Source: Fodinibius salicampi (GTDB lineage: Bacteria > Bacteroidota > Rhodothermia > Balneolales > Balneolaceae). Taken from it: 64,000 nt of DNA. Numbering within the stretch: the first letter of the stretch is position 1; each line of letters starts with the position of its first letter. The position numbers and the translations under genes were made by a program. The stretch is from NCBI RefSeq assembly GCF_039545095.1, contig NZ_BAABRS010000003.1, positions 124,001 through 188,000 on the forward strand, given 5' to 3'. A model generated the notes under the pieces. That model was not told where the DNA came from. It was given only the letters and a program-made list of their open reading frames with translations, and made no database searches. Positions 1 to 64,000 of the stretch are shown piece by piece.

Positions 1-167
1 CGGAAAGATCTCATCAAGAATAGTGGCAATACCGGTCATTGAAAGGCTATTTCAAAAATCCCTTACCCTCCTTCCTTTTTGGGTACAAAAATTGCATCCT
101 TAATATATCTTGAGGGTGTCTCACAGAAAAATTTGACCCACAATAGAAGCTTTAATATTTCAGGTGT

Positions 168-1304
168 ATGAAACGGCTTTACTATTTCCTTTTTATCATA
201 GCTACTACAGCAGCTTGTGGCAGCGTAAGCAATCCCGAGGTGGCGGTGAACCAACTTCAGAGTCAATCCGGGATATCGGAGGTGCAGACTGATCGTATCT
301 TCCATACCCTCCGTTTTTATCCCAACCAGACCCAGCTTTCGATTGCGTTTATTGATGATACCTCCGCCGTATTCTATGGCGCCGTTCGTGCTGCCGATAC
401 CTTACGGATTACCGATAATAAAGACCTTGTTTTTGAAATCGGCTCCCTATCGAAAGTATTTACCGCTGCGCTGCTTGCGGATCTGGCGTATCAAAATAAG
501 CTGGCGCTCGACCAGCCCATAAAGGAGCAGCTGGACTTTCCTCTCAATGTCAATGACAGTCTCCGGATTACCTTCAAGCACCTGGCGAACCACACCTCTG
601 GCCTGCCCCGTCTCCCATCCGGGTTTATCTGGGAATCGATGTGGCACATGGATAATCCTTATAAAGATTATGACGAGGAAAAACTCCGTGATTATATGCG
701 CAATGAAATGGAGCTGGATCATGTTCCGGGCACCCACTTTCAGTATTCCAATATCGGAGCCGGCATCCTTGGGTATGTGTTAACCCATGTTGAAGATCAA
801 TCCTACGAAAAAATGCTGCAACAGAGGATATTTCAGCCGTTGGATATGCCTCAGACAACAACACAGCGAACATTGGTTGCGGAGAAACTCGTACCCGGAT
901 TAACCAAGCGTGGAAATATCGCGACCAACTGGGACCTCGGAGCAATACCCGGGGCGGGAGCCCTTCTCTCTACGGCCGTGGATATGGCCCGGTTTGGATC
1001 AGCCAATTTTGATACCAGTAATAAGGTATTGAACCTACAGCAGCAGAAAACTTTCGGTATAGACGAAAAGATGGATATCGCCCTGGGCTGGTTTATCCTG
1101 AAACAGGATTCCACCACACGCTGGCACTGGCACAACGGGGGCACCGGTGGCTATCGCTCCTCCATGGCACTCGATCTGGACCGCAAAAAAGGAGTGGTCG
1201 TCTTGTCTAATATCTCGGCGGGACACAGCCACGCGGCCCATATTGATTCACTGAGCTTCACCCTGCTCCGAAGTATGGAGCCTGTCCAACAACCACTTAA
1301 CTAA
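168..1304 (+). CDS. Serine hydrolase, beta-lactamase class C / penicillin-binding-like, lipoprotein
   Basis: This 378-residue protein belongs to the serine beta-lactamase-like (class C/AmpC, esterase EstB) family. It starts with a hydrophobic signal segment ending in a loose lipobox (TAAC, Cys at about residue 17), so it is probably lipid-anchored in the periplasm or outer membrane. The catalytic SxxK is visible as SLSK (Ser93, Lys96), a YSN motif follows at about residue 194, and HNGGTGG near residue 325 replaces the KTG box. The length is typical of the family. The substrate cannot be told from sequence; peptidase, esterase and lactamase members look alike. The next small membrane protein gene follows after about 10 bp and may be co-transcribed. 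Confidence 0.85.
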   Translation: MKRLYYFLFIIATTAACGSVSNPEVAVNQLQSQSGISEVQTDRIFHTLRFYPNQTQLSIAFIDDTSAVFYGAVRAADTLRITDNKDLVFEIGSLSKVFTAALLADLAYQNKLALDQPIKEQLDFPLNVNDSLRITFKHLANHTSGLPRLPSGFIWESMWHMDNPYKDYDEEKLRDYMRNEMELDHVPGTHFQYSNIGAGILGYVLTHVEDQSYEKMLQQRIFQPLDMPQTTTQRTLVAEKLVPGLTKRGNIATNWDLGAIPGAGALLSTAVDMARFGSANFDTSNKVLNLQQQKTFGIDEKMDIALGWFILKQDSTTRWHWHNGGTGGYRSSMALDLDRKKGVVVLSNISAGHSHAAHIDSLSFTLLRSMEPVQQPLN

Positions 1305-1314
1305 ATTCACCATC

Positions 1315-1638
1315 ATGCTGCGCATACTTATTCCTCTTATCACGGTAATCCATGGACTTATTCACCTGATGGGCTTCCTGAAGGCTTTTCAGCTGGCAGA
1401 AATTGAACAGCTCAATCTCCCGATATCCAAAGTATCCGGGATCTTCTGGCTGGTGGCCTGCCTGCTAATGCAGGCTACCGCCGGAGGCTATCTCCTTAAG
1501 ATCGATGGGTGGTGGATACTGGGGATGATCGCCCTTGTCATTTCCCAGGTACTTATCTTCTTATACTGGCCCGATGCCAAATTTGGAACGATCGCCAATA
1601 TCATCATTGGCATTGCCATATGGATGAACTTTAGGTAA
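1315..1638 (+). CDS. Small polytopic membrane protein, unknown function
   Basis: The gene encodes 107 residues dominated by about four hydrophobic segments (near residues 4-20, 42-60, 66-86 and 90-105), with few charged residues, so it is an inner-membrane protein. I recognise no specific family. It begins 10 bp after the stop of the serine hydrolase gene, which suggests one transcript. The composition and four-helix layout recall DoxX-like small proteins, but no diagnostic motif is visible. Confidence 0.65.
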   Translation: MLRILIPLITVIHGLIHLMGFLKAFQLAEIEQLNLPISKVSGIFWLVACLLMQATAGGYLLKIDGWWILGMIALVISQVLIFLYWPDAKFGTIANIIIGIAIWMNFR

Positions 1639-1661
1639 AATAATTGCGCCATACCGGACTG

Positions 1662-1790
1662 ATGGAATCCATCAAAAAAGGGCGAAAGGTGGCGTTGCAG
1701 GTGAACCCCGATCGACTGGAGGAGCTCAAAAACCTTTTCGACGTGCCCATCGACCAAACCACCCGGGAGTGGATGGAGAAGGAGGGTTAA
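1662..1790 (+). CDS. Possible 42-residue small protein
   Basis: An open frame from ATG 1662 to TAA 1790 encodes a charged 42-residue peptide that begins MESIKKGRKVALQVNPDRLE and ends with a Trp-Met-Glu-Lys tract. It sits 23 bp after the small membrane protein gene on the same strand. No family is recognised. The composition is plausible for a real small protein or for the tail of a decayed gene next to the element's insertion point. Confidence 0.3.
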   Translation: MESIKKGRKVALQVNPDRLEELKNLFDVPIDQTTREWMEKEG

Positions 1791-1856
1791 TGAAAACAGA
1801 ATGGAGTTTAAATTATAATTGCTCTCTCTTTGGGCTCCATTAACTTATATACTTAA

Positions 1857-1872
1857 AGTACCCCCACCCGGA
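1857..1872. repeat. attL core, 16-bp direct repeat
   Basis: AGTACCCCCACCCGGA, identical to 12181-12196. It is a copy of the tRNA-Arg 3' end left at the distal side of the insertion. The next base differs between the copies (C here, A at the right), which sets the right edge of the shared core. Confidence 0.85.
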
Positions 1873-1919
1873 CTTTATCTCTATTCTTTTTCATTCATGT
1901 ATTAGGCGTAAATAGTACT

Positions 1920-1943
1920 ATATATGCTTTAAATAGCATATAT
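1920..1943. repeat. 9-bp perfect inverted repeat inside the left end of the element
   Basis: ATATATGCT and AGCATATAT form perfect arms around a 6-base loop. It lies between attL and the integrase promoter, where an excisionase or host factor would be expected to bind. That role is an inference from position only. Confidence 0.45.
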
Positions 1944-1968
1944 GTGTGTCTTATTCATCGTTTAAATG

Positions 1969-1998
1969 TTGGTAAATTCAAAAAATGTTGTACCTTTG
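1969..1998 (+). promoter_or_regulatory. Bacteroidota-type promoter of the integrase gene
   Basis: TTG at 1969-1971, a 19-bp spacer and TACCTTTG at 1991-1998 match the Bacteroidota sigma-A pattern TTG-N19-TAnnTTTG. The -7 box overlaps repeated GTTGTACC motifs, so the integrase or a partner could repress its own promoter. Confidence 0.6.
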
Positions 1999-2026
1999 TT
2001 GTACCATTATAATTTAGGTACAACAA
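1986..2026. repeat. Candidate integrase arm-type sites, left end
   Basis: TGTTGTACC occurs at 1986-1994 and 1997-2005, and the inverted form GGTACAACA at 2017-2025. The last two are part of a perfect 10-bp inverted repeat, 1996-2005 and 2017-2026. The same motif recurs near the right end of the element (11997-12123) and I noticed no cluster elsewhere in the element. Clusters of one short motif near both att cores resemble arm sites of a lambda-type integrase. Confidence 0.55.
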
Positions 2027-2027
2027 T

Positions 2028-3266
2028 ATGGCAACAACTTATCACTTTTATTTACGCAAAGATAAAAAGAGAGAGAACGGAGAGTGTCCTATTTATTTAA
2101 GGATAACTCAAAACCGTAAATCCCGGTATGTTAGCACTGGTGTTTATGTTAAGCCCAGGTTTTGGAATCCAGAAAAAGAAGAGGTTAGAAAGAGTCACAG
2201 AAATTCTAAGAGTTTAAACAGTATCTTGGATCGGGAACAAGATAAGGCCGAAACTGTCCAGGCTGAATTAAGTAAGCATGGGAAGGATTCAGCAAAGGCT
2301 ATTCAGAAACGCTTAAAACATCAGCAAACCGGAGATTTCTTTGATTTAGCGGATGAATATTTAGAGGAGATTAAAAAATCAGGAAGTCATTATACTCATA
2401 AGAATGCCAAAGTCGCTATTAGAAAGGTAGAAGCTTTTGAAGGTTCTCGTTCTTTACCTTTAAGGCATATTGATACTGAATATTTAGAACGTTTTGAGCG
2501 GTTTTTGGAAGACGAATATGATAACCATCCCAATACGATAAGTAAGAACTTTGGGCCTATCAAAGGGATTATTCGAAAGGCATTAAAAAAACACCTCATT
2601 ACGATTAATCCCCTGGTTAATTTTGAAGGTGCGAAACGGGGTAAACCTAAACCTAAGACAAAGCTTTCTGTAAAACAGATTGAAGCAATTCAAAGTTACG
2701 ATTTTGAGGAGTTTTCTAATCTCTGGCATACCCGAAACTACTTTATGTTTTCATTTTATAGTGGTGGTATCCGGTTTGGAGATTTATGTTGCTTAAAATG
2801 GAAGGACATAAAAGGCGACCGTTTATCTTATCAGATGAACAAAAACGAAAAGGTATTTACGATTGAGCTTAATGAGTACCAGCAAGAAATATTAGACTAT
2901 TATTCTACCGATAAAAAATCGGAAGACTTTATCTTTCCAATTTTGAATAATCACAAAGATTATTCTGATCCTATATTCTTGCGAAAACGAATTAGCAGTA
3001 AAAATGCTCTTATCAATAAGTGGCTAGGAAAGATTGTTGACAAAGTAAATGAAGAGCTGGAAAAAGAAGATTCTGACATTCCAAGGCTTGATAATATTTC
3101 TTTTCACGTAGCACGTCATAGCTTTGCCCAGTATGCCGTTGAACAGGGATTAAGTATGTACGAGTTAATGCAAACACTTAGGCACTCTAAGATCAAAACT
3201 ACGCAAAAATACCTGAAAGGCTTGGATGAACAATTGGCAGATAAAGCAATGAAAAAAGTGTTCTAA
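2028..3266 (+). CDS. int: Tyrosine recombinase / integrase (Bacteroidota type)
   Basis: This 412-residue site-specific recombinase would insert and excise the surrounding element at the tRNA-Arg 3' end. The N-terminal ~90 residues match the arm-DNA-binding domain of Bacteroidota integrases (YLRKDKKRENGECPIYLRIT). A SAM-like core-binding domain spans roughly 100-210. The catalytic domain shows the first Arg in GGIRFGD (about 248), HVARH (about 359), LRHSK (about 384) and the nucleophile Tyr in TTQKYL (about 394). The length is normal and the gene looks intact. Its ATG follows directly after the repeated GTTGTACC sites, suggesting autoregulation. The next gene begins 2 bp after the stop. Confidence 0.95.
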   Translation: MATTYHFYLRKDKKRENGECPIYLRITQNRKSRYVSTGVYVKPRFWNPEKEEVRKSHRNSKSLNSILDREQDKAETVQAELSKHGKDSAKAIQKRLKHQQTGDFFDLADEYLEEIKKSGSHYTHKNAKVAIRKVEAFEGSRSLPLRHIDTEYLERFERFLEDEYDNHPNTISKNFGPIKGIIRKALKKHLITINPLVNFEGAKRGKPKPKTKLSVKQIEAIQSYDFEEFSNLWHTRNYFMFSFYSGGIRFGDLCCLKWKDIKGDRLSYQMNKNEKVFTIELNEYQQEILDYYSTDKKSEDFIFPILNNHKDYSDPIFLRKRISSKNALINKWLGKIVDKVNEELEKEDSDIPRLDNISFHVARHSFAQYAVEQGLSMYELMQTLRHSKIKTTQKYLKGLDEQLADKAMKKVF

Positions 3267-3268
3267 AA

Positions 3269-4018
3269 ATGAGTAAAGGGAAATATACTTTTGCGGATTG
3301 GAAATCCGGACAAATAGAAAAGGATTACGCCAATAAAGAAATTGAAGGGTTTAATGACCAAAACCTGTATGGGGTAGGGTATTTGCCCCAACAGTTACAT
3401 GAGCAGGGTTTTATAACTGATAAGGAATATTCTAAAATTGAAAAAGCACAGAAAGAAATTTTCGACAAGTCGGTAGAGAATGCTTATAAATCTTTTTTGA
3501 ATGAATTTTTAGAACGATTAGAAAATGCTTACAAACCTGCTGAATTTATTCAAAATAGAATAAACAGATTACAATCGGAACTTGACCGTGCCTCCAATCA
3601 TATCCTAGAACAAGTTTACGAAGGCAATTGGAGTAAAGTTGGTATAGGCCATAAAGCATATGCAATGGTAAATAATTCAGATGGAATGGGATGGACTTAT
3701 TTACATAACACAATACAAACACCTGCAGATAACACCAGGTCAGCCAATCATGTTTTTGTTAGTACAGTTAGTCTATATCAAATAGAGGAATTAGAAAAAC
3801 TTTTGAAATCTGAATATTCTAAATCCGAGAAAGATGATAGAAGAAGCTACGGACAACATCAAAAAAATAGAAAATGGATAATAGAAAAGTTTGAAGAGCA
3901 AGAATCCAAACAGCCATCTCAAAACAAAACCGCGATAGCGGTTAAAGAACTCTACAAGAAAGAATTTGGGCTTAATATAGATAAGTCAACAGTTTTGAGG
4001 TACAACGATAGAATGTAA
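3269..4018 (+). CDS. Hypothetical element protein, 249 residues
   Basis: I do not recognise this protein. It begins 2 bp after the integrase stop and is almost certainly co-transcribed. The sequence is hydrophilic and mostly helical, with a likely coiled-coil stretch near residues 60-120 and a Lys/Glu-rich linker near 190-215. The last ~30 residues (AIAVKELYKKEFGLNIDKST) resemble a small helix-turn-helix-like segment. Codon use and AT content match the rest of the element. A role linked to integration, replication or regulation is a guess from position only. Confidence 0.75.
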   Translation: MSKGKYTFADWKSGQIEKDYANKEIEGFNDQNLYGVGYLPQQLHEQGFITDKEYSKIEKAQKEIFDKSVENAYKSFLNEFLERLENAYKPAEFIQNRINRLQSELDRASNHILEQVYEGNWSKVGIGHKAYAMVNNSDGMGWTYLHNTIQTPADNTRSANHVFVSTVSLYQIEELEKLLKSEYSKSEKDDRRSYGQHQKNRKWIIEKFEEQESKQPSQNKTAIAVKELYKKEFGLNIDKSTVLRYNDRM

Positions 4019-4127
4019 TAGTTCACCTATCTACCTTTTCATAGAATCTTTTTCATTGATGAAAAAATGAAAAAGTTGCGTTCTGATTATTCTATAGGCG
4101 AAGACAAATTCAAAAGCCTAAATAGTC

Positions 4128-4403
4128 ATGAACGTTTTTATCCCTACAAAAGAAGATCTGGAAGATATTATTTCCAGAAAAGTTAAAGAGACGGTAAACG
4201 AAGTTCTTCCCGGTGCGATACGCAAAGCCACCCGGAAAGAATGGTTAACTACGGATGAAGTAATGGAAATGCTTCAATGCTCCCGTAGGCACGTCCAGTA
4301 TCTAAGGGATAGTAAGCAACTCCCATACTCTCAAAATGGCCGGACAATACGGTATCACATCCAAGATGTGGAAGCCTTTTTAAACCGCCATAAAGTAGAA
4401 TAA
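4128..4403 (+). CDS. Helix-turn-helix (excisionase/MerR-like) DNA-binding protein
   Basis: This 91-residue protein has a C-terminal helix-turn-helix of the excisionase family (helix_turn_helix_17): WLTTDEVMEMLQCSRRHVQY, then SKQLPYSQNGRTIRYHIQDV and the final helix EAFLNRH. The N-terminal ~35 residues are charged and helical. In Bacteroidota mobile elements this protein type commonly directs excision or controls element genes. Its place just downstream of the integrase gene supports that. The ATG has no strong Shine-Dalgarno, which is normal for the group. Confidence 0.85.
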   Translation: MNVFIPTKEDLEDIISRKVKETVNEVLPGAIRKATRKEWLTTDEVMEMLQCSRRHVQYLRDSKQLPYSQNGRTIRYHIQDVEAFLNRHKVE

Positions 4404-4412
4404 CATCAACTA

Positions 4413-4541
4413 ATGGGAGAACTATACGATTTTCGGGCCATGCTGGAGAGCACCCCGACCACACGGAGAAAGCCCGGGGAGAAACGATCCTTCCCGGGAT
4501 TCTCTTACTCCTTTCTCTGTGTGGATAAACTCATAGGATGA
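4413..4541 (+). CDS. Possible 42-residue small protein
   Basis: An open frame from ATG 4413 to TGA 4541 starts 9 bp after the excisionase-like gene stop. It encodes a basic peptide beginning MGELYDFRAMLESTPTTRRK. It overlaps a hairpin (4466-4504), so the sequence may be under structural rather than coding selection. No family is recognised. Confidence 0.3.
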   Translation: MGELYDFRAMLESTPTTRRKPGEKRSFPGFSYSFLCVDKLIG

Positions 4542-4681
4542 TCTCTATTACTGGCATTTGCTGTGGAAAAGGCTCTTGCTGGCGTACCGGGGAGGTCAAT
4601 CTTTATCCCCCCGGTACGCCTAAGAAGCAATGAATGGGAATAAAAAAAGGCGGACAGAGTGTTCGAAGCACCCTGTGCGCC
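4466..4681. other. Cluster of three hairpins before the HUH Rep gene: candidate replication/nicking origin
   Basis: Three inverted repeats lie in series just upstream of the Rep gene. At 4466-4504, GAGAA..CCCGGG pairs with CCCGGG..TTCTC. At 4581-4592 and 4609-4620, GGCGTACCGGGG pairs perfectly with CCCCGGTACGCC around a 16-base loop. At 4649-4681, GGCG, ACAG and GTG pair with CAC, CTGT and CGCC. HUH endonucleases recognise hairpins at their origins and often act next to their own gene, so this is a plausible double-strand origin or transfer origin. The nick site cannot be assigned from sequence. Confidence 0.45.
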
Positions 4682-4723
4682 TATCAGATTAATTAAAGCA
4701 TAACACTTTAAAACTAACCCGTA

Positions 4724-5116
4724 ATGGATAAACAAAGTTATGAACAAAGAGAACAGTACGCAAATTGGTTGTCAACCGAAAAATGGGACTATTTCTTCAC
4801 CGGAACATTCCGGTTCGAAGATATCTCTCCAAACGGCGCACGCCGGGCCGCTCAACGATTTTTTCGCGGTTTCACGACCAAAGAACTTATTGTTCTTTTC
4901 ATCGAATCGGGAAAACTCTACGGCAAAGTCCATTTGCACGGCCTGTTACGTTTCCGTTTTGATCAACGGCCAACAGCTCAAACTATTTGGAAGCGATGGT
5001 TCGATAAATATGGCCGTGCCCGAGTGGAAACGATTGAATCCCGGGAAGCGGTCTCCAACTATTGCTGTAAGTACGTAACCAAACAGATGAAGGATGAAAC
5101 CTTCATTGTGATATGA
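4724..5116 (+). CDS. HUH endonuclease, rolling-circle Rep-like
   Basis: This 130-residue protein shows the three motifs of small Rep/HUH nucleases in order: YFFTGTF (motif I, about residues 23-29), HLHGLL with the metal-binding HxH (His70, His72), and NYCCKY with the likely nicking Tyr near residue 112 and a following Lys. It would cut one strand at a hairpin origin and hold the 5' end covalently. The stop overlaps the next ATG (ATGA at 5113-5116), so the two genes are translationally coupled. It could drive rolling-circle copying of the excised element or, less likely, act as a mobilisation relaxase. Confidence 0.8.
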   Translation: MDKQSYEQREQYANWLSTEKWDYFFTGTFRFEDISPNGARRAAQRFFRGFTTKELIVLFIESGKLYGKVHLHGLLRFRFDQRPTAQTIWKRWFDKYGRARVETIESREAVSNYCCKYVTKQMKDETFIVI

Positions 5117-5349
5117 TTACGGAAAGTGATCGGTTGGCACTGGATTATCGCGATCTGGGATTATGGAAAGAAGACATTCCTACCAGGTGTGGTGGCGTTG
5201 AGAATAACAGATGTTCAAAATGTGGAATTGCATTCAAAAATAATGTTAGAATTACCGTGTGTATATCAAATGAAGCCGGCAATGAACATTATGACTACCA
5301 CAAAGAATGCATCACTAGTATGTTAAATCGAAACGAATCAAAAATTTAA
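5113..5349 (+). CDS. Small Cys-rich protein, possible zinc-binding
   Basis: A 78-residue protein whose ATG overlaps the Rep stop by 4 bp. It carries CSKCG followed by a lone Cys and a YHKEC tail, a spacing that could form a zinc ribbon or treble clef. I recognise no named family. Coupling to the Rep gene suggests a shared role in replication or copy control, which is inference. Confidence 0.6.
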   Translation: MITESDRLALDYRDLGLWKEDIPTRCGGVENNRCSKCGIAFKNNVRITVCISNEAGNEHYDYHKECITSMLNRNESKI

Positions 5350-5513
5350 CACTTAAAATGCCATTTAAAGGCTATAAAAGGATATGAGGACCCAAAAGCC
5401 GTGCCGTTCCGAAGCCCGGCAAACCCAAAATATTTGGGTATAATTACCCGGCTGAAATGGGTTCTCAGCCTTTATGACCGAGAAAATGAAAAAATTACTA
5501 AAAATTTAATGCT

Positions 5514-5759
5514 ATGGATGAAGAAAGAGAACCCCGAAACACGGAAAAGGAGAAGAAATTAACGTGCCCAGAGTGTGGAAAAGCGTTCAAGGACATGAGA
5601 GGATTAACTTCTCATGCCCGGCATATACATGAGATCGAAAAAGAGAAATTAATTCAGCTTATAGAGCAAGAAGAAGACAATGTGAATATGGGCTGGAAAA
5701 TAGTAGGTGGTATCGGTGCATTCTTAGCTACCATTATCACCCTTGGCAATTCCCGTTAA
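5514..5759 (+). CDS. C2H2 zinc-finger protein with C-terminal membrane segment
   Basis: This 81-residue protein has one classical C2H2 finger, CPECGKAFKDMRGLTSHARH, with Cys18, Cys21, His34 and His37 or His39. A charged helix follows, then a hydrophobic C-terminal segment (about residues 61-78, VGGIGAFLATIITLG) that could sit in the membrane. C2H2 fingers of this kind are uncommon in bacteria and often occur in mobile elements. The gene stands alone between the Rep module and the mazG-like gene. A degenerate second copy of the finger lies at 8013-8189. Its target is unknown. Confidence 0.7.
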   Translation: MDEEREPRNTEKEKKLTCPECGKAFKDMRGLTSHARHIHEIEKEKLIQLIEQEEDNVNMGWKIVGGIGAFLATIITLGNSR

Positions 5760-5873
5760 TTCAAGTTGCCATTGGCTTTACGTGGAGATAAAACTATTTC
5801 CAAAAATGTCCTTTATATTTATTAAGATTATAATCGTAAAAGTTAATGGGAAAAATATACCAGAATTCCTTTC

Positions 5874-6221
5874 ATGGATAGATTAGAAAAGATTATTAAG
5901 AATATTCTGGAGTTTAGAGAGGAAAGAGATTGGGAACAATTTCACAATCCGAAAGATTTGGCAATCTCCTTGAATTTAGAAGCCTCAGAATTACTTGAGC
6001 ACTTTCAATGGAAATCAGACGAAGAAATTGAAGAGTATATAGCTGAAAATAAAGATTCAATTAGTCAAGAATTGGCTGACATTCTTTATTGGGTACTTTT
6101 GATAAGTCATGATCTGGATATTGATATTGAGTCCGCTGTTCAAGAGAAATTAAAGTTAAATGCTAAGAAGTATCCTGTTGAAAAAGCAAAAGGTAAACAC
6201 ACAAAATATACGGATCTTTAA
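5874..6221 (+). CDS. MazG-like nucleotide pyrophosphohydrolase
   Basis: This 115-residue protein matches the single-domain MazG/dCTPase-like (RS21-C6) family of all-alpha NTP pyrophosphohydrolases. The metal-binding helices are visible: LEASELLEHFQWK, then SQELADILYWVLLISHDLDI, with the family's ExxE...ExxD acidic pattern. It would cleave (d)NTPs to NMP and pyrophosphate. The EVE-like/HNH nuclease gene starts 2 bp later and the HEPN gene follows, so the three form one transcript. In mobile elements MazG-like enzymes can alter nucleotide or alarmone pools during phage infection. Here that is inference. Confidence 0.85.
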   Translation: MDRLEKIIKNILEFREERDWEQFHNPKDLAISLNLEASELLEHFQWKSDEEIEEYIAENKDSISQELADILYWVLLISHDLDIDIESAVQEKLKLNAKKYPVEKAKGKHTKYTDL

Positions 6222-6223
6222 AT

Positions 6224-7207
6224 ATGTCTAACATCTGGAGAATGACCGGGCCTCCCGAACATTGGATTACAACACTAATTAGAAATGCTTGGGGATTAAC
6301 GGAAACAAACAAAAATATTTGGGATAAACTATCCCCAGGTGACCTTGTATATTTCCATTCAACTGCAAGTTCTTCTGTCGTTAGTAGTGCTAAATCATCT
6401 ATAGTAGGATTTGGAATAATAGATAATTCTATCCGCACTAAAAGTGAACTCTGGTGGTTAGAGGAACATAAAACAGGGAAAAATGAATGGAAATATGTTG
6501 TGCCATTTAAATCAATAGAATGGTTCTCAAATGTTGATTCCATCAATCGTAACAGATTGATCCATGAAAAATCAGTAAATGAAATAAGACGAGAAATTAA
6601 AACTATTACTCAAGATGGTATTTCTATTTCAAAATTAAGTGAAATGGCAAAATCCATTGATCCAGAGTATCCCAACTTTCCAGTTAATGGTTCTGCTTCT
6701 GGATTTGAAGATATTTATGAGGACCTAATTCTGCAGTCGGCAGAATTCGATAAAGATAAATATGAGGATCTTATTGAAACAGATTATTCTGAGTTAATTG
6801 ACGATAGTTTATCAGATAATCTAAATAAGTTGATGGAAGAAGCCCGTAATTATACGCACAAGGACAGATACGATGAAAAAAATAATTCCCGTTCAAAAAC
6901 AAGACGAGAAAATGAAAAACAAAAAAGGCGTATCGCCAAAATCGAAGATTATACTTGCCAAGTTTGTGGTTTCAGATGTGAATATCAAAACTTAAATGGT
7001 CAAAAATGCTACATAATTGATGTTGACCATATTATTCCTAAATCAGATGGTGGAACTGAAGAAATTGACAACCTCTGGGTACTTTGCCCTAATTGTCATA
7101 GAAAGAAAACCCGCGGATTAATTTCTATTGACGTGGAAAATAAACAAGTGCTTGAGAAGGGAAGTGAAATTGAAATAACCGATAACCATTTATTTCAAAA
7201 TGGATAA
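6224..7207 (+). CDS. EVE/PUA-like domain fused to HNH endonuclease, putative modification-dependent restriction enzyme
   Basis: A 327-residue two-part protein. The first ~120 residues look like an EVE/PUA-type reader (WRMTGPPEHW, then KLSPGDLVYFHS and SIVGFGII), a fold that binds modified cytosine or other bases. The C-terminal part is an HNH nuclease: CQVCGF near 245, VDHIIPKSDGGTEEIDNLWV with the catalytic His near 267, and CPNCHRKKT near 288, giving the paired CxxC zinc sites. EVE-HNH proteins are known type IV, modification-dependent restriction enzymes. The gene starts 2 bp after mazG-like and overlaps the HEPN gene by 8 bp. The EVE assignment is weaker than the HNH one. Confidence 0.78.
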   Translation: MSNIWRMTGPPEHWITTLIRNAWGLTETNKNIWDKLSPGDLVYFHSTASSSVVSSAKSSIVGFGIIDNSIRTKSELWWLEEHKTGKNEWKYVVPFKSIEWFSNVDSINRNRLIHEKSVNEIRREIKTITQDGISISKLSEMAKSIDPEYPNFPVNGSASGFEDIYEDLILQSAEFDKDKYEDLIETDYSELIDDSLSDNLNKLMEEARNYTHKDRYDEKNNSRSKTRRENEKQKRRIAKIEDYTCQVCGFRCEYQNLNGQKCYIIDVDHIIPKSDGGTEEIDNLWVLCPNCHRKKTRGLISIDVENKQVLEKGSEIEITDNHLFQNG

Positions 7208-7964
7208 CAAGAATCGATGGATTTTAAAAACAGTCAAAGAAATAAACTCTTTCTTTTCCGATGAAAATATCGCAAGGCTTAAAAAAGCAACTGGCGAAGA
7301 GAAAGAAGAACTATTTGAAGAGTTTACCGATAAGATAAAGGCTGTTGAGAGACACACCGTAAATAATCCAGGTGCACTCATCTACTTAAAGCCCAGTGAG
7401 GACCGAGAAACTATTGAAGGAATATTTCAAACATTTGGTAAGAACCTTGATCAAAGGGAAGCCTTTGATGCACTAGTTGGTGGACATAATCTTGATTTTT
7501 TAATGAATACACTCTACGCTTACATCAACAGAGCTTCTCAACTTACTCCAACATTTATTTCAACCCGATACCATAGTAACGATTTCAGGAAGTATTTCAA
7601 TGAAGCTATGGAGGCCTGGACTCACGGGCTAGATAATGCAGCGCTCATCATGATCTATTCGGTACTTGAAGAAGCAGTAAGAAACTCATTATGCCAATCT
7701 GTACCAGAATTGTGTCAAAAACTTTATATCTCCAATGGCGATGAGGTCAGGTCAAATAATGACTATCCAATGAGCAAGCTTATTGAAATAGCTAGAGATA
7801 GAGATGTGATTTCCTACGAGACAGAAAGGAAATTAAAAAATATAGGCAAGGCTAGAAATTCAGCAGTCCACAATCTCGACAATTATGACTCTACAAACGG
7901 TAAAGAAGTATATCAGATTCTTTTAGATGCTAGAGATATTATTGAAGACGTTTACAAACTTTAG
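7200..7964 (+). CDS. HEPN-domain protein, possible toxin or defence effector
   Basis: A 254-residue protein that overlaps the EVE-like/HNH gene by 8 bp, so the two are coupled. The C-terminal half looks like a HEPN (DUF4145/abortive-infection type) domain: a helix with EEAVRNSL and then the HEPN signature RNSAVH, an Rx4H motif at Arg219-His224. HEPN domains with this motif are commonly metal-independent RNases in toxin and anti-phage systems. The N-terminal half is helical and unrecognised. It may be an effector released when the nuclease senses modified DNA. That link is inference from coupling. Confidence 0.7.
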   Translation: MDNKNRWILKTVKEINSFFSDENIARLKKATGEEKEELFEEFTDKIKAVERHTVNNPGALIYLKPSEDRETIEGIFQTFGKNLDQREAFDALVGGHNLDFLMNTLYAYINRASQLTPTFISTRYHSNDFRKYFNEAMEAWTHGLDNAALIMIYSVLEEAVRNSLCQSVPELCQKLYISNGDEVRSNNDYPMSKLIEIARDRDVISYETERKLKNIGKARNSAVHNLDNYDSTNGKEVYQILLDARDIIEDVYKL

Positions 7965-8012
7965 CTCATTATTTCTCTCATTATCTGCAAACGGTAAATT
8001 ATAGAAACTGAA

Positions 8013-8189
8013 TTGGAAAAATTATCGTGTCAAAGTGTGAAAGGGTTTTCGGACATGAGGGAATTGACTTCTCATGCTAGGCACTTTCATAGTCTTGCAA
8101 AGAAGGAATTCCATAAAAAATCAGCCATAAATGTAGTCTGTTTTGAGTCCTTGAGATCTTATCTCTTTCAAAAGATAGATGTCATCTAG
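8013..8189 (+). pseudogene. Degenerate copy of the C2H2 zinc-finger gene
   Basis: The frame from TTG 8013 to TAG 8189 reads LSCQSVKGFSDMRELTSHARHFH, clearly related to the finger at 5514-5759. Local indels have removed the second zinc-binding Cys, and no ATG or good start is visible. The C-terminal membrane segment is not preserved. It looks like a remnant left by duplication or recombination within the element. Confidence 0.6.
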
Positions 8190-8230
8190 TATTGGGCTTG
8201 TTTATAGTCCCATAACTCACTGTGAGATGA

Positions 8231-9250
8231 TTATTTTTTATTAAATAGGTAAAACAAAAGTCCAGATCCACTACCAACCATAATAAGGCCAAGTACTAAT
8301 AGCTTCCAACTCATATTCTCCAAAAATGGTTTTGTATCAGGTAAAGAAGCATTAGCAATTATTAAACCAATTAAGATCAACGCACTTAAAAGGCCAAACA
8401 CCCAGGGTTTCCAAAATGACTTTTTAATTCTCCAATTTAAATTAACACTGAAGTGTTTATTATTATTATTTGCATTTTCTTGTAGTGTTGTAATAGCTGA
8501 AGAAGACGAAACATCTAAGGAATTAGTCTTTAAATCTAGAATCATCGTTTTTCTTATAGCATCAATGATAAATCCATTTGAAGAATGAATTTTCATGTCA
8601 TCTGACGAATATGATACATCTAATTTAGAGCCAGACTTCGGATCATAACACGAAAGGTCAAGTTGATAGTTCTTACCATCTTGTAATTGATAATATGATG
8701 AACGATTGTTTGATGAATATTTTGGTTCTTTGATTTTATCGCCATCCCTAACACTATTTATGTGGAAAAAAAGTGAATCATTAAACTCTTTTTCAATATC
8801 CTTAACTCTATTGATCCATGATTTTTCGGGAACATCTTTGAGAGTTAAAGCTGATACCATTTTGTAGATAGGTAAATCTTTTTCATCCGTTTTGGGATGA
8901 TAGTCCTTATCGGTAAAATCTTTTAGTTTGAGATAAAAATTTACAATTTCAACGTTTTCATCATAATATATCTCTTTAATTTCAGCCTTTCTTATAGGGT
9001 GAAATTCAATATTTCTTAAACGCTCTTCTTTTGTAAGATTTGAATCATTACCGCTTACAAAAAATATAATACTGTCCCTATCAATTAATTCATCCCCGTT
9101 GATTTTTGATAGAATATCTTGGTCAAGATGTTCTTTTCTATATCTGAATTCTATAATATAATTTTTGGGTAGGCATAAAACTCTGAAGATATCACCTTTA
9201 TACAGATCCCTATAATCAGAGCTAAAGAGTGCTATTACTTTTTTACTCAA
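8231..9250 (-). CDS. Membrane-anchored protein of unknown function
   Basis: A 339-residue protein on the reverse strand inside the element. Roughly the first 270 residues are soluble, rich in Asp, Lys and Ser, and I recognise no family. The C-terminus has two hydrophobic helices (about 278-298 and 315-334) and ends in a short basic tail. A cytosolic sensor-like domain followed by two C-terminal helices is a layout shared by some membrane-disrupting abortive-infection effectors, but no diagnostic motif supports that. It is transcribed divergently from the GNAT-like gene at 9312, with a 61-bp AT-rich gap serving both. Confidence 0.7.
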   Translation of the reverse strand: MSKKVIALFSSDYRDLYKGDIFRVLCLPKNYIIEFRYRKEHLDQDILSKINGDELIDRDSIIFFVSGNDSNLTKEERLRNIEFHPIRKAEIKEIYYDENVEIVNFYLKLKDFTDKDYHPKTDEKDLPIYKMVSALTLKDVPEKSWINRVKDIEKEFNDSLFFHINSVRDGDKIKEPKYSSNNRSSYYQLQDGKNYQLDLSCYDPKSGSKLDVSYSSDDMKIHSSNGFIIDAIRKTMILDLKTNSLDVSSSSAITTLQENANNNNKHFSVNLNWRIKKSFWKPWVFGLLSALILIGLIIANASLPDTKPFLENMSWKLLVLGLIMVGSGSGLLFYLFNKK

Positions 9251-9311
9251 AACTGTAATAGATTATGTTTAGATTTATAAAACCAAGTTATAAAAAAAAA
9301 CCTACAATTAA

Positions 9312-9890
9312 ATGCTTTTTGAGTCTTACAGGTTTGAGAAAACAGAAATCAATGAGAAGAGATCAATAAAATTACCTTCAGATGGACTAAAGGCCCGACA
9401 TCTCGAATTTGATGAATGCAATAAGATTTATGCTGTAAATATTAATAAAAGATGGCATTCTAGATTGCCGAATTCGCAAGAAAAACCCTGGCAATTCGCG
9501 TTTAAAGCGCATTTTAGAGGGGTTACATTCGCTATTGCTTTGTGGAATAATCCTAGCGCTCGGACATTGCCTAATAACTGGTTAGAGCTTAGGAGATTAG
9601 CTTGTAGCAATGATGCTCCTAAGAATACTCCCAGTCGTTTTATGGCCCACATGGTTAATTTTTTCAGAGATAATTGTCCGGAAAAAGAAAAATGTATTTC
9701 ATATCAAGATACTTCGGTTCATGAAGGTACTATATATAAAGCTGCTGGTTGGGAAGTAGGTCATATTACGAAGGCTAGAAAGCGAAAAAGGGATTATAAA
9801 AAACCTGGCACCGATAGGCTTTATCGAAAAGATAGTAATGGTAAAGATGTGGCTTCAGCTAGGAAGCTGAGATGGGAAAAAGAATTATAG
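9312..9890 (+). CDS. GNAT-fold protein resembling phage Mom / XF1762 family
   Basis: This 192-residue protein resembles phage proteins related to Mu Mom and the XF1762 N-acetyltransferase family. WLELRRLACSNDAPKNTPSR, MAHMVNFFRD and SYQDTSVHEGTIYKAAGWEV match the family's 'WLEL.RLa..n..SR', second-helix and 'YxxAGW' positions. Mom converts adenine to a carbamoylmethyl form in phage Mu DNA to evade restriction. By analogy this protein might modify element DNA, or be an ordinary acetyltransferase. The basic C-terminus (KARKRKRDYKK) would suit nucleic-acid binding. It lies between two putative restriction genes, which makes a protective role attractive but unproven. Confidence 0.6.
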   Translation: MLFESYRFEKTEINEKRSIKLPSDGLKARHLEFDECNKIYAVNINKRWHSRLPNSQEKPWQFAFKAHFRGVTFAIALWNNPSARTLPNNWLELRRLACSNDAPKNTPSRFMAHMVNFFRDNCPEKEKCISYQDTSVHEGTIYKAAGWEVGHITKARKRKRDYKKPGTDRLYRKDSNGKDVASARKLRWEKEL

Positions 9891-10028
9891 TTTTGTTACT
9901 ACCTTACAAATGAATAAGATTATTTTGGCCAAGTCTACTCCAAAATCATAAAGCACAACTGATAGGGAAATCAAAATTTGAGACGACTATTTTAGTAAAT
10001 TAATTATAACAATATCATATCATAAAAA

Positions 10029-11984
10029 ATGAAAAATCCTAACTGGACAAGAGAGGAAATCATCCTCGCATTAGATTTATATTTCCAATTAGAATCAAAT
10101 GAAATAAGTAAGGACAACGATAGGATAATTGAGTTATCAAAGCTCCTTAATAGTCTAGATATACATGATGAGGATGACATTAGTAATCCCGATACATTTA
10201 GAAATCCTAATGGAGTGAATTTAAAGCTGAGTAACTTTTTGCCCTCTGATCCAGACTATGATGGTAAGGGGATGCCAGGAGGATCTAAGTTAGATAGGAA
10301 GATATTTGAGGAATTTTATGACAAAAGAAAAGAATTGAGAGAAATAGCAGATTCAATACGAGAAAGTATTTCTAGTGAGATAGATTTTTTTCAAGTAGAG
10401 GATTTGAAAATATTAAAAAAGTGGGCAGGTGAGGATTACAGGTCTGATGATGAGTCTCATAAAAAAGCATCAGAGAATTTAAAAGAGGGGGTTTGGAAAA
10501 AAACAAAGCATTGGTGTAATCTTGTATCTAATATTACAGGACTTGAAAGTGTTGTTAGGATGAATTGGCATAAACAGGCTGGACCGGGTAAATTTAAATT
10601 CAGACCATATTCATGGGGAAGATTATTTGAAAGTGAAGCTTTTACTGATGAAATATTTTTTGTTGTAGGTGCACATGTTCAGGAAGGAGAGTACCTGCAT
10701 ATTAGCCTAGATAGGCAACATGAATCACCTCAAAATCTTACTAAAGGTCAGTTAAAAAAAGCAAATGAATTAATTACTGATAAACATGGTCGATACCGAT
10801 ACACTAAGAAAATACCGATAACGAAGTTACCTGAGTATGATTGGGATAAATTAGTAAAGGTTAGTAAAGATTTTATTGGGCAAAATTTAGAAACTTATGA
10901 GAATATCCTTAAAGAGGTAAAAAACCCGAATAGCCGAAATAAATTTACTCGAATTTGTTGGAATACAAATGGATGGACTTCACCTTCTGGAACAGAAGGT
11001 AAAAGTGATTCTGAAGAGTCATTCGAAGGATTAGTCGGCTTAGGATTCGAGGAATGGTTATTTAACGAAGGGTTAAATTATAATGGCTTTCAATATGGTT
11101 TCATCCAAGGTGTGAAGGATAGTTCAAAGTCTAAAATTGTAGATTTGGATTTATATACCTTAAAGAGGACTAAAGAGGGGACTGATGCATTTTGGGTTGC
11201 AACAATTAATAATTTAGAAGTAATAAGCGAGTCTAAAATAAATCAAATTCAGAATGAACTTGATTTTATAGATAAACTCAAAAAGAAGAAAAAAGAAATT
11301 ATTGATAGCAAAAATATTGGAGAGAGAATTAATTCATTTCTTTACGACCGATATATAAATGTACGTTTTAAGTTAGAAGAAGTAGAGTTTCCTCCCGATG
11401 GTGAGCTTATTAAAGTTAATTTGGATACTAGTCGATATGGCAGATATAAGCTCTATAATGGTTCAATATGGGATATGCTTGGAATAAAAAAACCTGTAGA
11501 AGACGAGAGTGAATATGGATTAGGACAAAAATCTTTAAATCGTTCTTCAGGAGATAGTACTACTGTTAACCTTTCTGCGAATTCTTATCAGAGGAAAAAT
11601 ACGCATAACAAGATTAGTGAAAAGTTAGAACAACATCTTAACAATATTAAAAGTGATAAAGAGGAAGTTGTACCTGAAAGTGTGAGGAGAGATGGGAGGG
11701 CAATTGACATGGTATATATTAAGGGAAAAGATGCTATTCTTTATGAAATAAAAACCTATCCTGATATTAGAAATGTAATTAGGAAAGCTCTTGGTCAGAT
11801 TCTTGAATATGCTTATTGGAATGATCCATATCCAGATTATAATTTAAAATTAGTTATTGTAGGTACACAAACGCCTGACTATATAAGTAAAAATTATTTG
11901 AAGTATTTAAGAAACGAATTTAGTCTTCCTGTTTATTATAGTCAATTTGATTTAGACGAAGGAATATTAAATAAGGAGGTATAA
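10029..11984 (+). CDS. Multidomain restriction-like endonuclease with C-terminal PD-(D/E)XK domain
   Basis: A 651-residue protein. The N-terminal ~110 residues (WTREEIILALDLYF, then FRNPNGVNLKLSNF) match the N-terminal domain seen in many bacterial restriction proteins such as McrA-like HNH enzymes. The middle contains GFEEWLFNEGLNYNGFQYGF near 337, possibly a PUA-like reader. The C-terminal ~110 residues carry a PD-(D/E)XK nuclease core: the Asp in RAIDMVY, then ILYEIKTY with Glu and Lys (about 556-575) and ALGQILEYAYW. It is probably a type IV-like or single-subunit restriction enzyme, sensing modified or foreign DNA. No methyltransferase is next to it, which favours modification-dependent cutting. 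Confidence 0.65.
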   Translation: MKNPNWTREEIILALDLYFQLESNEISKDNDRIIELSKLLNSLDIHDEDDISNPDTFRNPNGVNLKLSNFLPSDPDYDGKGMPGGSKLDRKIFEEFYDKRKELREIADSIRESISSEIDFFQVEDLKILKKWAGEDYRSDDESHKKASENLKEGVWKKTKHWCNLVSNITGLESVVRMNWHKQAGPGKFKFRPYSWGRLFESEAFTDEIFFVVGAHVQEGEYLHISLDRQHESPQNLTKGQLKKANELITDKHGRYRYTKKIPITKLPEYDWDKLVKVSKDFIGQNLETYENILKEVKNPNSRNKFTRICWNTNGWTSPSGTEGKSDSEESFEGLVGLGFEEWLFNEGLNYNGFQYGFIQGVKDSSKSKIVDLDLYTLKRTKEGTDAFWVATINNLEVISESKINQIQNELDFIDKLKKKKKEIIDSKNIGERINSFLYDRYINVRFKLEEVEFPPDGELIKVNLDTSRYGRYKLYNGSIWDMLGIKKPVEDESEYGLGQKSLNRSSGDSTTVNLSANSYQRKNTHNKISEKLEQHLNNIKSDKEEVVPESVRRDGRAIDMVYIKGKDAILYEIKTYPDIRNVIRKALGQILEYAYWNDPYPDYNLKLVIVGTQTPDYISKNYLKYLRNEFSLPVYYSQFDLDEGILNKEV

Positions 11985-11996
11985 TAAACTATTTTG

Positions 11997-12123
11997 TTTG
12001 TACCTATATTTGTACCTATAAAATAAAACCCTTGCAAGCCAAAGACTTACAAGGGTTTTATGTGCCCTGGACTAAAATTAATAAGTGGTACAAAAAGGTA
12101 TTTTGTTTTACCTATGTTGTACC
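11997..12123. repeat. Candidate integrase arm-type sites, right end
   Basis: TTTGTACC occurs at 11997-12004 and 12009-12016, GGTACAAA (inverted) at 12087-12094 and TGTTGTACC at 12115-12123. They match the motif cluster at 1986-2026 and lie within about 190 bp of attR, as arm sites of a lambda-type integrase would. Confidence 0.5.
12024..12060. terminator. Hairpin terminator after the last element gene
   Basis: TAAAACCCTTG (12024-12034) pairs perfectly with CAAGGGTTTTA (12050-12060). It lies 40 bp after the PD-(D/E)XK gene stop, and the T-rich 3' arm suits rho-independent termination. Confidence 0.55.
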
Positions 12124-12134
12124 AAATATAAATA

Positions 12135-12177
12135 AAAAAGCCCTAAGTTATTAGTAAAAAGTAACTTAGGGCTTTTT
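12135..12177. terminator. Strong bidirectional hairpin terminator next to attR
   Basis: AAAAAGCCCTAAGTTA (12135-12150) and TAACTTAGGGCTTTTT (12162-12177) are perfect 16-bp arms around an 11-base loop, with A and T tracts on the two sides. It would stop transcription from the element and from the tRNA. Confidence 0.75.
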
Positions 12178-12180
12178 ATG

Positions 12181-12196
12181 AGTACCCCCACCCGGA
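12181..12196. repeat. attR core, 16-bp direct repeat
   Basis: AGTACCCCCACCCGGA, the right copy of the att core. It covers the discriminator, the 3' acceptor strand and part of the T-stem of the reverse-strand tRNA-Arg gene. Confidence 0.85.
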
Positions 12197-12255
12197 ATCG
12201 AACCAGGATCTAAGGTTTAGGAAACCTCCGTTCTCTCCAATTGAACTATGGGGGC
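12183..12255 (-). tRNA. tRNA-Arg (anticodon CCU)
   Basis: A 73-base cloverleaf folds on the reverse strand. The acceptor GCCCCCA pairs with TGGGGGT (one G-U pair). The anticodon stem GAGGT/ACCTT closes the loop TTCCTAA, giving anticodon CCU, which reads AGG. The T-arm is CCTGG-TTCGATT-CCGGG. The discriminator is A and CCA is not encoded. Its 3' end is the integration site of the neighbouring element and the gene remains intact. Confidence 0.92.
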
Positions 12256-12496
12256 AAAAATCAAGAGCTGATGTATTAAGCACATCAAGAATACGAATAT
12301 ATGTAAAAAATAAGAAGCGTTTTTACAGGGTAATATACAGGATGCGAGATACCCAATACCGGAATCTCCCCTGCATATCTGGCATCCAACATCCCGAATC
12401 CGGCAACTACATCCCGCCACTGGCAATGGAACAGAAAAAATAGTACTATTTAGGCCACGGGATTATGTTATTAGAAAAATCAATCAAACTATTCTT

Positions 12497-13537
12497 ATGA
12501 AATCATTCATTACGCTTATCTCCCTGTTTTTATTTATCGGGTGTGGAAACCAATCGGAACAAACACAACAACAGGAGCAGGAACAAGCTGTCCAGGATAC
12601 AACCACTTATAAAAAGGTCGGCAGCATTGAACAAATGGAACCGGAACTCAGTCAGCTGCTGGATATCGACGCCCAATTAGAGGTACTCGGCGAAGGCTAT
12701 GAGTGGTCCGAAGGCCCGGTGTGGGTGGAAGAGCACCAGTTTCTGCTGTTCTCGGATATTCCTAATAACGTCATTCATAAGTGGGAGGAAGGAGAAGGCG
12801 TTTCTGAGTATCTGAAACCGGCCGGCTACACCGGTGAAGAAGAACGGGGCGGCGAACTTGGCTCCAACGGATTGATTATCGGTCAGGATGGCTCTCTTAT
12901 CCTTGCCCAGCACGGAGACCGGCGCATCGCACGCATGGATGCCCCGTTAACGGATCCCCAACCTAACTTTGTTACGCTCGCTGACAGCTTTAACAATAAA
13001 AAGCTCAATACACCCAACGACCTGGTGCAGCACAGCAAAGGTAGCATCTATTTCACCGATCCGCCTTACGGTTTTGAACAGCGGGGCGACGATCCCGCCC
13101 AGGAGCTGGATTTCCAGGGGGTCTATCGCCTCACGCCCTCAGGCGAAGTGGAATTGGTTACCGATGAGCTGTATCGTCCCAATGGCGTGGCCCTCTCCCC
13201 CGATGAGCAGACGCTCTATGTAGGCAATTCCGGTTCCGAGGAGCCTATATGGATGGCCTTTGACGTGGCCGAAGACGGCAGCACCTCGAATGGACGCGTT
13301 TTCCTGGATCCCAAAGAAGTAGTGAATGAGCCCGGCGGTCCCGATGGCATGGATGTGGATACTGAAGGAAATATCTATTCCACCGGACCCGGCGGCGTTT
13401 GGGTGATTACTCCCGAGGCCAAAGTATTGGGGATCATCAGAACGGGCAGAGCCACCTCCAACTGCACCATTGGCAATAACGGTAAGATGCTGTATATCAC
13501 AGCCGATGACTACCTGCTTAGACTGCCTCTCAAGTAA
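12497..13537 (+). CDS. SMP-30/gluconolactonase-family lipoprotein
   Basis: A 346-residue six-bladed beta-propeller enzyme of the SMP-30/gluconolactonase/LRE-like family, likely hydrolysing a sugar lactone. A signal peptide ends in a lipobox (FIGC, Cys16), followed by a Gln/Glu-rich linker, so the protein is probably a periplasmic or outer-membrane lipoprotein. Family landmarks include EGPVW (the metal-ligand Glu), LNTPNDLV (Asn), YRPNGVALSPDE and GPDGMDVDTEGNIY (Asp). The length is normal. It stands alone, between the tRNA and a long non-coding stretch. Confidence 0.88.
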   Translation: MKSFITLISLFLFIGCGNQSEQTQQQEQEQAVQDTTTYKKVGSIEQMEPELSQLLDIDAQLEVLGEGYEWSEGPVWVEEHQFLLFSDIPNNVIHKWEEGEGVSEYLKPAGYTGEEERGGELGSNGLIIGQDGSLILAQHGDRRIARMDAPLTDPQPNFVTLADSFNNKKLNTPNDLVQHSKGSIYFTDPPYGFEQRGDDPAQELDFQGVYRLTPSGEVELVTDELYRPNGVALSPDEQTLYVGNSGSEEPIWMAFDVAEDGSTSNGRVFLDPKEVVNEPGGPDGMDVDTEGNIYSTGPGGVWVITPEAKVLGIIRTGRATSNCTIGNNGKMLYITADDYLLRLPLK

Positions 13538-13693
13538 ATAATAAATGTTTCTTGAAAGCCCGCAGGAAACGGTTAGCAAGAGACAAATAAAAGCCGTTGA
13601 TCGACTGTATTCTTATCAACAAGGATTGCCCTGCGAGAGTGCGGGACCGGGTCTGTAATGCCACGGAATAAACATAACAAACCACTGAAATGT

Positions 13694-13960
13694 GCTCTTA
13701 AAAGGATAAGATGCTTCCCATTACTATGGGAGGAAGAATCCCATATATATCGGAAGGTAACGCCCATATATATGGGAAGGAGTCTCCTATATATATGGGA
13801 AAGTGATTCCCATATATATGACATTTTGATTGCCATTACTATTGCAAACAGATTGTAAAGCTATTACAAAGTGCCTGTCATTAGTATCACAAGATGTTTG
13901 TAATACTTTAGCAGAGAGATTGTCCTTACTATCGCATGGCCTCTGTCCTTACGAGGAAAA
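13694..13960. repeat. 23-bp periodic array of imperfect palindromes
   Basis: About 11-12 short dyads have centres spaced exactly 23 bp apart: 13723.5, 13746.5, 13769.5, 13792.5, 13815.5, 13838.5 and onward to about 13953. The clearest units are CCCATTACTATGGG, CCCATATATATGGG and CCTATATATATGGG. Later ones (GTCATTAGTATCAC, CCTTACTATCGCAT) drift but keep the register. A 23-bp period is not a multiple of three, which argues against coding. The function is unknown. Confidence 0.65.
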
Positions 13961-14009
13961 TTTATTTTTTCCCTCTGACGTTTTATCGACCATATCGCTT
14001 ATCCGGTCT

Positions 14010-14157
14010 GCAGCCAGCCCCTCGTCAGACAGAAATGGTCCGAGGTGGGCTCTGTCGCTTTAAAAGAATAAATTCTGGCCCTGAAAGGGCACGACGTTGG
14101 GTAGTGAAGTCAAGAAACGGGGTCTGGCCGGGATTCCACGGGGCCAGCAGTTTTTTT
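14010..14157 (+). ncRNA. Possible structured RNA ending in a terminator-like hairpin
   Basis: The segment contains a tight hairpin GCCCT-GAA-AGGGC (14078-14090) and a GC-rich hairpin CTGGCC/GGCCAG (14124-14129 with 14142-14147), followed by T7 at 14151-14157. That order suits a short RNA ending at a rho-independent terminator. I recognise no known RNA family. It could also be a decayed repeat. Confidence 0.3.
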
Positions 14158-14300
14158 CGTCTATTTTTTGCTGACAAAAAATGGAACAAGACTAGTGAGT
14201 GATGAGCAGGATTTCCAAAACCCCTGGCAGAATAAATGACAGGAAATAAAATGCTTATTTCCCTTTATAAATTAAAAACAGATTCACCACCAAACTTTAG

Positions 14301-14347
14301 GTTAACACCGTTAACTATTATATTCATTTACAGATTAATAAATCTGT
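14301..14347. promoter_or_regulatory. Candidate operator dyads upstream of fadI
   Basis: GTTAAC-ACC-GTTAAC (14301-14315) and ACAGATT-AATA-AATCTGT (14330-14347) are two dyads 44-90 bp before the fadI start. Fatty-acid degradation operons are usually under a TetR-, GntR- or PsrA-type repressor, so one of these may be its site. No regulator gene is adjacent. Confidence 0.35.
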
Positions 14348-14390
14348 TATATTATTTTCAACACTCATTTTTCATCCATACTCAACCACT

Positions 14391-15686
14391 ATGGCGAACC
14401 AACAACCCGAAGCCGTTATTGTGGACGGCGCCCGCATCCCCTTTCAGCGATCAGGCACCGGATATAAAAAACTGATGTCCTACGATCTTGGACGCATGGC
14501 AATAGAGGGACTCATCGGTCGTGCCAACATTTCCCCAGAAATGATTGACCGGGTCATTATGGGGACCGTCATTCAGGATGTCAATACCAGTAACGTAGCA
14601 CGAGAATCAGCACTAGGCGCCGGCCTTCCCAACCGTATTCCGGCCCATACCGTTACCCAGGCCTGCATTTCATCCAACCAGGCGACCAGCTCCGCCGTCG
14701 ATCTAGTTCGATCGGGACAAGCCAAAGTGGTACTGGCCGGAGGTACAGAAACCATGTCGGACATCCCTATCCGCTTCCGCAGGAAATTCCGTCAAAAGCT
14801 GCTGGATGCCCGCAAATACAAATCACTCAGCGACTGGCTCTCCTTCTTCAAAGGACTGCGTCCCTCCCACTTGCTTCCGGAAATCCCGGAAATTGCCGAA
14901 TTCTCCACCGGGGAAACCATGGGGGAAAGCTGTGATCGCATGGCCGCTCACTTCGGTATTAGCCGGAAGGCACAGGATGAATACTCCCTGCGCTCGCACC
15001 AGCTCGCCGCCAAAGCCACTAATGAGGGACTCCTTGACCAAGAACTGCTGCCCGCTGCGGTACCGCCTGATTTTGAGGTAATCCAACAGGACAACGGTTT
15101 CCGGGAAGATACCTCCATGGAGAAACTCCAAAAACTAAGCCCTGCATTTATCAAACCCCACGGTACCATCACGGCAGGGAACTCCTCTTTCTTAACCGAT
15201 GGCGCCTCGGCCTCGCTCATTATGGAAGCCGAAACAGCCCGTAAGCTCGGATGTACTCCCAAAGCATATCTTCGCGAATACACTTTTGTAGCCCAGGATC
15301 CAAAAGATGAGCTATTACTAGGACCTGCCTACGCTACACCACAGGTACTCGATCGGATGGGACTTGCCCTCTCCGATATCGATATATTTGAATTCCACGA
15401 AGCTTTTGCGGGACAAATATTGACTGTTCTCAAGGCCCTCAATTCGGATAAATTTGCCCGGGAGAAGCTGGACAAGGATAAAAAGGTAGGCGATATCCCG
15501 ATGGATAAATTCAACTGTTGGGGCGGCTCTCTCTCACTGGGCCACCCATTCGGGGCCACCGGAACACGCCTGGTAACAACCGCTGCCAACCGGCTCCACC
15601 ATGAAGACGGACAGCTTGCTTTAGTAGCAGCCTGTGCAGCCGGGGGACAAGGTCATGCTATGATCCTTGAACGGTATGAAGGATAG
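14391..15686 (+). CDS. fadI: Acetyl-CoA acyltransferase (3-ketoacyl-CoA thiolase)
   Basis: A 431-residue thiolase that cleaves 3-ketoacyl-CoA with CoA in the last step of fatty acid beta-oxidation. The nucleophile is Cys92 in QACISSNQA. The catalytic His lies in EFHEAFAGQ (about 336). The C-terminus shows [10 protein letters not shown] and CAAGGQGHA, which carries the second Cys. It is the beta-subunit partner of the multifunctional protein encoded 40 bp downstream. The length and the insertion near residues 130-170 fit the FadI/HADHB group rather than FadA, hence the symbol. Confidence 0.93.
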
Positions 15687-15726
15687 ATAAATAATCACAA
15701 CCGTATTTACACAGAGCAAAACCATT

Positions 15727-17856
15727 ATGGCTTATTTAACAACCGAGCGGCAGGAAGGAATCCTCATTGTAACCCTCGACCAGCCGAATGAAAAGGTAAA
15801 CAAACTTAATGAAGCGCTCATTACAGAAGTGCAGGAACTCCTCAAGCAAGCAGAGGGGGAGGACATAAGAGGTATTATACTTATCAGTGGCAAGGAAAAT
15901 AATTTTATTGCCGGGGCCGATGTGGAGATGCTTAAAAACAAGCAGGCACCGGATGAAATCGAGGACCTCAGCCGCCGGGGCAACGAGCTCCTGCTGGAGC
16001 TGGAAAACTTCGATAAGCCGGTAGTTGCTGCTATCCACGGTTCGTGCATGGGTGGGGGGCTTGAAGTAGCGATGGCTTGCCACTACCGGGTTGCTTCAGA
16101 ACATGATAAAACGGTTATGGCGCAGCCGGAAGTAAAATTGGGTCTTCTGCCGGGGGGCGGAGGCACCCAGCGCCTGCCGCGGCTCATAGGCATACAGAAT
16201 GCTCTGACCTATCTGCTTACCGGTAAAAATATATACCCGCGCAAAGCTTATAAACTCGGACTGGTAGATGAACTGACCCACAAAGATGCCATCCTTACCG
16301 CGGCCAAAGAGGCCGTATACCGGCTTTCCAATGAGAAATTTGAGCGCAAAGACAAACGCTCTGTCCTCCATCAGCTCATGGAGGGACTCAGTCCCCTGCG
16401 TAAGATCATCTACTCCCAGGCGCGTAAACGGGCCCAAAAGGAGAGCAAGGGCAACTATCCGGCTCCGCCTACAATAATCGATTGCGTAGCAGAGGGATAT
16501 GAGAATGGCATGCGTGCCGGCCTTAAAATGGAATCCCGGATGTTTGGTCAGCTGGCTGCTACTCCGGAATCCAAAGCAATGGTCAACCTTTTCTTTGCCA
16601 TGCAGGGTGCAAAAAAGAATCCAAATAAAGAACAAGCCGCTAAGGTTCAAAAAATAGGCGTGCTTGGGGCCGGACTCATGGGCTCCGGCATCGCTAATGT
16701 CAGTGCCAACAAGGGAGATTACCGGGTACTGCTTAAAGACCAGAATGCCGGACAAGCCGCCGAAGGGAAAAAACATATATGGCAGGACCTGGAGAGCGAC
16801 CGCCAAAAACGAATCATTTCCTCATTTGAGCGCGATCGTATTGCGAGTCTCGTTACGGCTACCGCCTCCTACAAGGGTTTTCAAAATGTAGATTTGGTGA
16901 TCGAGGCCGTCTTTGAAGATCTGGATCTCAAGAAGTCCATTTTAAAGGAAACCGAAGCCCTGCTTCCCGAAAACGGCATCTTTGCCTCCAATACCTCCTC
17001 CCTCCCCATCCGTAAGATTGCAAAAGCAAGTGAACGTCCGGAGCAGGTGATCGGCATGCACTATTTTTCACCCGTCCCTAAGATGCCGCTGCTCGAGATT
17101 ATCACTACCGACGAAACTGCGGACTGGGTTACAGCCACCGCCCGCCAGGTGGGCATCCAACAGGGCAAGCACGTAATCGTGGTCAATGACGGACCCGGAT
17201 TTTATACCACCCGTATCCTGTCGCCCTTTATGAATGAAGCCCTCATGCTGCTGGAAGAAGGCATTGCTATTAAGGAGCTGGACCATCACATGAAGCAATT
17301 CGGCTTTCCCGTAGGGCCCGCGGCCCTCTTCGATGAAGTGGGCATCGACGTGGCCGCTCATATTACCAAAGTACTTAGCGATCTGTTTGGGGAACGCGGT
17401 ATAGAACCTAGTCAAAAACCGACCACGCTTTTTGAGAAGGGCTACAAAGGAAAGAAAAATAAAAAAGGATTTTACCAGTACGAAGAAAAGGACGGCAAGA
17501 CCAAAAAAACCAATCCCAATGAAGAGATTTATAAATACTTCGGAGGAGCCCGAAGGACGTCAATGGATGCTGAAACCGTACAGCAGCGCATGGCCCTCAC
17601 CATGATCAATGAAGCTGCCTGGTGCCTGCAGGAGGATATCCTGCGCAATCCCACCGATGGCGACCTGGGAGCCGTACTGGGACTCGGATTCCCCCCCTTC
17701 CTCGGCGGGCCGTTTCGGTATATAGACCGCGAGGGCGCCGGAACTATTGTAGAGCGGTTGGAAAGCTACCAGAAAGAGCACGGGGCCCGTTTTAAGCCAG
17801 CGGACGTGCTCAAAGAGTATGCCAAAGAAGACAAGAAGTTTCATAGCGATGAATAA
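15727..17856 (+). CDS. fadJ: Multifunctional enoyl-CoA hydratase / 3-hydroxyacyl-CoA dehydrogenase
   Basis: A 709-residue alpha subunit of the beta-oxidation complex. The N-terminal hydratase/isomerase domain (1-190) has NNFIAGADVEML and GSCMGGGLEVAMAC for the oxyanion hole and PEVKLGLLPGGGGTQRLPRL with the catalytic Glu. The NAD-binding dehydrogenase starts near 315 (GVLGAGLMGSGIA), with GMHYFSPVPKMPLLEI carrying the catalytic His. The C-terminal domain follows from about 500 to the end. It converts trans-2-enoyl-CoA to 3-ketoacyl-CoA for the thiolase encoded just upstream. The gene is intact and in an operon with fadI. Confidence 0.93.
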   Translation: MAYLTTERQEGILIVTLDQPNEKVNKLNEALITEVQELLKQAEGEDIRGIILISGKENNFIAGADVEMLKNKQAPDEIEDLSRRGNELLLELENFDKPVVAAIHGSCMGGGLEVAMACHYRVASEHDKTVMAQPEVKLGLLPGGGGTQRLPRLIGIQNALTYLLTGKNIYPRKAYKLGLVDELTHKDAILTAAKEAVYRLSNEKFERKDKRSVLHQLMEGLSPLRKIIYSQARKRAQKESKGNYPAPPTIIDCVAEGYENGMRAGLKMESRMFGQLAATPESKAMVNLFFAMQGAKKNPNKEQAAKVQKIGVLGAGLMGSGIANVSANKGDYRVLLKDQNAGQAAEGKKHIWQDLESDRQKRIISSFERDRIASLVTATASYKGFQNVDLVIEAVFEDLDLKKSILKETEALLPENGIFASNTSSLPIRKIAKASERPEQVIGMHYFSPVPKMPLLEIITTDETADWVTATARQVGIQQGKHVIVVNDGPGFYTTRILSPFMNEALMLLEEGIAIKELDHHMKQFGFPVGPAALFDEVGIDVAAHITKVLSDLFGERGIEPSQKPTTLFEKGYKGKKNKKGFYQYEEKDGKTKKTNPNEEIYKYFGGARRTSMDAETVQQRMALTMINEAAWCLQEDILRNPTDGDLGAVLGLGFPPFLGGPFRYIDREGAGTIVERLESYQKEHGARFKPADVLKEYAKEDKKFHSDE

Positions 17857-17928
17857 CTAAAAGAGGTCTGTCTGTTTTCGGTACCTAACAGGTCTTGGAG
17901 TATCAGCCACTTTTGTGTGGAGTACATA

Positions 17929-17958
17929 AAACCCCTCTCTGTGTGGAGAGAAGGGTTT
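17929..17958 (+). terminator. Hairpin terminator after fadIJ
   Basis: AAACCCCTCTCT (17929-17940) pairs with AGAGAAGGGTTT (17947-17958) with one mismatch and a 6-base loop. It lies 72 bp after the fadJ stop and would separate it from the converging flagellin gene. Confidence 0.55.
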
Positions 17959-18054
17959 GAGATGGGACATAAACCTGCTGATTGAACTTTTAATCTATTC
18001 CAAGAACTAATGACAAGTATGGAACGATATTACTTTATATCTCAAAACCTATTT

Positions 18055-18094
18055 AAATAAAAAATCCATACTGCCTGTCAGGACAGCATGGATT
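18055..18094 (-). terminator. Rho-independent terminator of flagellin gene 1
   Basis: On the reverse strand, AATCCATGCTG pairs with CAGTATGGATT (18063-18094) and is followed by a T6 run. It starts about 30 bp after the flagellin stop. Confidence 0.75.
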
Positions 18095-19100
18095 GTAAGG
18101 GATTTATGTATGAGAATAAGCGTCTTAGCCAATAAATCCGAGTACCGACTGCGGACCGTTGTTGGCCTGCGCCAGTGAAGACGTGGCCGTCTGCTGCAAG
18201 ATCTGCAGTCGAACCGACTCACTTTGCGCCTTCGCAAAGTCGGTGTCCATAATTCGGGACTTCGCCGATTCGTTGGCACTGATCGCTTCCGAAAGGGTTT
18301 GCTCACGAACGGACAGTGACGACTGGGTAATACCAATGTCGTTCACATTTCCTGACATAGAGGTAATGGCATCATCAACATGGGAAAGGAATGCACGATA
18401 ATCAGCTGAAGTGGCATTCGTGGCAAAAGTAAGTGCTCCCTGTCCACCAGCAGTTGCTGCTGTAGCAGTTATAGCAGCACCACCAGCAGTTGCACCTCCA
18501 TCAGCTATTGCTGCTCCGAGACTTGCATCAGCACCATCTGTGAATAATTCTCCCACGTTAACTGCATTAAGATCAGCTTCAATGGTATCCGATTCGCGCT
18601 CCCCTACCTGGAAGGTCAAACTTAAAGATCCTGTGTTTCCAGAATCGGCGCCATTAAGCAGTTCATAATCCTGGTAAACCGTTTGATCAGCAATTTTATT
18701 AATGTCATCACCTAAGGCTTTTAACTGATCCCCAATAAAGCCTCGTTCATCTTGCCCAAGTGTATCATTGGCTGCCTGCGTAGCCAGTCCTTTCATTTCT
18801 ACCAGGTTATCCATAATCGTACCAAAACTAGACTCTGCAATATCCAGAACCGACTTGGCATCCCCGACGTTCTGCATCGCCTGGTTTAATCCTCCAACCC
18901 GGGCACGCAATTTAGTAGCAATAGAATACCCAGCCGAATCGTCTTCCGCACGATTGATCCGCTTACCGGTTGACATCCGCAGCTGATTCTCGGCCATCTG
19001 CTTGTTAATCTTATTCAGGGACAGCTGGGAATCCAGTGACTGTATGTTTGTGTTTACTCGGTTTAAATCTCCAAAACTTGCCATAACTTTTTCTCCGTTT
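18059..19100. repeat. Direct duplication, copy 1 (flagellin unit)
   Basis: This stretch is repeated at 19624-20665 with a constant offset of 1565 bp. The two copies read as identical by eye, from the terminator T-tract through the coding region to the Shine-Dalgarno (GGAGAAAAAGTT). Homology stops abruptly on both sides. Confidence 0.85.
18125..19084 (-). CDS. fliC: Flagellin, copy 1
   Basis: A 319-residue flagellin, the main filament subunit exported by the flagellar type III system. The conserved N-terminal D0/D1 helices (SLDSQLSLNKINKQMAENQL, RMSTGKRINRAEDDSAGY) and C-terminal D1/D0 helices (SRIMDTDFAKAQSESVRLQI, ending NNGPQSVLGFIG) are complete. The central variable part is short and Ala/Gly/Thr-rich, a plausible target for O-glycosylation by the nearby cluster. 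An upstream in-frame ATG would add 18 residues, but MASFGD follows a good GGAG site and matches the second copy, so I chose 19084. The protein is identical to copy 2. Confidence 0.95.
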   Translation of the reverse strand: MASFGDLNRVNTNIQSLDSQLSLNKINKQMAENQLRMSTGKRINRAEDDSAGYSIATKLRARVGGLNQAMQNVGDAKSVLDIAESSFGTIMDNLVEMKGLATQAANDTLGQDERGFIGDQLKALGDDINKIADQTVYQDYELLNGADSGNTGSLSLTFQVGERESDTIEADLNAVNVGELFTDGADASLGAAIADGGATAGGAAITATAATAGGQGALTFATNATSADYRAFLSHVDDAITSMSGNVNDIGITQSSLSVREQTLSEAISANESAKSRIMDTDFAKAQSESVRLQILQQTATSSLAQANNGPQSVLGFIG

Positions 19101-19623
19101 TTATTGTTGTTTAGTTTCTGAAAGTATCTCCATGACAAGGGTATTATCGTTGGTCTATGAGGGTTCTTAAATTTTTTATCAAAAATAATTCAAGAATTCT
19201 GAAAAATGGAAGAGTATACGCATTGGCATTATTATGATAGGTAAATTTTATCTATCACGGCTCCAGTGTGGAACTCTAATAACTGTCCAAGTTGCAAACT
19301 TGAACCAGTTGTGTGAATATAAACACATTAAAGCCGCCTGTTAGAGAATTCATTCCCGCGGGTATGTAATAATATAAATAGCAAACTCTTCTTTTTTGAC
19401 CCATCCCTCTTGTTCTCCCCTCCCTGAAAATCAAGGAAGGGAGAGACGCTTTGATTTCATTTGCCGGTCTTATAACATGACTGCTGCTGGTTCTACTATA
19501 ACCCCTCCTTGCGTGCAGGGAGGGTCGCTGACGCCTCATAGCTTTAGCGAAGTGGCGGTGCCGAGGAACGAGGCGGAGTGAGGGCAAATCCGCCGATTGG
19601 ACTGCTAACTTATTGCAATAATA
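19101..19623. other. Spacer between the two flagellin genes
   Basis: The part next to copy 1 holds its sigma-28 promoter (19144-19170). The part at about 19392-19600 is more GC-rich, with CCCTCCCTG/GGAAGGG and CCTCCTTG/CAGGGAGG complementary segments, and resembles a dispersed intergenic repeat. No gene is convincing here. Confidence 0.5.
19144..19170 (-). promoter_or_regulatory. Sigma-28 promoter of flagellin gene 1
   Basis: Read on the reverse strand, TTAAGAAC (19170-19163), an 11-bp spacer and AACGATAA (19151-19144) fit the FliA pattern TAAAGTTT-N11-GCCGATAA, with a strong CGATAA core. It lies 60 bp before the start codon. Confidence 0.7.
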
Positions 19624-20665
19624 AAAAAATCCATACTGCCTGTCAGGACAGCATGGATTGTAAGGGATTTATGTATGAGAATAAGCGTCTTAGCCAATAA
19701 ATCCGAGTACCGACTGCGGACCGTTGTTGGCCTGCGCCAGTGAAGACGTGGCCGTCTGCTGCAAGATCTGCAGTCGAACCGACTCACTTTGCGCCTTCGC
19801 AAAGTCGGTGTCCATAATTCGGGACTTCGCCGATTCGTTGGCACTGATCGCTTCCGAAAGGGTTTGCTCACGAACGGACAGTGACGACTGGGTAATACCA
19901 ATGTCGTTCACATTTCCTGACATAGAGGTAATGGCATCATCAACATGGGAAAGGAATGCACGATAATCAGCTGAAGTGGCATTCGTGGCAAAAGTAAGTG
20001 CTCCCTGTCCACCAGCAGTTGCTGCTGTAGCAGTTATAGCAGCACCACCAGCAGTTGCACCTCCATCAGCTATTGCTGCTCCGAGACTTGCATCAGCACC
20101 ATCTGTGAATAATTCTCCCACGTTAACTGCATTAAGATCAGCTTCAATGGTATCCGATTCGCGCTCCCCTACCTGGAAGGTCAAACTTAAAGATCCTGTG
20201 TTTCCAGAATCGGCGCCATTAAGCAGTTCATAATCCTGGTAAACCGTTTGATCAGCAATTTTATTAATGTCATCACCTAAGGCTTTTAACTGATCCCCAA
20301 TAAAGCCTCGTTCATCTTGCCCAAGTGTATCATTGGCTGCCTGCGTAGCCAGTCCTTTCATTTCTACCAGGTTATCCATAATCGTACCAAAACTAGACTC
20401 TGCAATATCCAGAACCGACTTGGCATCCCCGACGTTCTGCATCGCCTGGTTTAATCCTCCAACCCGGGCACGCAATTTAGTAGCAATAGAATACCCAGCC
20501 GAATCGTCTTCCGCACGATTGATCCGCTTACCGGTTGACATCCGCAGCTGATTCTCGGCCATCTGCTTGTTAATCTTATTCAGGGACAGCTGGGAATCCA
20601 GTGACTGTATGTTTGTGTTTACTCGGTTTAAATCTCCAAAACTTGCCATAACTTTTTCTCCGTTT
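19624..20665. repeat. Direct duplication, copy 2 (flagellin unit)
   Basis: The partner of 18059-19100. It includes a full copy of the coding region, the ribosome-binding site and the terminator hairpin (19628-19659), but not the promoter, which is different in sequence. Confidence 0.85.
19690..20649 (-). CDS. fliC: Flagellin, copy 2
   Basis: A 319-residue flagellin with the same amino-acid sequence as copy 1, so the notes on its domains apply. It has its own sigma-28 promoter (20707-20733) and the same hairpin plus T-tract terminator downstream. Perfect identity over about 1.04 kb including silent sites indicates a very recent duplication or ongoing gene conversion. With both promoters intact, the pair would double flagellin output rather than provide antigenic variety. 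Confidence 0.95.
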   Translation of the reverse strand: MASFGDLNRVNTNIQSLDSQLSLNKINKQMAENQLRMSTGKRINRAEDDSAGYSIATKLRARVGGLNQAMQNVGDAKSVLDIAESSFGTIMDNLVEMKGLATQAANDTLGQDERGFIGDQLKALGDDINKIADQTVYQDYELLNGADSGNTGSLSLTFQVGERESDTIEADLNAVNVGELFTDGADASLGAAIADGGATAGGAAITATAATAGGQGALTFATNATSADYRAFLSHVDDAITSMSGNVNDIGITQSSLSVREQTLSEAISANESAKSRIMDTDFAKAQSESVRLQILQQTATSSLAQANNGPQSVLGFIG

Positions 20666-20706
20666 GTTAATTGTAATAAATCGTTTATTTCCTACCTGCA
20701 ACTGGA

Positions 20707-20733
20707 TTATCGGAGTGGAAGAGCCATTCTTAA
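20707..20733 (-). promoter_or_regulatory. Sigma-28 promoter of flagellin gene 2
   Basis: On the reverse strand, TTAAGAAT (20733-20726), an 11-bp spacer and TCCGATAA (20714-20707) are close to the FliA consensus. It is 58 bp before the start codon. The arrangement equals that of copy 1 although the surrounding sequence is unrelated. Confidence 0.75.
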
Positions 20734-20962
20734 ATAATTTTCAAATATTATTGATCTTAACCACATATTGGTAGGGATTATCTTGGAACAAAATATCGAC
20801 ATTTCGATCACAGATAGGCAATTTTATCCCCCCTACAAATAAAAATTGATGGAATCTTTTTTTGTTAGTCCTCTCATGGGGGCAATAAAACCGTTACAGG
20901 AACATGTCCATGTAAAATTACATTGGTAGATGGATTACGTTCTGGAGATAGGTGATCCTTGA

Positions 20963-21959
20963 TCAGTTGCGACTTCCCTGCAACAACTTCTTGAGGAGTG
21001 CATCAACCACCATAGCCTCATATTTTTCTACAGATTGTTCATCTTCTACCTTATATATCACGTACAGCAGCTTTGCCATTATCAAAGGTGGGAAGATCAG
21101 AAAACTCATCAGTTGTTGGATAATCCTGAAGAAAATCGATACTATATTTCTCTTTGAGCCATTGTAAATCATCGAGGTGATTTTGGTAGATAACATGTTT
21201 TACCCAATCCTGAAGTTTGGGTTTATGGATAAATGAAGTGTTTACCTGCTGTATAACGCTCAAATGGTTTTTGAATTGATCTTCATGATTTTGGTAAAGG
21301 TGACGCTGTACTTTTGCTAACAACATCTGCTCTACCGAAAGCGAGGTGTTACTTTCTCGCGACGGCTTAGACAAGCTATCATAAATTGGTTCCTATTTTT
21401 TCACATAGAATCTTACATGAATCTACTCCCTGTTTGTATTTTACAACCTCTATATCAACAAATTCCTCCCAAACCTCTGTTACTTTTCTAAAGTTGATCT
21501 CCCAATTGATTGGGTTTGCTACAAAAGATCGGGCTTTAATCATCTGCTGTTGTGCTGACCGAAAATAATCCACAGGGTCGCGTAAAAATACATACACCTT
21601 AATTTCACCAAAAAACTGCTGAAGATAATTTAGATAGTTTTTGATATAGCATTTTTCTGTTATAAAAAGGTACTCAGTGGATATAATATACTCTGCAGGA
21701 TCAGCTTCAAAATCACGTTCCAGATTAGTGAAATACTTATGACGAATTTAAATTAAGGTATTTTCTCTGTATGAGTTAAACTGACGCGGCCTATCTTTCG
21801 GGTCTGCCTCAGTTGCTAAAAAGGTAAAAGATGGTTCGATTGTTTACCTGGGTAGATATATCCTTACGATTTTAACACATCGCTATTCTTGTGAAGAGTA
21901 TTTTGAATAGATGTAGTGCCCGTTCTATAGGAAACTATATGTAAATGTAGAGTACTCAT
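20963..21959 (-). pseudogene. Broken sulfotransferase-like gene
   Basis: Fragments of one reading frame are spread over all three reverse frames. The start is at 21959 (MSTLHLHIVSYRTGTTSIQN, like the 'hIG..KTGTTsiQ' PAPS-binding loop), with an in-frame stop after 32 codons. The middle reads VFLRDPVDYFRSAQQQMIKA (21379-21597), the family's 'RdP..yf.S.y.q' helix. The end continues in 20963-21374. Several frameshifts and stops separate these parts, so it is unlikely to be functional. It probably once added sulfate in the adjacent surface-glycan pathway. Confidence 0.7.
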
Positions 21960-21970
21960 TGCTATTAAAT

Positions 21971-22747
21971 TTATTGACCTGTGTTTTCTGCAAACGGTTG
22001 ACTTATTTGATCACTAGCTATTTTGAGGTCTCGGGGCGTATCTACTTCAAACCATCCCCGCTGGATAGGGACATAATGCAACTCTCCCTTAAGAGCAAAA
22101 TAATTGAGCATATCTGTCATGTATGCATTTTGTAATGTTCGGCCGCTTTCCCATGCATCTGATTTATTTGCAGTAGCATACTCTTCTTTAAGACGCTGGC
22201 AACCATTTTCCGAGAATTTGATTAATCCTATAAACTGTCCCTCAATATCATCAGTGGAGGAAGGAGTTTGACCCAAAGATTCTACGCGATTACCCGCCCC
22301 TTTTTTAAACGTTTCTGCATCCGAAAGCGGATCGTCACAACGCTGCTGCCAATAAGACAACCATGCTTCGTCAGAAGCTATAACCATATCTTTCTCGCTC
22401 TGCAGAAGCTTCTGTAACACTTGCTCGGAATAAATAATATCACCATAGGCTACAATGACATCACCCGACAGGTAATTCTTGGCACAAAAAAGGCTATAAA
22501 CCATATTTGTGGTATCATATTCTGTATTATGGACTTTTGTTATTCGCGGATCTGCAATTTTCTCTTCTAGATAGCCTGTTACCACTATATTCTTTTCGAT
22601 TCCAAGCTGAGTTAATAGATCGAGTTGTCGTCCCAACAGGGGTTTGCCATCTACAGGGACCATACATTTGGGCGTGTTATTCGTCAACGGACGAAGACGG
22701 GTCCCTTTGCCAGCTGCAAGAATAATTGCTGTATAATCGTTGTTCAT
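21971..22747 (-). CDS. Nucleotidyltransferase, putative CTP:phosphoglutamine cytidylyltransferase (Cj1416-like)
   Basis: A 258-residue sugar/choline-phosphate-type nucleotidyltransferase. The signature ILAAGKGTRLRPLTNNTPKC binds the NTP, and VAYGDIIYSEQ carries the metal-binding Asp. The TTNMVYSLFCA stretch resembles LicC-type cytidylyltransferases. On its own it could use many phosphates. Here it directly follows a class I amidotransferase and a glutamine-kinase-like gene, the same trio as Campylobacter jejuni cj1416-cj1417-cj1418, which makes cytidine diphosphoramidate. I therefore propose that it activates L-glutamine phosphate with CTP. It is the last intact gene of the long reverse-strand operon, and its ATG abuts the previous stop. 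Confidence 0.72.
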   Translation of the reverse strand: MNNDYTAIILAAGKGTRLRPLTNNTPKCMVPVDGKPLLGRQLDLLTQLGIEKNIVVTGYLEEKIADPRITKVHNTEYDTTNMVYSLFCAKNYLSGDVIVAYGDIIYSEQVLQKLLQSEKDMVIASDEAWLSYWQQRCDDPLSDAETFKKGAGNRVESLGQTPSSTDDIEGQFIGLIKFSENGCQRLKEEYATANKSDAWESGRTLQNAYMTDMLNYFALKGELHYVPIQRGWFEVDTPRDLKIASDQISQPFAENTGQ

Positions 22748-23418
22748 TATCTGATAAACATTTTTTTAAAAAATTCGATATCGACACTTCTAAATTTATT
22801 ATAACGCTCTGGATGCCACATAATACCAGACAGGTTTCCATTAATATCTCGAAATCCTTCGATGTAGTTTTCACATGTGGCGGCAGGGATAAACGCACCT
22901 GACAGATTATCTTCTGATATTCCCCAATTGTGATAGGAATTTACACTCATTGAGGGGCCAAAGGTGTGCTGCCATTCTTTCTCTACAATATCAATTTTAT
23001 GGCTGGTAGCCACATGCTTGGCCGGGTCTACCCTCGATTGTGTTCCCCCGTAATAAGCATTTAAAAACTGACATCCTCTGCAAACACCAATAACCGGTTT
23101 TTGATTATTAGTGGCCCATTCGATCAGCTGCATTTCGGTTTGGTCCCGTTCAAGGGCAACATCATCTTTCTGGATCGTCTTATCCGGTATCAACTCTTTC
23201 CCCGATATCCCGATATTATTGCCGCCGGAGAGTATGATTCCTTCCACATCTAATGCGGTTATATATTCCACCGGTGCTGACAAATTATTGGGGATAGGTA
23301 TCAGCTGTACTGCAACTTCTTCGGCAAAATCATACCACACCTGATCCAAAACATCCCGCCGCTCATCGATCTCTTCACGATAAACAACACGCTGTGTTAT
23401 TCCGATCTTTTTCATCAT
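22747..23418 (-). CDS. Class I glutamine amidotransferase-like (peptidase C26), putative gamma-glutamyl-CDP-amidate hydrolase (Cj1417-like)
   Basis: A C26-family hydrolase of about 223 residues. The nucleophile elbow is VIGVCRGCQF, the oxyanion/substrate loop is GIILSGGNNIG, and the catalytic His-Glu is in IMWHPERYN. Relatives remove gamma-glutamyl groups, such as PuuD and the Campylobacter Cj1417 enzyme that frees cytidine diphosphoramidate from its glutamyl conjugate. The start at 23418 (MMKKIGITQR) overlaps the previous stop as ATGA. A longer frame to 23448 exists but would overlap more. Its place between kinase and cytidylyltransferase genes supports the phosphoramidate assignment. Confidence 0.75.
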   Translation of the reverse strand: MMKKIGITQRVVYREEIDERRDVLDQVWYDFAEEVAVQLIPIPNNLSAPVEYITALDVEGIILSGGNNIGISGKELIPDKTIQKDDVALERDQTEMQLIEWATNNQKPVIGVCRGCQFLNAYYGGTQSRVDPAKHVATSHKIDIVEKEWQHTFGPSMSVNSYHNWGISEDNLSGAFIPAATCENYIEGFRDINGNLSGIMWHPERYNKFRSVDIEFFKKMFIR

Positions 23419-26400
23419 CCCAACACCTTTATTTGTTTGTTGGTACAATTGAGCTCTACATTTCTTGCTCGTTCTAACTGTTCAAACAACTGCTCACCAC
23501 AACCAATAGCAGCAGGCAACCCAAATTCCGCACATCGGATTGTCATATGTGAAGCCGCCCCACCATATTTGGTAATTAATCCCTTAATAGAGTGTAAGAA
23601 TATCCAGTCATATCCCGGATCGGCGCCTTCGGTCATTACAATTTTATCCTTTAAATCCTTTTTATCTTTAATTTCCGAAAGTTTACAAATCGGTGCCGTA
23701 ATAACCTTTTCCGTAACATAATTAGGTTGTGATCTACGATGTTCAATGACCTCGAGATCACTGGTGGAAATAATTATATGCGGGGTCTCGATTTTATTCA
23801 CTTCTTTATACCAGTGCTTTCCTTCCTGAATTTTCTGTTTGGTGTACAACTTTGGACGTCTTTCCACACTCAGGGTATTGAGCCTCAATAAATCTTCAAT
23901 GAAAAGATATGAGAGCTCACTTCTATCGAATCCTAACTCTCCGCCCCATTTAGCCAACAACTTAAGAACTGCACTCACATTCTTAGTGAACTGAAATTTA
24001 GCATACTCACGTGCAGCGGTCGCCTCCCCTACATATTTCAACAGTTTATGAGCACTGAATCCCATCCCCATATTTTTAATTTCATTATCAATGGCTTCTA
24101 TGGTTTCCCGATTAAATGTAAAGCCCGAACCACCTGAAGCTCTGGCTTTACTCTTGGCAGACGGTGAAGAACGCTTAACCGCTGGGAAATACTGTTCCGG
24201 ATTTTCATCGTAGCTGTAAGAGGTTATGTCATAGGTACCTGGACGCAAATGACCATACTCATCGAGGAAGTCTTCCCGTGTAATCGTCCCATTCTGCACC
24301 TTTCCCATTGCTTCTACAAAACGACCTGCCACTGTTTCTATGGAATTCAAAAACTTCAATCGCTCCTGGTCAGTAATAACCTCTCGCTGCACAAATCCGC
24401 GCATCATAGATGAGGCGATAAATCCATAGCGCGCCAGAATTGAAAACGGACGTGTACCATGCTCCTTACAATCATCCAGGAGGGTGTGTATGAGTCCGGG
24501 AATTTCGTGATGAACAAAATCGTCTTCGAGCAAATGCTCCCGAAACGGGTCTAAGTCTTCGGTTTCGGAAACAAGTTCTTGCACTGATAGACCATGCTTG
24601 CCCGTCACGGCATCTTCCGTCAATACCCGCAGATGATCTTTTAACTCATCAATTTCTGAGTCATTAAATCCATCCTCTCTCAGGCGATCGAGATGGTGCT
24701 CAATATCCGGGCTATAACAGGTGATTGCGATCTCAAATTCAATCTTGTCATGCAGCTCAGGATATTGATTGAGACGCTGCAAATAATGATTTACTATCTT
24801 TTCTGCGATATCATCCCTTAAACCATCAGGAATTAAATTATTAAAACTATTCCGCACATCGATATACGGATGTCCCCCGATACAATACATAAGCTTGGCA
24901 GGAACTGGATTCCTATATCCCATTTGGGCACGGGCATTTCGCCATGTGGTATCCGTAATCAAATATTGATACAACGAAAGAGCTAATGGCTTGGGACGAA
25001 CCCCGATCATCTCGGCGGGATTCCAGTCGGGCATATCGGCCAATATTGTTGTTTCCCCTAACAAATGCGGATAATTTCTGAGCCTTGAAGATACTTTTTG
25101 CTTAGCTCCTTCCAACATCTCTGTAAAGTGAGTGTCATTGGATTGCTTATCATGAATAGTTATCGGACGCACCTGCACAATATACAACTCATCATTATGG
25201 GTCAGTACAAACTCAATATCCAATGACCGGTATCCTGTAATTCTTTCCAGCTCTTCAATAGCATCAACTACTTTGACAATACGTTCATCTTTCAGTTCAT
25301 AATCACCATTTTTATATAATGAGATCGATTTTGTATTAGCCGATGAACCTGAAGTAACGGTATCTGTGCGGCTGCTTTCATCATCATAGTTAATTACATA
25401 ATAGGGAGTCGCGTTTTCGAGATGCCTTGAAAAAGCTACCCCACTCATAGCCACATCCGTAATAAAGGGCTGTACAAGTACTTGGTTATCGGAATTGTAT
25501 TGGGCTGATCCGTTTTGTTGAAATCCTGTAATTACATCATTAATCCCTTCCTCCAGGGCATGAGTATCGGCTCCCTGAATACCAGCTACACTTAAAAATG
25601 CTCCTGCCTGCGAAGCTTCCCATGAATCTTCTTCGAGTGAACTGCTGCGTATAATGAGCTTTTCGTCTGCAAACTGCCTTTGAATTTCATTGAGCAGCGA
25701 ATCGCTCTCTTTTTCCCACTGCTCCAAGGGAAAATGTATTTGATCACAGACTTGCGACTTGCTAACAAATGGTTGTATTCGCTCAAGTGTTTCTGCTTTC
25801 GTACCAAACACAAACTGAGCCAAATCCTCCTCAGAATCGAGCTCTGCCCATAATCCACGATGATCGTGGGTGGTTATCGGGATATCCCATTGGTGATATA
25901 TAAACTGTAATAGATCGGATAAGCTATCATTATCCGACAATAATCCCCGGTCATTCTCCACCAATTGCATATATAACTTATGGACAATATGCTTTTTCAG
26001 CATTACCAATCCTGAAAACTGGGCATCTGCCTGTAGAGGACCAATTTCTTGGCGACCGATGTTTTTTAGCTGATGATCTTTGAGCTGTACCTTTTCGGCC
26101 TGCTCTTGCAGATAGCCGTGCTGAATCCGCTTTCTCCACTCCGTATCAATCCCGATTGTCACCGGACTGTTATACTGCAACAGATCATTAAAAACCCGGG
26201 GGCGGAAAATAGTATCCGCGTACGTAAGTAATACATCACCCCCCTTCCACGATTCCAATGCATAACGGAGAGAGCCGATAACATGCGTAGTGGCCCATTG
26301 GGGATTTACCGTATAATGTAAATCCGGATACTCTTCAATCACTTCCTCAATCTTATATCCTCCAATAAATGATACACAATCTCCTTCAATACCTGCCTGC

Positions 26401-26525
26401 CTTAATCCATTGATCGTCCAATCAAGTACTCGCTGCCCTTTGATGAGCTTTTCGAGCACTAACTGATCATCCGGACCTGCCAGCGTACTTTTGGTATGTG
26501 CCGCGCCAAATATAAAAACCTGCAT
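23415..26525 (-). CDS. Fusion of a nucleotidyltransferase-like domain with a PEP-synthase-like glutamine kinase (Cj1418-like)
   Basis: A 1036-residue protein. Residues 1-240 resemble a nucleotidyltransferase fold (LLTYADTIF for the Asp site), but the usual GxGTRLxP loop is absent. Residues about 270-500 are the ATP-grasp domain of PEP synthase/PPDK (LIIRSSSLEEDSWEASQAGA, VLVQPFI, LDIEFV, YIVQVRPIT). The C-terminus is the swivelling phosphohistidine domain, with GGAASHMTIRCAEFGLPAAI holding the His. This layout matches L-glutamine kinase Cj1418, which phosphorylates the glutamine amide nitrogen as the first step to phosphoramidate, except for the extra N-terminal domain. The gene lies 1 bp after the formyltransferase-like gene. 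Confidence 0.72.
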   Translation of the reverse strand: MQVFIFGAAHTKSTLAGPDDQLVLEKLIKGQRVLDWTINGLRQAGIEGDCVSFIGGYKIEEVIEEYPDLHYTVNPQWATTHVIGSLRYALESWKGGDVLLTYADTIFRPRVFNDLLQYNSPVTIGIDTEWRKRIQHGYLQEQAEKVQLKDHQLKNIGRQEIGPLQADAQFSGLVMLKKHIVHKLYMQLVENDRGLLSDNDSLSDLLQFIYHQWDIPITTHDHRGLWAELDSEEDLAQFVFGTKAETLERIQPFVSKSQVCDQIHFPLEQWEKESDSLLNEIQRQFADEKLIIRSSSLEEDSWEASQAGAFLSVAGIQGADTHALEEGINDVITGFQQNGSAQYNSDNQVLVQPFITDVAMSGVAFSRHLENATPYYVINYDDESSRTDTVTSGSSANTKSISLYKNGDYELKDERIVKVVDAIEELERITGYRSLDIEFVLTHNDELYIVQVRPITIHDKQSNDTHFTEMLEGAKQKVSSRLRNYPHLLGETTILADMPDWNPAEMIGVRPKPLALSLYQYLITDTTWRNARAQMGYRNPVPAKLMYCIGGHPYIDVRNSFNNLIPDGLRDDIAEKIVNHYLQRLNQYPELHDKIEFEIAITCYSPDIEHHLDRLREDGFNDSEIDELKDHLRVLTEDAVTGKHGLSVQELVSETEDLDPFREHLLEDDFVHHEIPGLIHTLLDDCKEHGTRPFSILARYGFIASSMMRGFVQREVITDQERLKFLNSIETVAGRFVEAMGKVQNGTITREDFLDEYGHLRPGTYDITSYSYDENPEQYFPAVKRSSPSAKSKARASGGSGFTFNRETIEAIDNEIKNMGMGFSAHKLLKYVGEATAAREYAKFQFTKNVSAVLKLLAKWGGELGFDRSELSYLFIEDLLRLNTLSVERRPKLYTKQKIQEGKHWYKEVNKIETPHIIISTSDLEVIEHRRSQPNYVTEKVITAPICKLSEIKDKKDLKDKIVMTEGADPGYDWIFLHSIKGLITKYGGAASHMTIRCAEFGLPAAIGCGEQLFEQLERARNVELNCTNKQIKVLG

Positions 26526-26526
26526 A

Positions 26527-27342
26527 TCAGCCCACCATTTTCATTTTCAATTGACAAAACTTATTAATTGCCTGAGGCAATAAGGCATCATGCATGAAAT
26601 AGTATGATTTACCTTCTGAGAGATCCTGGCTGGTTGAGGCCCAGCTGTCGGGATTAAGGGCTTTATCAAAAAGATTGCCCAGCAAATGAGCCCTGTAATG
26701 AGGATCCACATAGTTTATGAGAAGGTCTCTTGTAACATTTGGTCCAAGTTGCTTACTATCAATATCAAAATGTGGCAATGGATAGCTACGCTGCCCAATC
26801 ACATCCCCGGTATCAATTCCTGCATTCATAAAGAAAGCACTCATCCCAATCTGGTTTTGCACCAGGGCACTCCAAAGCAGGCAGTCGGCGCCCCGCACAT
26901 CCGGAACAAGACCGGGATGGATATGGATAAACTTCTTTCCACAATTCAAGATTGGTCGTCGCAGGATCCCCCCTCCACAGAAAATGGTGTATTTTTCTTC
27001 CACCGAATCCCTCAAAAAAGCCTTTAGCTTTTCGTCATTAATATGATCAATAGTAATATTTTGACGTTCCCATCCTAAATCATCTAAAACTCTCTCTGTA
27101 GAAAGCGTTAGGTCACCCGTAAATACTTCTCTTGCTTTCAATTTATTGTTTATCCCGCTGATCAGGTTAGAAAACTTCTTATCGGACAGTCCTTCTACCT
27201 TATTCGAATAACTGCTATTGCGCCAGTTCAATCGTATTATTCTTGATGGACGCAGTCCCAGGTTGCTTAATTTATTGATATAGGCCTTCGTGATATTATG
27301 TGCCGTGGCCAATAATAAAACACCGTCTAATTTCTTATCCAT
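26527..27342 (-). CDS. Formyltransferase-fold protein
   Basis: A 271-residue protein of the methionyl-tRNA/GAR formyltransferase superfamily. The core reads KFIHIHPGLVPDVRGADCLL, then SAFFMNAGIDTGDVIGQRSY with the conserved Asp. The usual N-x-H catalytic pair appears as H-x-H, so the Asn is replaced. Some relatives N-formylate amino sugars such as dTDP-Qui3N (WlaRD, QdtF). Since the operon appears to make a 3-amino sugar, that is one option; a role with the phosphoramidate genes is another. The altered Asn lowers confidence in a canonical reaction. Confidence 0.65.
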   Translation of the reverse strand: MDKKLDGVLLLATAHNITKAYINKLSNLGLRPSRIIRLNWRNSSYSNKVEGLSDKKFSNLISGINNKLKAREVFTGDLTLSTERVLDDLGWERQNITIDHINDEKLKAFLRDSVEEKYTIFCGGGILRRPILNCGKKFIHIHPGLVPDVRGADCLLWSALVQNQIGMSAFFMNAGIDTGDVIGQRSYPLPHFDIDSKQLGPNVTRDLLINYVDPHYRAHLLGNLFDKALNPDSWASTSQDLSEGKSYYFMHDALLPQAINKFCQLKMKMVG

Positions 27343-27346
27343 TATA

Positions 27347-27646
27347 TTACAATTTGATTTCAGGTAACTCCATATCTGCCAAGTCCCCTATTTTTAAAGC
27401 AGTATTATAAAAGCGGATATCTTCTTGTTTTACTGCTTGCAGACAAAAACTGATCGCCAGCCGACAGTATTCATCCCGTGTTAACTCTTTCGTTTCCACT
27501 GGATTTTTTATCTCATCATCGTAGCTGAAAAACATTTTTTTATCTAATTCAAATCTTCGCATAAGCTTCTCAAATACACACAATTCAGAACTGTCACTCA
27601 TCTGCATCGGGCTTATTATGTCCATCACTTCAACCATAAATTTCAA
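27347..27646 (-). CDS. Small conserved-context protein, unknown function
   Basis: A 99-residue acidic, mostly helical protein of no recognised family. It overlaps the upstream glycerophosphotransferase-like gene by 4 bp (ATGA) and precedes the formyltransferase-like gene by 4 bp, so it is firmly in the operon. There are no membrane segments and no metal-binding motif. It may be a partner subunit of one of its neighbours. Confidence 0.65.
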   Translation of the reverse strand: MKFMVEVMDIISPMQMSDSSELCVFEKLMRRFELDKKMFFSYDDEIKNPVETKELTRDEYCRLAISFCLQAVKQEDIRFYNTALKIGDLADMELPEIKL

Positions 27647-28911
27647 CCTTTAATCATCATTTTAATGTAATTGACAATATTTTTAGAAGCGGGCTTGCCA
27701 TTGCCTGCTTTTAAGTGCTGGCCTACAAATTGAAGGCGTTCTTTTTGCATGGGATCACGTCCTTTCAACACCTGGCTTTTAACAAATACGTGAATATCTT
27801 CGGTATCTTTGGCGTGATAATGATTATCCAGCGCCATCTTACCAAATTCATGCAATCGGCTATCCACATTATCATCATGCAACAGATATAAAGCCGGCTT
27901 TGATGTGGATAAATACTCGGCCATAAACGATGAGCAATCATGAATCAAAGCATCAGAAGTTAAAAACAGATCAGTATAGTCCGACTGTTCTAACAAGCCA
28001 TTCTCTACCTCATCCCAAAACTGGTAGTAATGATCGGCTCGCACTTTACCCCATTCCTCATCTTTATAAAGCTTCTCCTTTAACATCGGATGCGGTTTAA
28101 AGGCAATTTGAATATGATCGGCATACTCACGAGCCATATCTTTAAATACAGCGTGATACTGCTTGAACGTCGAATAATTGAGCCCTTGTCCCTGTCCATC
28201 AATGGTGTGATGCGGAGCCCAGATAATTTTTTTATGGTCTGTAAACGGCCAGGGATCCGAAACGGAATCGGCAGATTCATACAAGAAATTATCCAGCTGA
28301 GGATAGCCGCTGACAACCACATTCTCTGCATTATTTCGCGCATACTTTTGAGCATACCGCTTGTGAATATCCGTCTCATAAAAATTACGCCATACCAAAT
28401 TGTGAAACGGACCGTCGTAGTTTCCTCCCTCCTTACCATTGGTCGTAAAAAAGTATGGCACATAGCATGATAAAGAATCCGTAAAGTGATGGATCCGATA
28501 TTGATCTTCGGTATAGTCAAACGGCACCGAAAAAAAGACAATATCAGGCTGGACTTTCTCCTTTATATTAATCCAGGAATCATTTCTTTCATCATAGGTC
28601 TTAATAGTCTCGTATCCCTTCGACTCCATCAGCTCGCAAGTATCATTCATTTCTTCCAACATCTGCTTTTTTCCTTCCCGCAAATAGGGACATACAAAAA
28701 CAACAGGGTTAAAAAATGGATCCTGATCCATAAGCTGATAGATACGATCATACTTCCATATGGATCGATGAATCACCTGGAAACCCACAGTAATGACAGA
28801 CTTATTTTTCAATCTTTTTAAAACCTGTTCATACCGCTGTTGATATTGCCGGATCTGATCCGCAATTGATATATCAGTATATTTTCTTTTTGCAGCAGGT
28901 ATATTGTCCAT
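27643..28911 (-). CDS. CDP-glycerol glycerophosphotransferase-family transferase
   Basis: A 422-residue protein of the TagB/TagF-type family. The C-terminal GT-B-like half shows IIWAPHHTIDGQ, IAFKPHPMLKE, SDALIHDCSSFMAEYL and KPALYLL, the conserved landmarks around the CDP-alcohol site. Family enzymes move a phospho-alcohol from CDP-glycerol or CDP-ribitol onto a glycan. No CDP-glycerol synthesis gene is visible, but a CDP-amidate pathway is. It may therefore move phosphoramidate from cytidine diphosphoramidate, which has the same CDP-X chemistry. That is inference. It follows the aminotransferase gene by 5 bp. Confidence 0.75.
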   Translation of the reverse strand: MDNIPAAKRKYTDISIADQIRQYQQRYEQVLKRLKNKSVITVGFQVIHRSIWKYDRIYQLMDQDPFFNPVVFVCPYLREGKKQMLEEMNDTCELMESKGYETIKTYDERNDSWINIKEKVQPDIVFFSVPFDYTEDQYRIHHFTDSLSCYVPYFFTTNGKEGGNYDGPFHNLVWRNFYETDIHKRYAQKYARNNAENVVVSGYPQLDNFLYESADSVSDPWPFTDHKKIIWAPHHTIDGQGQGLNYSTFKQYHAVFKDMAREYADHIQIAFKPHPMLKEKLYKDEEWGKVRADHYYQFWDEVENGLLEQSDYTDLFLTSDALIHDCSSFMAEYLSTSKPALYLLHDDNVDSRLHEFGKMALDNHYHAKDTEDIHVFVKSQVLKGRDPMQKERLQFVGQHLKAGNGKPASKNIVNYIKMMIKG

Positions 28912-28916
28912 GACTT

Positions 28917-30038
28917 CTAATAACTTTCTACCGCCTGCACTACTTGTTGCAGATCTTCGCGTTTTAATACTGGACTCATGGGCAAGCTTACCACTTCACG
29001 GTGTAACCGCTCGGTAATCGGTAATGACAAATTCTGCAGCTTAGGATAACCTGCCTGCTCATTGGGTGCTATGGGATAATGTATAGAGGCCTCCACTCCG
29101 TGTTCTTGCAAATGATTAATAAATTGATCCCGATTTTTTACCCGGACGACAAACAGATGCCACACATGGGATTCATCTTTCAGAACTGTAGTGGCATTTT
29201 GCTGCCCGGGAAGCTCTATTTTTTCATTGCTGATATTCTCCAGGTAAAAATTCGACACTTCCCGACGCCGCTGGTTATCATCCTCCAGTCCTTGTAATTT
29301 GACGCGGAGTACCCCTGCCTGCAGCTCATCCATCCGGCTGTTAAATCCTTTATGCTTATACCGATATTTCGAAGCGGCTCCATAATTTCCAAGCATCCGG
29401 CAACATTCGGCCAGTTCCTGGTTATCTGTACAGATGGCCCCGGCATCCCCCATGGCTCCCAAATTTTTGCCCGGATAAAAACTAAAGGCTGCGGCATCAC
29501 CCAGCGAGCCGATCCTTCGCCCCTTGAAACGTGCTCCGTGGGCCTGGGCAGCATCTTCTATTAACTTCAGGTTATATTTATCACATAATTTCTTAATCTT
29601 TTTCGAATAGGCATTTTGCCCATATAAATGGACAATCATAATCGCCTTCGTTCGCGGGGTGATGTTTTCTTTAATTAAATCTGGATCGATGTTATAGGTC
29701 TTCTCATCGGGTTCAACCAATACCGGTTTTAAATCCGAATCCGTGATAGCCAAGATGGAGGCGATAAACGTATTGGCTGGTACGATCACCTCATCCCCAT
29801 CTTTACAATGGCCCATCACCTGATAGGCTTTCAAAATAATTTTCAGAGCATCTAATCCACTACCAACCCCAATGGTATAATCAACTCCTATAAAATCAGA
29901 AAACTCCAGTTCAAAAGACTTTTTCTCATCCCCTAAAAGGTACCATCCCGAACTAATAACCCGGTTCAAAGAAGCCTGAATATCATCTTCGTACCTCTTG
30001 TTATAATCTTTGAGATTTAGAAATGGTACATTCTTCAT
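28917..30038 (-). CDS. fdtB: DegT/DnrJ/EryC1 aminotransferase, putative dTDP-3-oxo-6-deoxyhexose 3-aminotransferase
   Basis: A 373-residue PLP-dependent sugar aminotransferase. The PLP Lys lies in [13 protein letters not shown], the substrate Asp/His region in [14 protein letters not shown], and the N-terminal [13 protein letters not shown] is typical of the family. Together with rmlA, two FdtA/QdtA-type isomerases and an FdtC/QdtC-type acetyltransferase it would make dTDP-3-amino-3,6-dideoxyhexose (Fuc3N or Qui3N). Its ATG overlaps the acetyltransferase stop by 4 bp. The choice between Fuc3N and Qui3N cannot be read from this gene. Confidence 0.82.
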
Positions 30039-30607
30039 GCCTTAATCAGCTTTTTATTGTCTTCTATCCATTTCTGTTTGTTGCTGTCAATCCAAAACCC
30101 GTTACGTTCTTCCATCTTTGTACCATCATCATTTACCCAGCCAACAATTCTGGCTGGTTGTCCAACGACCAACGCCCTTGCCGGTACATTTTTAGTAACC
30201 AGTGCCCCCGCGCCAACCATGGCATACGGCCCAATCTCCGTACCGCCTAAAATAATCGCCCCCGCTCCAATTGAGGCATGATTATAAATATGTGTCTGCT
30301 GAAAATCCTCCGGATACTGTTTAGACCTTGGGTTTTTGTCATTAGTAAACGTCACATTGGGACCAATAAAAACCTGATCCTCAACGCGTAGTCCGTCCCA
30401 GAGCTGTACTCCACTTTTGATGGTTACCTCATCTCCCACACGCACGTTGTTTTCAATAAAAACATGGCAACTAATGTTGCACTTGCAACCGATCTGGGCA
30501 TTCTGGAGAACAACTACATATTGCCAGATATGAGTATCTGTCCCAATATCCTCAGTGTGGATATCGGATAAAGGATGTGCGTAATATGTTTTACTGAATC
30601 TTCCCAT
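30035..30607 (-). CDS. fdtC: Left-handed beta-helix acetyltransferase, FdtC/QdtC/WxcM-N type
   Basis: A 190-residue hexapeptide-repeat acyltransferase. Repeats run from about residue 15 to 155 ([40 protein letters not shown]). The catalytic His is probably in YNHASIG, and TNDKNPRSK matches QdtC/FdtC enzymes that N-acetylate dTDP-3-amino-3,6-dideoxyhexoses. It overlaps the aminotransferase gene by 4 bp, which supports consecutive steps in one pathway. The length is at the normal value. Confidence 0.82.
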
Positions 30608-30609
30608 TA

Positions 30610-31470
30610 TTAATAATGATATTTGCTTCGGGCTTTTTCTAAAGAAAAGTCAAGCGATGTTGATTCAGATTTTTCTTTTTTCCTTCTGAATATTGCAAAC
30701 AGTTTATCAATGTCTACATCAAAAAAAGCTCTAACCATCTTATGATCTACCAGCTCAAAATATTTTGATGCAATTTTAAATTTTCCTTCTAAATCGGCAT
30801 CACCTCCATCGATGTCATGGCTTTCAAAAAACAATATCCCATCCTCTCCTAAAATCTCATATATCTTTTTGATATATGATTCAAAACCCATTTCTAAGTT
30901 GCCATCGATGGTATGGTGGTTTGACAATGAAAAAACTACGTCATATTCACTTTTAAACTGATGATCTATAAAATCATTGCTGATAAATTCTATATTTTCT
31001 CTTTCTAAAAATTTCTTGGTCGCCTCCCCCATTTCAATCAAATAGGGGTTAAGTTCTATGCCATCAACTTTCTCAAAGAAATCTGATAAATAGCAGGTCA
31101 AAAACCCCGCATTACTGCCGATATCTAAAGCCACCCTATCCTTACTAAAGAATTCTTTTATCCCATACTTTTCTATTCTCTCTTCTGTTGGCTTAATCCC
31201 ATTTATTCCTATTCGCTTGTACCCCTGATAAAAATATCCATCACAATACACAATGGACTCCCACTCCACCATTTGTTTCTTTTTAAGTCTATTTAACTTT
31301 TTATGCAGCGGAATTAACTCGGGATGATCTTTTGTATAGGCTTTATCTTTTTTCTCTAATCGTTTTCTTATCTCACGATAACGTTTCACATTTTTACTTT
31401 TCCCTATATAGAATAGAGGCTCAAAGAATCGGTAGTGTCTTAGCTTCCTAACTAATTTCTTTAAATGCAT
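30610..31470 (-). CDS. SAM-dependent methyltransferase
   Basis: A class I methyltransferase, about 286 residues from ATG 31470 (MHLKKLVRKL). The SAM loop is VALDIGSNAGFLTC, followed by VDGIELN for the acidic ribose-binding residue and a post-II segment DVVFSLSNHHTIDG. A longer frame to 31590 would overlap the upstream isomerase by over 140 bp and is unlikely. It sits between a sugar isomerase and acetyltransferase, so a sugar or phosphoramidate O-methyltransferase is plausible. Campylobacter phosphoramidate is O-methylated, but by enzymes I cannot match here. Confidence 0.75.
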   Translation of the reverse strand: MHLKKLVRKLRHYRFFEPLFYIGKSKNVKRYREIRKRLEKKDKAYTKDHPELIPLHKKLNRLKKKQMVEWESIVYCDGYFYQGYKRIGINGIKPTEERIEKYGIKEFFSKDRVALDIGSNAGFLTCYLSDFFEKVDGIELNPYLIEMGEATKKFLERENIEFISNDFIDHQFKSEYDVVFSLSNHHTIDGNLEMGFESYIKKIYEILGEDGILFFESHDIDGGDADLEGKFKIASKYFELVDHKMVRAFFDVDIDKLFAIFRRKKEKSESTSLDFSLEKARSKYHY

Positions 31471-31894
31471 TTTCAATATTTCTTTTATAACGCTTAAATT
31501 CTTCTTTATCACGGATGTAATCCGTCTCTTCATATTTTTCTGAAGCAAGTACCAAGCAGATTGCTCCGGAAGAAAAATTGTGTAATTCACGCCAAAGTCC
31601 GGGTGGCATATAAACTCCGTAATAGGGACGTGATAAGTTAAATGTCTTATTGGTGGTACCGTCGCTCAACATCAGATCAAAACTGCCACTGGCCGCTATA
31701 ATCAACTGTTCAAGTTCTTTATGTGCATGACCCCCACGGTCCTCGCCTCCCGGGATATCATATAGATAATAGACTCTGTCAATAGTAAAGGGTATAATTC
31801 CTTCCCAGTTATTTATGGCCGTAATATTTCCCTTTTCATTAAACACTTTTGGCAATTGTATTAACGTCGAGTCATAAACAGTACTAGTTTGCAT
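31448..31894 (-). CDS. fdtA: dTDP-4-oxo-6-deoxyglucose 3,4-ketoisomerase-like cupin, copy 2
   Basis: A single-domain cupin of about 148 residues, related to FdtA/QdtA/WxcM-C. It has NNWEGIIPFTIDRVYYLYDI, GGEDRGGHAHKELEQLIIAA with the catalytic GHAH, and RPYYGVYMPPGLWREL. I chose the start at 31894, because AGGGGG lies 5 bases before that ATG; the open frame runs further upstream to 32068 but that would lie inside the previous gene. It is a diverged paralogue of the preceding gene. FdtA and QdtA give opposite C4 stereochemistry, so two copies could make two sugars. Confidence 0.8.
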   Translation of the reverse strand: MQTSTVYDSTLIQLPKVFNEKGNITAINNWEGIIPFTIDRVYYLYDIPGGEDRGGHAHKELEQLIIAASGSFDLMLSDGTTNKTFNLSRPYYGVYMPPGLWRELHNFSSGAICLVLASEKYEETDYIRDKEEFKRYKRNIENAFKEIS

Positions 31895-32294
31895 AAAGCC
31901 CCCTGTACTCATCAAAATCTCTGATATAATCATCTTCTGTAAATTTCCTGTCCGAAGCGTGTAAAGAGAGTGCATTTGTAGAAAAATTATCAAGATGGCG
32001 CCATTTCTTAGGCGGCAAATACAATCCATAGTAAGACCGATTAAGTCGATGACGTACTTCCTTTCCATCCGGCTGTGTGACGACTACGTCAAAACTACCG
32101 CTCAGAGCTACAATAAATTCCTGTTGTTCATAATACGCATGTCCACCACGAGTTTGTCCCCCGGGCACATCGTAGGTCCAGAAAACACGTTCTATTTCAA
32201 AGGGAATTTGATTTACATCTTCAAAAAAAGTGAGATTGCCCCTTGGGTCTTTCTCTTTGGGCAACTCTATAATTTCAACTTCAGACATAGGCAT
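31884..32294 (-). CDS. fdtA: dTDP-4-oxo-6-deoxyglucose 3,4-ketoisomerase-like cupin, copy 1
   Basis: A cupin of about 136 residues of the FdtA/QdtA family: [40 protein letters not shown] and [16 protein letters not shown]. The second His of the GHAH motif is replaced (GHAY), unlike the following paralogue, so activity may differ. The start at 32294 has AGGA six bases upstream; ATG 32288 is also possible. It overlaps the rmlA stop slightly, in keeping with tight operon packing. Confidence 0.78.
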
Positions 32295-33165
32295 GTTCTT
32301 CCTTTTGAATAAGTTGCTGCAGGTATCGGCCGTACCCACTTTTGTTTAATTCAAAAGCCATCTGGGCTAAGTCTGCCGATGCAATCCATCCCTTTCGCCA
32401 GGCAATTTCTTCGGGGCAGGCTATCTTGAGGCCTTGACGCCGCTCAATAGTTTCCACAAATTGAGATGCTTCACTCATAGCCTCGTGTGTTCCCGTATCG
32501 AGCCAGGCAAACCCTCTTCCCAAGAGTTCAACATCAAGATCTTCCCACGCTAAATACTGTTTGTTGATGTCCGTAATTTCCAACTCACCACGGTCAGATG
32601 GTTCCAATGTTTTAGCTACATCAACTACCCTGTTATCATAAAAGTACAGACCAGTAACCGCATAATTACTTTTGGGAGTATCCGGTTTCTCTTCTATGGA
32701 CTTGACTTTTCTATTTTCATCAAATTCTACAACTCCGAACCGTTCAGGATCACTTACCCAATACCCAAAAACCGTAGCGCCACTCTCACCCTGAACGGAC
32801 TTTTGCAGTTTAGGCTGGAATCCCTGACCGTAAAAAATATTATCCCCTAAAATCAGACTTACATCATCGTCTCCGATAAAGTCTTCGCCAATGGTAAAAG
32901 CCTGTGCCAATCCTTTGGGCTCAGGCTGTACTGCATACTGCAAATCAATGCCCCAGCTGGAACCATTTCCCAGCAAACTCTTAAAGCTTTCCTGGTCTTC
33001 CGGTGTCGTTATAATCAATATTTCCCGGATATCAGCCAGCATTAATACCGACAGCGGATAGTATATCATCGGCTTGTCATAAACCGGCATCAATTGTTTT
33101 GATACTGCTTTTGTTAATGGATATAAACGGGTGCCCCTACCCCCGGCAAGTATGATTCCCTTCAT
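32281..33165 (-). CDS. rmlA: Glucose-1-phosphate thymidylyltransferase
   Basis: A 294-residue RmlA/RfbA, which joins dTTP and glucose-1-phosphate to give dTDP-glucose. The N-terminal signature [28 protein letters not shown] with the metal Asp, and [20 protein letters not shown] are all present. It provides the precursor for the 3-amino-6-deoxyhexose steps downstream. The next enzyme, RmlB 4,6-dehydratase, is not in this window and must be encoded elsewhere. The gene starts 3 bp after the giant transferase stop. Confidence 0.95.
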
Positions 33166-33168
33166 TTC

Positions 33169-36100
33169 TTATTTCATTTCTTCGGTTATTACTTCAATTA
33201 TACTTTGAGCATGATTTTCTGCCGTAAACTCTGCTCCTATGATTTCACATCCACGATCCACTTTTTCCTGAAGGTCTTTCCAATCCTCTTCCAGATAGTC
33301 CACCAGGTTCTTCTCGTTAGACTTTTGATCAACAATCCCTATAGCATCTTGACCGAATAGAGTCGTTTCCAATGCTTCGTTAAAGTCTGAAATCACAAAA
33401 GAACCATTACTAATACCTTCATATACTCTAGGATGAATATTATCCAGGTAAGTGGGATTACAATTGAATACAACCTTGGAATTGCGATAAAACTGGTTGA
33501 GCTTTTGCTTACTGATTTGCCCAACCCATTCTATATTATTCTTACCTTTTAATTCAGGAATTACTTCTGCCAGTTTCTCATTTGCTGTTATAACAGCCCG
33601 GTATTTTTCGGGTAGAAAACTAAGCTGTTCTCTGAGCATCTTAATACGGCGATCTTTTCGGATCATCCAGTCAACCAGACTCAAAACTCTAAGCCAGCGA
33701 AAATCTTCTTTTGTCTTAGTGTTCCCGAATGGGTATTGGCCTCCGAATTCCGCTTGATAAAGCTCGGTAAAAATGGTCAAAATAGATGTGCGATAATTCC
33801 CAACAGCCTCATTATATAATGCCATTCCAAGGTCTTTTTGCCTTCGTCCAATTGCTTGCAACTGCTGTGCAAGGGATTCTTGATTACCAAAAAACTTGTG
33901 CAAACCCCACGGAACAAGCACATCAACAGGTCGGCTACCTATTGACTTAAGATCACCATTTTGTACCGACAAGGGAAAGAGATTGCCTATCTGTTTTACA
34001 GCAGTATTAGGAAAAATTTGCTCCATCTCTTCTTTCAATGAAGGAATTGATGTAAGGAAAACTGTTCTATCTGCGCTATTTACAATTCTGCTCCACATAA
34101 AATCGGTATAAGGGTGATCTCCTAGGAAAGCAAAAACGGGTATATCCAACAGGTCAAAAATATTTCCGGAAACTCCCATATCAGCATGTACTTTCAGGTC
34201 ATATCCCATTACGCCTGAATAGCAGGCATAGCCATCATTATCTTTTACTTTGGATAGGGCATCTAAGAATTCGGGGCCTGAAGAAGAAATAAGGCTTGTT
34301 TGGATTCCCTTTTTCTCGATTTCCTGAGCTACTTTCCGGGTCCTTATCTCATGAATACCATGAGCGCCCCCCTTCTTGCCAGGATAACCCAAATACAAAT
34401 GTTTAAGACCATTTACAGTAGTGGAGTGACCATTAGAGGTCACGGAAATAGTCGATAGTTCTTTACTATCACTTGCACTCCAAAACCACTGATTCCGTTT
34501 TATATCTAAAACCTCTTCATTTTCTTCATTAGATAATCTAATACTCTTCCAAAGTTCACTATTAAGCTCCGGATTTCCTTCCAACGCTTTAAGCATCTGT
34601 TTTTCCTGCTCTCCACTCATATAAGTCGACGGATTTTTCAGCATAATCCAGGCCTCTACAATGCGTACCGTTAGCCATTTGGGAAAATCAGTCTGTATAT
34701 CTGCCTCATCCTGCTCTTGAAGCGGGGGAAGAAAAGGCAATTCAACTGAAATATCTTTCCCGGAATTCACCGTTTCCATCAGTTCCTTCATCATTTCTAC
34801 GGCCTGGGTTCGTTTGCCTAACTGATTCATTACGCGAACATAGGTCATAGCAGCGGAGATCCCTGCCTGGCCGCTATTAAATAAGCCAATCAATTTTTGG
34901 GCAGCCGCCAGCATGGTCGCTCCTTTGCGCGACTGGGATTGAGCATCACCTGCACTTACCTCCATCTGCTCGGCAGCACAAATCATGGTTAGGGCCAGCA
35001 TATATTCTTCATGGTCTCCGGAGGCGACTTTCTCTTTCCAGCCCTCCATCAGGGAATCAGTCCATGGTAAGGTGCTCAATATTTCTTTCCATAATGTACT
35101 CTCCGGGTTTTCGGGGGTCGCCGTTTCATCGAAAATCCATCCTGCTTCTTTAAATTCATTAATTCGACTTTCTTTAATCGCGACTATATTCATTGTATAT
35201 GGGTCAACCCCTGCTTCAGGGTCATGGCCAGATAATACTCCGGGTCCCGGGATATATTCAAACAGAACATACCCCATACTAGTCAGCTGCTCTCGCAATA
35301 CCGCCAGACTTTCTTTATTCTCTCCAATAGACGCCAATATGATGGGTTCAGCTGTTTCAAGTGTTTTCGCAGCCCCCTGCAGCATCTCCGCCTCCATGCC
35401 ATTAACATCTATCTTCATGATGTGTATTTCCGGTTTCCCCGCAAAATTCCACCAGGCATCGAGAGTCGTTATCGAAACATCCTCTTCCCCATCCTTATCA
35501 ATAGTGTTAAATTCGGGGCTTTCGGCTATCTTTAACTTACCTTTACCAATTTCTTGTCCCAACCCCCGTTTTATAATCTCAAGTTGGGTAAATCCATTTT
35601 CTGACTTGCTCATCTCCAGGTACTGACTAGCTATCGCACTGGGTTCAAAAGCATATACTGCTCCCTCACCGCCTACCTTTTTTGCCATAGGCAAAGCATA
35701 AGCACCGAATGAGCCCCCCACATCTACTACCTGCATGCCGGGTTGCAGGTACTGTCGGATAAAATCCAGTTCCGGTTCAAGCCATTGCTCTTGCTCCAGC
35801 AGTACGTACGGGGTAAGCATCTTAAGATCAGAAGGCGTACAGACCGTCACACCATCTTTGGTTTCTATATAATAGGTCTTGTTTTGTTGACCATTCAAAT
35901 CCTTTGTGACTTGCTGACCATTCGCCGGTGTCTTTGTTATCATTTCTTCTGCCGCTATAGGTTGTTGTATATCCTCGGATGGTGTTTTGTTTGATTCTTC
36001 TCCTAATACAGAGTTTGTATTATCCTCGTCTTTTATCGTAATAAGAGGGGTGGTATCAGGTCCATCGGTCAATTTCTCAATCATCTCTTGAGGTAATGGT

Positions 36101-38211
36101 TCAATCTCAATGTGATCCTGCCATTCTTCCACCTCATTTTCATATCCATCTACCCACTGCTCCCACATTTTCTGGAAAGCTACCGAGAGGTGAGCTCCAA
36201 AGCGCTTACCGTCGCAAACCGGTGAATTTAGCAACTGGTTTCTAAGTTTAAACCGCCATTCCTTTAACTCTTCCAAATTGCTGGTCAAACCAATAGCCTT
36301 TCGTGTATAATCATCCCAACTGTCGACAACCCATTGCTCTAATCCCGCATTAATTAAATGTGTGGTAGAATGCCGTCCAGCGAAAGTAGGTCCGGGCATG
36401 GTAATAACGGGTACGCCCATATAAAGAGCCTCACAAGTGGTCAAACCTCCTGAATATGGCCAGGGATCAAGCGCAATATCAACCTTATTATAAGCGCCTA
36501 AATGATCATCGTGGGAAGTATGCCCCTCAAATTCGATGCGATCCTCAGCAATATCCTCTTCTTTCATAACTTCCAGGATTTGCTTTCGGAATGAGGCTGT
36601 ATCATACTGCTTGCTCTTCAGGTATAACCGACTTTGGGGCACTTGATGCATAATCTCCGCCCACTGTTTCAATACTACCTCATTAACCTTGGTAGGGTTA
36701 TTAAAACACCCAAAAGTAATATACTCATTCTTCTTAGCCGGCAGCTCCCCTACTTCCGGAGCGTAAGCCGGGGGCGTAAAGGTAATGTAATCGTCCGGCA
36801 GGCGCACTAATTTTTCGGTATAGAACGGTTCTTCGCCCTCCGGACTTTCGTGCCAGTCACTGATCAGGTAGTCGAAGGCTTTCAGTCCGGTAGTATTAAA
36901 CAATCCGCCTACCCATTTTACGATAATAGGCGCTGGTTCATGGGCCATTACCTCAAGACAATTTTCGGCTGAATGTCCAGATAAATCCACCAATATATCC
37001 AACTCGTCTTCACGAATAATTCTCTCAATGATTTTGGAGCTATATCCTACTACCGACCGCCATACTTCAATATTTTGGTGAATTCGACGGGTTACAAAAT
37101 CAAATTTATTATTAGTCGTGTAGCAGTAGATTTCAAAATGATCTTCCGACAACTGTTCCAGCGCCCCCGAAATCATCCATCCCACCGGATGGCTGCGAAA
37201 TCCTCCGGAGACAAAACCGATCTTTAACCGTTTATTCCCAGCCTTGCTATCAGGTAAAGCCCTTACTATATTATCTTGGGAAATGAACTTTTTTCCTAAC
37301 CGGAGGTGTTCTTTAAAAATATGCTCTCTATTATTTTTGGGATTGTAATGTAATCCCATCAGATAGTTAGAGATAGCTGCCAAATTACTGTTAGTATCCT
37401 CAATCGCGCGGCGGTAATGCTTTTCGGATTCTTCAAACCGACTCACTTCCTGAAGACAAAGTGCATAGTTTACTCGCAGAGCTCCGTAATCTGGCTTTTC
37501 TTTGAGTAGTTTTTCGTATAACTGTATCGCCCTGTCATAATCTCCTTCCGACTTATAAAGTTCTGCTTCACTGATTTCAATAGGTGTTAGGTCACTATAC
37601 ATATCTTTTGCTTCAGATATCCATTTATGGGCTTTCTTATAATTCCCTTTCTTTTTATAGATATCAGCCTTCTCCAGAATAGCACGTTTATGGTCTTTCT
37701 CGATCTTCAAAGTTATATCGAATAGTTTCAGAGCTTGTCCCAAATCACCCTGATCCCGGTAAATTTCACCAATTCTAAAAGCAACTCCGGCATTTTTGGG
37801 ATCCAACTGGTTGGCTTTCTGATAACACCGCAGGGCCTCATCAAGCTTGGCCTGCGAGCGGTACACCGATCCCAGATTCAGCCACGCTTTCAGGAAATCA
37901 GTTTTCCGCTCAACTGCTTCTTTCCCGTACCGCTCAGCCTTTTCGAACTGACCCAAATTATAATAATTGACCGAAAGCATATGATAGGTTTCCGGTTCTA
38001 CTGATCCTCTCTTAATGGCCTTTTCAAAATACTTGGCGGATGATTCATATTCCGCTTTCTGGGAAAGCGCGATACCCATCATATGGTTGGGTATCCATGC
38101 ATATTCCGGTGTACTATTATGATTTCGCAACAAAGGACGCAGTTCGGCAATAGCCTGATTGGGCTTTTGCCACTTTAAATATTTTTGGGCCTGTTCAATT
38201 TTTTTCTTCAC
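33169..38211 (-). CDS. Giant TPR / O-GlcNAc-transferase-like / FkbM / glycosyltransferase fusion
   Basis: A 1680-residue cytoplasmic protein. Residues 1-300 are tandem TPRs (NLGSVYRSQAKLDEALRCYQ). From about 330 to 690 is an OGT/SPINDLY (GT41) catalytic domain: IGFVSGGFRSHPVGW, ITFGCFNNPTKVNEVV, DIALDPWPYSGGLTTCEALY and GRHSTTHLINAGL. From about 810 to 1000 is an FkbM-type methyltransferase (VVDVGGSFGAYALPMAK, IMKIDVNGMEAEML). From about 1270 to the end is a second glycosyltransferase-like region (HLYLGYPGKKGGAHGIHE, NPTYLDNIHPRVYEGISNGS). It is the first gene of the reverse-strand glycan operon. A flagellin O-glycosyltransferase that also methylates and extends the glycan is the likely role, by inference. 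Confidence 0.85.
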   Translation of the reverse strand: MKKKIEQAQKYLKWQKPNQAIAELRPLLRNHNSTPEYAWIPNHMMGIALSQKAEYESSAKYFEKAIKRGSVEPETYHMLSVNYYNLGQFEKAERYGKEAVERKTDFLKAWLNLGSVYRSQAKLDEALRCYQKANQLDPKNAGVAFRIGEIYRDQGDLGQALKLFDITLKIEKDHKRAILEKADIYKKKGNYKKAHKWISEAKDMYSDLTPIEISEAELYKSEGDYDRAIQLYEKLLKEKPDYGALRVNYALCLQEVSRFEESEKHYRRAIEDTNSNLAAISNYLMGLHYNPKNNREHIFKEHLRLGKKFISQDNIVRALPDSKAGNKRLKIGFVSGGFRSHPVGWMISGALEQLSEDHFEIYCYTTNNKFDFVTRRIHQNIEVWRSVVGYSSKIIERIIREDELDILVDLSGHSAENCLEVMAHEPAPIIVKWVGGLFNTTGLKAFDYLISDWHESPEGEEPFYTEKLVRLPDDYITFTPPAYAPEVGELPAKKNEYITFGCFNNPTKVNEVVLKQWAEIMHQVPQSRLYLKSKQYDTASFRKQILEVMKEEDIAEDRIEFEGHTSHDDHLGAYNKVDIALDPWPYSGGLTTCEALYMGVPVITMPGPTFAGRHSTTHLINAGLEQWVVDSWDDYTRKAIGLTSNLEELKEWRFKLRNQLLNSPVCDGKRFGAHLSVAFQKMWEQWVDGYENEVEEWQDHIEIEPLPQEMIEKLTDGPDTTPLITIKDEDNTNSVLGEESNKTPSEDIQQPIAAEEMITKTPANGQQVTKDLNGQQNKTYYIETKDGVTVCTPSDLKMLTPYVLLEQEQWLEPELDFIRQYLQPGMQVVDVGGSFGAYALPMAKKVGGEGAVYAFEPSAIASQYLEMSKSENGFTQLEIIKRGLGQEIGKGKLKIAESPEFNTIDKDGEEDVSITTLDAWWNFAGKPEIHIMKIDVNGMEAEMLQGAAKTLETAEPIILASIGENKESLAVLREQLTSMGYVLFEYIPGPGVLSGHDPEAGVDPYTMNIVAIKESRINEFKEAGWIFDETATPENPESTLWKEILSTLPWTDSLMEGWKEKVASGDHEEYMLALTMICAAEQMEVSAGDAQSQSRKGATMLAAAQKLIGLFNSGQAGISAAMTYVRVMNQLGKRTQAVEMMKELMETVNSGKDISVELPFLPPLQEQDEADIQTDFPKWLTVRIVEAWIMLKNPSTYMSGEQEKQMLKALEGNPELNSELWKSIRLSNEENEEVLDIKRNQWFWSASDSKELSTISVTSNGHSTTVNGLKHLYLGYPGKKGGAHGIHEIRTRKVAQEIEKKGIQTSLISSSGPEFLDALSKVKDNDGYACYSGVMGYDLKVHADMGVSGNIFDLLDIPVFAFLGDHPYTDFMWSRIVNSADRTVFLTSIPSLKEEMEQIFPNTAVKQIGNLFPLSVQNGDLKSIGSRPVDVLVPWGLHKFFGNQESLAQQLQAIGRRQKDLGMALYNEAVGNYRTSILTIFTELYQAEFGGQYPFGNTKTKEDFRWLRVLSLVDWMIRKDRRIKMLREQLSFLPEKYRAVITANEKLAEVIPELKGKNNIEWVGQISKQKLNQFYRNSKVVFNCNPTYLDNIHPRVYEGISNGSFVISDFNEALETTLFGQDAIGIVDQKSNEKNLVDYLEEDWKDLQEKVDRGCEIIGAEFTAENHAQSIIEVITEEMK

Positions 38212-38656
38212 CGGCTAAACTGTCTATTAGCGTTCAGTTTGGTATCACACCCTTTCTATTCGCAAATAAAATGCCAGCACCTATCAACGCTCCTAAATAA
38301 CTTCTAAAGAGATACATGCGTATTTATTTTAGTTGGTAGACGGAAATAATTTCTTGCAAGAGGGAATAATTAGCAGGACAAATGAAATACATTAAAGCTT
38401 GACGACCTCTGGTTATACTCACTTCATCATCAAAATAGATCGAACAGCGGATCTATATAATATGAAATGACCTCAGCTACAATAAGCAGTATAATTACCG
38501 AAATCTGGCATATTCTTTGAGTGTATTTATATACCGGGTATCATGTACATTTAGTATTAAAAACTCCTAATGAGGATTTTATTTAAGTTTTTCCGGTAAA
38601 AGCCGATAACTACAGATACTTGGTATTGAAAAATATTCTTGTAACCCAATAGACCT
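38212..38656. other. Divergent control region between the glycan operon and fliS
   Basis: This 445-bp stretch separates two divergent operons. The right part holds a near-consensus sigma-28 promoter for fliS. I could not find a clear promoter for the glycan operon on the left side; only a weak CGATAA-like match is visible near 38300. Confidence 0.5.
38583..38609 (+). promoter_or_regulatory. Sigma-28 promoter of fliS-fliD
   Basis: TTAAGTTT (38583-38590), an 11-bp spacer and GCCGATAA (38602-38609) form the best FliA match in the window, with a perfect -10 box. It is 47 bp before the fliS start. Confidence 0.85.
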
Positions 38657-38983
38657 ATGCAGAATCCACAAAAAGTTTATCAACGACAAGCCGTAAAGAA
38701 TGCCTCCCCCATGCAGCTGGTTGTCAAACTGTATGACCTAGTACTACAGGCTACATACCGCGAGGATGAAGAGCGTGTTAAAGATATTCTTGCAACACTT
38801 ATAGAAAGTTTAAATTTTGATTATGAGCCTGCTGATGAGTTATTTCAGCTTTATAAATATTGTCAGGATCTTGCCCGAAAAAAGGAATATGGAGAAATCA
38901 GGGAGATACTGGAACCTCTGCGGGATGCCTGGGATCAGGCTGCAAACAAAGAAAAGGGAAGTAGAAACGGTATCTCGGCTTAA
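38657..38983 (+). CDS. fliS: Flagellin export chaperone FliS
   Basis: A 108-residue helical protein that matches FliS: an N-terminal Tyr-containing segment (QKVYQRQAV), NASPMQLVVKLYDLVLQATY corresponding to the first chaperone helix, and further amphipathic helices. FliS binds the flagellin C-terminus in the cytosol and hands it to FlhA for export. It is preceded by a strong sigma-28 promoter and followed by fliD after 25 bp. It is slightly shorter than Enterobacterial FliS. Confidence 0.75.
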   Translation: MQNPQKVYQRQAVKNASPMQLVVKLYDLVLQATYREDEERVKDILATLIESLNFDYEPADELFQLYKYCQDLARKKEYGEIREILEPLRDAWDQAANKEKGSRNGISA

Positions 38984-39008
38984 GAAAACTTTTTAACGAA
39001 TAAACAGG

Positions 39009-40412
39009 TTGGCCATGAATTCTATTAGCAGTCTTATACAGCAAACCAATCCCTACGAGCAGTTTGTACAACAGCTGGTAATGATCGAAAGCCAAAAAAA
39101 GTTCAAGCTGGAAGATCAGCGAAGTACGCTAAACAAACAGCAGTCGGCCTTAAGTAACGTCAGCTCTGTTATCTCTAATTTTACTAATAAAATTGACGAA
39201 CTTAACAGTGCCACTTCAAATAGCTTTAATCCGCTAAAAGCTACTTCAAGTGACGAAAGCGTAGTGCGAGTAGATTCCATCTCGGGGATGACCGAGCCAA
39301 ATAATTATGACATTACGGTTAACCGGAAAGCAACCAAAGATATTATGCTTTCGAATGTCATAGACGGAACTGCAACAGATCTTGCTGGATTTGGAGACGG
39401 ATCAGTAGATATCACTATTGGGGACAAAACCGAAACGATTTCAGTCACGACTACTAATGATGACGGGACCACCAAAACGAACCAGGAAGTTTTGGAGTCA
39501 TTTTCTACTGCTATCAATGATTTATTAGGTGAAAAGTCGGACAGCGACGTTTTCCAGATCGATAATGACGGCAATGTTCAGCTTTCTATTAAAAGTACTG
39601 AAACCGGCTATGATGAACGCATACAGTTCAGTAATGCTAGTGGGGTTCTCGCAGAAGTCACCGGTAATATGACACACCTCGAAACCAATACCCAAAATCT
39701 GGATTCCGAATTCACGGTTGATGGAATTACCTTCACCCGAGGACAGAATACTGTAGAAAATGCCATTTCGGGCATGACCTTCACGCTTCTGGATGATCCG
39801 GGTACGCAGGAACAAATTTCTGTAACGAAAGATGTAGAAACAGCCAAAGATAATATTGACGATTTCATCTCTACCTTTAATGAGATGAATAAGAAAATCC
39901 GAAACAATACCTTTATTAATGGAGAAACCGGGAATAAAGGTCCCCTGCAGGGAATGCGATCTATCCGAAACCTGACAATTAACTTGCGCCAAACGGCACT
40001 GACGGATATGACTGCAGCAGCAGATGGCGAACTGGATAATCTGATGGATATTGGGCTTGGATTTGAAAATGACGGAACCATGAAGATTGAAGACGCCGAC
40101 CTTCTTGAAAAAGCACTCACGGATCGCCCGGAAGAAGTTCAAAAACTTTTTACCGATGATACTTCACCAGTCATGGCTATGTACAATCAGGCGGAAATTT
40201 ATACCCAGACCAATGGAGTCATCTCTTCGCTGGAAAGCGGGCTGGACCAAAAGATAGACTTCATTGATAATCGAATCGATTCTGAAAACCGATACCTGGA
40301 AAAATATGAGGAGCGCCAGCGGCAAGAATTTGCTGAACTCCAACAAATTCAGGATGATGGACAGCGACAGTTTAATGCAATCATGAATTATCAATCATCC
40401 TTGGGCTTCTAA
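39009..40412 (+). CDS. fliD: Flagellar filament cap protein FliD (HAP2)
   Basis: A 467-residue filament cap that folds exported flagellin onto the growing tip. The N-terminal FliD domain (SISSLIQQTNPYEQFVQQLV, then SALSNVSSVISNF) and the C-terminal coiled-coil domain (SGLDQKIDFIDNRIDSENRY ending at FNAIMNYQSSLGF) are both present. The middle has the FliD NEIF-like region (GITFTRGQNTVENAISGMTF). The length is normal. It lies in the fliS operon and shares its sigma-28 promoter. Confidence 0.92.
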   Translation: MAMNSISSLIQQTNPYEQFVQQLVMIESQKKFKLEDQRSTLNKQQSALSNVSSVISNFTNKIDELNSATSNSFNPLKATSSDESVVRVDSISGMTEPNNYDITVNRKATKDIMLSNVIDGTATDLAGFGDGSVDITIGDKTETISVTTTNDDGTTKTNQEVLESFSTAINDLLGEKSDSDVFQIDNDGNVQLSIKSTETGYDERIQFSNASGVLAEVTGNMTHLETNTQNLDSEFTVDGITFTRGQNTVENAISGMTFTLLDDPGTQEQISVTKDVETAKDNIDDFISTFNEMNKKIRNNTFINGETGNKGPLQGMRSIRNLTINLRQTALTDMTAAADGELDNLMDIGLGFENDGTMKIEDADLLEKALTDRPEEVQKLFTDDTSPVMAMYNQAEIYTQTNGVISSLESGLDQKIDFIDNRIDSENRYLEKYEERQRQEFAELQQIQDDGQRQFNAIMNYQSSLGF

Positions 40413-40425
40413 TAATATTTAATAT

Positions 40426-40764
40426 ATGAAGTCAATTATCTTCCATCTACGCAAGCTTGTAAGAATTAACAGGCAAATATTGAATGAGCTTAACAAAGAT
40501 GAAGCTTCCACAAACACTATACGCGGAGCTTTCGAAGAACGCGAGAAACATATTAAAGAGATGGGAGAGTTAGTTCCTGAAATTAACAAAGTCGATATTT
40601 CTGATGAAGAATCTGCTACTATCGAAACTCTTTTTGAGAAGTTTGGAAACCAGGCAGAAAAGATACAGAATGCGCTCGATCATATTGTTAAGAGTTCACG
40701 TGATCATCTGGGCGATGCTATTAAGCGCCGAAAGGCAGAAGAGGGCTATCAATCTTTAAAATAA
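40426..40764 (+). CDS. FliT-like flagellar chaperone candidate
   Basis: A 112-residue, highly helical, charged protein directly after fliD (14 bp). FliT, the FliD chaperone, usually occupies this place, with similar size and all-helix character. No strong sequence motif confirms it, so the assignment rests on position and composition. The long amphipathic helices (ILNELNKDEASTNTIRGAFE) suit an export chaperone. Confidence 0.5.
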   Translation: MKSIIFHLRKLVRINRQILNELNKDEASTNTIRGAFEEREKHIKEMGELVPEINKVDISDEESATIETLFEKFGNQAEKIQNALDHIVKSSRDHLGDAIKRRKAEEGYQSLK

Positions 40765-40808
40765 GTAGATAATTCAGTAAATTAATTCTAAAACTGAATA
40801 ACAGCATT

Positions 40809-41156
40809 ATGGATATCAATAAAATTGAAAACCGGATCAGTGGCAGTAAGTTTAACAAAACAGATGCTGCATCAAAAGGACAGGAAACTCCCAGTACGCT
40901 AGGAAAATCCCAAGCGGGAGACTCACCAAAAGACAAGGTTTCTCTGGGCGACTATCCTTTTAGGAATAATGATCAACTTTTTGCAAAACTTGAATTGGAA
41001 AAACTAAACGAATCTTCATCAGAACGCCTGCAAGAAATAAAAACGCAATTAAAGGAATTTAAGGAAGCTGGCGAAGCCTCAAACGAAACAGCCTTGGGAC
41101 AGAAAATTAACGATCCTTCTGTTTGGGAAGATATAGCACATAAAATCCTGCAATAA
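40809..41156 (+). CDS. FlgM-like anti-sigma-28 candidate
   Basis: A 115-residue hydrophilic protein with a disordered Ser/Lys/Thr-rich N-terminal half and a helical C-terminal half, the layout of FlgM. The segment DKVSLGDYPF..LFAKLELEKLNESS..RLQEIKTQLKEFKEAG fits the FlgM pattern 'DkV.lS...........R...I..i...G' only loosely. It is the last gene of the sigma-28-driven operon. FlgM would bind FliA until hook completion. The assignment is tentative. Confidence 0.42.
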   Translation: MDINKIENRISGSKFNKTDAASKGQETPSTLGKSQAGDSPKDKVSLGDYPFRNNDQLFAKLELEKLNESSSERLQEIKTQLKEFKEAGEASNETALGQKINDPSVWEDIAHKILQ

Positions 41157-41560
41157 ATAGGATTCTTCGATTAAATTCTATCATTTTCCTAAGTACTTTC
41201 TTTAACGACTTTTAGAATCGAATCCCTTTCTTTCGATTAAACATTTCTCCTTGGACCTTCCCGGGGATTAATCCTCATTTCCTTTCCTTATTAAATAAAT
41301 TCAAGACTACTTACTCCTAATTTAGAGTGTTAGTTCTAGTACTATTTTTGTATTTTGAGGGCTATAAATATAATTTTGGGATTTGTGCTATTATAACGGC
41401 CTATATTACTTTCAAAAACACTATTTTTCTTTCGAGTTTCTTTGATAAAAGCTTTTAATATTAATTAAACGTTTATATCGGGGGATAACCAGATAAATCT
41501 ACAGACGATCATTATCTCCCCTTCCAGTTTTCCCTGAACGGAAAACAAAATGAGTTATCT
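41157..41560. other. 404-bp leader region before the flagellar regulator gene
   Basis: AT-rich sequence with one Bacteroidota-type promoter candidate (41347-41378) and an implied 5' leader of about 175 bases. No gene or conserved RNA is evident. Confidence 0.5.
41347..41378 (+). promoter_or_regulatory. Bacteroidota-type promoter of the sigma-54 regulator gene
   Basis: TTTG (41347-41350), a 20-bp spacer and TAATTTTG (41371-41378) match TTTG-N19/20-TAnnTTTG. It is the only such match I see in the leader. Confidence 0.5.
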
Positions 41561-42997
41561 ATGAAAAACCACGTATTGATAGTTGAGGATGATGAAATGC
41601 TCCTCGAATTCCTCGAGGAAAATTTATCTGTTAATGGTTATAAAGCAACCGCCTTTGAATCCCCAACTGGAGCTATTGAATTCCTTGAAAATAACGGTGT
41701 AGATCTTGTTCTCACCGATGTTAAAATGGATGACATGACTGGGGACGAAGTACTTTCACATGTACTGGAGAACCATCAGGAGACCGGCGTTATCATGATG
41801 ACGGGATTCGGGAACATCACCCATGCGGTCCGGGCGCTGCAAAAAGGAGCCTTCGATTATATTACCAAGCCTTTCAAGGCCAAGGAAATTATTTTCCGGA
41901 TTGATCGCTATTTTGAAGCCGGCTCTGCTTTTAATAAGCAGCACAAAATAAATGCCTTTACCCAGGATAAAAAGCAAAAAGAACCTAAGAAAACGGCGGA
42001 GGAGTCTTCGGAAGAGGTTATCCAACAGGCCGAAAAAAGATTTATTGGAGAAAACAGGCAGGTCAATCAGCTGATGGATATTCTCCCTAAAATTGCAACG
42101 AGCACGGCGCCTGTAATGATCCAGGGGGAAAGTGGTACTGGGAAAGAGGTTTTTGCAAACCTTATTCACAAGAATAGCAACCGCTCTGATGCTCCCTATA
42201 TCAAGATTAATTGTGCAAATCTTCCCCGGGAATTGGTAGAAAGCACGCTTTTTGGCCACGTTAAAGGGGCGTTTACAGGAGCAATATCCGATCAAAAAGG
42301 GGCTTTTGCAGAAGCCCACGGAGGCACTATACTTCTTGATGAGATTACTGAAATCGATATCCAGATACAGGCCAAACTTTTGAGAGTACTGCAGGAGAAG
42401 GAATTTCGGCGGGTAGGCAGCCAAAAGCCTATTGAATGCGATGTGCGAGTCATCGCAACTTCCAACCGTAACATTGCGGAAGCCATAGCCGACGGGAAAT
42501 TCCGTGAAGACCTTTACTATCGGCTGAATGTTTTCCCTATTTCTATTCCTCCCCTTAGAGAACGAAAGGAGGACATTCCATTATTGGTGGATTATTTTAT
42601 CAACCGGTATACTGAAAAATATGGGCTGGAATCCAAGGAGGTATCTGACGATCTCATGGAGGTCCTTATTGATAGAAAATGGAACGGCAATGTTCGCGAG
42701 CTGGAAAATAAAATTCATCGCGGTGTAATCCTGTCAAAAGACAACGATGTTATTACGCTGGATCATGTCGAACAAAATATGTTCGCCAAACTGGATCTGG
42801 AAGTAAGTGAGGAAGTGCTTTCTGACTTACCCCTTATGTCTATTGAGGATATGGAGCTCCAGTTGATCAAAAAAGCGCTCGAACATACCCAAGGTAATCA
42901 AAAAGAAGCGGCTGAAATACTGGGCATCACGGATCGTACCATCCGAAATAAGATAAAAAAAGCTTCTTCCAATGATAATAATGAAGAAAGTCAATAA
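41561..42997 (+). CDS. NtrC-family sigma-54-dependent response regulator (flagellar)
   Basis: A 478-residue transcription activator. The receiver domain (1-120) has the acidic pair EDDE, the phospho-acceptor in VLTDVKM, the Thr in MMTG and the Lys in ITKPF. The AAA+ domain (about 155-390) has Walker A GESGTGKE, the sigma-54 contact loop GAFTGA, Walker B ILLDE and the Arg finger region. The C-terminal Fis-type helix-turn-helix reads GNQKEAAEILGITDRTIRNK. It probably works like FlrC/FleR/FlgR on hook and rod operons. No partner kinase gene is adjacent. A -24/-12-like site precedes flgF. Confidence 0.92.
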   Translation: MKNHVLIVEDDEMLLEFLEENLSVNGYKATAFESPTGAIEFLENNGVDLVLTDVKMDDMTGDEVLSHVLENHQETGVIMMTGFGNITHAVRALQKGAFDYITKPFKAKEIIFRIDRYFEAGSAFNKQHKINAFTQDKKQKEPKKTAEESSEEVIQQAEKRFIGENRQVNQLMDILPKIATSTAPVMIQGESGTGKEVFANLIHKNSNRSDAPYIKINCANLPRELVESTLFGHVKGAFTGAISDQKGAFAEAHGGTILLDEITEIDIQIQAKLLRVLQEKEFRRVGSQKPIECDVRVIATSNRNIAEAIADGKFREDLYYRLNVFPISIPPLRERKEDIPLLVDYFINRYTEKYGLESKEVSDDLMEVLIDRKWNGNVRELENKIHRGVILSKDNDVITLDHVEQNMFAKLDLEVSEEVLSDLPLMSIEDMELQLIKKALEHTQGNQKEAAEILGITDRTIRNKIKKASSNDNNEESQ

Positions 42998-43030
42998 AAT
43001 GGCTAATCAGACAGAATACTAAGGCGTTTC

Positions 43031-44383
43031 TTATACAATATTCGCAACGATATTCCGGGCTTTATCCAAGCGATTCGTTTTGGTCAGCACAACTATTAAA
43101 CGCCTTTTAAAAGTCTGATCTTCCGGATAGGCATTGTGCAGTTTATTATAGACATCAGCAACAAAACCATACCATTCCTGCGCCATAAACATATCCATAA
43201 TATCATTCAGCTCTTCTTTCTGCTTTTCATCAAGCTGATCAGGCAATACATTTTTAAATAAACGATTAAACAGGTGAACCGATCGTTCAAAATCAGATAG
43301 TTCAATAGACAAGACCAGCACTTTATATAAAAGCGATCGATCTACATCTCCCCTCTTATATGTAAATAATTCTTCAAAATAGTCCGAAGCTTTCTGTCTA
43401 TTTCCGGCCTTTAAGGCGATATTGGCTAGATTGACTAATGTGATTTCACCATTCATAATTTTATCAAAGCTGGCTCTGGAATAGAGCGACTGCCGCTCAA
43501 AGTATCTCCGTAATACCGCATGCGCTTTCTGCCATTCCTTTTGGAGCTTATGAATTTTATACTGAATAAGATAGGGAAGCGACTGCAAGGGTTCCGCCTT
43601 TATGGATTCCTGGGTAAGGGTCATCGCTTTTGTCCACTTATGTTGCTCTGCCATACAACTTGCCAACCCGTTAACGGCTGCTAACCTGTCGAATGGAAGA
43701 AGTTTCTTTTTCTTTAACAGCTGACGATACTGGGCTGCCGACCGGACATATTTTTTCTCCTGGAAATAACGGTCTCCCTGCACAAGGTATAGCTTGGGAG
43801 CATAATTTTTCACCGAAAGTTCTTCCTCTACATCAATATGTGCAACGGGGCTGCTTTCTCTTTCGATTAAAATAGGTCGATTGTACAGCTTTATATCCTT
43901 TTCCCTGATATACCGGGTACAATCCGGTAAATTTTGTCCTTCGTATAATGACTCTCCGTCGATATCCGTATTTACCAGCCGCATTTGGTAAAACTGCCTG
44001 ATGCTACCACCGCCGACTTGACGAATTAAGGCGGGGCTCCACACATTAGAAGCTAATGACTCCTCTTTTGGAAAATCACTAAAGCGTATTTGCTCATCAT
44101 CTTCTACAAACAACACCCACTCTTTTTCCGCCCTCCTGACCAATCGGTTCCATATTTCTGAACGTTTTTTATTATCATTAGCATAAGAATACCAGGCAAC
44201 TTCTTTAGGTAGTCTGGCAGGCCGCTTTCCTTTTCCGGCAACCGTGACATTACAAAACTTTTGAGCCCAATCCTTAATTTTTTGACAGTCCAGGTACTTC
44301 AAATCAGATAAAAACACAACCAAGTCGGCCCAGCTTATCGCTTCTTCTCTTTTAGTTAAAGCGGAGGTAAGTTGATACTTCAT
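43031..44383 (-). CDS. TPR protein with a glycosyltransferase-like N-terminal region
   Basis: A 450-residue soluble protein. The N-terminal ~190 residues recall a GT2/GT-A-like domain: ISWADLVVFLS and WVLFVEDDEQIRFSDF with a DD pair where a DxD is expected. The rest is a series of TPR-like helical pairs (YVRSAAQYRQLLKKKKLLPF, KASDYFEELFTYKRGDVDRS). It is the last gene of the flgF-to-flgL run, 35 bp after flgL. Its placement among hook and filament genes suggests a part in flagellin modification. The N-terminal match is weak and activity is unproven. Confidence 0.65.
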   Translation of the reverse strand: MKYQLTSALTKREEAISWADLVVFLSDLKYLDCQKIKDWAQKFCNVTVAGKGKRPARLPKEVAWYSYANDNKKRSEIWNRLVRRAEKEWVLFVEDDEQIRFSDFPKEESLASNVWSPALIRQVGGGSIRQFYQMRLVNTDIDGESLYEGQNLPDCTRYIREKDIKLYNRPILIERESSPVAHIDVEEELSVKNYAPKLYLVQGDRYFQEKKYVRSAAQYRQLLKKKKLLPFDRLAAVNGLASCMAEQHKWTKAMTLTQESIKAEPLQSLPYLIQYKIHKLQKEWQKAHAVLRRYFERQSLYSRASFDKIMNGEITLVNLANIALKAGNRQKASDYFEELFTYKRGDVDRSLLYKVLVLSIELSDFERSVHLFNRLFKNVLPDQLDEKQKEELNDIMDMFMAQEWYGFVADVYNKLHNAYPEDQTFKRRLIVVLTKTNRLDKARNIVANIV

Positions 44384-44418
44384 AAAACGATATTCTTATA
44401 TTAAATAAATTTATAGAA

Positions 44419-45303
44419 TCAGATATAGTTAAGCAGAACATTCTTAAACATCTTGCTGTGTGCCGCTATTGCAGATTCGTAAGCCACCTGATTTCGCTGC
44501 AACTTAGAAAAAGCTTCGGCATAGTTTGTATCTACCAGCTCACTTACATCCGACTCTTGTGTAATCTTTGTGGATTCGTACTGTTCAAACATAAAATCCA
44601 TTCGATTGATATTATCCCCCAGCTTTGAGGTCAAATTAGTTACGTGTTCTATGGTTTCATCCCCATCAGGTAATAAGTCATTTAGGGCTTCATCATCATT
44701 GTTTCTCAGAGCGTCCTCCACATTTCCGATGATATCAAAGAGATCACCGGCGTCTGTATTCGCAATCTCCTGCCCCGTGATACTTATATCAATTTCAACG
44801 CCGTCTGCTGCAACTATATGGGGTGCTTTATTATTACTGTTATTTGTAACCACACCACCGGCTAGCTCAAATGGCTTGTCCCCACTATTCGTACCGGCAA
44901 ACAGATAACGATCACCATACTGGGAGTTCAGACTATCCACGATGCGTCTGCGGATACCAGAAATCTCATCGGCCATTGATTCCCGCTCACTTTCGCCAAC
45001 GGTGTCCGAGGCTCCCTTCACCATTATATCTTTAACCTGGATAAGACTGTCGATTACGCCATTCATGGTATCCTGAGCAAGCCGGCCCTGGCGCAGTCCA
45101 CTATTAATATTACTCTGATACTGCTCGGTCTTCTTAAGATTTCCTTCTATAATCCTGCTGCTTTGAAAAGAAACCGGATCCTGAGACGGAACCCGAACAC
45201 TACGTCCGCTCGACAGGTCGGACTGTATTCCGGCCATCTCTCGACGATTCTTATTCACATCCCGCATAAAACTATCAAACATTGTTTTTTGAGTAATACG
45301 CAT
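44419..45303 (-). CDS. flgL: Hook-filament junction protein FlgL (HAP3)
   Basis: A 294-residue flagellin-like junction protein. The N-terminal helices (MRITQKTMFDSFMRDVNKNR, DLSSGRSVRVPSQDPVSFQS), the QYGDRYLFAGTNSGDKPF region and the C-terminal helix (YAEAFSKLQRNQVAYESAIA) match the FlgL family. It joins the hook side (via FlgK) to the filament. It lies 7 bp after flgK in the operon. The length is normal. Confidence 0.93.
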   Translation of the reverse strand: MRITQKTMFDSFMRDVNKNRREMAGIQSDLSSGRSVRVPSQDPVSFQSSRIIEGNLKKTEQYQSNINSGLRQGRLAQDTMNGVIDSLIQVKDIMVKGASDTVGESERESMADEISGIRRRIVDSLNSQYGDRYLFAGTNSGDKPFELAGGVVTNNSNNKAPHIVAADGVEIDISITGQEIANTDAGDLFDIIGNVEDALRNNDDEALNDLLPDGDETIEHVTNLTSKLGDNINRMDFMFEQYESTKITQESDVSELVDTNYAEAFSKLQRNQVAYESAIAAHSKMFKNVLLNYI

Positions 45304-45310
45304 AATAAAT

Positions 45311-46681
45311 CTATCTGACTATACTGATTAAGGTGTCGTACATTTGCTGGGCTGAACTCATAACTTTAGCCGCTCCCTGATAAGCATTTTGAAACTTGAT
45401 CATTCGACTGAGTTCTTCATCGATGTTAACTCCTGCTGTTTCTTCCTGCTGTCTTTTCAGCATCTGAATCTCCGAATCCCGGGCTTCTATGGCAGAGCTA
45501 AGAGCACTTAGCTCTTCACCGGGCTTACTTATAATTCCCACTGTGTATTCTGTAAGACGTTGATTAGTCGTAGAGTCACCAATAATCTTTTCATTTCTCA
45601 GGTTGGCTATTTGAGAGGCTACTTCTCCATTCCCTTCTTCTCCGGCCGTATCTGATGCTGCCAGATGTCTCGGGTTATCGACAATAGCCTGATTAAGCTT
45701 GATATTTTCAGCTGTTGTACCGGCGGGATCAAAAAATGCCCGCTGAGTATTGTCTTCAAGTCCATAACCACTGCTATGGAGATTGTTAATCTCTGTTACC
45801 ACCGTAGAAGCGATATTATTAAGCTTTTTCTTAATCTCAGGAATACCCTCTTCATACATCTCAATCTCCGCTCCTATTTTTCCTCCCTGGGGCTCTATCA
45901 CGTAACCATTATTTAACCGCAACCGAAATTTCTTATTTACGTCATCAATTTCGGCCCGGATATTATAGGCCTGATCTTCATCCAGAACTTTATGGCCCCC
46001 TATCTCAATTTGAACTGCTCCCGTATCCGTTACCTGGCTTTCAAAGTCAACCAGCTCAGAAAGCTCTTGTAACTTTGCCACTCTTAAATCCATACTGCTA
46101 TGGTCGGGCTGTCCTTTAGCCTCACTTTGCTTGATTGAATGATTTAGTTCATTAATATTATTCAACAGACTATTGATAGAATCCAGCGTCTTACCCGCGA
46201 AGTTTTGCACCAAATTACCTGTTTCATCAATACTGCGACTCATCTCATGCAGCTTGCTGTTAAACTGCTGGGTTTCATTGATAAGATTATTTCTTACACT
46301 TACATCCTGTGGATTACTTGCAAGCTCCGAAAAATTATCGAATAACCCCCCAATCTGGCTATCCAGATCCTCTCCATAGTCGGTAACCATGGTTGCTTCC
46401 AGTTTTTCATATATTTCTGACTTTTTCTCCAGGTAGCCCAAATCCTGCTGCTTTTTATTGAGCAATACATCATTCATTCCATCGCGCAGGCGGCTTACAT
46501 CGTCTATGTTTACTCCAAGTCCTGCGTGAAAGCCATCTATTTGCATACCATTGGGCGATTTTTCTACCCGCTGACGGCTATAACCGGGTGTGTCGGCATT
46601 AACAATGTTGTTTGAGGTAACCGACAAAGATCGTTGCGAACTTTGCAGGCCACTTTTCGCTATTTCAAATAATGATCTCAT
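45311..46681 (-). CDS. flgK: Hook-filament junction protein FlgK (HAP1)
   Basis: A 456-residue first junction protein. The N-terminal flagellar rod-like motif is SLSVTSNNIVNADTPGYSRQ, and the C-terminal D0 region is VNIDEELSRMIKFQNAYQGA followed by AAKVMSSAQQMYDTLISIVR. It attaches to the hook tip and binds FlgL. It begins 3 bp after flgN, its export chaperone. The central domain is somewhat compact compared with enteric FlgK. Confidence 0.95.
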   Translation of the reverse strand: MRSLFEIAKSGLQSSQRSLSVTSNNIVNADTPGYSRQRVEKSPNGMQIDGFHAGLGVNIDDVSRLRDGMNDVLLNKKQQDLGYLEKKSEIYEKLEATMVTDYGEDLDSQIGGLFDNFSELASNPQDVSVRNNLINETQQFNSKLHEMSRSIDETGNLVQNFAGKTLDSINSLLNNINELNHSIKQSEAKGQPDHSSMDLRVAKLQELSELVDFESQVTDTGAVQIEIGGHKVLDEDQAYNIRAEIDDVNKKFRLRLNNGYVIEPQGGKIGAEIEMYEEGIPEIKKKLNNIASTVVTEINNLHSSGYGLEDNTQRAFFDPAGTTAENIKLNQAIVDNPRHLAASDTAGEEGNGEVASQIANLRNEKIIGDSTTNQRLTEYTVGIISKPGEELSALSSAIEARDSEIQMLKRQQEETAGVNIDEELSRMIKFQNAYQGAAKVMSSAQQMYDTLISIVR

Positions 46682-46684
46682 AAA

Positions 46685-47200
46685 TTATGCTTCTTTATTT
46701 ACTGCCATTCCGGATGAAATATCTTCCTTTCGGCCACCTGGACTATAATGTGTATTCTTGCGGTTATTTAAACTGTAAATAGCATGCATTAGACTCGCAT
46801 TTCTATTTAGAGCAAAATCCAGTAGGTCCACCACCCGGTTATGCTTTCTCTTAAGCTTCAGGGCTTGCTCCTCAATTAGTTGTTTCCATTCATCAATAGT
46901 GGATGTGGCGTTAGGAAATAGTTTCTTTAATTGGTCCATTTGTACCTCCTGCTCTGCCCCTTCGGGTAAGTTCAGAATCTGGTATAACTGTTCTACAAAA
47001 TTCTCTTCCTGTTCGTTAAACCGTCCCCGGAGATCGGAATATTCTTCCGTATACTTTTCGATCTCTTCATTATTAGCAGCAACAATTGCATTAATTTGCT
47101 TATCCATAACCGCTAACATTTTTTCGGCTATATGTTCCAGTTCATCTATAATGCTTCCCATCTCTTGAAATGACTCACGTACCCTTTTTTCTGATTGCAT
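46685..47200 (-). CDS. flgN: FlgN-like chaperone for FlgK/FlgL
   Basis: A 171-residue, all-helical protein of the FlgN family: the N-terminal helices DELEHIAEKMLAVMDKQINA and EEIEKYTEEYSDLRGRFNEQ, and a C-terminal LDFALNRNASLMHAIY segment. FlgN keeps FlgK and FlgL unfolded before export. Position directly upstream of flgK supports this. It ends with a flexible tail. Confidence 0.78.
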   Translation of the reverse strand: MQSEKRVRESFQEMGSIIDELEHIAEKMLAVMDKQINAIVAANNEEIEKYTEEYSDLRGRFNEQEENFVEQLYQILNLPEGAEQEVQMDQLKKLFPNATSTIDEWKQLIEEQALKLKRKHNRVVDLLDFALNRNASLMHAIYSLNNRKNTHYSPGGRKEDISSGMAVNKEA

Positions 47201-47229
47201 GGTATTTAGTTATTTACTGTCTATTTCCA

Positions 47230-47538
47230 TTAAAACGATGTTCTCTTCTTCCAATGTTCGTTAATCATATCAGCCATTCCCAGTTTTCCCTGCTTAGCTA
47301 TCTCATTAGCAATTGTTTCAGTTATATGCCGGCGATACAAATTATTGGATTGTCCAAGCACACCATTGTTATCGCCCATTTTGAAAGAATCTTTAGTTAA
47401 CTCGCTAACTAACTTACGAGCGAAAATTTCTTCAAAATCAGTAGCAATTTCTTCCTTTTTGATTTCATCACTGCGACTTTTACTGATTTCACCTTGCAGC
47501 GCATTCATAGCAGAATTAATTTCCATAATGCTTATCAA
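47230..47538 (-). CDS. flgJ: Rod-binding protein, FlgJ N-terminal type without muramidase
   Basis: A 102-residue protein matching the rod-binding (FlgJ N-terminal) domain: ATDFEEIFARKLVSELTKDS, GDNNGVLGQSNNLYRRHITE and IANEIAKQGKLGMADMI. The peptidoglycan-hydrolase half found in enteric FlgJ is missing, as is common in other phyla. A separate hydrolase must open the wall for the rod. It sits between flgI and flgN in the operon. Confidence 0.85.
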   Translation of the reverse strand: MISIMEINSAMNALQGEISKSRSDEIKKEEIATDFEEIFARKLVSELTKDSFKMGDNNGVLGQSNNLYRRHITETIANEIAKQGKLGMADMINEHWKKRTSF

Positions 47539-47584
47539 ACCTATTTTTATTGGATAAAATTTTCTTAGAAAATCCCTGGATATT

Positions 47585-48727
47585 TTACATGACTATAAGC
47601 TCACCTTGCAATGCCCCGGCCCGATCAAGAGCCTGGAAAATGGAAATAATATCCCGCGGGCTCATTCCAAGAGAATCAAGGGCTTCGGCCAGTTGCTGGA
47701 CATTAGTGTCTGACTCAAAAACTACATTCTGAGCCGACTCCTCGCTTATTCCTATATCGGGCACCGGAATAACTTCAGTATCTCCGCCACTAAATGGAGG
47801 AGGCTGACTAACAAAAGGAGTTACTTGTGTTCTAACCTGTACGCTTCCATGTGAAACCATGGCATTGTCAATCGTCACATCACCGCCTGCTACAATCGTA
47901 CCTGTACGTTCATTAATTACAACGCGCGCCGGCTTATCCAGTGTAACCTCCTGTTCCATGATGGTGCTTACAAATATATTTCTAGTGCCCTGACCCTGAA
48001 AAGCAGCCGGCCATTCAACCTGTACCAATCCCGGATTATATACCGAGGCAATTTCTTCATCAAAATTATTATTGATCACTTCTGTAACACGACGCGCATT
48101 AATAAATCCCGGTTCGTCCAACACCAGCCCCAGTGGCTGATCCGGATCAAGTTGAAAATCATTATTTTGCTGTACAATTCCGCCTCCCGGGATAGTTGCG
48201 GTCAGAGATCCATTTCTTGACATACGGGAACTTCCTATTTCTTCTTTTATGCCGCCTACCACCAGTGGGCCCTGTGCTTCCACAAAGACTTCTTTGGTTG
48301 AGGGATCCATTAAGGGTGTTTCTAAAAGTACACCCCCTTCCAGGCTGCTCGCATCTCCCAGGGAAGAAACCGTAATATCAATCTCGCTTCCTGAGGCATG
48401 ATAGGGACCGATAACAGCCGTAACCATTACGGCAGCTACATTGCGGGTACGCAGACGATCCGGATTAACGGTAATGCCAAAATTATCGAGCATATTAGCA
48501 ATAGACTGAACCGTGAATTCAGCTCCCCGCCGACTAATAGTTCGGTCGCCGGTTCGGTCCAGGCCTGTTACCAGTCCATAGCCCACTATTTTTTTAGCAT
48601 GGGCGTTCTGCACCTTTACTAAGCTATTTAACCGGCTTTGCCCCTCGGCCTCAGAAATAAATGCGGTTGATATCAGTAAACATATACAGAAGAACGACAG
48701 TCCATATTTCGTATTAATCATTTTCAT
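47585..48727 (-). CDS. flgI: P-ring protein FlgI
   Basis: A 380-residue periplasmic P-ring subunit with an N-terminal signal peptide (FFCICLLISTAFISEAEG). Family landmarks are NSLVKVQNAHAKKIVGYGLV, VAAVMVTAVIGPYHASGSEI, TATIPGGGIVQ and the C-terminal LDSLGMSPRDIISIFQALDR. Its presence fits a diderm envelope. It lies 15 bp after flgH. Confidence 0.95.
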   Translation of the reverse strand: MKMINTKYGLSFFCICLLISTAFISEAEGQSRLNSLVKVQNAHAKKIVGYGLVTGLDRTGDRTISRRGAEFTVQSIANMLDNFGITVNPDRLRTRNVAAVMVTAVIGPYHASGSEIDITVSSLGDASSLEGGVLLETPLMDPSTKEVFVEAQGPLVVGGIKEEIGSSRMSRNGSLTATIPGGGIVQQNNDFQLDPDQPLGLVLDEPGFINARRVTEVINNNFDEEIASVYNPGLVQVEWPAAFQGQGTRNIFVSTIMEQEVTLDKPARVVINERTGTIVAGGDVTIDNAMVSHGSVQVRTQVTPFVSQPPPFSGGDTEVIPVPDIGISEESAQNVVFESDTNVQQLAEALDSLGMSPRDIISIFQALDRAGALQGELIVM

Positions 48728-48742
48728 TTCAACTGTTAAAAA

Positions 48743-49351
48743 TTAGTTCATACTTTTAAGAAGGACTGCGGCACCCAGTGCAATCCCGACTCCTGTCAGA
48801 GCCACTCGTTTAAAAAATCCTTCCTTTTTAGTGACCCCCCGTACATCTCCATCCTTTTCATAATTTATACGTGCATTTGCCAGTTGATACGACAAGACCT
48901 GATTCCGACCGTTAATATCCCGGGGACGTACTATGCCTTTTAAATCCATGGTATGGCGTTCCCCATTTATTTCTGTCGACCGGCGACCTTCTATCACAAG
49001 ATTTCCACCATTGGTGATATCTGTCACTTCAACACTCATTATACCCTCAAGCAATTGCCCCTGATCTGTCCGAACCCGTTCATCAGAATCGTAGTTAACC
49101 TCTGCATTAGTCCCAAAGGTTGGCTGGAAAGGCAAAAAATTGCTGGATGTTGATCCCCCTGCAGCCCCAGCAGCATTAGAAGAATTCTCTGCCTCAGAAC
49201 TGGTACTGCCCGAAATGTTTTCCTGAAGTATAACGGTTATGATATCCCCAACCTGACTGGCGGCATTATCCTGGTACATAGAATTTTGTGCCCATACCGG
49301 TGTGGCTATTACCATTAACAAAAGTGTTACCGATGCGGTATTTCTAATCAT
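48743..49351 (-). CDS. flgH: L-ring protein FlgH, apparently not lipidated
   Basis: A protein of about 202 residues from ATG 49351 that forms the outer-membrane L-ring. The conserved core is present: QVGDIITVILQENISGSTSS, SVEVTDITNGGNLVIEGRRS and IVRPRDINGRNQVLSYQLAN. The signal peptide ends at VWAQ, and the protein has no Cys at the usual lipobox. So it would be cleaved by signal peptidase I instead of lipidated, unlike enteric FlgH. An in-frame ATG at 49372 would overlap flgA. A hydrophobic C-terminal segment is also present. Confidence 0.9.
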   Translation of the reverse strand: MIRNTASVTLLLMVIATPVWAQNSMYQDNAASQVGDIITVILQENISGSTSSEAENSSNAAGAAGGSTSSNFLPFQPTFGTNAEVNYDSDERVRTDQGQLLEGIMSVEVTDITNGGNLVIEGRRSTEINGERHTMDLKGIVRPRDINGRNQVLSYQLANARINYEKDGDVRGVTKKEGFFKRVALTGVGIALGAAVLLKSMN

Positions 49352-49353
49352 TA

Positions 49354-50151
49354 TTAAAGTGTATTTTTCCATTTTGTTACTCCCGGGCTGATAACTTCGC
49401 CCTTATATTTTTTTCTTGTTTCTTCGCTGTAAATTCTGATTTTATCTCCTTTGGCACCGGGTTCACGCGCTTCACCCACCAACTGAACCTGAATGCCCTG
49501 CTTCTCAATAATAAGTTTTACCCGATCGCCCGCCTCTATGATATATTCTCTGCTTACATAAGATTTTCGTACTGGCTGGCCTGCGAGAAGGGTCCTGCGC
49601 AGGATTTTCCCCTTCATTGCGTTAATATCTTCCATCAGATCTCCTTTGTTGCGCATTAATGAGACCCAGCGTTCCTGGAGATCCTCTTCTTTAATCACTT
49701 CTCCCCGGGAAACACGGCGGCTTACCACCGGTATCTGCTGCTCTACTTTTACCGTCAGTTGAATACTGGCCTTTTCCCTGTTTCCCCGGTTCTTATATAA
49801 CACCTCGAAATCAGTATATCGCCGTACTTCTCCCTTTAGCTCAACGGAGAGGATATCCTCGGATTCCATATTCAATAGACGCTGTGGAATCCATCGTGGC
49901 GCAATATTAAAACGATATTTCCCGGATGAATAATAATTTGTCAGTCCTTCTCTGGCCTTTTCAAGAATTATGTCTTTGGCATCTGCGCCTTTTTCTTGCA
50001 CCTCACCAAGATAAGTTCCAGCTGACCAATTAAACCGTTCTGTCTCTCCCAATAATAAAAACGGCATACTCTCAGCCTTTGCTGCGGTTATTACCGATAT
50101 AGCAAGGCTGAGAGTTAATACTGACGCTATGAAAACCGTTCTTTTCACCAA
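49354..50151 (-). CDS. flgA: P-ring assembly chaperone FlgA
   Basis: A 265-residue periplasmic protein with a signal peptide. The SAF domain reads VVSRRVSRGEVIKEEDLQER, MKGKILRRTLLAGQPVRKSY and AGDRVKLIIEKQGIQVQLVG with AREPGAKGDKIRI. FlgA assists FlgI polymerisation around the rod. It is placed between flgG and flgH, the common arrangement outside enterics. The gene is intact, with a 5-bp gap to flgG. Confidence 0.9.
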   Translation of the reverse strand: MVKRTVFIASVLTLSLAISVITAAKAESMPFLLLGETERFNWSAGTYLGEVQEKGADAKDIILEKAREGLTNYYSSGKYRFNIAPRWIPQRLLNMESEDILSVELKGEVRRYTDFEVLYKNRGNREKASIQLTVKVEQQIPVVSRRVSRGEVIKEEDLQERWVSLMRNKGDLMEDINAMKGKILRRTLLAGQPVRKSYVSREYIIEAGDRVKLIIEKQGIQVQLVGEAREPGAKGDKIRIYSEETRKKYKGEVISPGVTKWKNTL

Positions 50152-50156
50152 CTTTA

Positions 50157-50951
50157 TTATCGCTTAATGGAATTGGTAACGGACATCATGTCTTCAGCGG
50201 ACTGCACCATTTTCGAGTTGGTCTCGTAAGCTCGCTGAGCCTCAATAAGCCTTACCATCTCCGTTACAACATCTACATTAGAACTCTCCAGAAACCCTTG
50301 CTGTACGGTTCCAAAGCCTTCAGCTCCCGGACGATCAATAAAGGGCATACCCGATGCTTCGGTTTCCATAAAAATATTGTTCCCCTTTGCTTCGAGTCCA
50401 CCGGGATTTGAAAACTTGGCAAGTTCGATCTGTCCGAGTTCAATTTCCTGGTTATCTCCGGCCATCAGAGCCGTTACGGTTCCATCCTGTGCGATTTCTA
50501 TGGCTTTTGCCTCCTGCGGCACTTCTATCTGATCTGCAAGCGGTAATCCTGAATTGGTTATAAGCATTCCGCTGGAATCTCTACTTATATTACCATCGCG
50601 GGTATAGCCAATAGAACCGTCCGGCATTTCTACCTGAAAGAATCCTTCGCCGTTGATTCCCATATCCAAAGGATTCCCCGTTTCGGTCATTGCCCCCTGT
50701 GTATAATTGCGAATAGTAGCAACCGCCCGGGCTCCGTGTCCTATTTGCAAATCGGGACTATCGTTTGATATCCTGTTCGCTGCTGCTCCAGGTTTTGAAA
50801 CAGCAACGTTTTCATAAAACATATCCTGGAATGCGATAGTGCTCCGCTTAAATCCCGTTGTACCTACGTTTGCCATGTTATTGGCAATATTATCTACGGA
50901 TTTTTGCTGAGCACTCATTCCAAGTGCCGCCGTACTTAATGCTCTAAACAT
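50157..50951 (-). CDS. flgG: Distal rod protein FlgG
   Basis: A 264-residue distal rod subunit. The N-terminal motif QQKSVDNIANNMANVGTTGF, GNPLDMGINGEGFFQVEMPD and the C-terminal VVTEMVRLIEAQRAYETNSK with MVQSAEDMMSVTNSI are all typical. It forms the part of the rod that crosses the P and L rings. It follows flgF by 22 bp. Confidence 0.95.
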   Translation of the reverse strand: MFRALSTAALGMSAQQKSVDNIANNMANVGTTGFKRSTIAFQDMFYENVAVSKPGAAANRISNDSPDLQIGHGARAVATIRNYTQGAMTETGNPLDMGINGEGFFQVEMPDGSIGYTRDGNISRDSSGMLITNSGLPLADQIEVPQEAKAIEIAQDGTVTALMAGDNQEIELGQIELAKFSNPGGLEAKGNNIFMETEASGMPFIDRPGAEGFGTVQQGFLESSNVDVVTEMVRLIEAQRAYETNSKMVQSAEDMMSVTNSIKR

Positions 50952-50973
50952 ATCTTATATATTTTGTTGTAAT

Positions 50974-51711
50974 TTAAAATTGGCCAAGCTTTGATGTAGC
51001 CTGACTTAACATTTCATCTGTAGTTCTAATTGCTCGTTGTTGTGACTCAAACATCTTTACTGTCTTCATCATATCAACCATTTCATTCAGGGGATTAACA
51101 TTTCCCTTTTCATAGTACCCCTGCATAATGCTGCTTGAGTGATCTTCTACCAGCTGTTCTTCCCTAACCGCAAAATAATTACTCCCCTGGCGTTCAAGTC
51201 TCGAAGTGTCTTTAACTTCAACGGTCATAATCTTATCAAAAACCTCTTCATCAATACGGATTGTCCCATCAGTGGCAACCTCAATCTCTGCACTCTTGTT
51301 ATTACGACCACTGGCCTTGATATAATCGGGCATATTAATAGGACCTGAATTGCCTATGACACGGCCGCCATTCCCATCAACCAAGTACCCATCTGTATCG
51401 ATGCTAAACCTTCCATCCCGGGTTAGTTGCCTTCCATTCTGCCCTTCTACCATAAAGAATCCTTCGCCCTTGATAGCGAAATCGAACTTATTATCAGTAG
51501 CTTCCAGTACTCCCTGGGTCATATCTACCTGCTGCATGGGAACGGTTCTGGTAACTTCTTTACCGTCGACCTGCTCTTTAACCATCTGATAAAATACCTT
51601 GTTTCCCTTAAATCCCGGTGTATTTATATTGGCAAGGTTGTCAGCAGTGATGTCCTGTGTCTTCGATAACATCTGCATGGCCCGCATCTGGGCTTCTAAT
51701 CTTTCTATCAT
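50974..51711 (-). CDS. flgF: Proximal rod protein FlgF
   Basis: A 245-residue rod protein of the FlgF/FlgG type: TQDITADNLANINTPGFKGN, KFDFAIKGEGFFMVEGQNGR and the C-terminal VNPLNEMVDMMKTVKMFESQ. It is the first gene of the reverse-strand run flgF-G-A-H-I-J-N-K-L. An AGGA ribosome site lies just before the ATG, and a -24/-12-like promoter lies 67-82 bp upstream. Confidence 0.92.
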   Translation of the reverse strand: MIERLEAQMRAMQMLSKTQDITADNLANINTPGFKGNKVFYQMVKEQVDGKEVTRTVPMQQVDMTQGVLEATDNKFDFAIKGEGFFMVEGQNGRQLTRDGRFSIDTDGYLVDGNGGRVIGNSGPINMPDYIKASGRNNKSAEIEVATDGTIRIDEEVFDKIMTVEVKDTSRLERQGSNYFAVREEQLVEDHSSSIMQGYYEKGNVNPLNEMVDMMKTVKMFESQQRAIRTTDEMLSQATSKLGQF

Positions 51712-52104
51712 AGTATCCTAGCTAGGTCTTGTTTAGAATTCATCAACCGGCTCCCGCCAGCCCGGATAGTATATACCTTCAAATTCTGTGCCACTTACCC
51801 ATTTTGCACATCCATAGCGATAGTAACGACTAAGAAAAGCCCCTAAAGTTTGTACACTGGTTTCCTCTCCCAATCGCATTATATGCTGCTTTCTATCTTA
51901 TTTATTGGGAGTTATCCCCTGTATTAAAAATTATACGTTGCCTTTACAGGCATAGAGACATTCGTATATGAGGCATCCGAAAAAAATGGAAATGTTTTCC
52001 GCTCTTGTGGATGTTTTCTCCCTTTTGATAAATAAAACCCATCATTCAACCGCAAAGATCGGCAACATAATAACTGGTACTGTATTTGTTTCATATAACA
52101 CATC
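51712..52104. other. Divergent control region between flgF and flhB
   Basis: A 393-bp AT-rich region separates the two flagellar operons. The flgF side has a sigma-54-like site (51778-51793). The flhB side has no clear promoter; a poor -24/-12-like match near 52075 is too close to the start codon. No gene is evident. Confidence 0.5.
51778..51793 (-). promoter_or_regulatory. Sigma-54-like promoter of the flgF operon
   Basis: On the reverse strand TGGCAC-AGAAT-TTGAA (51793-51778) matches TGGCAC-N5-TTGCA except at the -12 C. The presence of a sigma-54 activator gene in the same flagellar region supports it. Confidence 0.45.
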
Positions 52105-53178
52105 ATGTCAGATCAAAACTCAGCGCAGGAAAAAACAGAAGAACCCACCCAACGACGGATAGAAAAAGCCCGCGAGGAGGGGAACGTCAGTGTGAGTACG
52201 GAGATATCATCCGTAATGATCATGCTAGTTTCCACCATAACCTTTGTAGGGATGGGTGGACTTATGTATCACCATATGAAAACGATCTTCGAAAGCTTTT
52301 TCTGGAATGCCGGTATGCCTGTAAATAACCAGGAACAGGCTCTTATGTATCTGAATGTAGCTGGCAACCATGCCATCCAGCTTATGCTGCCATTATTTAT
52401 CGTACTCATTGTGACCGCTCTTGTTGTAAATCTTATCCAAACAAAGGGCGCTTTTTCCCTTAAGGCCATTCAACCCAAGGGAAGCAAAATTAATCCTGTT
52501 AACGGAATTAAGCGGGTCTTTTCAAAGCGTGGATTGGTAGAACTCGTAAAAGGACTCTTTAAGCTTTTCGTCATGGGTCTGATTGTCTATTTCACTATTG
52601 AAGCAAACATCAGTCATTTCGTCTCTTTCTCTATAATGCCTATAGAATATAGTCTCAGTGAATCGGGATCTCATATTCTTCTGTTTATTGGCAGAATTCT
52701 TGCAGCCCTACTTATTATGTCGATAGCTGATGCGGCATACCAGCAGTATCAACATAAGCAAGACCTGAAGATGTCGAAGCAGGAGGTAAAAGATGAACGC
52801 AAGCAAAGCGAAGGGGATCCTCAAATGAAGAGCAAACGTAAAGCGATGGGGATGTCCATGCGAAAAAAGCGTCTCGACCATGCTGTACTGGAATCGGATG
52901 TGGTGGTAACCAACCCAATCCACTACGCTATTGCTCTGCAGTACGATCCTGACGAAAGCAAAGCGCCCATTGTAATGGCCAAGGGGCAGCGATTAAGGGC
53001 CCAGAAGATAAAGAAATTGGCAAAAGAACTGGATATCCCCGTTGTGGAGAACAAGCCGGTGGCACAGGCACTTTTTGCCTCAGCTGACGTTGACGAGTAT
53101 ATCCCCGAAGATCTGTTTAGGGCCGTAGCCGAAATTCTAGCGTACGTTTATAAGCTCAAAAATAAACACAACATATAG
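52105..53178 (+). CDS. flhB: Flagellar export switch protein FlhB
   Basis: A 357-residue membrane component of the flagellar type III export gate. The N-terminus (EKTEEPTQRRIEKAREEGNV), four transmembrane segments (about 30-50, 90-110, 145-165, 190-215) and the cytoplasmic domain (GDPQMKSKRKAMGMSMRKKR, MAKGQRLRAQKIKKLAKELD) are complete. The autocleavage motif NPTH, which sets the change from hook to filament export, here reads NPIH in VVTNPIHYAIAL. The Thr is changed by one base. Cleavage occurs between Asn and Pro, so the change may slow it. Confidence 0.93.
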   Translation: MSDQNSAQEKTEEPTQRRIEKAREEGNVSVSTEISSVMIMLVSTITFVGMGGLMYHHMKTIFESFFWNAGMPVNNQEQALMYLNVAGNHAIQLMLPLFIVLIVTALVVNLIQTKGAFSLKAIQPKGSKINPVNGIKRVFSKRGLVELVKGLFKLFVMGLIVYFTIEANISHFVSFSIMPIEYSLSESGSHILLFIGRILAALLIMSIADAAYQQYQHKQDLKMSKQEVKDERKQSEGDPQMKSKRKAMGMSMRKKRLDHAVLESDVVVTNPIHYAIALQYDPDESKAPIVMAKGQRLRAQKIKKLAKELDIPVVENKPVAQALFASADVDEYIPEDLFRAVAEILAYVYKLKNKHNI

Positions 53179-53186
53179 CAATAAGA

Positions 53187-55289
53187 ATGGCATTTAACGA
53201 TATCAATACGACCATGCTTAAGGACCGGTTTTTACAGACCGATGTCCTCATTTCCTCCAGTATCATTGTTATTCTTCTGATAATGATTCTACCCTTTCCG
53301 GCAGGACTAATGGATTTTTTCCTGGCGCTTAACATTTCACTCTCTATTATTGTACTGCTGGTGGCTTTCTATACCCTTAAACCACTGGAGTTTGCTGTTT
53401 TCCCCGGGATGCTGCTTATTTTAACACTCTTTCGTCTTTCCCTTAATATCGGTACTACACGACTTATCTTAAGTGAAGGCTATGCGGGCTCGATTATCGA
53501 ATCCTTTGGCGGGTTTATCGTACAGGGAAACTATGTTATCGGGATTATTATTTTTGCAGTGCTTATCATTATTAACTTTGTGGTTATTACCAAAGGGGCT
53601 ACCCGAATTGCCGAAGTCGCCGCCCGTTTTACTCTTGATGCCATGCCGGGTAAACAAATGTCTATTGATGCTGATCTCAGTGCCGGACTTATAACGGATC
53701 AGGAAGCCAAAGAACGACGCGAGGAAATTGCACGGGAAGCTGACTTCTATGGAGCTATGGACGGAGCCAGTAAGTTCGTCCGTGGTGATGTTATTGCGGG
53801 ACTCCTGATCACATTCATAAATATTATTGGCGGACTTGTTATAGGGACCATGCAAAACGGGATGGATATCGGAGAAGCAGCCAGGGTTTATACCTTAATG
53901 ACTATTGGTGATGGCTTGGTTTCACAAATACCGGCTCTTCTCATTTCTACAGCGGCCGGAATTATTGTCTCTCGTGCTGCTTCAGAAGGCAACTTAAGTA
54001 AAGAGCTTACCTCTCAGCTGTTAGGCGATCCCAAAACACTGGTAATCGGTTCTTTCTTTATTTTCTTCCTCGGAGCTATGCCCGGTATGCCGGCACTGCC
54101 TTTCTGGGCCATGTCCGGACTTTTTCTCTACCTTGCCTATAAAAGAAATGCCGCGGAAGAACAGGAAAAAAGAGACGAGGTCAAGAAGCAAAACGAGCTG
54201 CCTGAGAAACAGGAAGACCGGGTTGAAGATTATCTGCTGCTCGACACTCTCGAACTCGAAATAGGATACAGCTTAATCTCTATGGTAGAAGAACAGCAGG
54301 GCGGTGACCTTTTAGATCGCATTACCTCACTAAGAAAACAGCTCGCAACCGAGCTGGGAATTATCATTCCTTCTGTAAGGGTACGCGACAATGTTCAGCT
54401 TGATGCAAACCACTATACGATTAAGATGCGAGGCATACAGCAGGGAGAGGGGGAATTACTTCCCGATTACCATCTGGCGCTGATACCTTCCGATTTCGAT
54501 GCTAATATTCAGGGAATTGAAACCAAAGATCCCACTTTCGGGATGGATGCCATCTGGGTAAGCGGAAAAAATAAATCTCAGGCGGAAAAATTTGGTCTTT
54601 CGGTCATTGAGGCCGGAGCAGTCATTACTACCCACCTTATGGAAGTACTGAAGAAAAATGCCCATAAGCTGATTGACCGGCAGATGGTGAAACGACTAAT
54701 TGACAATATCGAGGAACAATCTCCTGCGCTTATTGAAGAGCTCGTGCCCGATGGTATGCAATTAGGAGAAATACAGAAAGTACTAAAGCGCTTGTTGCGG
54801 GAACGTATTCCTATCAATAATCTTGTTACGATCCTGGAAACACTGGCTGACCATTGCCAGCAAACCAATAACACAGATGTGCTTACGGAATACTGCAGGG
54901 CCGCTCTGGCGGAAATCATTACTCAGAAATTTGTAAGTGAAGAGAACGAGGTGGTAGTGGTGATGATGGATTCCAATCTTGAATCCCGATTAATTGAGCA
55001 GGCCCAGCAGGGTAATCTTAACTCCAATACGTTGGGGCTAGATCCGGGTACGGTTGAGGTACTTTATAAAAACGCTTCCGAGATTTTTGAAAACATGATT
55101 CGCCAGGGATACGATCCCATTTTATTAACCTCCCCGGTATTGCGACATACCCTCTTTGAATTTTTGGCACCAATTTTGCCTGAAATAAATGTACTGTCGT
55201 ATAACGACATTAGTCAGGATGTACAGTTTAAAACATTTGACCGACTTAGTATACAACATGCTGAATTAAATGAACCTGCATCGGTATGA
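53187..55289 (+). CDS. flhA: Flagellar export gate protein FlhA
   Basis: A 700-residue type III export gate. The eight-helix membrane part includes LTLFRLSLNIGTTRLIL and the conserved FHIPEP-type cytoplasmic loop AARFTLDAMPGKQMSIDADL. The C-terminal cytoplasmic domain binds chaperone-substrate complexes such as FliS-flagellin. It starts 8 bp after flhB and its stop overlaps flhF by 4 bp. The length is normal. Confidence 0.95.
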   Translation: MAFNDINTTMLKDRFLQTDVLISSSIIVILLIMILPFPAGLMDFFLALNISLSIIVLLVAFYTLKPLEFAVFPGMLLILTLFRLSLNIGTTRLILSEGYAGSIIESFGGFIVQGNYVIGIIIFAVLIIINFVVITKGATRIAEVAARFTLDAMPGKQMSIDADLSAGLITDQEAKERREEIAREADFYGAMDGASKFVRGDVIAGLLITFINIIGGLVIGTMQNGMDIGEAARVYTLMTIGDGLVSQIPALLISTAAGIIVSRAASEGNLSKELTSQLLGDPKTLVIGSFFIFFLGAMPGMPALPFWAMSGLFLYLAYKRNAAEEQEKRDEVKKQNELPEKQEDRVEDYLLLDTLELEIGYSLISMVEEQQGGDLLDRITSLRKQLATELGIIIPSVRVRDNVQLDANHYTIKMRGIQQGEGELLPDYHLALIPSDFDANIQGIETKDPTFGMDAIWVSGKNKSQAEKFGLSVIEAGAVITTHLMEVLKKNAHKLIDRQMVKRLIDNIEEQSPALIEELVPDGMQLGEIQKVLKRLLRERIPINNLVTILETLADHCQQTNNTDVLTEYCRAALAEIITQKFVSEENEVVVVMMDSNLESRLIEQAQQGNLNSNTLGLDPGTVEVLYKNASEIFENMIRQGYDPILLTSPVLRHTLFEFLAPILPEINVLSYNDISQDVQFKTFDRLSIQHAELNEPASV

Positions 55290-56719
55290 TACTGAATAAA
55301 TTTTTAGATAAAACCATTGAAACAGCCAAGCAAAGTGCGCTGCAGATGTATGGCTATAATCTAACGGAATTAAAAAGCATCCTTCATGACAAGGGTGAAA
55401 GTGAGGATGGGGAAAGCAGAAACAACTTTTCTCAACAGGAGAAAAGCTACAAAAAATACCTCTCCACTGGTCAAAGAAAAAGGACTGGAGTTACCTTCGA
55501 GCGGTCCGCAACACCATCAGACTCAAAGAATAATACGAATGGAGATAAGAATAATATCGAATCTAAACTGACGGCGATTCGGAAATATGCCGCAGAACAA
55601 ACCGCCTCGAATGAGGAAGAAATAAGTCACTGGAAAGGAGATTCAGTTGAGGATAATGGGTCGCAAAAAGAAACTTCAAAATTAAAACAAAATACTCCTT
55701 CCAGCCAGCTTTACAGCAGGAAAGATATACGCCCACGGGCCCAAAAAACGGATGACAGGATATCAGCGATGAAGAGCAAGGATCACGGTGGTCCTTCCAG
55801 AACAGTAAGCTCAATAGACAGGGAACAATCCTCCTTCAACCACAAATCTAAACCTCAAAAAGAGGAGAATAAACGAAGCCTGCATCAGCGACTTGACCGA
55901 TTGGAATCCCTCATGCATCTGACTTTATCTTCCGATGATCTTAGCTATGCTTCTCATCCGGCTTTTCACAAGCTGCTTCACAAAGGAGTACCTAAGCGTT
56001 TAATTTCGAAATGGTTTCATATCATTTCCGAACAGGGCATTCATCCGAATAAACAGGAAGAACTTTTCCAGTCAAAGCTATCGTCCATTATTCAGGAAGC
56101 AATATCCGAAGTACATCCCGGTGATCCTAAAAAGCTGTTGCTTTTTACGGGGAGGTCGGGTTCGGGCAAAACCAGCTTAGTTATGAAACTAAGTCAAAAA
56201 ACCCACCTCTTTGGAGGGCAAGATATTGCAGTTGTATCGATTGTGCCTGATGATTATGCGAAAATGAATTACTATACCATTCTAGAACCTTTTTGCAGAG
56301 ATCATGGGATCCCCTATTATCGTCTGAAGGATGAGCAAGAACTTAATAGCTTATCCAATGAATGGAAGTCTTTTGACCATATTCTTATTGATACGCCTTC
56401 TATAGAGTTGATTGATGAGTTCTTTTTTAAACAGTTTGTAAATATCAAACAGAAGTTACAATCACTTTATGAAGCTGAAACACATTATTTGGTGAATACG
56501 GCTGTCAATGGAGTAGCTTTTAATGATCCTCTAGCCGTCCAGGTAAAAGCGGATAGCCTTGCTCTCACTCATATCGATCAATCGAATAGATGGGGAAAAA
56601 CAGTTCAGCTTCTTATACAATCAGATTATGGGCTGCGCTTTATCAATAGCAGTGAATCTTTAGAAGAAGGAATTGACATATTTAGACCTGAATTATTTGC
56701 CAAAAAGCTCCTCAATTAA
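55286..56719 (+). CDS. flhF: SRP-like GTPase FlhF, with a divergent P-loop
   Basis: A 477-residue protein that places and counts flagella. The N-terminal B domain is preceded by a long charged, low-complexity region (about 40-215). The GTPase part starts with LLLFTGRSGSGKTSLVMKLS (P-loop near 289). DHILIDTPSIELIDEF corresponds to the DTAGR-like G3 region but lacks the AGR, and LTHIDQSNRWG to the TKLD-like G4. The G3 and G4 changes suggest altered nucleotide turnover compared with Bacillus or Vibrio FlhF. It overlaps flhA by 4 bp. Confidence 0.85.
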   Translation: MILNKFLDKTIETAKQSALQMYGYNLTELKSILHDKGESEDGESRNNFSQQEKSYKKYLSTGQRKRTGVTFERSATPSDSKNNTNGDKNNIESKLTAIRKYAAEQTASNEEEISHWKGDSVEDNGSQKETSKLKQNTPSSQLYSRKDIRPRAQKTDDRISAMKSKDHGGPSRTVSSIDREQSSFNHKSKPQKEENKRSLHQRLDRLESLMHLTLSSDDLSYASHPAFHKLLHKGVPKRLISKWFHIISEQGIHPNKQEELFQSKLSSIIQEAISEVHPGDPKKLLLFTGRSGSGKTSLVMKLSQKTHLFGGQDIAVVSIVPDDYAKMNYYTILEPFCRDHGIPYYRLKDEQELNSLSNEWKSFDHILIDTPSIELIDEFFFKQFVNIKQKLQSLYEAETHYLVNTAVNGVAFNDPLAVQVKADSLALTHIDQSNRWGKTVQLLIQSDYGLRFINSSESLEEGIDIFRPELFAKKLLN

Positions 56720-56731
56720 AAAATTGTAGAC

Positions 56732-56866
56732 ATGCAAACACTTAAAAAAATAAACTTACAGGGAAACACGAGAATGCTATTTCTTGATGTGGGAGCTGGC
56801 TGTATAAACAAGCTGCGGATTTATGATCACAGTCGTTCGCTTGGCTACATTATGAACCATAATTAA
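56732..56866 (+). CDS. 44-residue small ORF where flhG is expected
   Basis: The frame ATG 56732 to TAA 56866 encodes MQTLKKINLQGNTRMLFLDV followed by GAGCINKLRIYDHS. MLFLDVGAG resembles the 'iliDtGAG' segment of the MinD-like ATPase FlhG. So this may be the stub of a deleted flhG, or an unrelated small protein. It lies 12 bp after flhF. Confidence 0.35.
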   Translation: MQTLKKINLQGNTRMLFLDVGAGCINKLRIYDHSRSLGYIMNHN

Positions 56867-56870
56867 ATTA

Positions 56871-57113
56871 TTGAATATTATGTTATTACGTTTAGTTTCG
56901 GTTATATCGCTTATACAGTTCTTATTACTGATGGTCTCCGGAGAGAGTATTAATATTGCTCTATACAGAAGCCTTCTCGTATTTTTAATTCTTTTCTCCC
57001 TTGTATACCTTTCAATTTTCCTTCTGAATATTATTCAGGATAGTAAGGCTGTATCCGGCAAATCGGCGACAGCGGAGGGAGGAAGTCAACCGCAGAACAA
57101 AAATGATAAATAA
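56871..57113 (+). CDS. Small two-helix membrane protein in the flhF-fliA interval
   Basis: An 80-residue protein with two hydrophobic helices (about 3-22 and 30-52) and a polar Ser/Gly/Lys/Gln-rich tail. No family is recognised. Its stop overlaps the fliA ATG by one base (TAATG), so it is translated with fliA. Position in the operon suggests a flagellar or regulatory role. Confidence 0.6.
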   Translation: MNIMLLRLVSVISLIQFLLLMVSGESINIALYRSLLVFLILFSLVYLSIFLLNIIQDSKAVSGKSATAEGGSQPQNKNDK

Positions 57114-57877
57114 TGATGGCTAATAAAACGCTTCAGGAACTTGCTGAATTGTACTGTGAGGATCCCACTAGTGGATTGCGCAATGCCATTATTAGCAAAT
57201 CCATGCCTTTAATTCGCAGTATTATTGGCAAAATAAATATTCCCGATCAACCTTTGACCCAGCAGGAAGATATTGAAAGTGCCGGAATAAGCGGACTACT
57301 GCAGGCCATGGATTCCTATGAGAGTGATCGAAATATTAAGTTCAATACTTTTGTTTATTATAGAATTCGGGGCAATATTATTGATTACCTTCGTAAAATT
57401 GATCAATTGCCCCGACAAAAACGCAAGGATTACGGCGAGGTTAAACAGATTATTCAGCAACTCTCCCAAGAGTTAGGCAGGGAGCCCTCAGATGAGGAGG
57501 TGGCACAGGAACTTGATATGGATCTTGGAAGCTACCGACAGCTTCTTTCAAACGTACAAACGCGCAATGCGCTTTCCCTCGACAACTCCCTCAATAACGA
57601 CGACTCCAATTCCTTTTATGAAATTCACGAGAATACCGATGTTGAATGGCCGGATCAAAATCTTGTAGATAAGGAACGGGCTGAAATTCTCAAGAAGAAG
57701 ATTGGCGAACTTAATGAAAAAAATCGCTTAATTCTTACTCTCTATTTTTATGAGGATATGACCATGAATGAAGTAGCGTTATTATTGGAATTATCGGAAG
57801 CAAGAATTTCCCAAATTATTGGCAAGCTTTTGATTCAACTAAAACATGAGCTGGCTGAAGAGAAGATCTTAAGCTGA
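57113..57877 (+). CDS. fliA: Flagellar sigma factor FliA (sigma-28)
   Basis: A 254-residue sigma-70-family factor that directs late flagellar genes. Region 2 contains YESDRNIKFNTFVYYRIRGN and IIDYLRKIDQLPRQKRKDYG. Region 3 reads LGREPSDEEVAQELDMDLGS, and region 4 RLILTLYFYEDMTMNEVALL with SEARISQIIGKLLIQLK. The length fits FliA. Its expected sites are seen in front of both flagellins and fliS. It is the last gene of the flhB-flhA-flhF operon. Confidence 0.95.
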   Translation: MMANKTLQELAELYCEDPTSGLRNAIISKSMPLIRSIIGKINIPDQPLTQQEDIESAGISGLLQAMDSYESDRNIKFNTFVYYRIRGNIIDYLRKIDQLPRQKRKDYGEVKQIIQQLSQELGREPSDEEVAQELDMDLGSYRQLLSNVQTRNALSLDNSLNNDDSNSFYEIHENTDVEWPDQNLVDKERAEILKKKIGELNEKNRLILTLYFYEDMTMNEVALLLELSEARISQIIGKLLIQLKHELAEEKILS

Positions 57878-58062
57878 TTAAGTTGAGTAGTTAGTGATTA
57901 AAATGGCTCATATTTTCCCCCTCTTCTATTCTTTTCCTATTCTCACTAAATAGTCACCTAGTCATTAGTATTGGATTTTAGCCTGTCACATTCCTATTTC
58001 CAGGTCCAGACCAGAAATCCATCATTAATATACATACATCTACCTCTCTCGTCTGCACCTAT

Positions 58063-58842
58063 TTAAGGCATTAAAATCCCTATAATTTCTATCAAATAGT
58101 CATATAGGTGTTGAAATATCCTGCTGAAGGCATCAGGCATATAAGGCAACAGCCAGGATAAGAGTACAAAACCCAACAAAAGCTTAATAGGAAGCGCAAT
58201 AAACAATATGTTCGCCTGGGGCATTACGCGTGCAAATATAGCCAGCGTCAAATCGAGCAGAAAGAGCACAATCAGAAATGGAGCGGCCAGCTGGACACCA
58301 ATAATAAATAGGTAGTTTGCTACTTCAAGCATAAAGGGTCCTGCATGCTGCAATTCTGCCTGGTTAATAGGTATCAACTCAAAGCTTTTGACCAATCCGC
58401 TTAAATAGATTTTATCTCCCTCCATGGCAAGAAAAACCAAGACAGCCAGCATGCTAAATAAGTTACCTACCACATCACTCTTCTGCTGCGTCATTGTATT
58501 TACAATCTGGGCAAAGCTCAACGTTATCTTGAGACTTATCAGCTGTCCCGCCATTTCAATACCTGCAAATATGAGCTGGCCCACCAATCCCAATGCAACG
58601 CCTACTAGGATTTCAAGTATGATAGCCGTAACTAAAAAGGGAAGCCCCGTTTCCAAGGGGATTAAAACACTATCTGCCGGAATGATAAAAGAAAGAATGA
58701 AACTGATTACTAGCGCAAAAAATAACTTTACCCGGGCCGGAAAAGCCGCAGAATTAAAGAAAGGAGCTGTCATCACCAAGCTGCTGACTCGTACAAAGAT
58801 CAGGAATGCCGCTAATATATATTCTGGCGTTAAAAGGGACAT
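58063..58842 (-). CDS. fliR: Flagellar export protein FliR
   Basis: A 259-residue export gate protein with about six transmembrane helices. Family stretches include FLIFVRVSSLVMTAPFFNSA-type N-terminus, LGLVGQLIFAGIEMAGQLIS and APFLIVLFLLDLTLAIFARV with MPQANIL. With FliP and FliQ it forms the secretion channel. It is the last gene in the window's reverse-strand motor and export operon, 43 bp after fliQ. Confidence 0.93.
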   Translation of the reverse strand: MSLLTPEYILAAFLIFVRVSSLVMTAPFFNSAAFPARVKLFFALVISFILSFIIPADSVLIPLETGLPFLVTAIILEILVGVALGLVGQLIFAGIEMAGQLISLKITLSFAQIVNTMTQQKSDVVGNLFSMLAVLVFLAMEGDKIYLSGLVKSFELIPINQAELQHAGPFMLEVANYLFIIGVQLAAPFLIVLFLLDLTLAIFARVMPQANILFIALPIKLLLGFVLLSWLLPYMPDAFSRIFQHLYDYLIEIIGILMP

Positions 58843-58885
58843 CCTGTCTTTATGCTTGCTGAAAAGTGACTATGATTGATTATAG

Positions 58886-59155
58886 CTAATTGGCGAGTTC
58901 AGGGATTATTTCAAATATGCTCTCCATAAATCCTACCGCATAATTCAGCATAAACCCAAACGAAAAGAAAAGAATAAGTGCAACAACTACCATCTTGGGC
59001 ACATAGCTGAGCGTCAATTCCTGAATGGAAGTAGCCGCCTGGAAAATGGCCACTGCCAGTCCTACAATAAGGGCCCCTATTAATGGCGGGGCAGAGAGTG
59101 TCACCACAGCCGTAAGCATTTCTTGCACCCAATGTAAAGCTGTTTCAATATTCAT
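58886..59155 (-). CDS. fliQ: Flagellar export protein FliQ
   Basis: An 89-residue protein with two transmembrane helices. PPLIGALIVGLAVAIFQAAT, SIQELTLSYVPKMVVVALIL is the family signature. It joins FliP and FliR in the helical export channel. It lies 15 bp after fliP. The length is standard. Confidence 0.93.
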   Translation of the reverse strand: MNIETALHWVQEMLTAVVTLSAPPLIGALIVGLAVAIFQAATSIQELTLSYVPKMVVVALILFFSFGFMLNYAVGFMESIFEIIPELAN

Positions 59156-59170
59156 AGATAACTCAACTTT

Positions 59171-59977
59171 TTAGTTAAAACTTTCCACCAGCGACTGCAC
59201 CAGCATATACCAGCCATCGGTAAGAACAAATATTAATATTTTAAAGGGCAGCGATACCAAGACCGGTGGCAAAAACATGATCCCCATAGATAACAAAACA
59301 GCCGAAACAACAATATCAACGACTACAAAGGGCAGATAGATCATAAAACCGATTTGGAAGGCTATGCGCAGCTCGCTCATTACAAAAGAGGGCACAACCA
59401 CGTAAAAGGGTACATCATCAACAGCAGCCACCGTTTCTACCTCTGCCATATCCATAAAGAAGAGCAAATCCTTCTCCCGGGTTTGTCGTACCATGAACTC
59501 TTTTAGGGGCAGCGAGGCCTCGCTCAGGGCTTCCATCTGTGTTATTTCATCATTCAGATACGGTTGAACGGCCTCTTCATTTACCGTTTCAAAAGTGGGC
59601 ATCATAATAAAAATGGTTAAGAAAAGAGCCAGCCCGATCAATACCTTATTAGGGGGCGACTGCTGGGTACCGAGCCCCATTCTCAGAAAAAAGAATACTA
59701 CTACAATACGGGTAAAACTGGTCATCATGGTTATAAATGCGGATCCAAACGAAAGAACCGTGACCAAAATTAGTGCCTGGATCGCAACCGACAGGTCTTC
59801 CACATCTCCTCCTAAATCGAGAGGAGAAGTCTGTATCAGAGCCGGAAAACTAAAAGCAGAAGGTATTGATATTGATACAGAATTAGCCAACAGGCTGGCC
59901 GGTAAAAAAAGTGAAAATAAAGCTATGGTAAGAGCAACCTTTCCCCAGGAATATTTATTCATATACTTCTGTATCAT
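59171..59977 (-). CDS. fliP: Flagellar export protein FliP
   Basis: A 268-residue export gate protein with a cleavable N-terminal signal. LILVTVLSFGSAFITMMTSF, TRIVVVFFFLRMGLGTQQSP and PNKVLIGLALFLTIFIMMPT match the FliP core. The C-terminal part reads AFQIGFMIYLPFVVVDIVVS. The ATG overlaps the fliO stop (ATGA). A second in-frame ATG at 59962 is possible. Confidence 0.94.
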   Translation of the reverse strand: MIQKYMNKYSWGKVALTIALFSLFLPASLLANSVSISIPSAFSFPALIQTSPLDLGGDVEDLSVAIQALILVTVLSFGSAFITMMTSFTRIVVVFFFLRMGLGTQQSPPNKVLIGLALFLTIFIMMPTFETVNEEAVQPYLNDEITQMEALSEASLPLKEFMVRQTREKDLLFFMDMAEVETVAAVDDVPFYVVVPSFVMSELRIAFQIGFMIYLPFVVVDIVVSAVLLSMGIMFLPPVLVSLPFKILIFVLTDGWYMLVQSLVESFN

Positions 59978-60537
59978 AATTTACTCCTGAAGAGCTTTGA
60001 AAAAGTATCAGAAGCTGTTTTTCCATGCTCCTTTTCCGATTCTTCCCATTCCTCGTTTGTATAACGATGCAGTAAATTTACCGAGCTGGAAGTCACTCCC
60101 AAAACCCAGACTTCTTTCTCATTATTCATTCTTATTATCTGTAGCTGTGCGCCTTCTCCCAATACCTGGTTGTCTACCTGCCGTCCTTTATTACTCCTAA
60201 CCGAACCTCCCCCTGACCGATCGGCCCAAAACCAAATAAGTCCTAAAATTACGACCAGTACAAAAAAGGTTAACAGTCCATTTGTAAAAAGGTTTGAGGA
60301 ATCATTATACCGGCTTACTTCAGTTGCTTCCGAACTTGAAGTATCTGATTTCACTGAAAGTGAATCGATCGCCTGTTCACTATTAAAAACCTGTCGGTTT
60401 CCGGTGTTCTCTGCATAATCGATTTGTGACAATGTAAACAGCCACATCAGTAACAGGACAACAGACAGCCCAATGACGATCTTTAAAACTTTTTTAGGGC
60501 TAATTGAAAGTGATGACAGTTTCTCTCTAAGATCCAT
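59974..60537 (-). CDS. fliO: FliO-like export assembly protein
   Basis: A 187-residue protein with an N-terminal transmembrane helix (about 20-38), a second one near 85-108, and a C-terminal FliO-type domain: DNQVLGEGAQLQIIRMNNEK, EVWVLGVTSSSVNLLHRY. FliO is a scaffold for the FliP ring. The gene lies between fliN and fliP, as usual, overlapping fliN by 11 bp. Two helices instead of one is unusual. Confidence 0.78.
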   Translation of the reverse strand: MDLREKLSSLSISPKKVLKIVIGLSVVLLLMWLFTLSQIDYAENTGNRQVFNSEQAIDSLSVKSDTSSSEATEVSRYNDSSNLFTNGLLTFFVLVVILGLIWFWADRSGGGSVRSNKGRQVDNQVLGEGAQLQIIRMNNEKEVWVLGVTSSSVNLLHRYTNEEWEESEKEHGKTASDTFSKLFRSKL

Positions 60538-61513
60538 TACTTATTTTAGCAAGACGTTTCTTTGTGGTTACCAAGCTTGAAATTCGAACTCCGAAATGTT
60601 CATCAATAACTACCACCTCGCCGAGAGCAATTCGATTGCCATTGACCAGTATATCAACCGGCTCACCGGCTAACTTTTCAAGCTCCACAACAGACCCTTT
60701 AGCCAACTGCAAGACCTTTCCTAGGGGCAATTCTATCCTCCCTAATTCTACTGAGACATCAAGCTCCACATCTTTCAGCAGATCCATACTGTGAGTCTCT
60801 CCATTTTCCTGCTCATCCTCCTCCGAAAATTCAGCAAACTCAATATGCCGTGCCGATATCACTTGCTCTTGTCTTGCTTCCTTGGGCGCTCCTTTTTCTT
60901 TACCAGATTCCAAAGAATCTTTTTCTGTTTCCACAATGGGGCTTATCCGTTCGGAAGTGGTATCCGTCTGCTCATCTACATCCTGAACTTCATCAGTTTC
61001 TTCTGGTTCAATCTTTGTAGCCGGATCTCCCAATAGAAACTCAGCTCGCACCTTATTATCGGCCAGTCCTTCTATTTCCAAATTAATCCAAAAATACTCA
61101 CTATGAGCCAGCTGCTCCTGCATCTCTGACTTAGACAGAACCTGAACTTTGGTGAGCTCCGGCTCTATTTCATTTTCCTTTAATTTTTTGAATACCACAT
61201 CAGATAGGTCGTCAGAAAACTCTTCTAACAACTCTATAGTTGTATCATTTTTCTCCTTTTCCTCGATGCCCAGCATAATACTCGAAAGCAATCCATACCA
61301 TTCCGGATCCAGTACTATGATAACATCAGCATCATGCACCTGATCCCGGGCATATAAGACAATATCTGTTTCTTTTAAATGCTCCAGCGCTGACTCATTT
61401 TCCGGACTATCAGAATTTGCAATTTCTATGTGCGTTTCCTCAAGCAATACCGAAGTTAAAAACTCCTCGATCGCAGGCAGGTATTGCTTAAATTCTTCTT
61501 TCACGTTTTCCAT
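60527..61513 (-). CDS. fliN: Motor switch protein FliN, long form (FliY-like)
   Basis: A 328-residue switch protein. The C-terminal ~80 residues are a FliN/SpoA domain: LDVSVELGRIELPLGKVLQL, AGEPVDILVNGNRIALGEVV, VVIDEHFGVRISSLV. The N-terminal ~165 residues look like a separate folded domain, possibly CheC/FliY-like, followed by an acidic low-complexity linker (about 170-245). A normal FliN is about 100-140 residues. A FliY-type N-domain could give an alternative CheY or CheY-P contact. It lies 8 bp after fliM. Confidence 0.85.
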   Translation of the reverse strand: MENVKEEFKQYLPAIEEFLTSVLLEETHIEIANSDSPENESALEHLKETDIVLYARDQVHDADVIIVLDPEWYGLLSSIMLGIEEKEKNDTTIELLEEFSDDLSDVVFKKLKENEIEPELTKVQVLSKSEMQEQLAHSEYFWINLEIEGLADNKVRAEFLLGDPATKIEPEETDEVQDVDEQTDTTSERISPIVETEKDSLESGKEKGAPKEARQEQVISARHIEFAEFSEEDEQENGETHSMDLLKDVELDVSVELGRIELPLGKVLQLAKGSVVELEKLAGEPVDILVNGNRIALGEVVVIDEHFGVRISSLVTTKKRLAKISNGS

Positions 61514-61521
61514 AATTCAGT

Positions 61522-62457
61522 TTATATGACCTCTTGTTCGTTAATTTCTTCAACCATTTCAAAAATTTTAACCGCTCGCCTTCCCCGTACCACTCCGGGA
61601 TAACCCGACATTTTATGCACATTATTAACTTTAACCTCTAGAGGATGATCAGTGCGCTGTTTAAGCGGAATAACATCTCCTTCCTCAAGGTCCAGGATAT
61701 TCTTAATCGAAAGTTTTGTAGTTCCCAGCAATGGCCTGATATGCACACTGGCATCACTGAGGGTACGCTTATATGATTCAAATGCTTCCTCAGACAAGTC
61801 TTCCGTCTCAGTTTTTTTGCCTTTTTTTAGAACGGAATTATTCATTGCCTGCTTGAGCATGCTATACGGGTAGGAAATTTGAATACTGACCTGTTTGTCC
61901 CCCAGATCAATCAAAAGCTCAACAACAATAGTAGGATCAACCGAAGCCAAATGTATATTTTCAGGCTTACTCTCATAAGTAGAAGAAGAGATGTTGAAAT
62001 CCATATAGGGCTCCCAGGCAATAATAATTTCCCGGTTAATGCCTCTAACAATACGAGAAATAATTTTTTCCTCTATAGTTGTCATGGTCCGTACTTCGGT
62101 GAGATCCCCTCCGTATCCACCACTTTGTCGCTCTACCAGATGGATACAAAAACCCGGAGGCATCACCATGATTACATTTCCACTGAACTCCTCAATAGAA
62201 AGCAAATAAATTACACTGGGACTTTTAATCCGGTTGATGAACTCACTAGTTGAGAGCTGATCAATCTTTTGGAGACTTACATCTACCTTATGACGCAGTG
62301 CACTGCTAAAAACCCGGCTCAAGCTCCGTGCAAACATATCGTGGAGAGAGCGAAGATTTCGCATGATCTCCTTACTAAAAAGTTTCGGATGCCTGAAATC
62401 GTAAGATTCTACATATTTTACTTTTCCAAGCTTCTGCTCGCGCCGCTTAGATTCCAT
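61522..62457 (-). CDS. fliM: Motor switch protein FliM without the CheY-binding N-terminus
   Basis: A 311-residue switch protein. The middle domain (LRSLHDMFARSLSRVFSSAL, VERQSGGYGGDLTEVRTMTT) and the C-terminal SpoA domain (LLGTTKLSIKNILDLEEGDV) are complete. The protein begins directly with VKYVESYDFRHPKLFSKE and has no LSQxEIDALL-like peptide, which normally binds CheY-P. The upstream frame is closed by the fliL stop, so the start is not simply misplaced. It lies 31 bp after fliL. Confidence 0.93.
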   Translation of the reverse strand: MESKRREQKLGKVKYVESYDFRHPKLFSKEIMRNLRSLHDMFARSLSRVFSSALRHKVDVSLQKIDQLSTSEFINRIKSPSVIYLLSIEEFSGNVIMVMPPGFCIHLVERQSGGYGGDLTEVRTMTTIEEKIISRIVRGINREIIIAWEPYMDFNISSSTYESKPENIHLASVDPTIVVELLIDLGDKQVSIQISYPYSMLKQAMNNSVLKKGKKTETEDLSEEAFESYKRTLSDASVHIRPLLGTTKLSIKNILDLEEGDVIPLKQRTDHPLEVKVNNVHKMSGYPGVVRGRRAVKIFEMVEEINEQEVI

Positions 62458-62488
62458 ATACTTCGTTCCGTTCGGTTGTTCTTAATCA

Positions 62489-62983
62489 TCATTGCATTAC
62501 ATACTTAGAGTAATACAAATTGCGTACCGAACGCCTCTCAATTGTACTATTTATTATGCTGACCAGCTCGAACCGAAGATTTTCTTTTTTTTCTATCCCC
62601 TCTAACTGTGATACGGAACGAGACGACAAATACTCAATCAAATTATTTCTGATCTTGGATATATTCACCTCAATAAGCTGTTCATCCTCCTTATCAACCA
62701 ATTCAAGGGATAATTCAACCAAAAGATACCGCTGACCATTTGTATCGGCAGGATTTACAATGATCTGTTCCAACTCATATTTACCCGATTCTGTGGGAAA
62801 AAAGCTGGTAGTATAACTATAAATTGACTCGTAATTTCTTTCAATAATCGTATAGGCAACAAAAGACTGTATCACTAACAGTAGAACAAACAGGAAATAT
62901 TTTCCTAAGTGTTGAAATTTTAACGCTTTGAATCTGCTCCTTTTTTTACTGCCGGATCCTTGTTCTATCGTACTATCAGCCAT
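62489..62983 (-). CDS. fliL: Flagellar basal body protein FliL
   Basis: A 164-residue single-pass protein. A basic N-terminal tail precedes a transmembrane helix (about 28-50, FLFVLLLVIQSFVAYTII). The periplasmic FliL domain reads YELEQIIVNPADTNGQRYLL, VELSLELVD and ISKIRNNLIEYLSSRSVSQL. FliL surrounds and supports the stator. It lies between motB and fliM, as in many phyla. Confidence 0.9.
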   Translation of the reverse strand: MADSTIEQGSGSKKRSRFKALKFQHLGKYFLFVLLLVIQSFVAYTIIERNYESIYSYTTSFFPTESGKYELEQIIVNPADTNGQRYLLVELSLELVDKEDEQLIEVNISKIRNNLIEYLSSRSVSQLEGIEKKENLRFELVSIINSTIERRSVRNLYYSKYVMQ

Positions 62984-63011
62984 AACTCAGTTTTTTAAAC
63001 TTTTAACGAAT

Positions 63012-63737
63012 TCATCCTTGTACACTTACCGTGTCAGTATTAATGCTATTTAAAGCTTCAATTATATTCATGTTATTGTCTTTATACCGTACATATATTT
63101 CGACCCGTCGGTTTTGACGGCGACCTTGCGGAGTTTCGTTTGTAGCAACCGGTTTGTACTCTCCGAAACTACTAGCCTCAAATCTTCGTGGATGTACCGT
63201 GGAATTATTCCGGATAAATAATACAACAGATACTGCACGGGCCGCACCCAAGTGCCAGTTTGACCGATAACCGGTTCTATTTGATATAGGAACATTATCA
63301 GTATGCCCCTGGACCTTGACATCCCGTACCTCATCATCAAAAACACTGGCAATTTCTTTTAAAACAACCTTTGCTCTTGGTAAAAGGGTAGCCGAACCAC
63401 TGTCAAAAGTTAAAGAATCACGCAAGGTTACTTTTACTCCGTCCTTGGTCTTTTCAATATCAACCTCAGACGATAATCCTTCTTCTTCCAGAAATTGTTT
63501 TATCTCATTCCATTCTTCTCGCAGTGTATCATTATTCGACTGCTTACTTGCCTCATCATTTTCAAAAACGACGCTGGTCGATGACTGGAAATGAGAAATA
63601 AAGTCGTTAAAGGTCGATACATCTATGCCAGGGGTCAAGACATACAGCAATACAAAAAACACCAGTAAAAGAGTAACCAGATCGCTGTAGGTTACTAACC
63701 AGTTTCCATTTCCAGACTTTCGTTCAATTTCTGCCAT
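63012..63737 (-). CDS. motB: Stator protein MotB
   Basis: A 241-residue stator subunit. The single transmembrane helix carries the ion-binding Asp in VTYSDLVTLLLVFFVLLYVL (near residue 19). The C-terminal OmpA-like peptidoglycan-binding domain reads VKVQGHTDNVPISNRTGYRS, SNWHLGAARAVSVV and RRQNRRVEIYVRY. The start at 63737 overlaps the motA 3' end by about 43 bp. Proton or sodium preference cannot be judged here. Confidence 0.93.
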   Translation of the reverse strand: MAEIERKSGNGNWLVTYSDLVTLLLVFFVLLYVLTPGIDVSTFNDFISHFQSSTSVVFENDEASKQSNNDTLREEWNEIKQFLEEEGLSSEVDIEKTKDGVKVTLRDSLTFDSGSATLLPRAKVVLKEIASVFDDEVRDVKVQGHTDNVPISNRTGYRSNWHLGAARAVSVVLFIRNNSTVHPRRFEASSFGEYKPVATNETPQGRRQNRRVEIYVRYKDNNMNIIEALNSINTDTVSVQG

Positions 63738-64000
63738 TCTGCATTTTGAAATTCAATCCATTGTTGGTAAATCTTCTGATCCCGGTCATTTCTTATCGGC
63801 AGCTCTTCATGGTATTTCAGATATTCTGCCCGGTGTTTCGGGTCAACATGAATGAGCATCTTCTTCTCCATAATTCTCGGATTTTCTCCTTCAATCATCG
63901 AAAGGATTCCCACGCGAAACATCTCCTTTCGGTTAAGATCCATCTTACTTAAATATTCCAACTTCCCGGCAAGAGGTCCCAATAACATGTTCGCAAGTAT
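63695..64000 (-). CDS. motA: Stator protein MotA, C-terminal part (runs off the window)
   Basis: The last ~102 residues of MotA. The final transmembrane part and cytoplasmic tail include NMLLGPLAGKLEYLSKMDLN and RVGILSMIEGENPRIMEKKM, typical of the MotA/ExbB family. The frame stays open to position 64000, so the N-terminal helices are outside the window. The ATG at 63988 is internal, not the start. Confidence 0.9.
   Translation of the reverse strand: MLANMLLGPLAGKLEYLSKMDLNRKEMFRVGILSMIEGENPRIMEKKMLIHVDPKHRAEYLKYHEELPIRNDRDQKIYQQWIEFQNAEWQKLNESLEMETG

Follow-up and report, generated by a model that had tools for sequence, protein, structure and literature searches.

The window, which is the whole 64,000-nucleotide stretch of Fodinibius salicampi DNA that we analyzed, contains a 10.3-kb element (1857-12196) whose ends are formed by a 16-bp direct repeat (AGTACCCCCACCCGGA). 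The left copy (attL, 1857-1872) exactly matched the right copy (attR, 12181-12196), which covers the 3′ end of a tRNA-Arg(cct) gene on the minus strand (12182-12255). As shown by these att repeats, the element is integrated at tRNA-Arg; the repeats and a tyrosine integrase gene bear out the original prediction of an integrated element. An empty site could not be proven, since the tRNA and the right-flank gene were syntenic in G015 and G016 but the left flank had no match. Outside the element, beyond the tRNA, a series of palindromic CCCATATATATGGG-type repeats was observed at approximately 13700-13830.

On the plus strand, the element begins with the gene for the 412-aa tyrosine integrase (2028-3266; Pfam Arm-DNA-bind_5, Phage_int_SAM_5, and Phage_integrase), followed after 2 nt by ORF2 (3269-4018; 249 aa), which has no assigned function and is 24-29% identical to the gene at the same position in three related elements (L009, L010, and L011). 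Downstream are the gene for a 91-aa excisionase-type helix-turn-helix (HTH) protein (4128-4403; HTH_17; TIGR01764 excise, 29.4 against a cut-off of 28.8), an array of hairpins, and the rep gene for a small Rep of 130 aa (4724-5116). A gene for a 78-aa Cys/His protein (5113-5349) overlaps rep (ATGA); it also directly follows rep in L010 and L011 and is interrupted by a stop in L009. The next gene (5514-5759), also found in L009 and L010, encodes an 81-aa C2H2 zinc-finger protein with a hydrophobic C-terminus, and the remainder of the element is occupied by cargo genes. The element had been predicted to lack capsid and conjugation genes; consistent with this, no capsid, terminase, relaxase, Zot, or primase families and no filamentous morphogenesis gene were found among the Pfam matches of the 12 element ORFs scanned.

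The small Rep and the hairpins upstream of its gene

The description of the rep product as a small HUH nuclease with HLHG and NYCCKY motifs in the original prediction held. The translated ORF contains the motifs FFTGTF, VHLHG, and NYCCKYVTK, and matched Pfam PF23343 (REP_ORF2-G2P) at 28.6 bits, slightly above the cut-off (27.8), covering profile positions 2-99 of 99. FFTGTF, VHLHG, and YCCKYVTK were invariant among the small Reps, and both His residues of HLHG and both Tyr residues (Y113-CCK-Y117) were invariant in four of four Reps. The match to PHROG rolling-circle initiators was weak (E 0.03), and the only two matches of a sequence profile to the PDB (E 0.78 and 0.95) were taken as noise. 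Pfam matched the nuclease only, with no helicase domain in Rep.

Structural prediction (ColabFold/AF2 with four homologues) yielded a medium-confidence model (pLDDT 66, pTM 0.63) with an HUH-like fold. Its top VIA match among solved chains was ORF119 of rudivirus SIRV1 (2x3g; Z 9.8, 103 aligned residues, rmsd 2.6). Below 2x3g, the transposase of Helitron (7lcc; Z 8.2) and the Rep domains of circovirus, nanovirus, and geminivirus were interspersed with ribosomal protein S6, which has the same general arrangement and scored nearly as well (up to Z 8.7). In BFVD, 114 predicted viral proteins matched the model at E <= 0.001, including several named as microvirus replication initiators (E ~1e-5). 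Based on the Pfam profile, the motifs, and the predicted fold, we assign the 130-aa ORF, with medium confidence, as an HUH-type Rep. The NG86 dN/dS of rep was 0.16-0.34 in all six of the pairs compared, and by this measure the gene is under purifying selection.

Upstream of rep, the original prediction had placed three inverted repeats in a candidate origin starting at 4466. These repeats are real and their stems covary, but the array (4433-4682) comprises four hairpins, not three, and a start at 4466 cuts into the second hairpin and misses the first. On the plus strand, the array consists of HP0 (4433-4458), HP1 with a bipartite stem (4459-4524), HP2 (4581-4620), and HP3 (4648-4682). The perfect 12-bp arms predicted for one repeat are the outer arms of HP2 (4581-4592 and 4609-4620). 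Folded as single-stranded DNA, the array had a z of -6.8, and none of 200 shuffles folded as well.

Covariation was assessed in four sequences only, namely those of the window, L009, L010, and L011 (L012, which does not align there, was omitted). Across these loci, 97.7% of the stem cells were paired, and 10 of 56 pairs were altered on both sides (5/22 in HP1, 1/12 in HP2, and 4/13 in HP3), whereas shuffles averaged 3.3 and none of 500 reached 10. When the partners were slid by 1 to 3 columns, pairing fell to 35-61%. HP0 gives no covariation support, because both the hairpin and its surrounding sequence (TTTTCGGGCnnTGCTGGAGAGCAnCCCGACCACA) are invariant in the four loci; HP0 and its surroundings appear to be the best candidates for the recognition or nick site of Rep. 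The HP2 loop (4593-4608) reads CAATCTTTATCC in the window and CTATCCTTGTCC in L009, L010, and L011, and this deviation possibly affects function.

When 92 genomes of the family were searched with covariance models of both halves of the array, the four intact rep loci were the only ones with strong matches. We conclude that the array and rep move as a pair, and the pairing put forward in the original prediction is retained in the relatives L009, L010, and L011. Given this confinement of strong matches, we rejected hairpins without Rep, which would have represented helper-dependent copies. Of the weaker matches, some were partial ones to the opposite strand of these hairpins and the rest were scattered; the one inspected, which was the best outside the rep loci (G071, E 2.8e-4), was judged to be an intergenic hairpin.

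The array is likely the start site of rolling-circle replication, for which it is our candidate. Alternatively, the hairpins might act as RNA, regulating rep expression as a structured leader instead of serving as a DNA origin. They lie between the HTH gene and rep in the direction of both genes and also fold as RNA (z -6.3), and the excess on the plus strand of G-T pairs (10 cells) over A-C mismatches (2 cells) fits a plus-strand structure of either RNA or DNA. No Rfam match was found for the array, however, and in our judgement an array of four distinct hairpins, the first of them invariant, looks more like binding and nick sites than a riboregulator. We consider the leader reading unlikely; the two roles could coexist.

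Intact copies, relatives, and replication modules

Four intact small-Rep elements (those of the window, L009, L010, and L011) and one relic (L012, in G019) were found. Clear relatives of the small Rep (E below 1e-30) occurred in 4 of 128 genomes of the order, with none further in a draw of 394 genomes of the phylum. The order of int, ORF2 (starting 0-2 nt after int), HTH, hairpins, rep, and cargo was the same in all four intact copies. Each of them is bounded by att repeats of 16-21 bp, measuring 16 bp in the window, 19 bp in L009 (tRNA-Leu), 21 bp in L010 (tRNA-Leu), and 16 bp in L011 (tRNA-Met); no att repeat was found for the relic L012. The att search left out L051 and L056, where no tRNA was found, and L057, and the L010b row was dropped as an artefact with a tRNA inside the left search range.

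Two of the copies, those of the window and L009, share one genome, where they occupy tRNA-Arg and tRNA-Leu, respectively. Their integrases are 98% identical and their Reps 95% identical, yet their tRNA sites differ; their att cores share AGTACCC and CCGGA. The tRNA-specific tyrosine integrase of the original prediction is thus an integrase found at tRNA genes, but in nearly identical form at two different ones. The two copies are homologous from att through int, and from HTH past rep, and a transposon-like unit of rep and hairpins was rejected on these grounds.

An improbable reading is that the element is stranded or decaying and that rep and the hairpins are disused remnants. A decayed relative is known, as the relic in G019 retains a fragment from the 3′ part of rep, containing a single in-frame stop, and has no hairpin match (a tRNA-Met lies in the same fetched stretch), and the HP2 loop of the window departs from those of the other three copies. 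Against decay, int, HTH, and rep of the window are all open, the dN/dS of rep is in the range given above, the stems are conserved, the att repeats are exact, and two copies reside at different tRNAs.

G081, G082, and G030 contained remotely Rep-like sequences (E 2e-5 to 8e-4), which we did not count as family members; by reading, those in G081 and G082 are without one His of HxH, and that in G030 has three stops. Two 140-aa proteins remotely resemble the small Rep (L013, 8745-9167, and L014; E 3e-4 and 8e-4), each followed by a gene for a 162-163-aa protein. They carry YVHG where HxH is expected and no clear Tyr motif, and are possibly an inactivated, repurposed Rep. A scan of a genome-contig collection returned a single locus, L015. 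Five scans of viral contigs found no relatives, and neither the small Rep in phage and plasmid collections nor the L058-type big Rep (described below) in the phage collection was detected, so these searches gave no sign of particles or free circles.

Relatives of the window integrase (E <= 1e-60) were present in 29 of the 92 family genomes, and fourteen of the corresponding loci (twelve, then two more) were inspected. Several start with int-ORF2-HTH and then diverge. In L054, this start is followed by AAA_25 and a BT4734-like protein (Pfam), a module of AAA/primase type, and L053, L055, and L056 resemble L054 by eye. L059 and L061 carry Phage_capsid after the same start, and L061 also carries Terminase_4 (Pfam). 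In the genome of the window itself, L058 (G000:C3:34000-49500, reversed 4455-5339) encodes a different HUH Rep of 294 aa (PF23343, 67 bits). The L058 rep directly follows the HTH gene and leaves no space for a hairpin array between them, so its origin must lie elsewhere. Relatives of this big Rep also follow int-ORF2-HTH in L106 and L107, with a tRNA in each fetched stretch, and stop-containing fragments of such a Rep occur in G075.

In an integrase tree of 18 rows, the four small-Rep elements clustered (99/96), and L058 clustered with the capsid-bearing L061 (98/96). As the small-Rep and L058 integrases group apart, HUH modules probably entered the int-ORF2-HTH backbone more than once, and the tree suggests that the replication module was swapped more than once, bearing in mind that an integrase tree need not equal an element tree and that five forks are open. 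With three HUH-Rep elements in the genome of the window (the window element, L009, and L058) and these probable module swaps, the family can be used to test how minimal defence islands spread when they encode no transfer genes.

Cargo and possible composite structure of the window element

The cargo of the window element comprises genes for a MazG-like pyrophosphohydrolase (5874-6221; PF12643), an HNH endonuclease (6224-7207; PF01844, with a weak PADLOC mREase_IV match), a HEPN/HepT-like protein (7200-7964; PF01934, E=4e-4, weak and below cut-off), a 339-aa protein on the minus strand for which no family was found (8231-9250), a Mom-like DNA modification protein (9312-9890; PF25680 above cut-off; phrog_1384), and a 651-aa protein whose N-terminus weakly matched a PADLOC HNH-type model (10029-11984); all except the 339-aa protein are encoded on the plus strand. 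The assignment of this cargo to defence is inferred, because no PADLOC model identified a known defence system there.

The other copies carry known defence families between rep and the attachment site, in three of three intact elements and in the relic: L009 has HEC-01A/B, L010 the HTH and RT of a type VI retron, L011 genes for type III modification and restriction, and the relic L012 a split pair resembling Dsr1. The cargo thus varies while int-HTH-hairpins-rep persists. With known families in these four relatives and defence-like genes in the window, the cassette appears to serve defence. L009 additionally encodes a 1224-aa protein between the HEC-01 genes and the tRNA (13157-16831), with many similar repeats and a weak nSTAND3/AAA match, which is a candidate defence protein.

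The arrangement of the window cargo may contain traces of recombination. The MazG-HNH-HEPN block is bracketed by two copies of the C2H2 gene, the second of which, located after the HEPN gene (8020-8083, plus strand; 76% match to L009 10782-10848), is a degenerate copy of part of it; these flanking copies are maybe the route of cassette insertion. Further downstream, 31 nt (8193-8223) are identical to sequence that closely follows rep in L058, and the segment at 11990-12073 (plus strand) is a copy of the right end of the big-Rep element, including a 3′-end fragment of tRNA-Leu (88% over 84 nt with L058). The block 8193-12073 may therefore have been acquired by recombination from the tail of a big-Rep element. 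Judged from these matches, the window element resembles a composite built from two HUH-Rep elements.

Propagation and relation to known systems

The PICMI elements of Vibrionaceae comprise int, a contiguous or overlapping gene, alpA, a primase gene, and a defence hot spot before the attachment site; they reportedly replicate by rolling circle and are packaged as concatemers, and in PICMI115 the gene contiguous to int is needed for excision (PMC10803314). The window element resembles PICMI in its integrase, adjoining gene, AlpA/excisionase-type HTH, replication gene, and defence genes, and in having no capsid-remodelling genes. ORF2 may be the positional analogue of PICMI iolg/icg. PICMI, in contrast, has a primase where the window element has an HUH Rep and no primase family in 12 ORFs, and integrates beside fis, whereas the window element is in tRNA-Arg and its relatives are in other tRNAs. 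A helper phage has been demonstrated for PICMI, whereas a helper for the window element is proposed.

In view of the PICMI-like gene order, with the HUH Rep and the array in the position of the primase, we propose excision, rolling-circle replication, and helper-dependent transfer. We hold with roughly even confidence that the window contains an integrative PICMI-like, satellite-like Balneolaceae element, which excises, is copied by rolling circle from the hairpins, and moves with a helper. The integrase and the HTH excisionase, perhaps with ORF2, would excise the element at the 16-bp repeats. Rep would then nick one strand within the array (4433-4682) and start rolling-circle replication, and a host helicase would be recruited, because Rep has no helicase of its own; Pf phage uses the host helicase UvrD for rolling-circle replication (PMC4863604). 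Circles or concatemers would be carried to new cells by a helper, likeliest a tailed phage as for PICMI, and would integrate into a tRNA gene of the new cell. The genes between rep and the tRNA would constitute an exchangeable defence-type cassette benefiting the host.

The satellite-like character suggested by the original prediction is favored by capsid-bearing elements with the same int-ORF2-HTH start, one of them with a small terminase, but no helper was found in the carriers: neither Phage_capsid nor Terminase_6N was matched in any of six carrier genomes, including three with the bigger Rep. Also speaking against this reading, no packaging gene was found in the element (12 ORFs, Pfam), and the small Rep is narrowly distributed (4 of 128 genomes of the order). 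The missing resident helper is not decisive, because some hitchers occur in genomes that lack any possible helper (PMC11389934).

PICI elements (PMC6092414) and cfPICI elements likewise place int, an HTH regulator, and a replication module in one direction, followed by accessory genes, and the likeness extends through kin to L059 and L061, the related Balneolaceae elements with capsid and, in L061, small terminase genes. The PICI origin lies 3′ of rep and contains iterons (PMC6092414), whereas the window hairpins lie 5′ of rep. By Pfam, primase, terS, and capsid families are absent from the 12 ORFs of the window element. PICI and cfPICI depend on a phage for induction and packaging, and terS or capsid genes occur in many of them.

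Elements that combine an integrase with an HUH Rep are already known, and among phages, Pf integrates at a tRNA gene and encodes both an integrase and an initiator (PMC4863604). Among the titles and abstract openings that we covered, which included few subscription papers, we recognized no earlier description of the present family. The window element joins three features that are usually described apart, namely a satellite-type int/HTH backbone, putative rolling-circle replication by an HUH Rep from a compact array of hairpins, and defence-type cassettes that can be exchanged.

A serious rival, though on balance somewhat unlikely, is an integrated rolling-circle plasmid that is not a satellite, in which Rep and the hairpins maintain an excised circle and spread occurs by transformation, vesicles, or chance transduction. 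It is serious since HUH-Rep elements without virion genes, integrated site-specifically, are common and include a Rep cluster found mainly in Bacteroidetes (PMC6668415); the absence of a packaging gene (12 ORFs, Pfam) and of a helper in the carriers agrees with it. Like the window element, the pCRESS groups and Bacteroidetes Rep cluster treated there integrate site-specifically, have att direct repeats, and lack virion genes, but pCRESS Reps carry a helicase domain, whereas the 130-aa window Rep is a nuclease only. The int-ORF2-HTH order common to capsid- or small-terminase-bearing elements, and a gene order and cargo position fitting PICMI, argue against a plasmid, as does a plasmid collection without any free plasmid bearing the small Rep.

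HUH chemistry is also compatible with a relaxase role. The element could then be an integrative mobilizable element whose HUH protein doubles as relaxase and whose array holds an oriT, transferred by a co-resident conjugative element. RCR-type initiators are putative relaxases in many streptococcal IMEs (PMC5704250), but Pfam relaxases are absent from the 12 element ORFs, and we regard mobilization in this manner as quite improbable.

The satellite-like reading that we prefer involves a tailed phage as the likeliest helper; a filamentous phage was also considered. In M13, the intergenic region holds the packaging signal and the minus and plus origins. The window element could analogously be a natural integrating phagemid, in which the hairpins, upstream of a gene-II-type Rep, correspond to such an intergenic region. 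Its single strand would be packaged by a helper phage, filamentous or another with ssDNA, and swappable defence cassettes would thereby spread among Balneolaceae tRNA genes. The Pfam family of Rep (ORF2/G2P), the hairpin cluster immediately 5′ of rep, and the coding for its own replication with no coat genes found (12 ORFs, Pfam) fit this scenario, and Pf phage unites an integrase, a tRNA-Gly site, and its own RCR initiator (PMC4863604). Pf shares with the window element its own integrase, tRNA integration, and its own rolling-circle initiator; Pf, however, is a complete phage, whereas the window element has no filamentous morphogenesis gene in the scanned ORFs. The phagemid reading is highly improbable given that matches to the Zot family were weak and confined to two of the 92 family genomes, neither of them a carrier, with none in the genome of the window, and that no viral-contig relative was found. 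RS1 and TLC, satellites of Vibrio filamentous phages, have their own replication initiator and no coat genes and rely on host XerCD. RS1 is named in PMC11389934. The window element resembles RS1 and TLC in having its own replication initiator without coat genes, and differs from them in encoding its integrase and carrying defence-type cargo.

Follow-up and report, generated by a model that had tools for sequence, protein, structure and literature searches.

Protein glycans are normally made by separate enzymes. In Caulobacter crescentus, the flagellin O-glycosyltransferase FlmG combines TPR with a glycosyltransferase, and two-hybrid assays show flagellin binding by its TPR domain (PMC7591256). 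In the flagellin islands of enterobacteria, according to a 2016 survey, nearly all GT41 proteins also have a methyltransferase domain (PMC4875605).

Here, we describe a modular protein encoded by a gene that adjoins flagellar genes in the salt-loving bacterium Fodinibius salicampi. The window, i.e. the whole stretch of 64 000 nt that was analysed, includes a single unbroken ORF of 1680 codons in the order TPR, GT41, linker, FkbM, adaptor and GT-B (Table 1), and the genome holds one full-length copy. The extent and length of the gene had been given exactly in an earlier note, which left the strand (minus) unstated; the + strand translation of the same interval is full of stops. A frameshift, a lost stop codon or an assembly error as the source of the fusion was rejected because 27 genomes of the order have the same single-ORF chassis. 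A search for paralogues in the genome of the window gave only TPR-only matches, and the FkbM domain of the fusion protein is the sole one there.

Table 1. The fusion gene, its domains and its neighbours (positions in the window)
Feature	Position	Strand	Basis or remark
Modular flagellin glycosylation protein (predicted), whole gene	33169..38211	-	1680 aa, GTG start
TPR superhelix, residues 1-280	37372..38211	-	Pfam TPR families
GT41 catalytic domain, SPINDLY/OGT-like, residues 281-700	36112..37371	-	PF13844; PDB matches; conservation
Variable linker, residues 701-800	35812..36111	-	Lowest identity in chassis pairwise profiles
Core FkbM-type methyltransferase domain, residues 801-1010	35182..35811	-	PF05050, TIGR01444, motifs, Foldseek
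Helical adaptor, residues 1031-1235 (about)	34507..35121	-	Structure model; without Pfam family
GT-B glycosyltransferase tail, residues 1269-1680 (about)	33172..34407	-	PF13524; the exchanged module
Sigma54-type -24/-12 site	38262..38276	-	TGGCATTTTATTTGC; 0 mismatches, about 50 bp upstream of GTG
fliS, divergent neighbour	38657..38983	+	PF02561
fliD	39009..40412	+	PF02465, PF07195
rmlA, glucose-1-phosphate thymidylyltransferase, first downstream sugar gene	32281..33165	-	TIGR01207 above cut-off
FdtA-like (WxcM C-terminal) ketoisomerase	31884..32339	-	PF05523
Second FdtA-like ORF	31448-32068	-	Judged from sequence
Hexapeptide acyltransferase	30035-30607	-	
DegT/FdtB-like sugar aminotransferase	28917..30038	-	
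CDP-glycerol glycerophosphotransferase-like protein	27643-28911	-	
Small ORF	27347-27646	-	
Formyltransferase-like protein	26527-27342	-	
Phosphoramidate-type genes	21971..26525	-	Glutamine-kinase-like (23415), gamma-glutamyl-CDP-amidate-hydrolase-like (22747), nucleotidyltransferase (21971)
Flagellin gene	19690-20649	-	PF00669, PF00700
Flagellin gene	18125-19138	-	PF00669, PF00700

Pfam and NCBIfam profiles for TPR, GT41, FkbM and PF13524 all matched above their curated cut-offs. Following the TPR N-terminus, the GT41 domain is identified by PF13844 (Glyco_transf_41; E 2.1e-39, 135.7 bits, cut-off 25), and, when compared with PDB sequences, the first 700 residues matched plant SPINDLY (7y4i, 2.9e-96), the TPR-GT41 protein 5djs and human OGT. 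Five residues that align with the OGT/SPY active site (H341, K508, H567, T592 and E594) are invariant in 41/41 GT41 sequences, and the position that we match to H901 of OGT varies (H in 12, L in 29). The tail matched PF13524 (Glyco_trans_1_2; E 3.5e-12, 46.9 bits, cut-off 25). The structure prediction proposed in the earlier note gave, for residues 800-1680 (mean pLDDT 79.7), a methyltransferase fold, a helical domain, a joint of low confidence ahead of the tail (residues ~1229-1266, pLDDT<50) and a GT-B fold, the last with VIA Z about 21 to PimA, GlgM and BshA (for PimA, Z 21.4, rmsd 4.7 over 308 residues). The domains named in that note are thus borne out by profile matches, PDB sequence matches and structure comparison, though the helical adaptor of ~200 aa between FkbM and GT-B had been overlooked.

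Modelled alone, the adaptor reached a pLDDT of 90.5. A TPR_19 match was seen in 3/25 members (best 4.4e-4), the best structural matches were mostly TPR proteins with a Z of 8-10, which lies below the trust level for helical domains, and the fold search returned no confident relative; the adaptor is possibly TPR-like. It is present in 27 genomes of the order, every one of them FliD+, and was found only in chassis proteins, in the second genes related to them and in two partial ORFs.

The distribution of the protein was surveyed in 128 genomes of the order Balneolales, 47 FliD+ and 81 FliD-. The TPR-GT41 chassis was found in 38/47 FliD+ genomes compared to 1/81 FliD- genomes, and the lone FliD- carrier (G077) has a distant GT41 protein, a 29 % homologue. 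In almost every locus, the chassis gene adjoins fliS-fliD and flagellins are often near, the exceptions being in G396 (about 6 kb off) and G434 (on another contig). Nine FliD+ genomes lack a chassis protein, which is therefore not needed for flagella in general, and in most flagellated genomes without it a flagellin lies next to fliS. The proteins differ in size and content, ranging from TPR-GT41 only (about 690-700 aa, L118-L120), in genomes that do without any tail, through TPR-GT41 plus a tail-type FkbM (974 aa, L110-L113) or a kinase-like module (1147 aa, L117), to those with the core FkbM and adaptor (1410-2068 aa). This last form is present in 27 of the 47 FliD+ genomes, so that, in a survey of flagellated relatives such as the earlier note suggested, the fusion is common; together with the GT41-methyltransferase proteins already reported from enterobacteria (PMC4875605), this count contradicts the opinion that the fusion is unusual. 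The link to flagellin made in the same note is supported by the co-occurrence with FliD, the fliS-fliD adjacency and the sigma54-type site upstream.

A profile scan of contigs, which used one peptide pattern and is thus a weak test of absence elsewhere, yielded 17 loci in records titled Fodinibius, Aliifodinibius, Gracilimonas, Balneola, Balneolaceae, Balneolales, Balneolia or Bacteroidetes; it also gave one short record titled Bacteroidales (L067). A contig scan with the C-terminal half alone gave no matches, and a plasmid search returned no record covering 80 % of the chassis. Two genomes of another family in the same phylum (G098:C71 and G044:C79, family f25) encode further giant GT41 proteins, their open frames measuring 2878 and 3517 aa and having GT41 matches, three of them in the G098 frame.

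As claimed in the earlier note, the fusion gene heads a glycan operon next to fliS-fliD: rmlA starts 3 bp past its stop codon, the compact minus-strand operon, which also holds a methyltransferase gene, ends near the two flagellin genes, and a gap of 445 bp separates the fusion gene from the divergent fliS-fliD. One of the two zero-mismatch sigma54-type matches in the whole window is the site upstream of the fusion gene. Sites of this type (9 or 10/10 positions) were present in 18 of 37 upstream regions from the family, where 0.245 were expected from shuffles, and the opposite strand of the same 37 regions includes 11, as expected if fliS-fliD is also sigma54-driven. Ahead of fliS, a one-mismatch site at 38506-38520 (+) faces that of the fusion gene. 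Further along, between flgL and a sigma54 activator, lies a gene (43031-44383, -) for a TPR protein with a possible GT2-like N-terminus, which most flagellated loci keep at this place, even some that lack the GT41 chassis. In the phosphoramidate-type trio, the glutamine-kinase-like gene matched NF004508 (908 bits, above cut-off) and the putative gamma-glutamyl-CDP-amidate hydrolase matched NF045546 at 104.6 bits, under the cut-off of 250. The trio resembles the Campylobacter MeOPN pathway (Cj1416-Cj1418), to which it is tentatively assigned, and here belongs to an operon for flagellin glycan, not to a capsule locus.

The C-terminal modules fall into several types, assigned using Pfam: GT-B PF13524 (the window protein, L038 and L105), GT2 plus PF13524 (L037, L100 and L102), a second FkbM (L039, L041, L042, L046, L109 and L116, with another FkbM type in L050), GT2-like plus methyltransferase (L040, L044 and L101), GT56-like (L043, L049 and L051), GT2 plus a part without assignment (L045), and kinase-like with or without methyltransferase (L047, L048, L103 and L104). 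The closest chassis relative of the window protein, that of Fodinibius roseus, shares 77 % identity in GT41, 78 % in FkbM and 76 % in the adaptor, and the identity breaks at residue ~1230, with the tails sharing about 32 %. The window tail shares 41 % identity with the tail of L105, from a different family, and 44-46 % with a second FkbM-adaptor-GT gene in F. halophilus-type genomes. Likewise, L047 and L048 share 90 % identity in GT41 and 26 % in their tails, and the L047 tail is 50 % identical to that of L104 from another family. Hence, judged by these comparisons, relatives keep the front and exchange the C-terminal module.

On the chassis tree, 19 changes of tail type were counted, the minimum being 13, and AU tests, which assume groups named in advance, rejected a single clade for the GT-B-tailed members (p-AU 5.6e-8) and for those with a second FkbM as tail (p-AU 9e-34). 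Tail types are also clustered on this tree (0/200 shuffles were as low), so exchange is frequent yet not unlimited. A tandem second gene encoding FkbM-adaptor-GT-B without TPR-GT41 was seen in two loci (L037:4807-7551 and L102:1279-3999); recombination of such a gene with the main gene would give the architecture found in the window.

The genes downstream appear to follow the tail. At least five downstream genes (62-77 % identity) are common to the window and L038, which has the same tail type in another genus, whereas none are shared with F. roseus. For pairs with GT41 identity of at least 70 %, a downstream gene is common to 6/7 pairs with the same tail and 0/19 with different tails, though these pairs are few and non-independent, and the downstream stretches are unequal in length. 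As the pairs are non-independent and contigs end at different distances, the exchange of tail and linked sugar genes as a cassette is suggestive, not conclusive.

In the reading that we favour, with a probability of roughly 0.7, an enzyme of the FlmG type for O-glycosylation of flagellin in the cytoplasm has been enlarged to a chain of several enzymes, with the tail and its sugar genes exchanged. Substrate, reaction order and donor sugars we infer as follows. The TPR arm, by analogy with FlmG, is a probable flagellin-binding arm that would hold newly made flagellin, the two flagellins of the window being the likely substrates and FliD, FlgK and FlgL possible further targets. The GT41 domain, given its conserved residues, would put the first sugar on Ser/Thr. 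The C-terminal module, tethered by the adaptor and a probably flexible joint, would then extend that sugar by a further group before flagellin is released; for the GT-B tail in the window, the donor would probably be a dTDP-3-amino-3,6-dideoxyhexose-type sugar made by the downstream operon. In most members, the core FkbM domain probably binds SAM, but its activity is putative and its role may be chiefly that of a structural spacer. The front would be inherited with the flagellar locus across flagellated Balneolales, and exchange of the tail and sugar genes would alter the flagellar glycan. The earlier note held that the chain starts, extends and methylates a glycan; starting and extending are plausible because the GT41 active-site residues are kept and the tail is GT-B-folded.

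Methylation is another matter. The core FkbM domain is recognised by PF05050 (E 9.5e-14, 52.3 bits, cut-off 22.7) and TIGR01444 (E 4.4e-19, 69.4 bits, cut-off 37.7), and the Foldseek matches of the model include the FkbM structure 2py6. Glu is the usual residue in the FkbM-family motif (K-D-x-E-G), as it is in the separate tail-type FkbM modules seen here, which keep KIDTEG. The window protein has KIDVNGMEAE, which departs from DxEGxE, and Asn replaces this Glu (DxNG) in 30/32 of the chassis FkbM domains. The core domain has degenerated in L049 and L051, has lost a part in L050, and is absent from L110-L113 and L117. Methylation by this domain is doubtful because of the DxNG found in 30/32 and because a few members have it in eroded or partly deleted form, and one of the activities claimed for the chain may, given the altered motif, be absent.

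One alternative, which we rate at just under an even chance, is that the core FkbM domain and the adaptor form a catalytically silent scaffold, and that the enzyme adds the first sugar and the tail's addition only. The uniform replacement of the Glu fits with this, as do the retention of the adaptor in some lineages where FkbM decays and the restriction of the adaptor noted above. However, the glycine-rich SAM loop (VVDVGGSFG in the window protein) is strongly conserved in most members, which argues for a retained ligand, and Asn could still support catalysis.

The same conservation, with the FEP motif kept in most members and the D, G and E of D-x-N-G-x-E also kept, speaks for a second and more doubtful alternative, the one proposed in the earlier note: an enzyme with three activities, in which a single flagellin glycan is started by GT41, extended by GT-B and methylated by the core FkbM domain. 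FkbM methyltransferases are known from flagellin islands (PMC4875605, PMC5109656), which also speaks for it. Against this stand the Glu to Asn change, the decay or absence of the core domain in the loci listed, and the presence in several members of a second FkbM as tail with the usual motif, and we regard three activities as a weaker proposition than a silent core.

Genes such as rmlA, fdtA/B and those for glycerophosphotransferase-like proteins are also found in O-antigen loci. A different target (LPS, exopolysaccharide or cytoplasmic proteins besides flagellin), with the fliS adjacency incidental, would accommodate these kinds of sugar gene and the distant GT41 protein in G077, but is very improbable given the 38/47 compared to 1/81 distribution, the divergent fliS-fliD pair, the nearby flagellins and the sigma54-type sites.

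Returning to the flagellin O-glycosylation enzyme with an exchangeable tail, an unlikely, more speculative version of it is an assembly line with an evolved swap site, in which a dead FkbM domain would serve as a docking or homology segment, recombination in FkbM-adaptor (e.g. between the tandem genes with FkbM and adaptor in F. halophilus-type genomes) would exchange the finishing enzyme and sugar cassette, and the flagellar surface would be diversified against phages or predators.

In these proteins, a starting enzyme and a changeable finishing enzyme share one chain with a constant front. As the front is constant and the tail changeable, natural domain-swap experiments can be read from genomes, which show the pairings of tails with sugar genes and the places where modules join. 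A practical test of tethered, stepwise flagellin glycosylation becomes possible, join points for glycoengineering are suggested, and variation of the flagellar surface is tied to exchange of one protein module plus its sugar genes.

The literature search found no report of the fusion protein in Balneolaeota and no description of the adaptor, the exchangeable third module or the linked cassette. Like FlmG, which modifies flagellin in the cytoplasm, the protein has an N-terminal TPR arm followed by a glycosyltransferase domain and is flagella-linked, but FlmG is 596 aa, is without the methyltransferase, adaptor and second glycosyltransferase, and uses pseudaminic acid (PMC7591256). In the operon described here, we recognised no genes for making nonulosonic acids. 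SPINDLY, OGT and the bacterial GT41 proteins 5djs and XcOGT share the TPR-GT41 layout and the aligned active-site residues but are without a C-terminal methyltransferase or second glycosyltransferase module. On Azospirillum lipoferum plasmid p6, TPR-GT41 and FkbM genes are adjacent in the same order, but as two unfused ORFs and without flagellar genes in the stretch seen. The enterobacterial proteins come nearer, with a SPINDLY-type GT41 and an AdoMet methyltransferase in one chain beside flagellin genes, and are set apart by description, the part of the source considered describing no adaptor, exchangeable third module or linked cassette (PMC4875605). As enterobacterial GT41 proteins with a methyltransferase domain are reported there, the principle of the fusion was already known. 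The finding is real and more widespread than the earlier note supposed, and the exchange of the tail is more interesting than the fusion itself.
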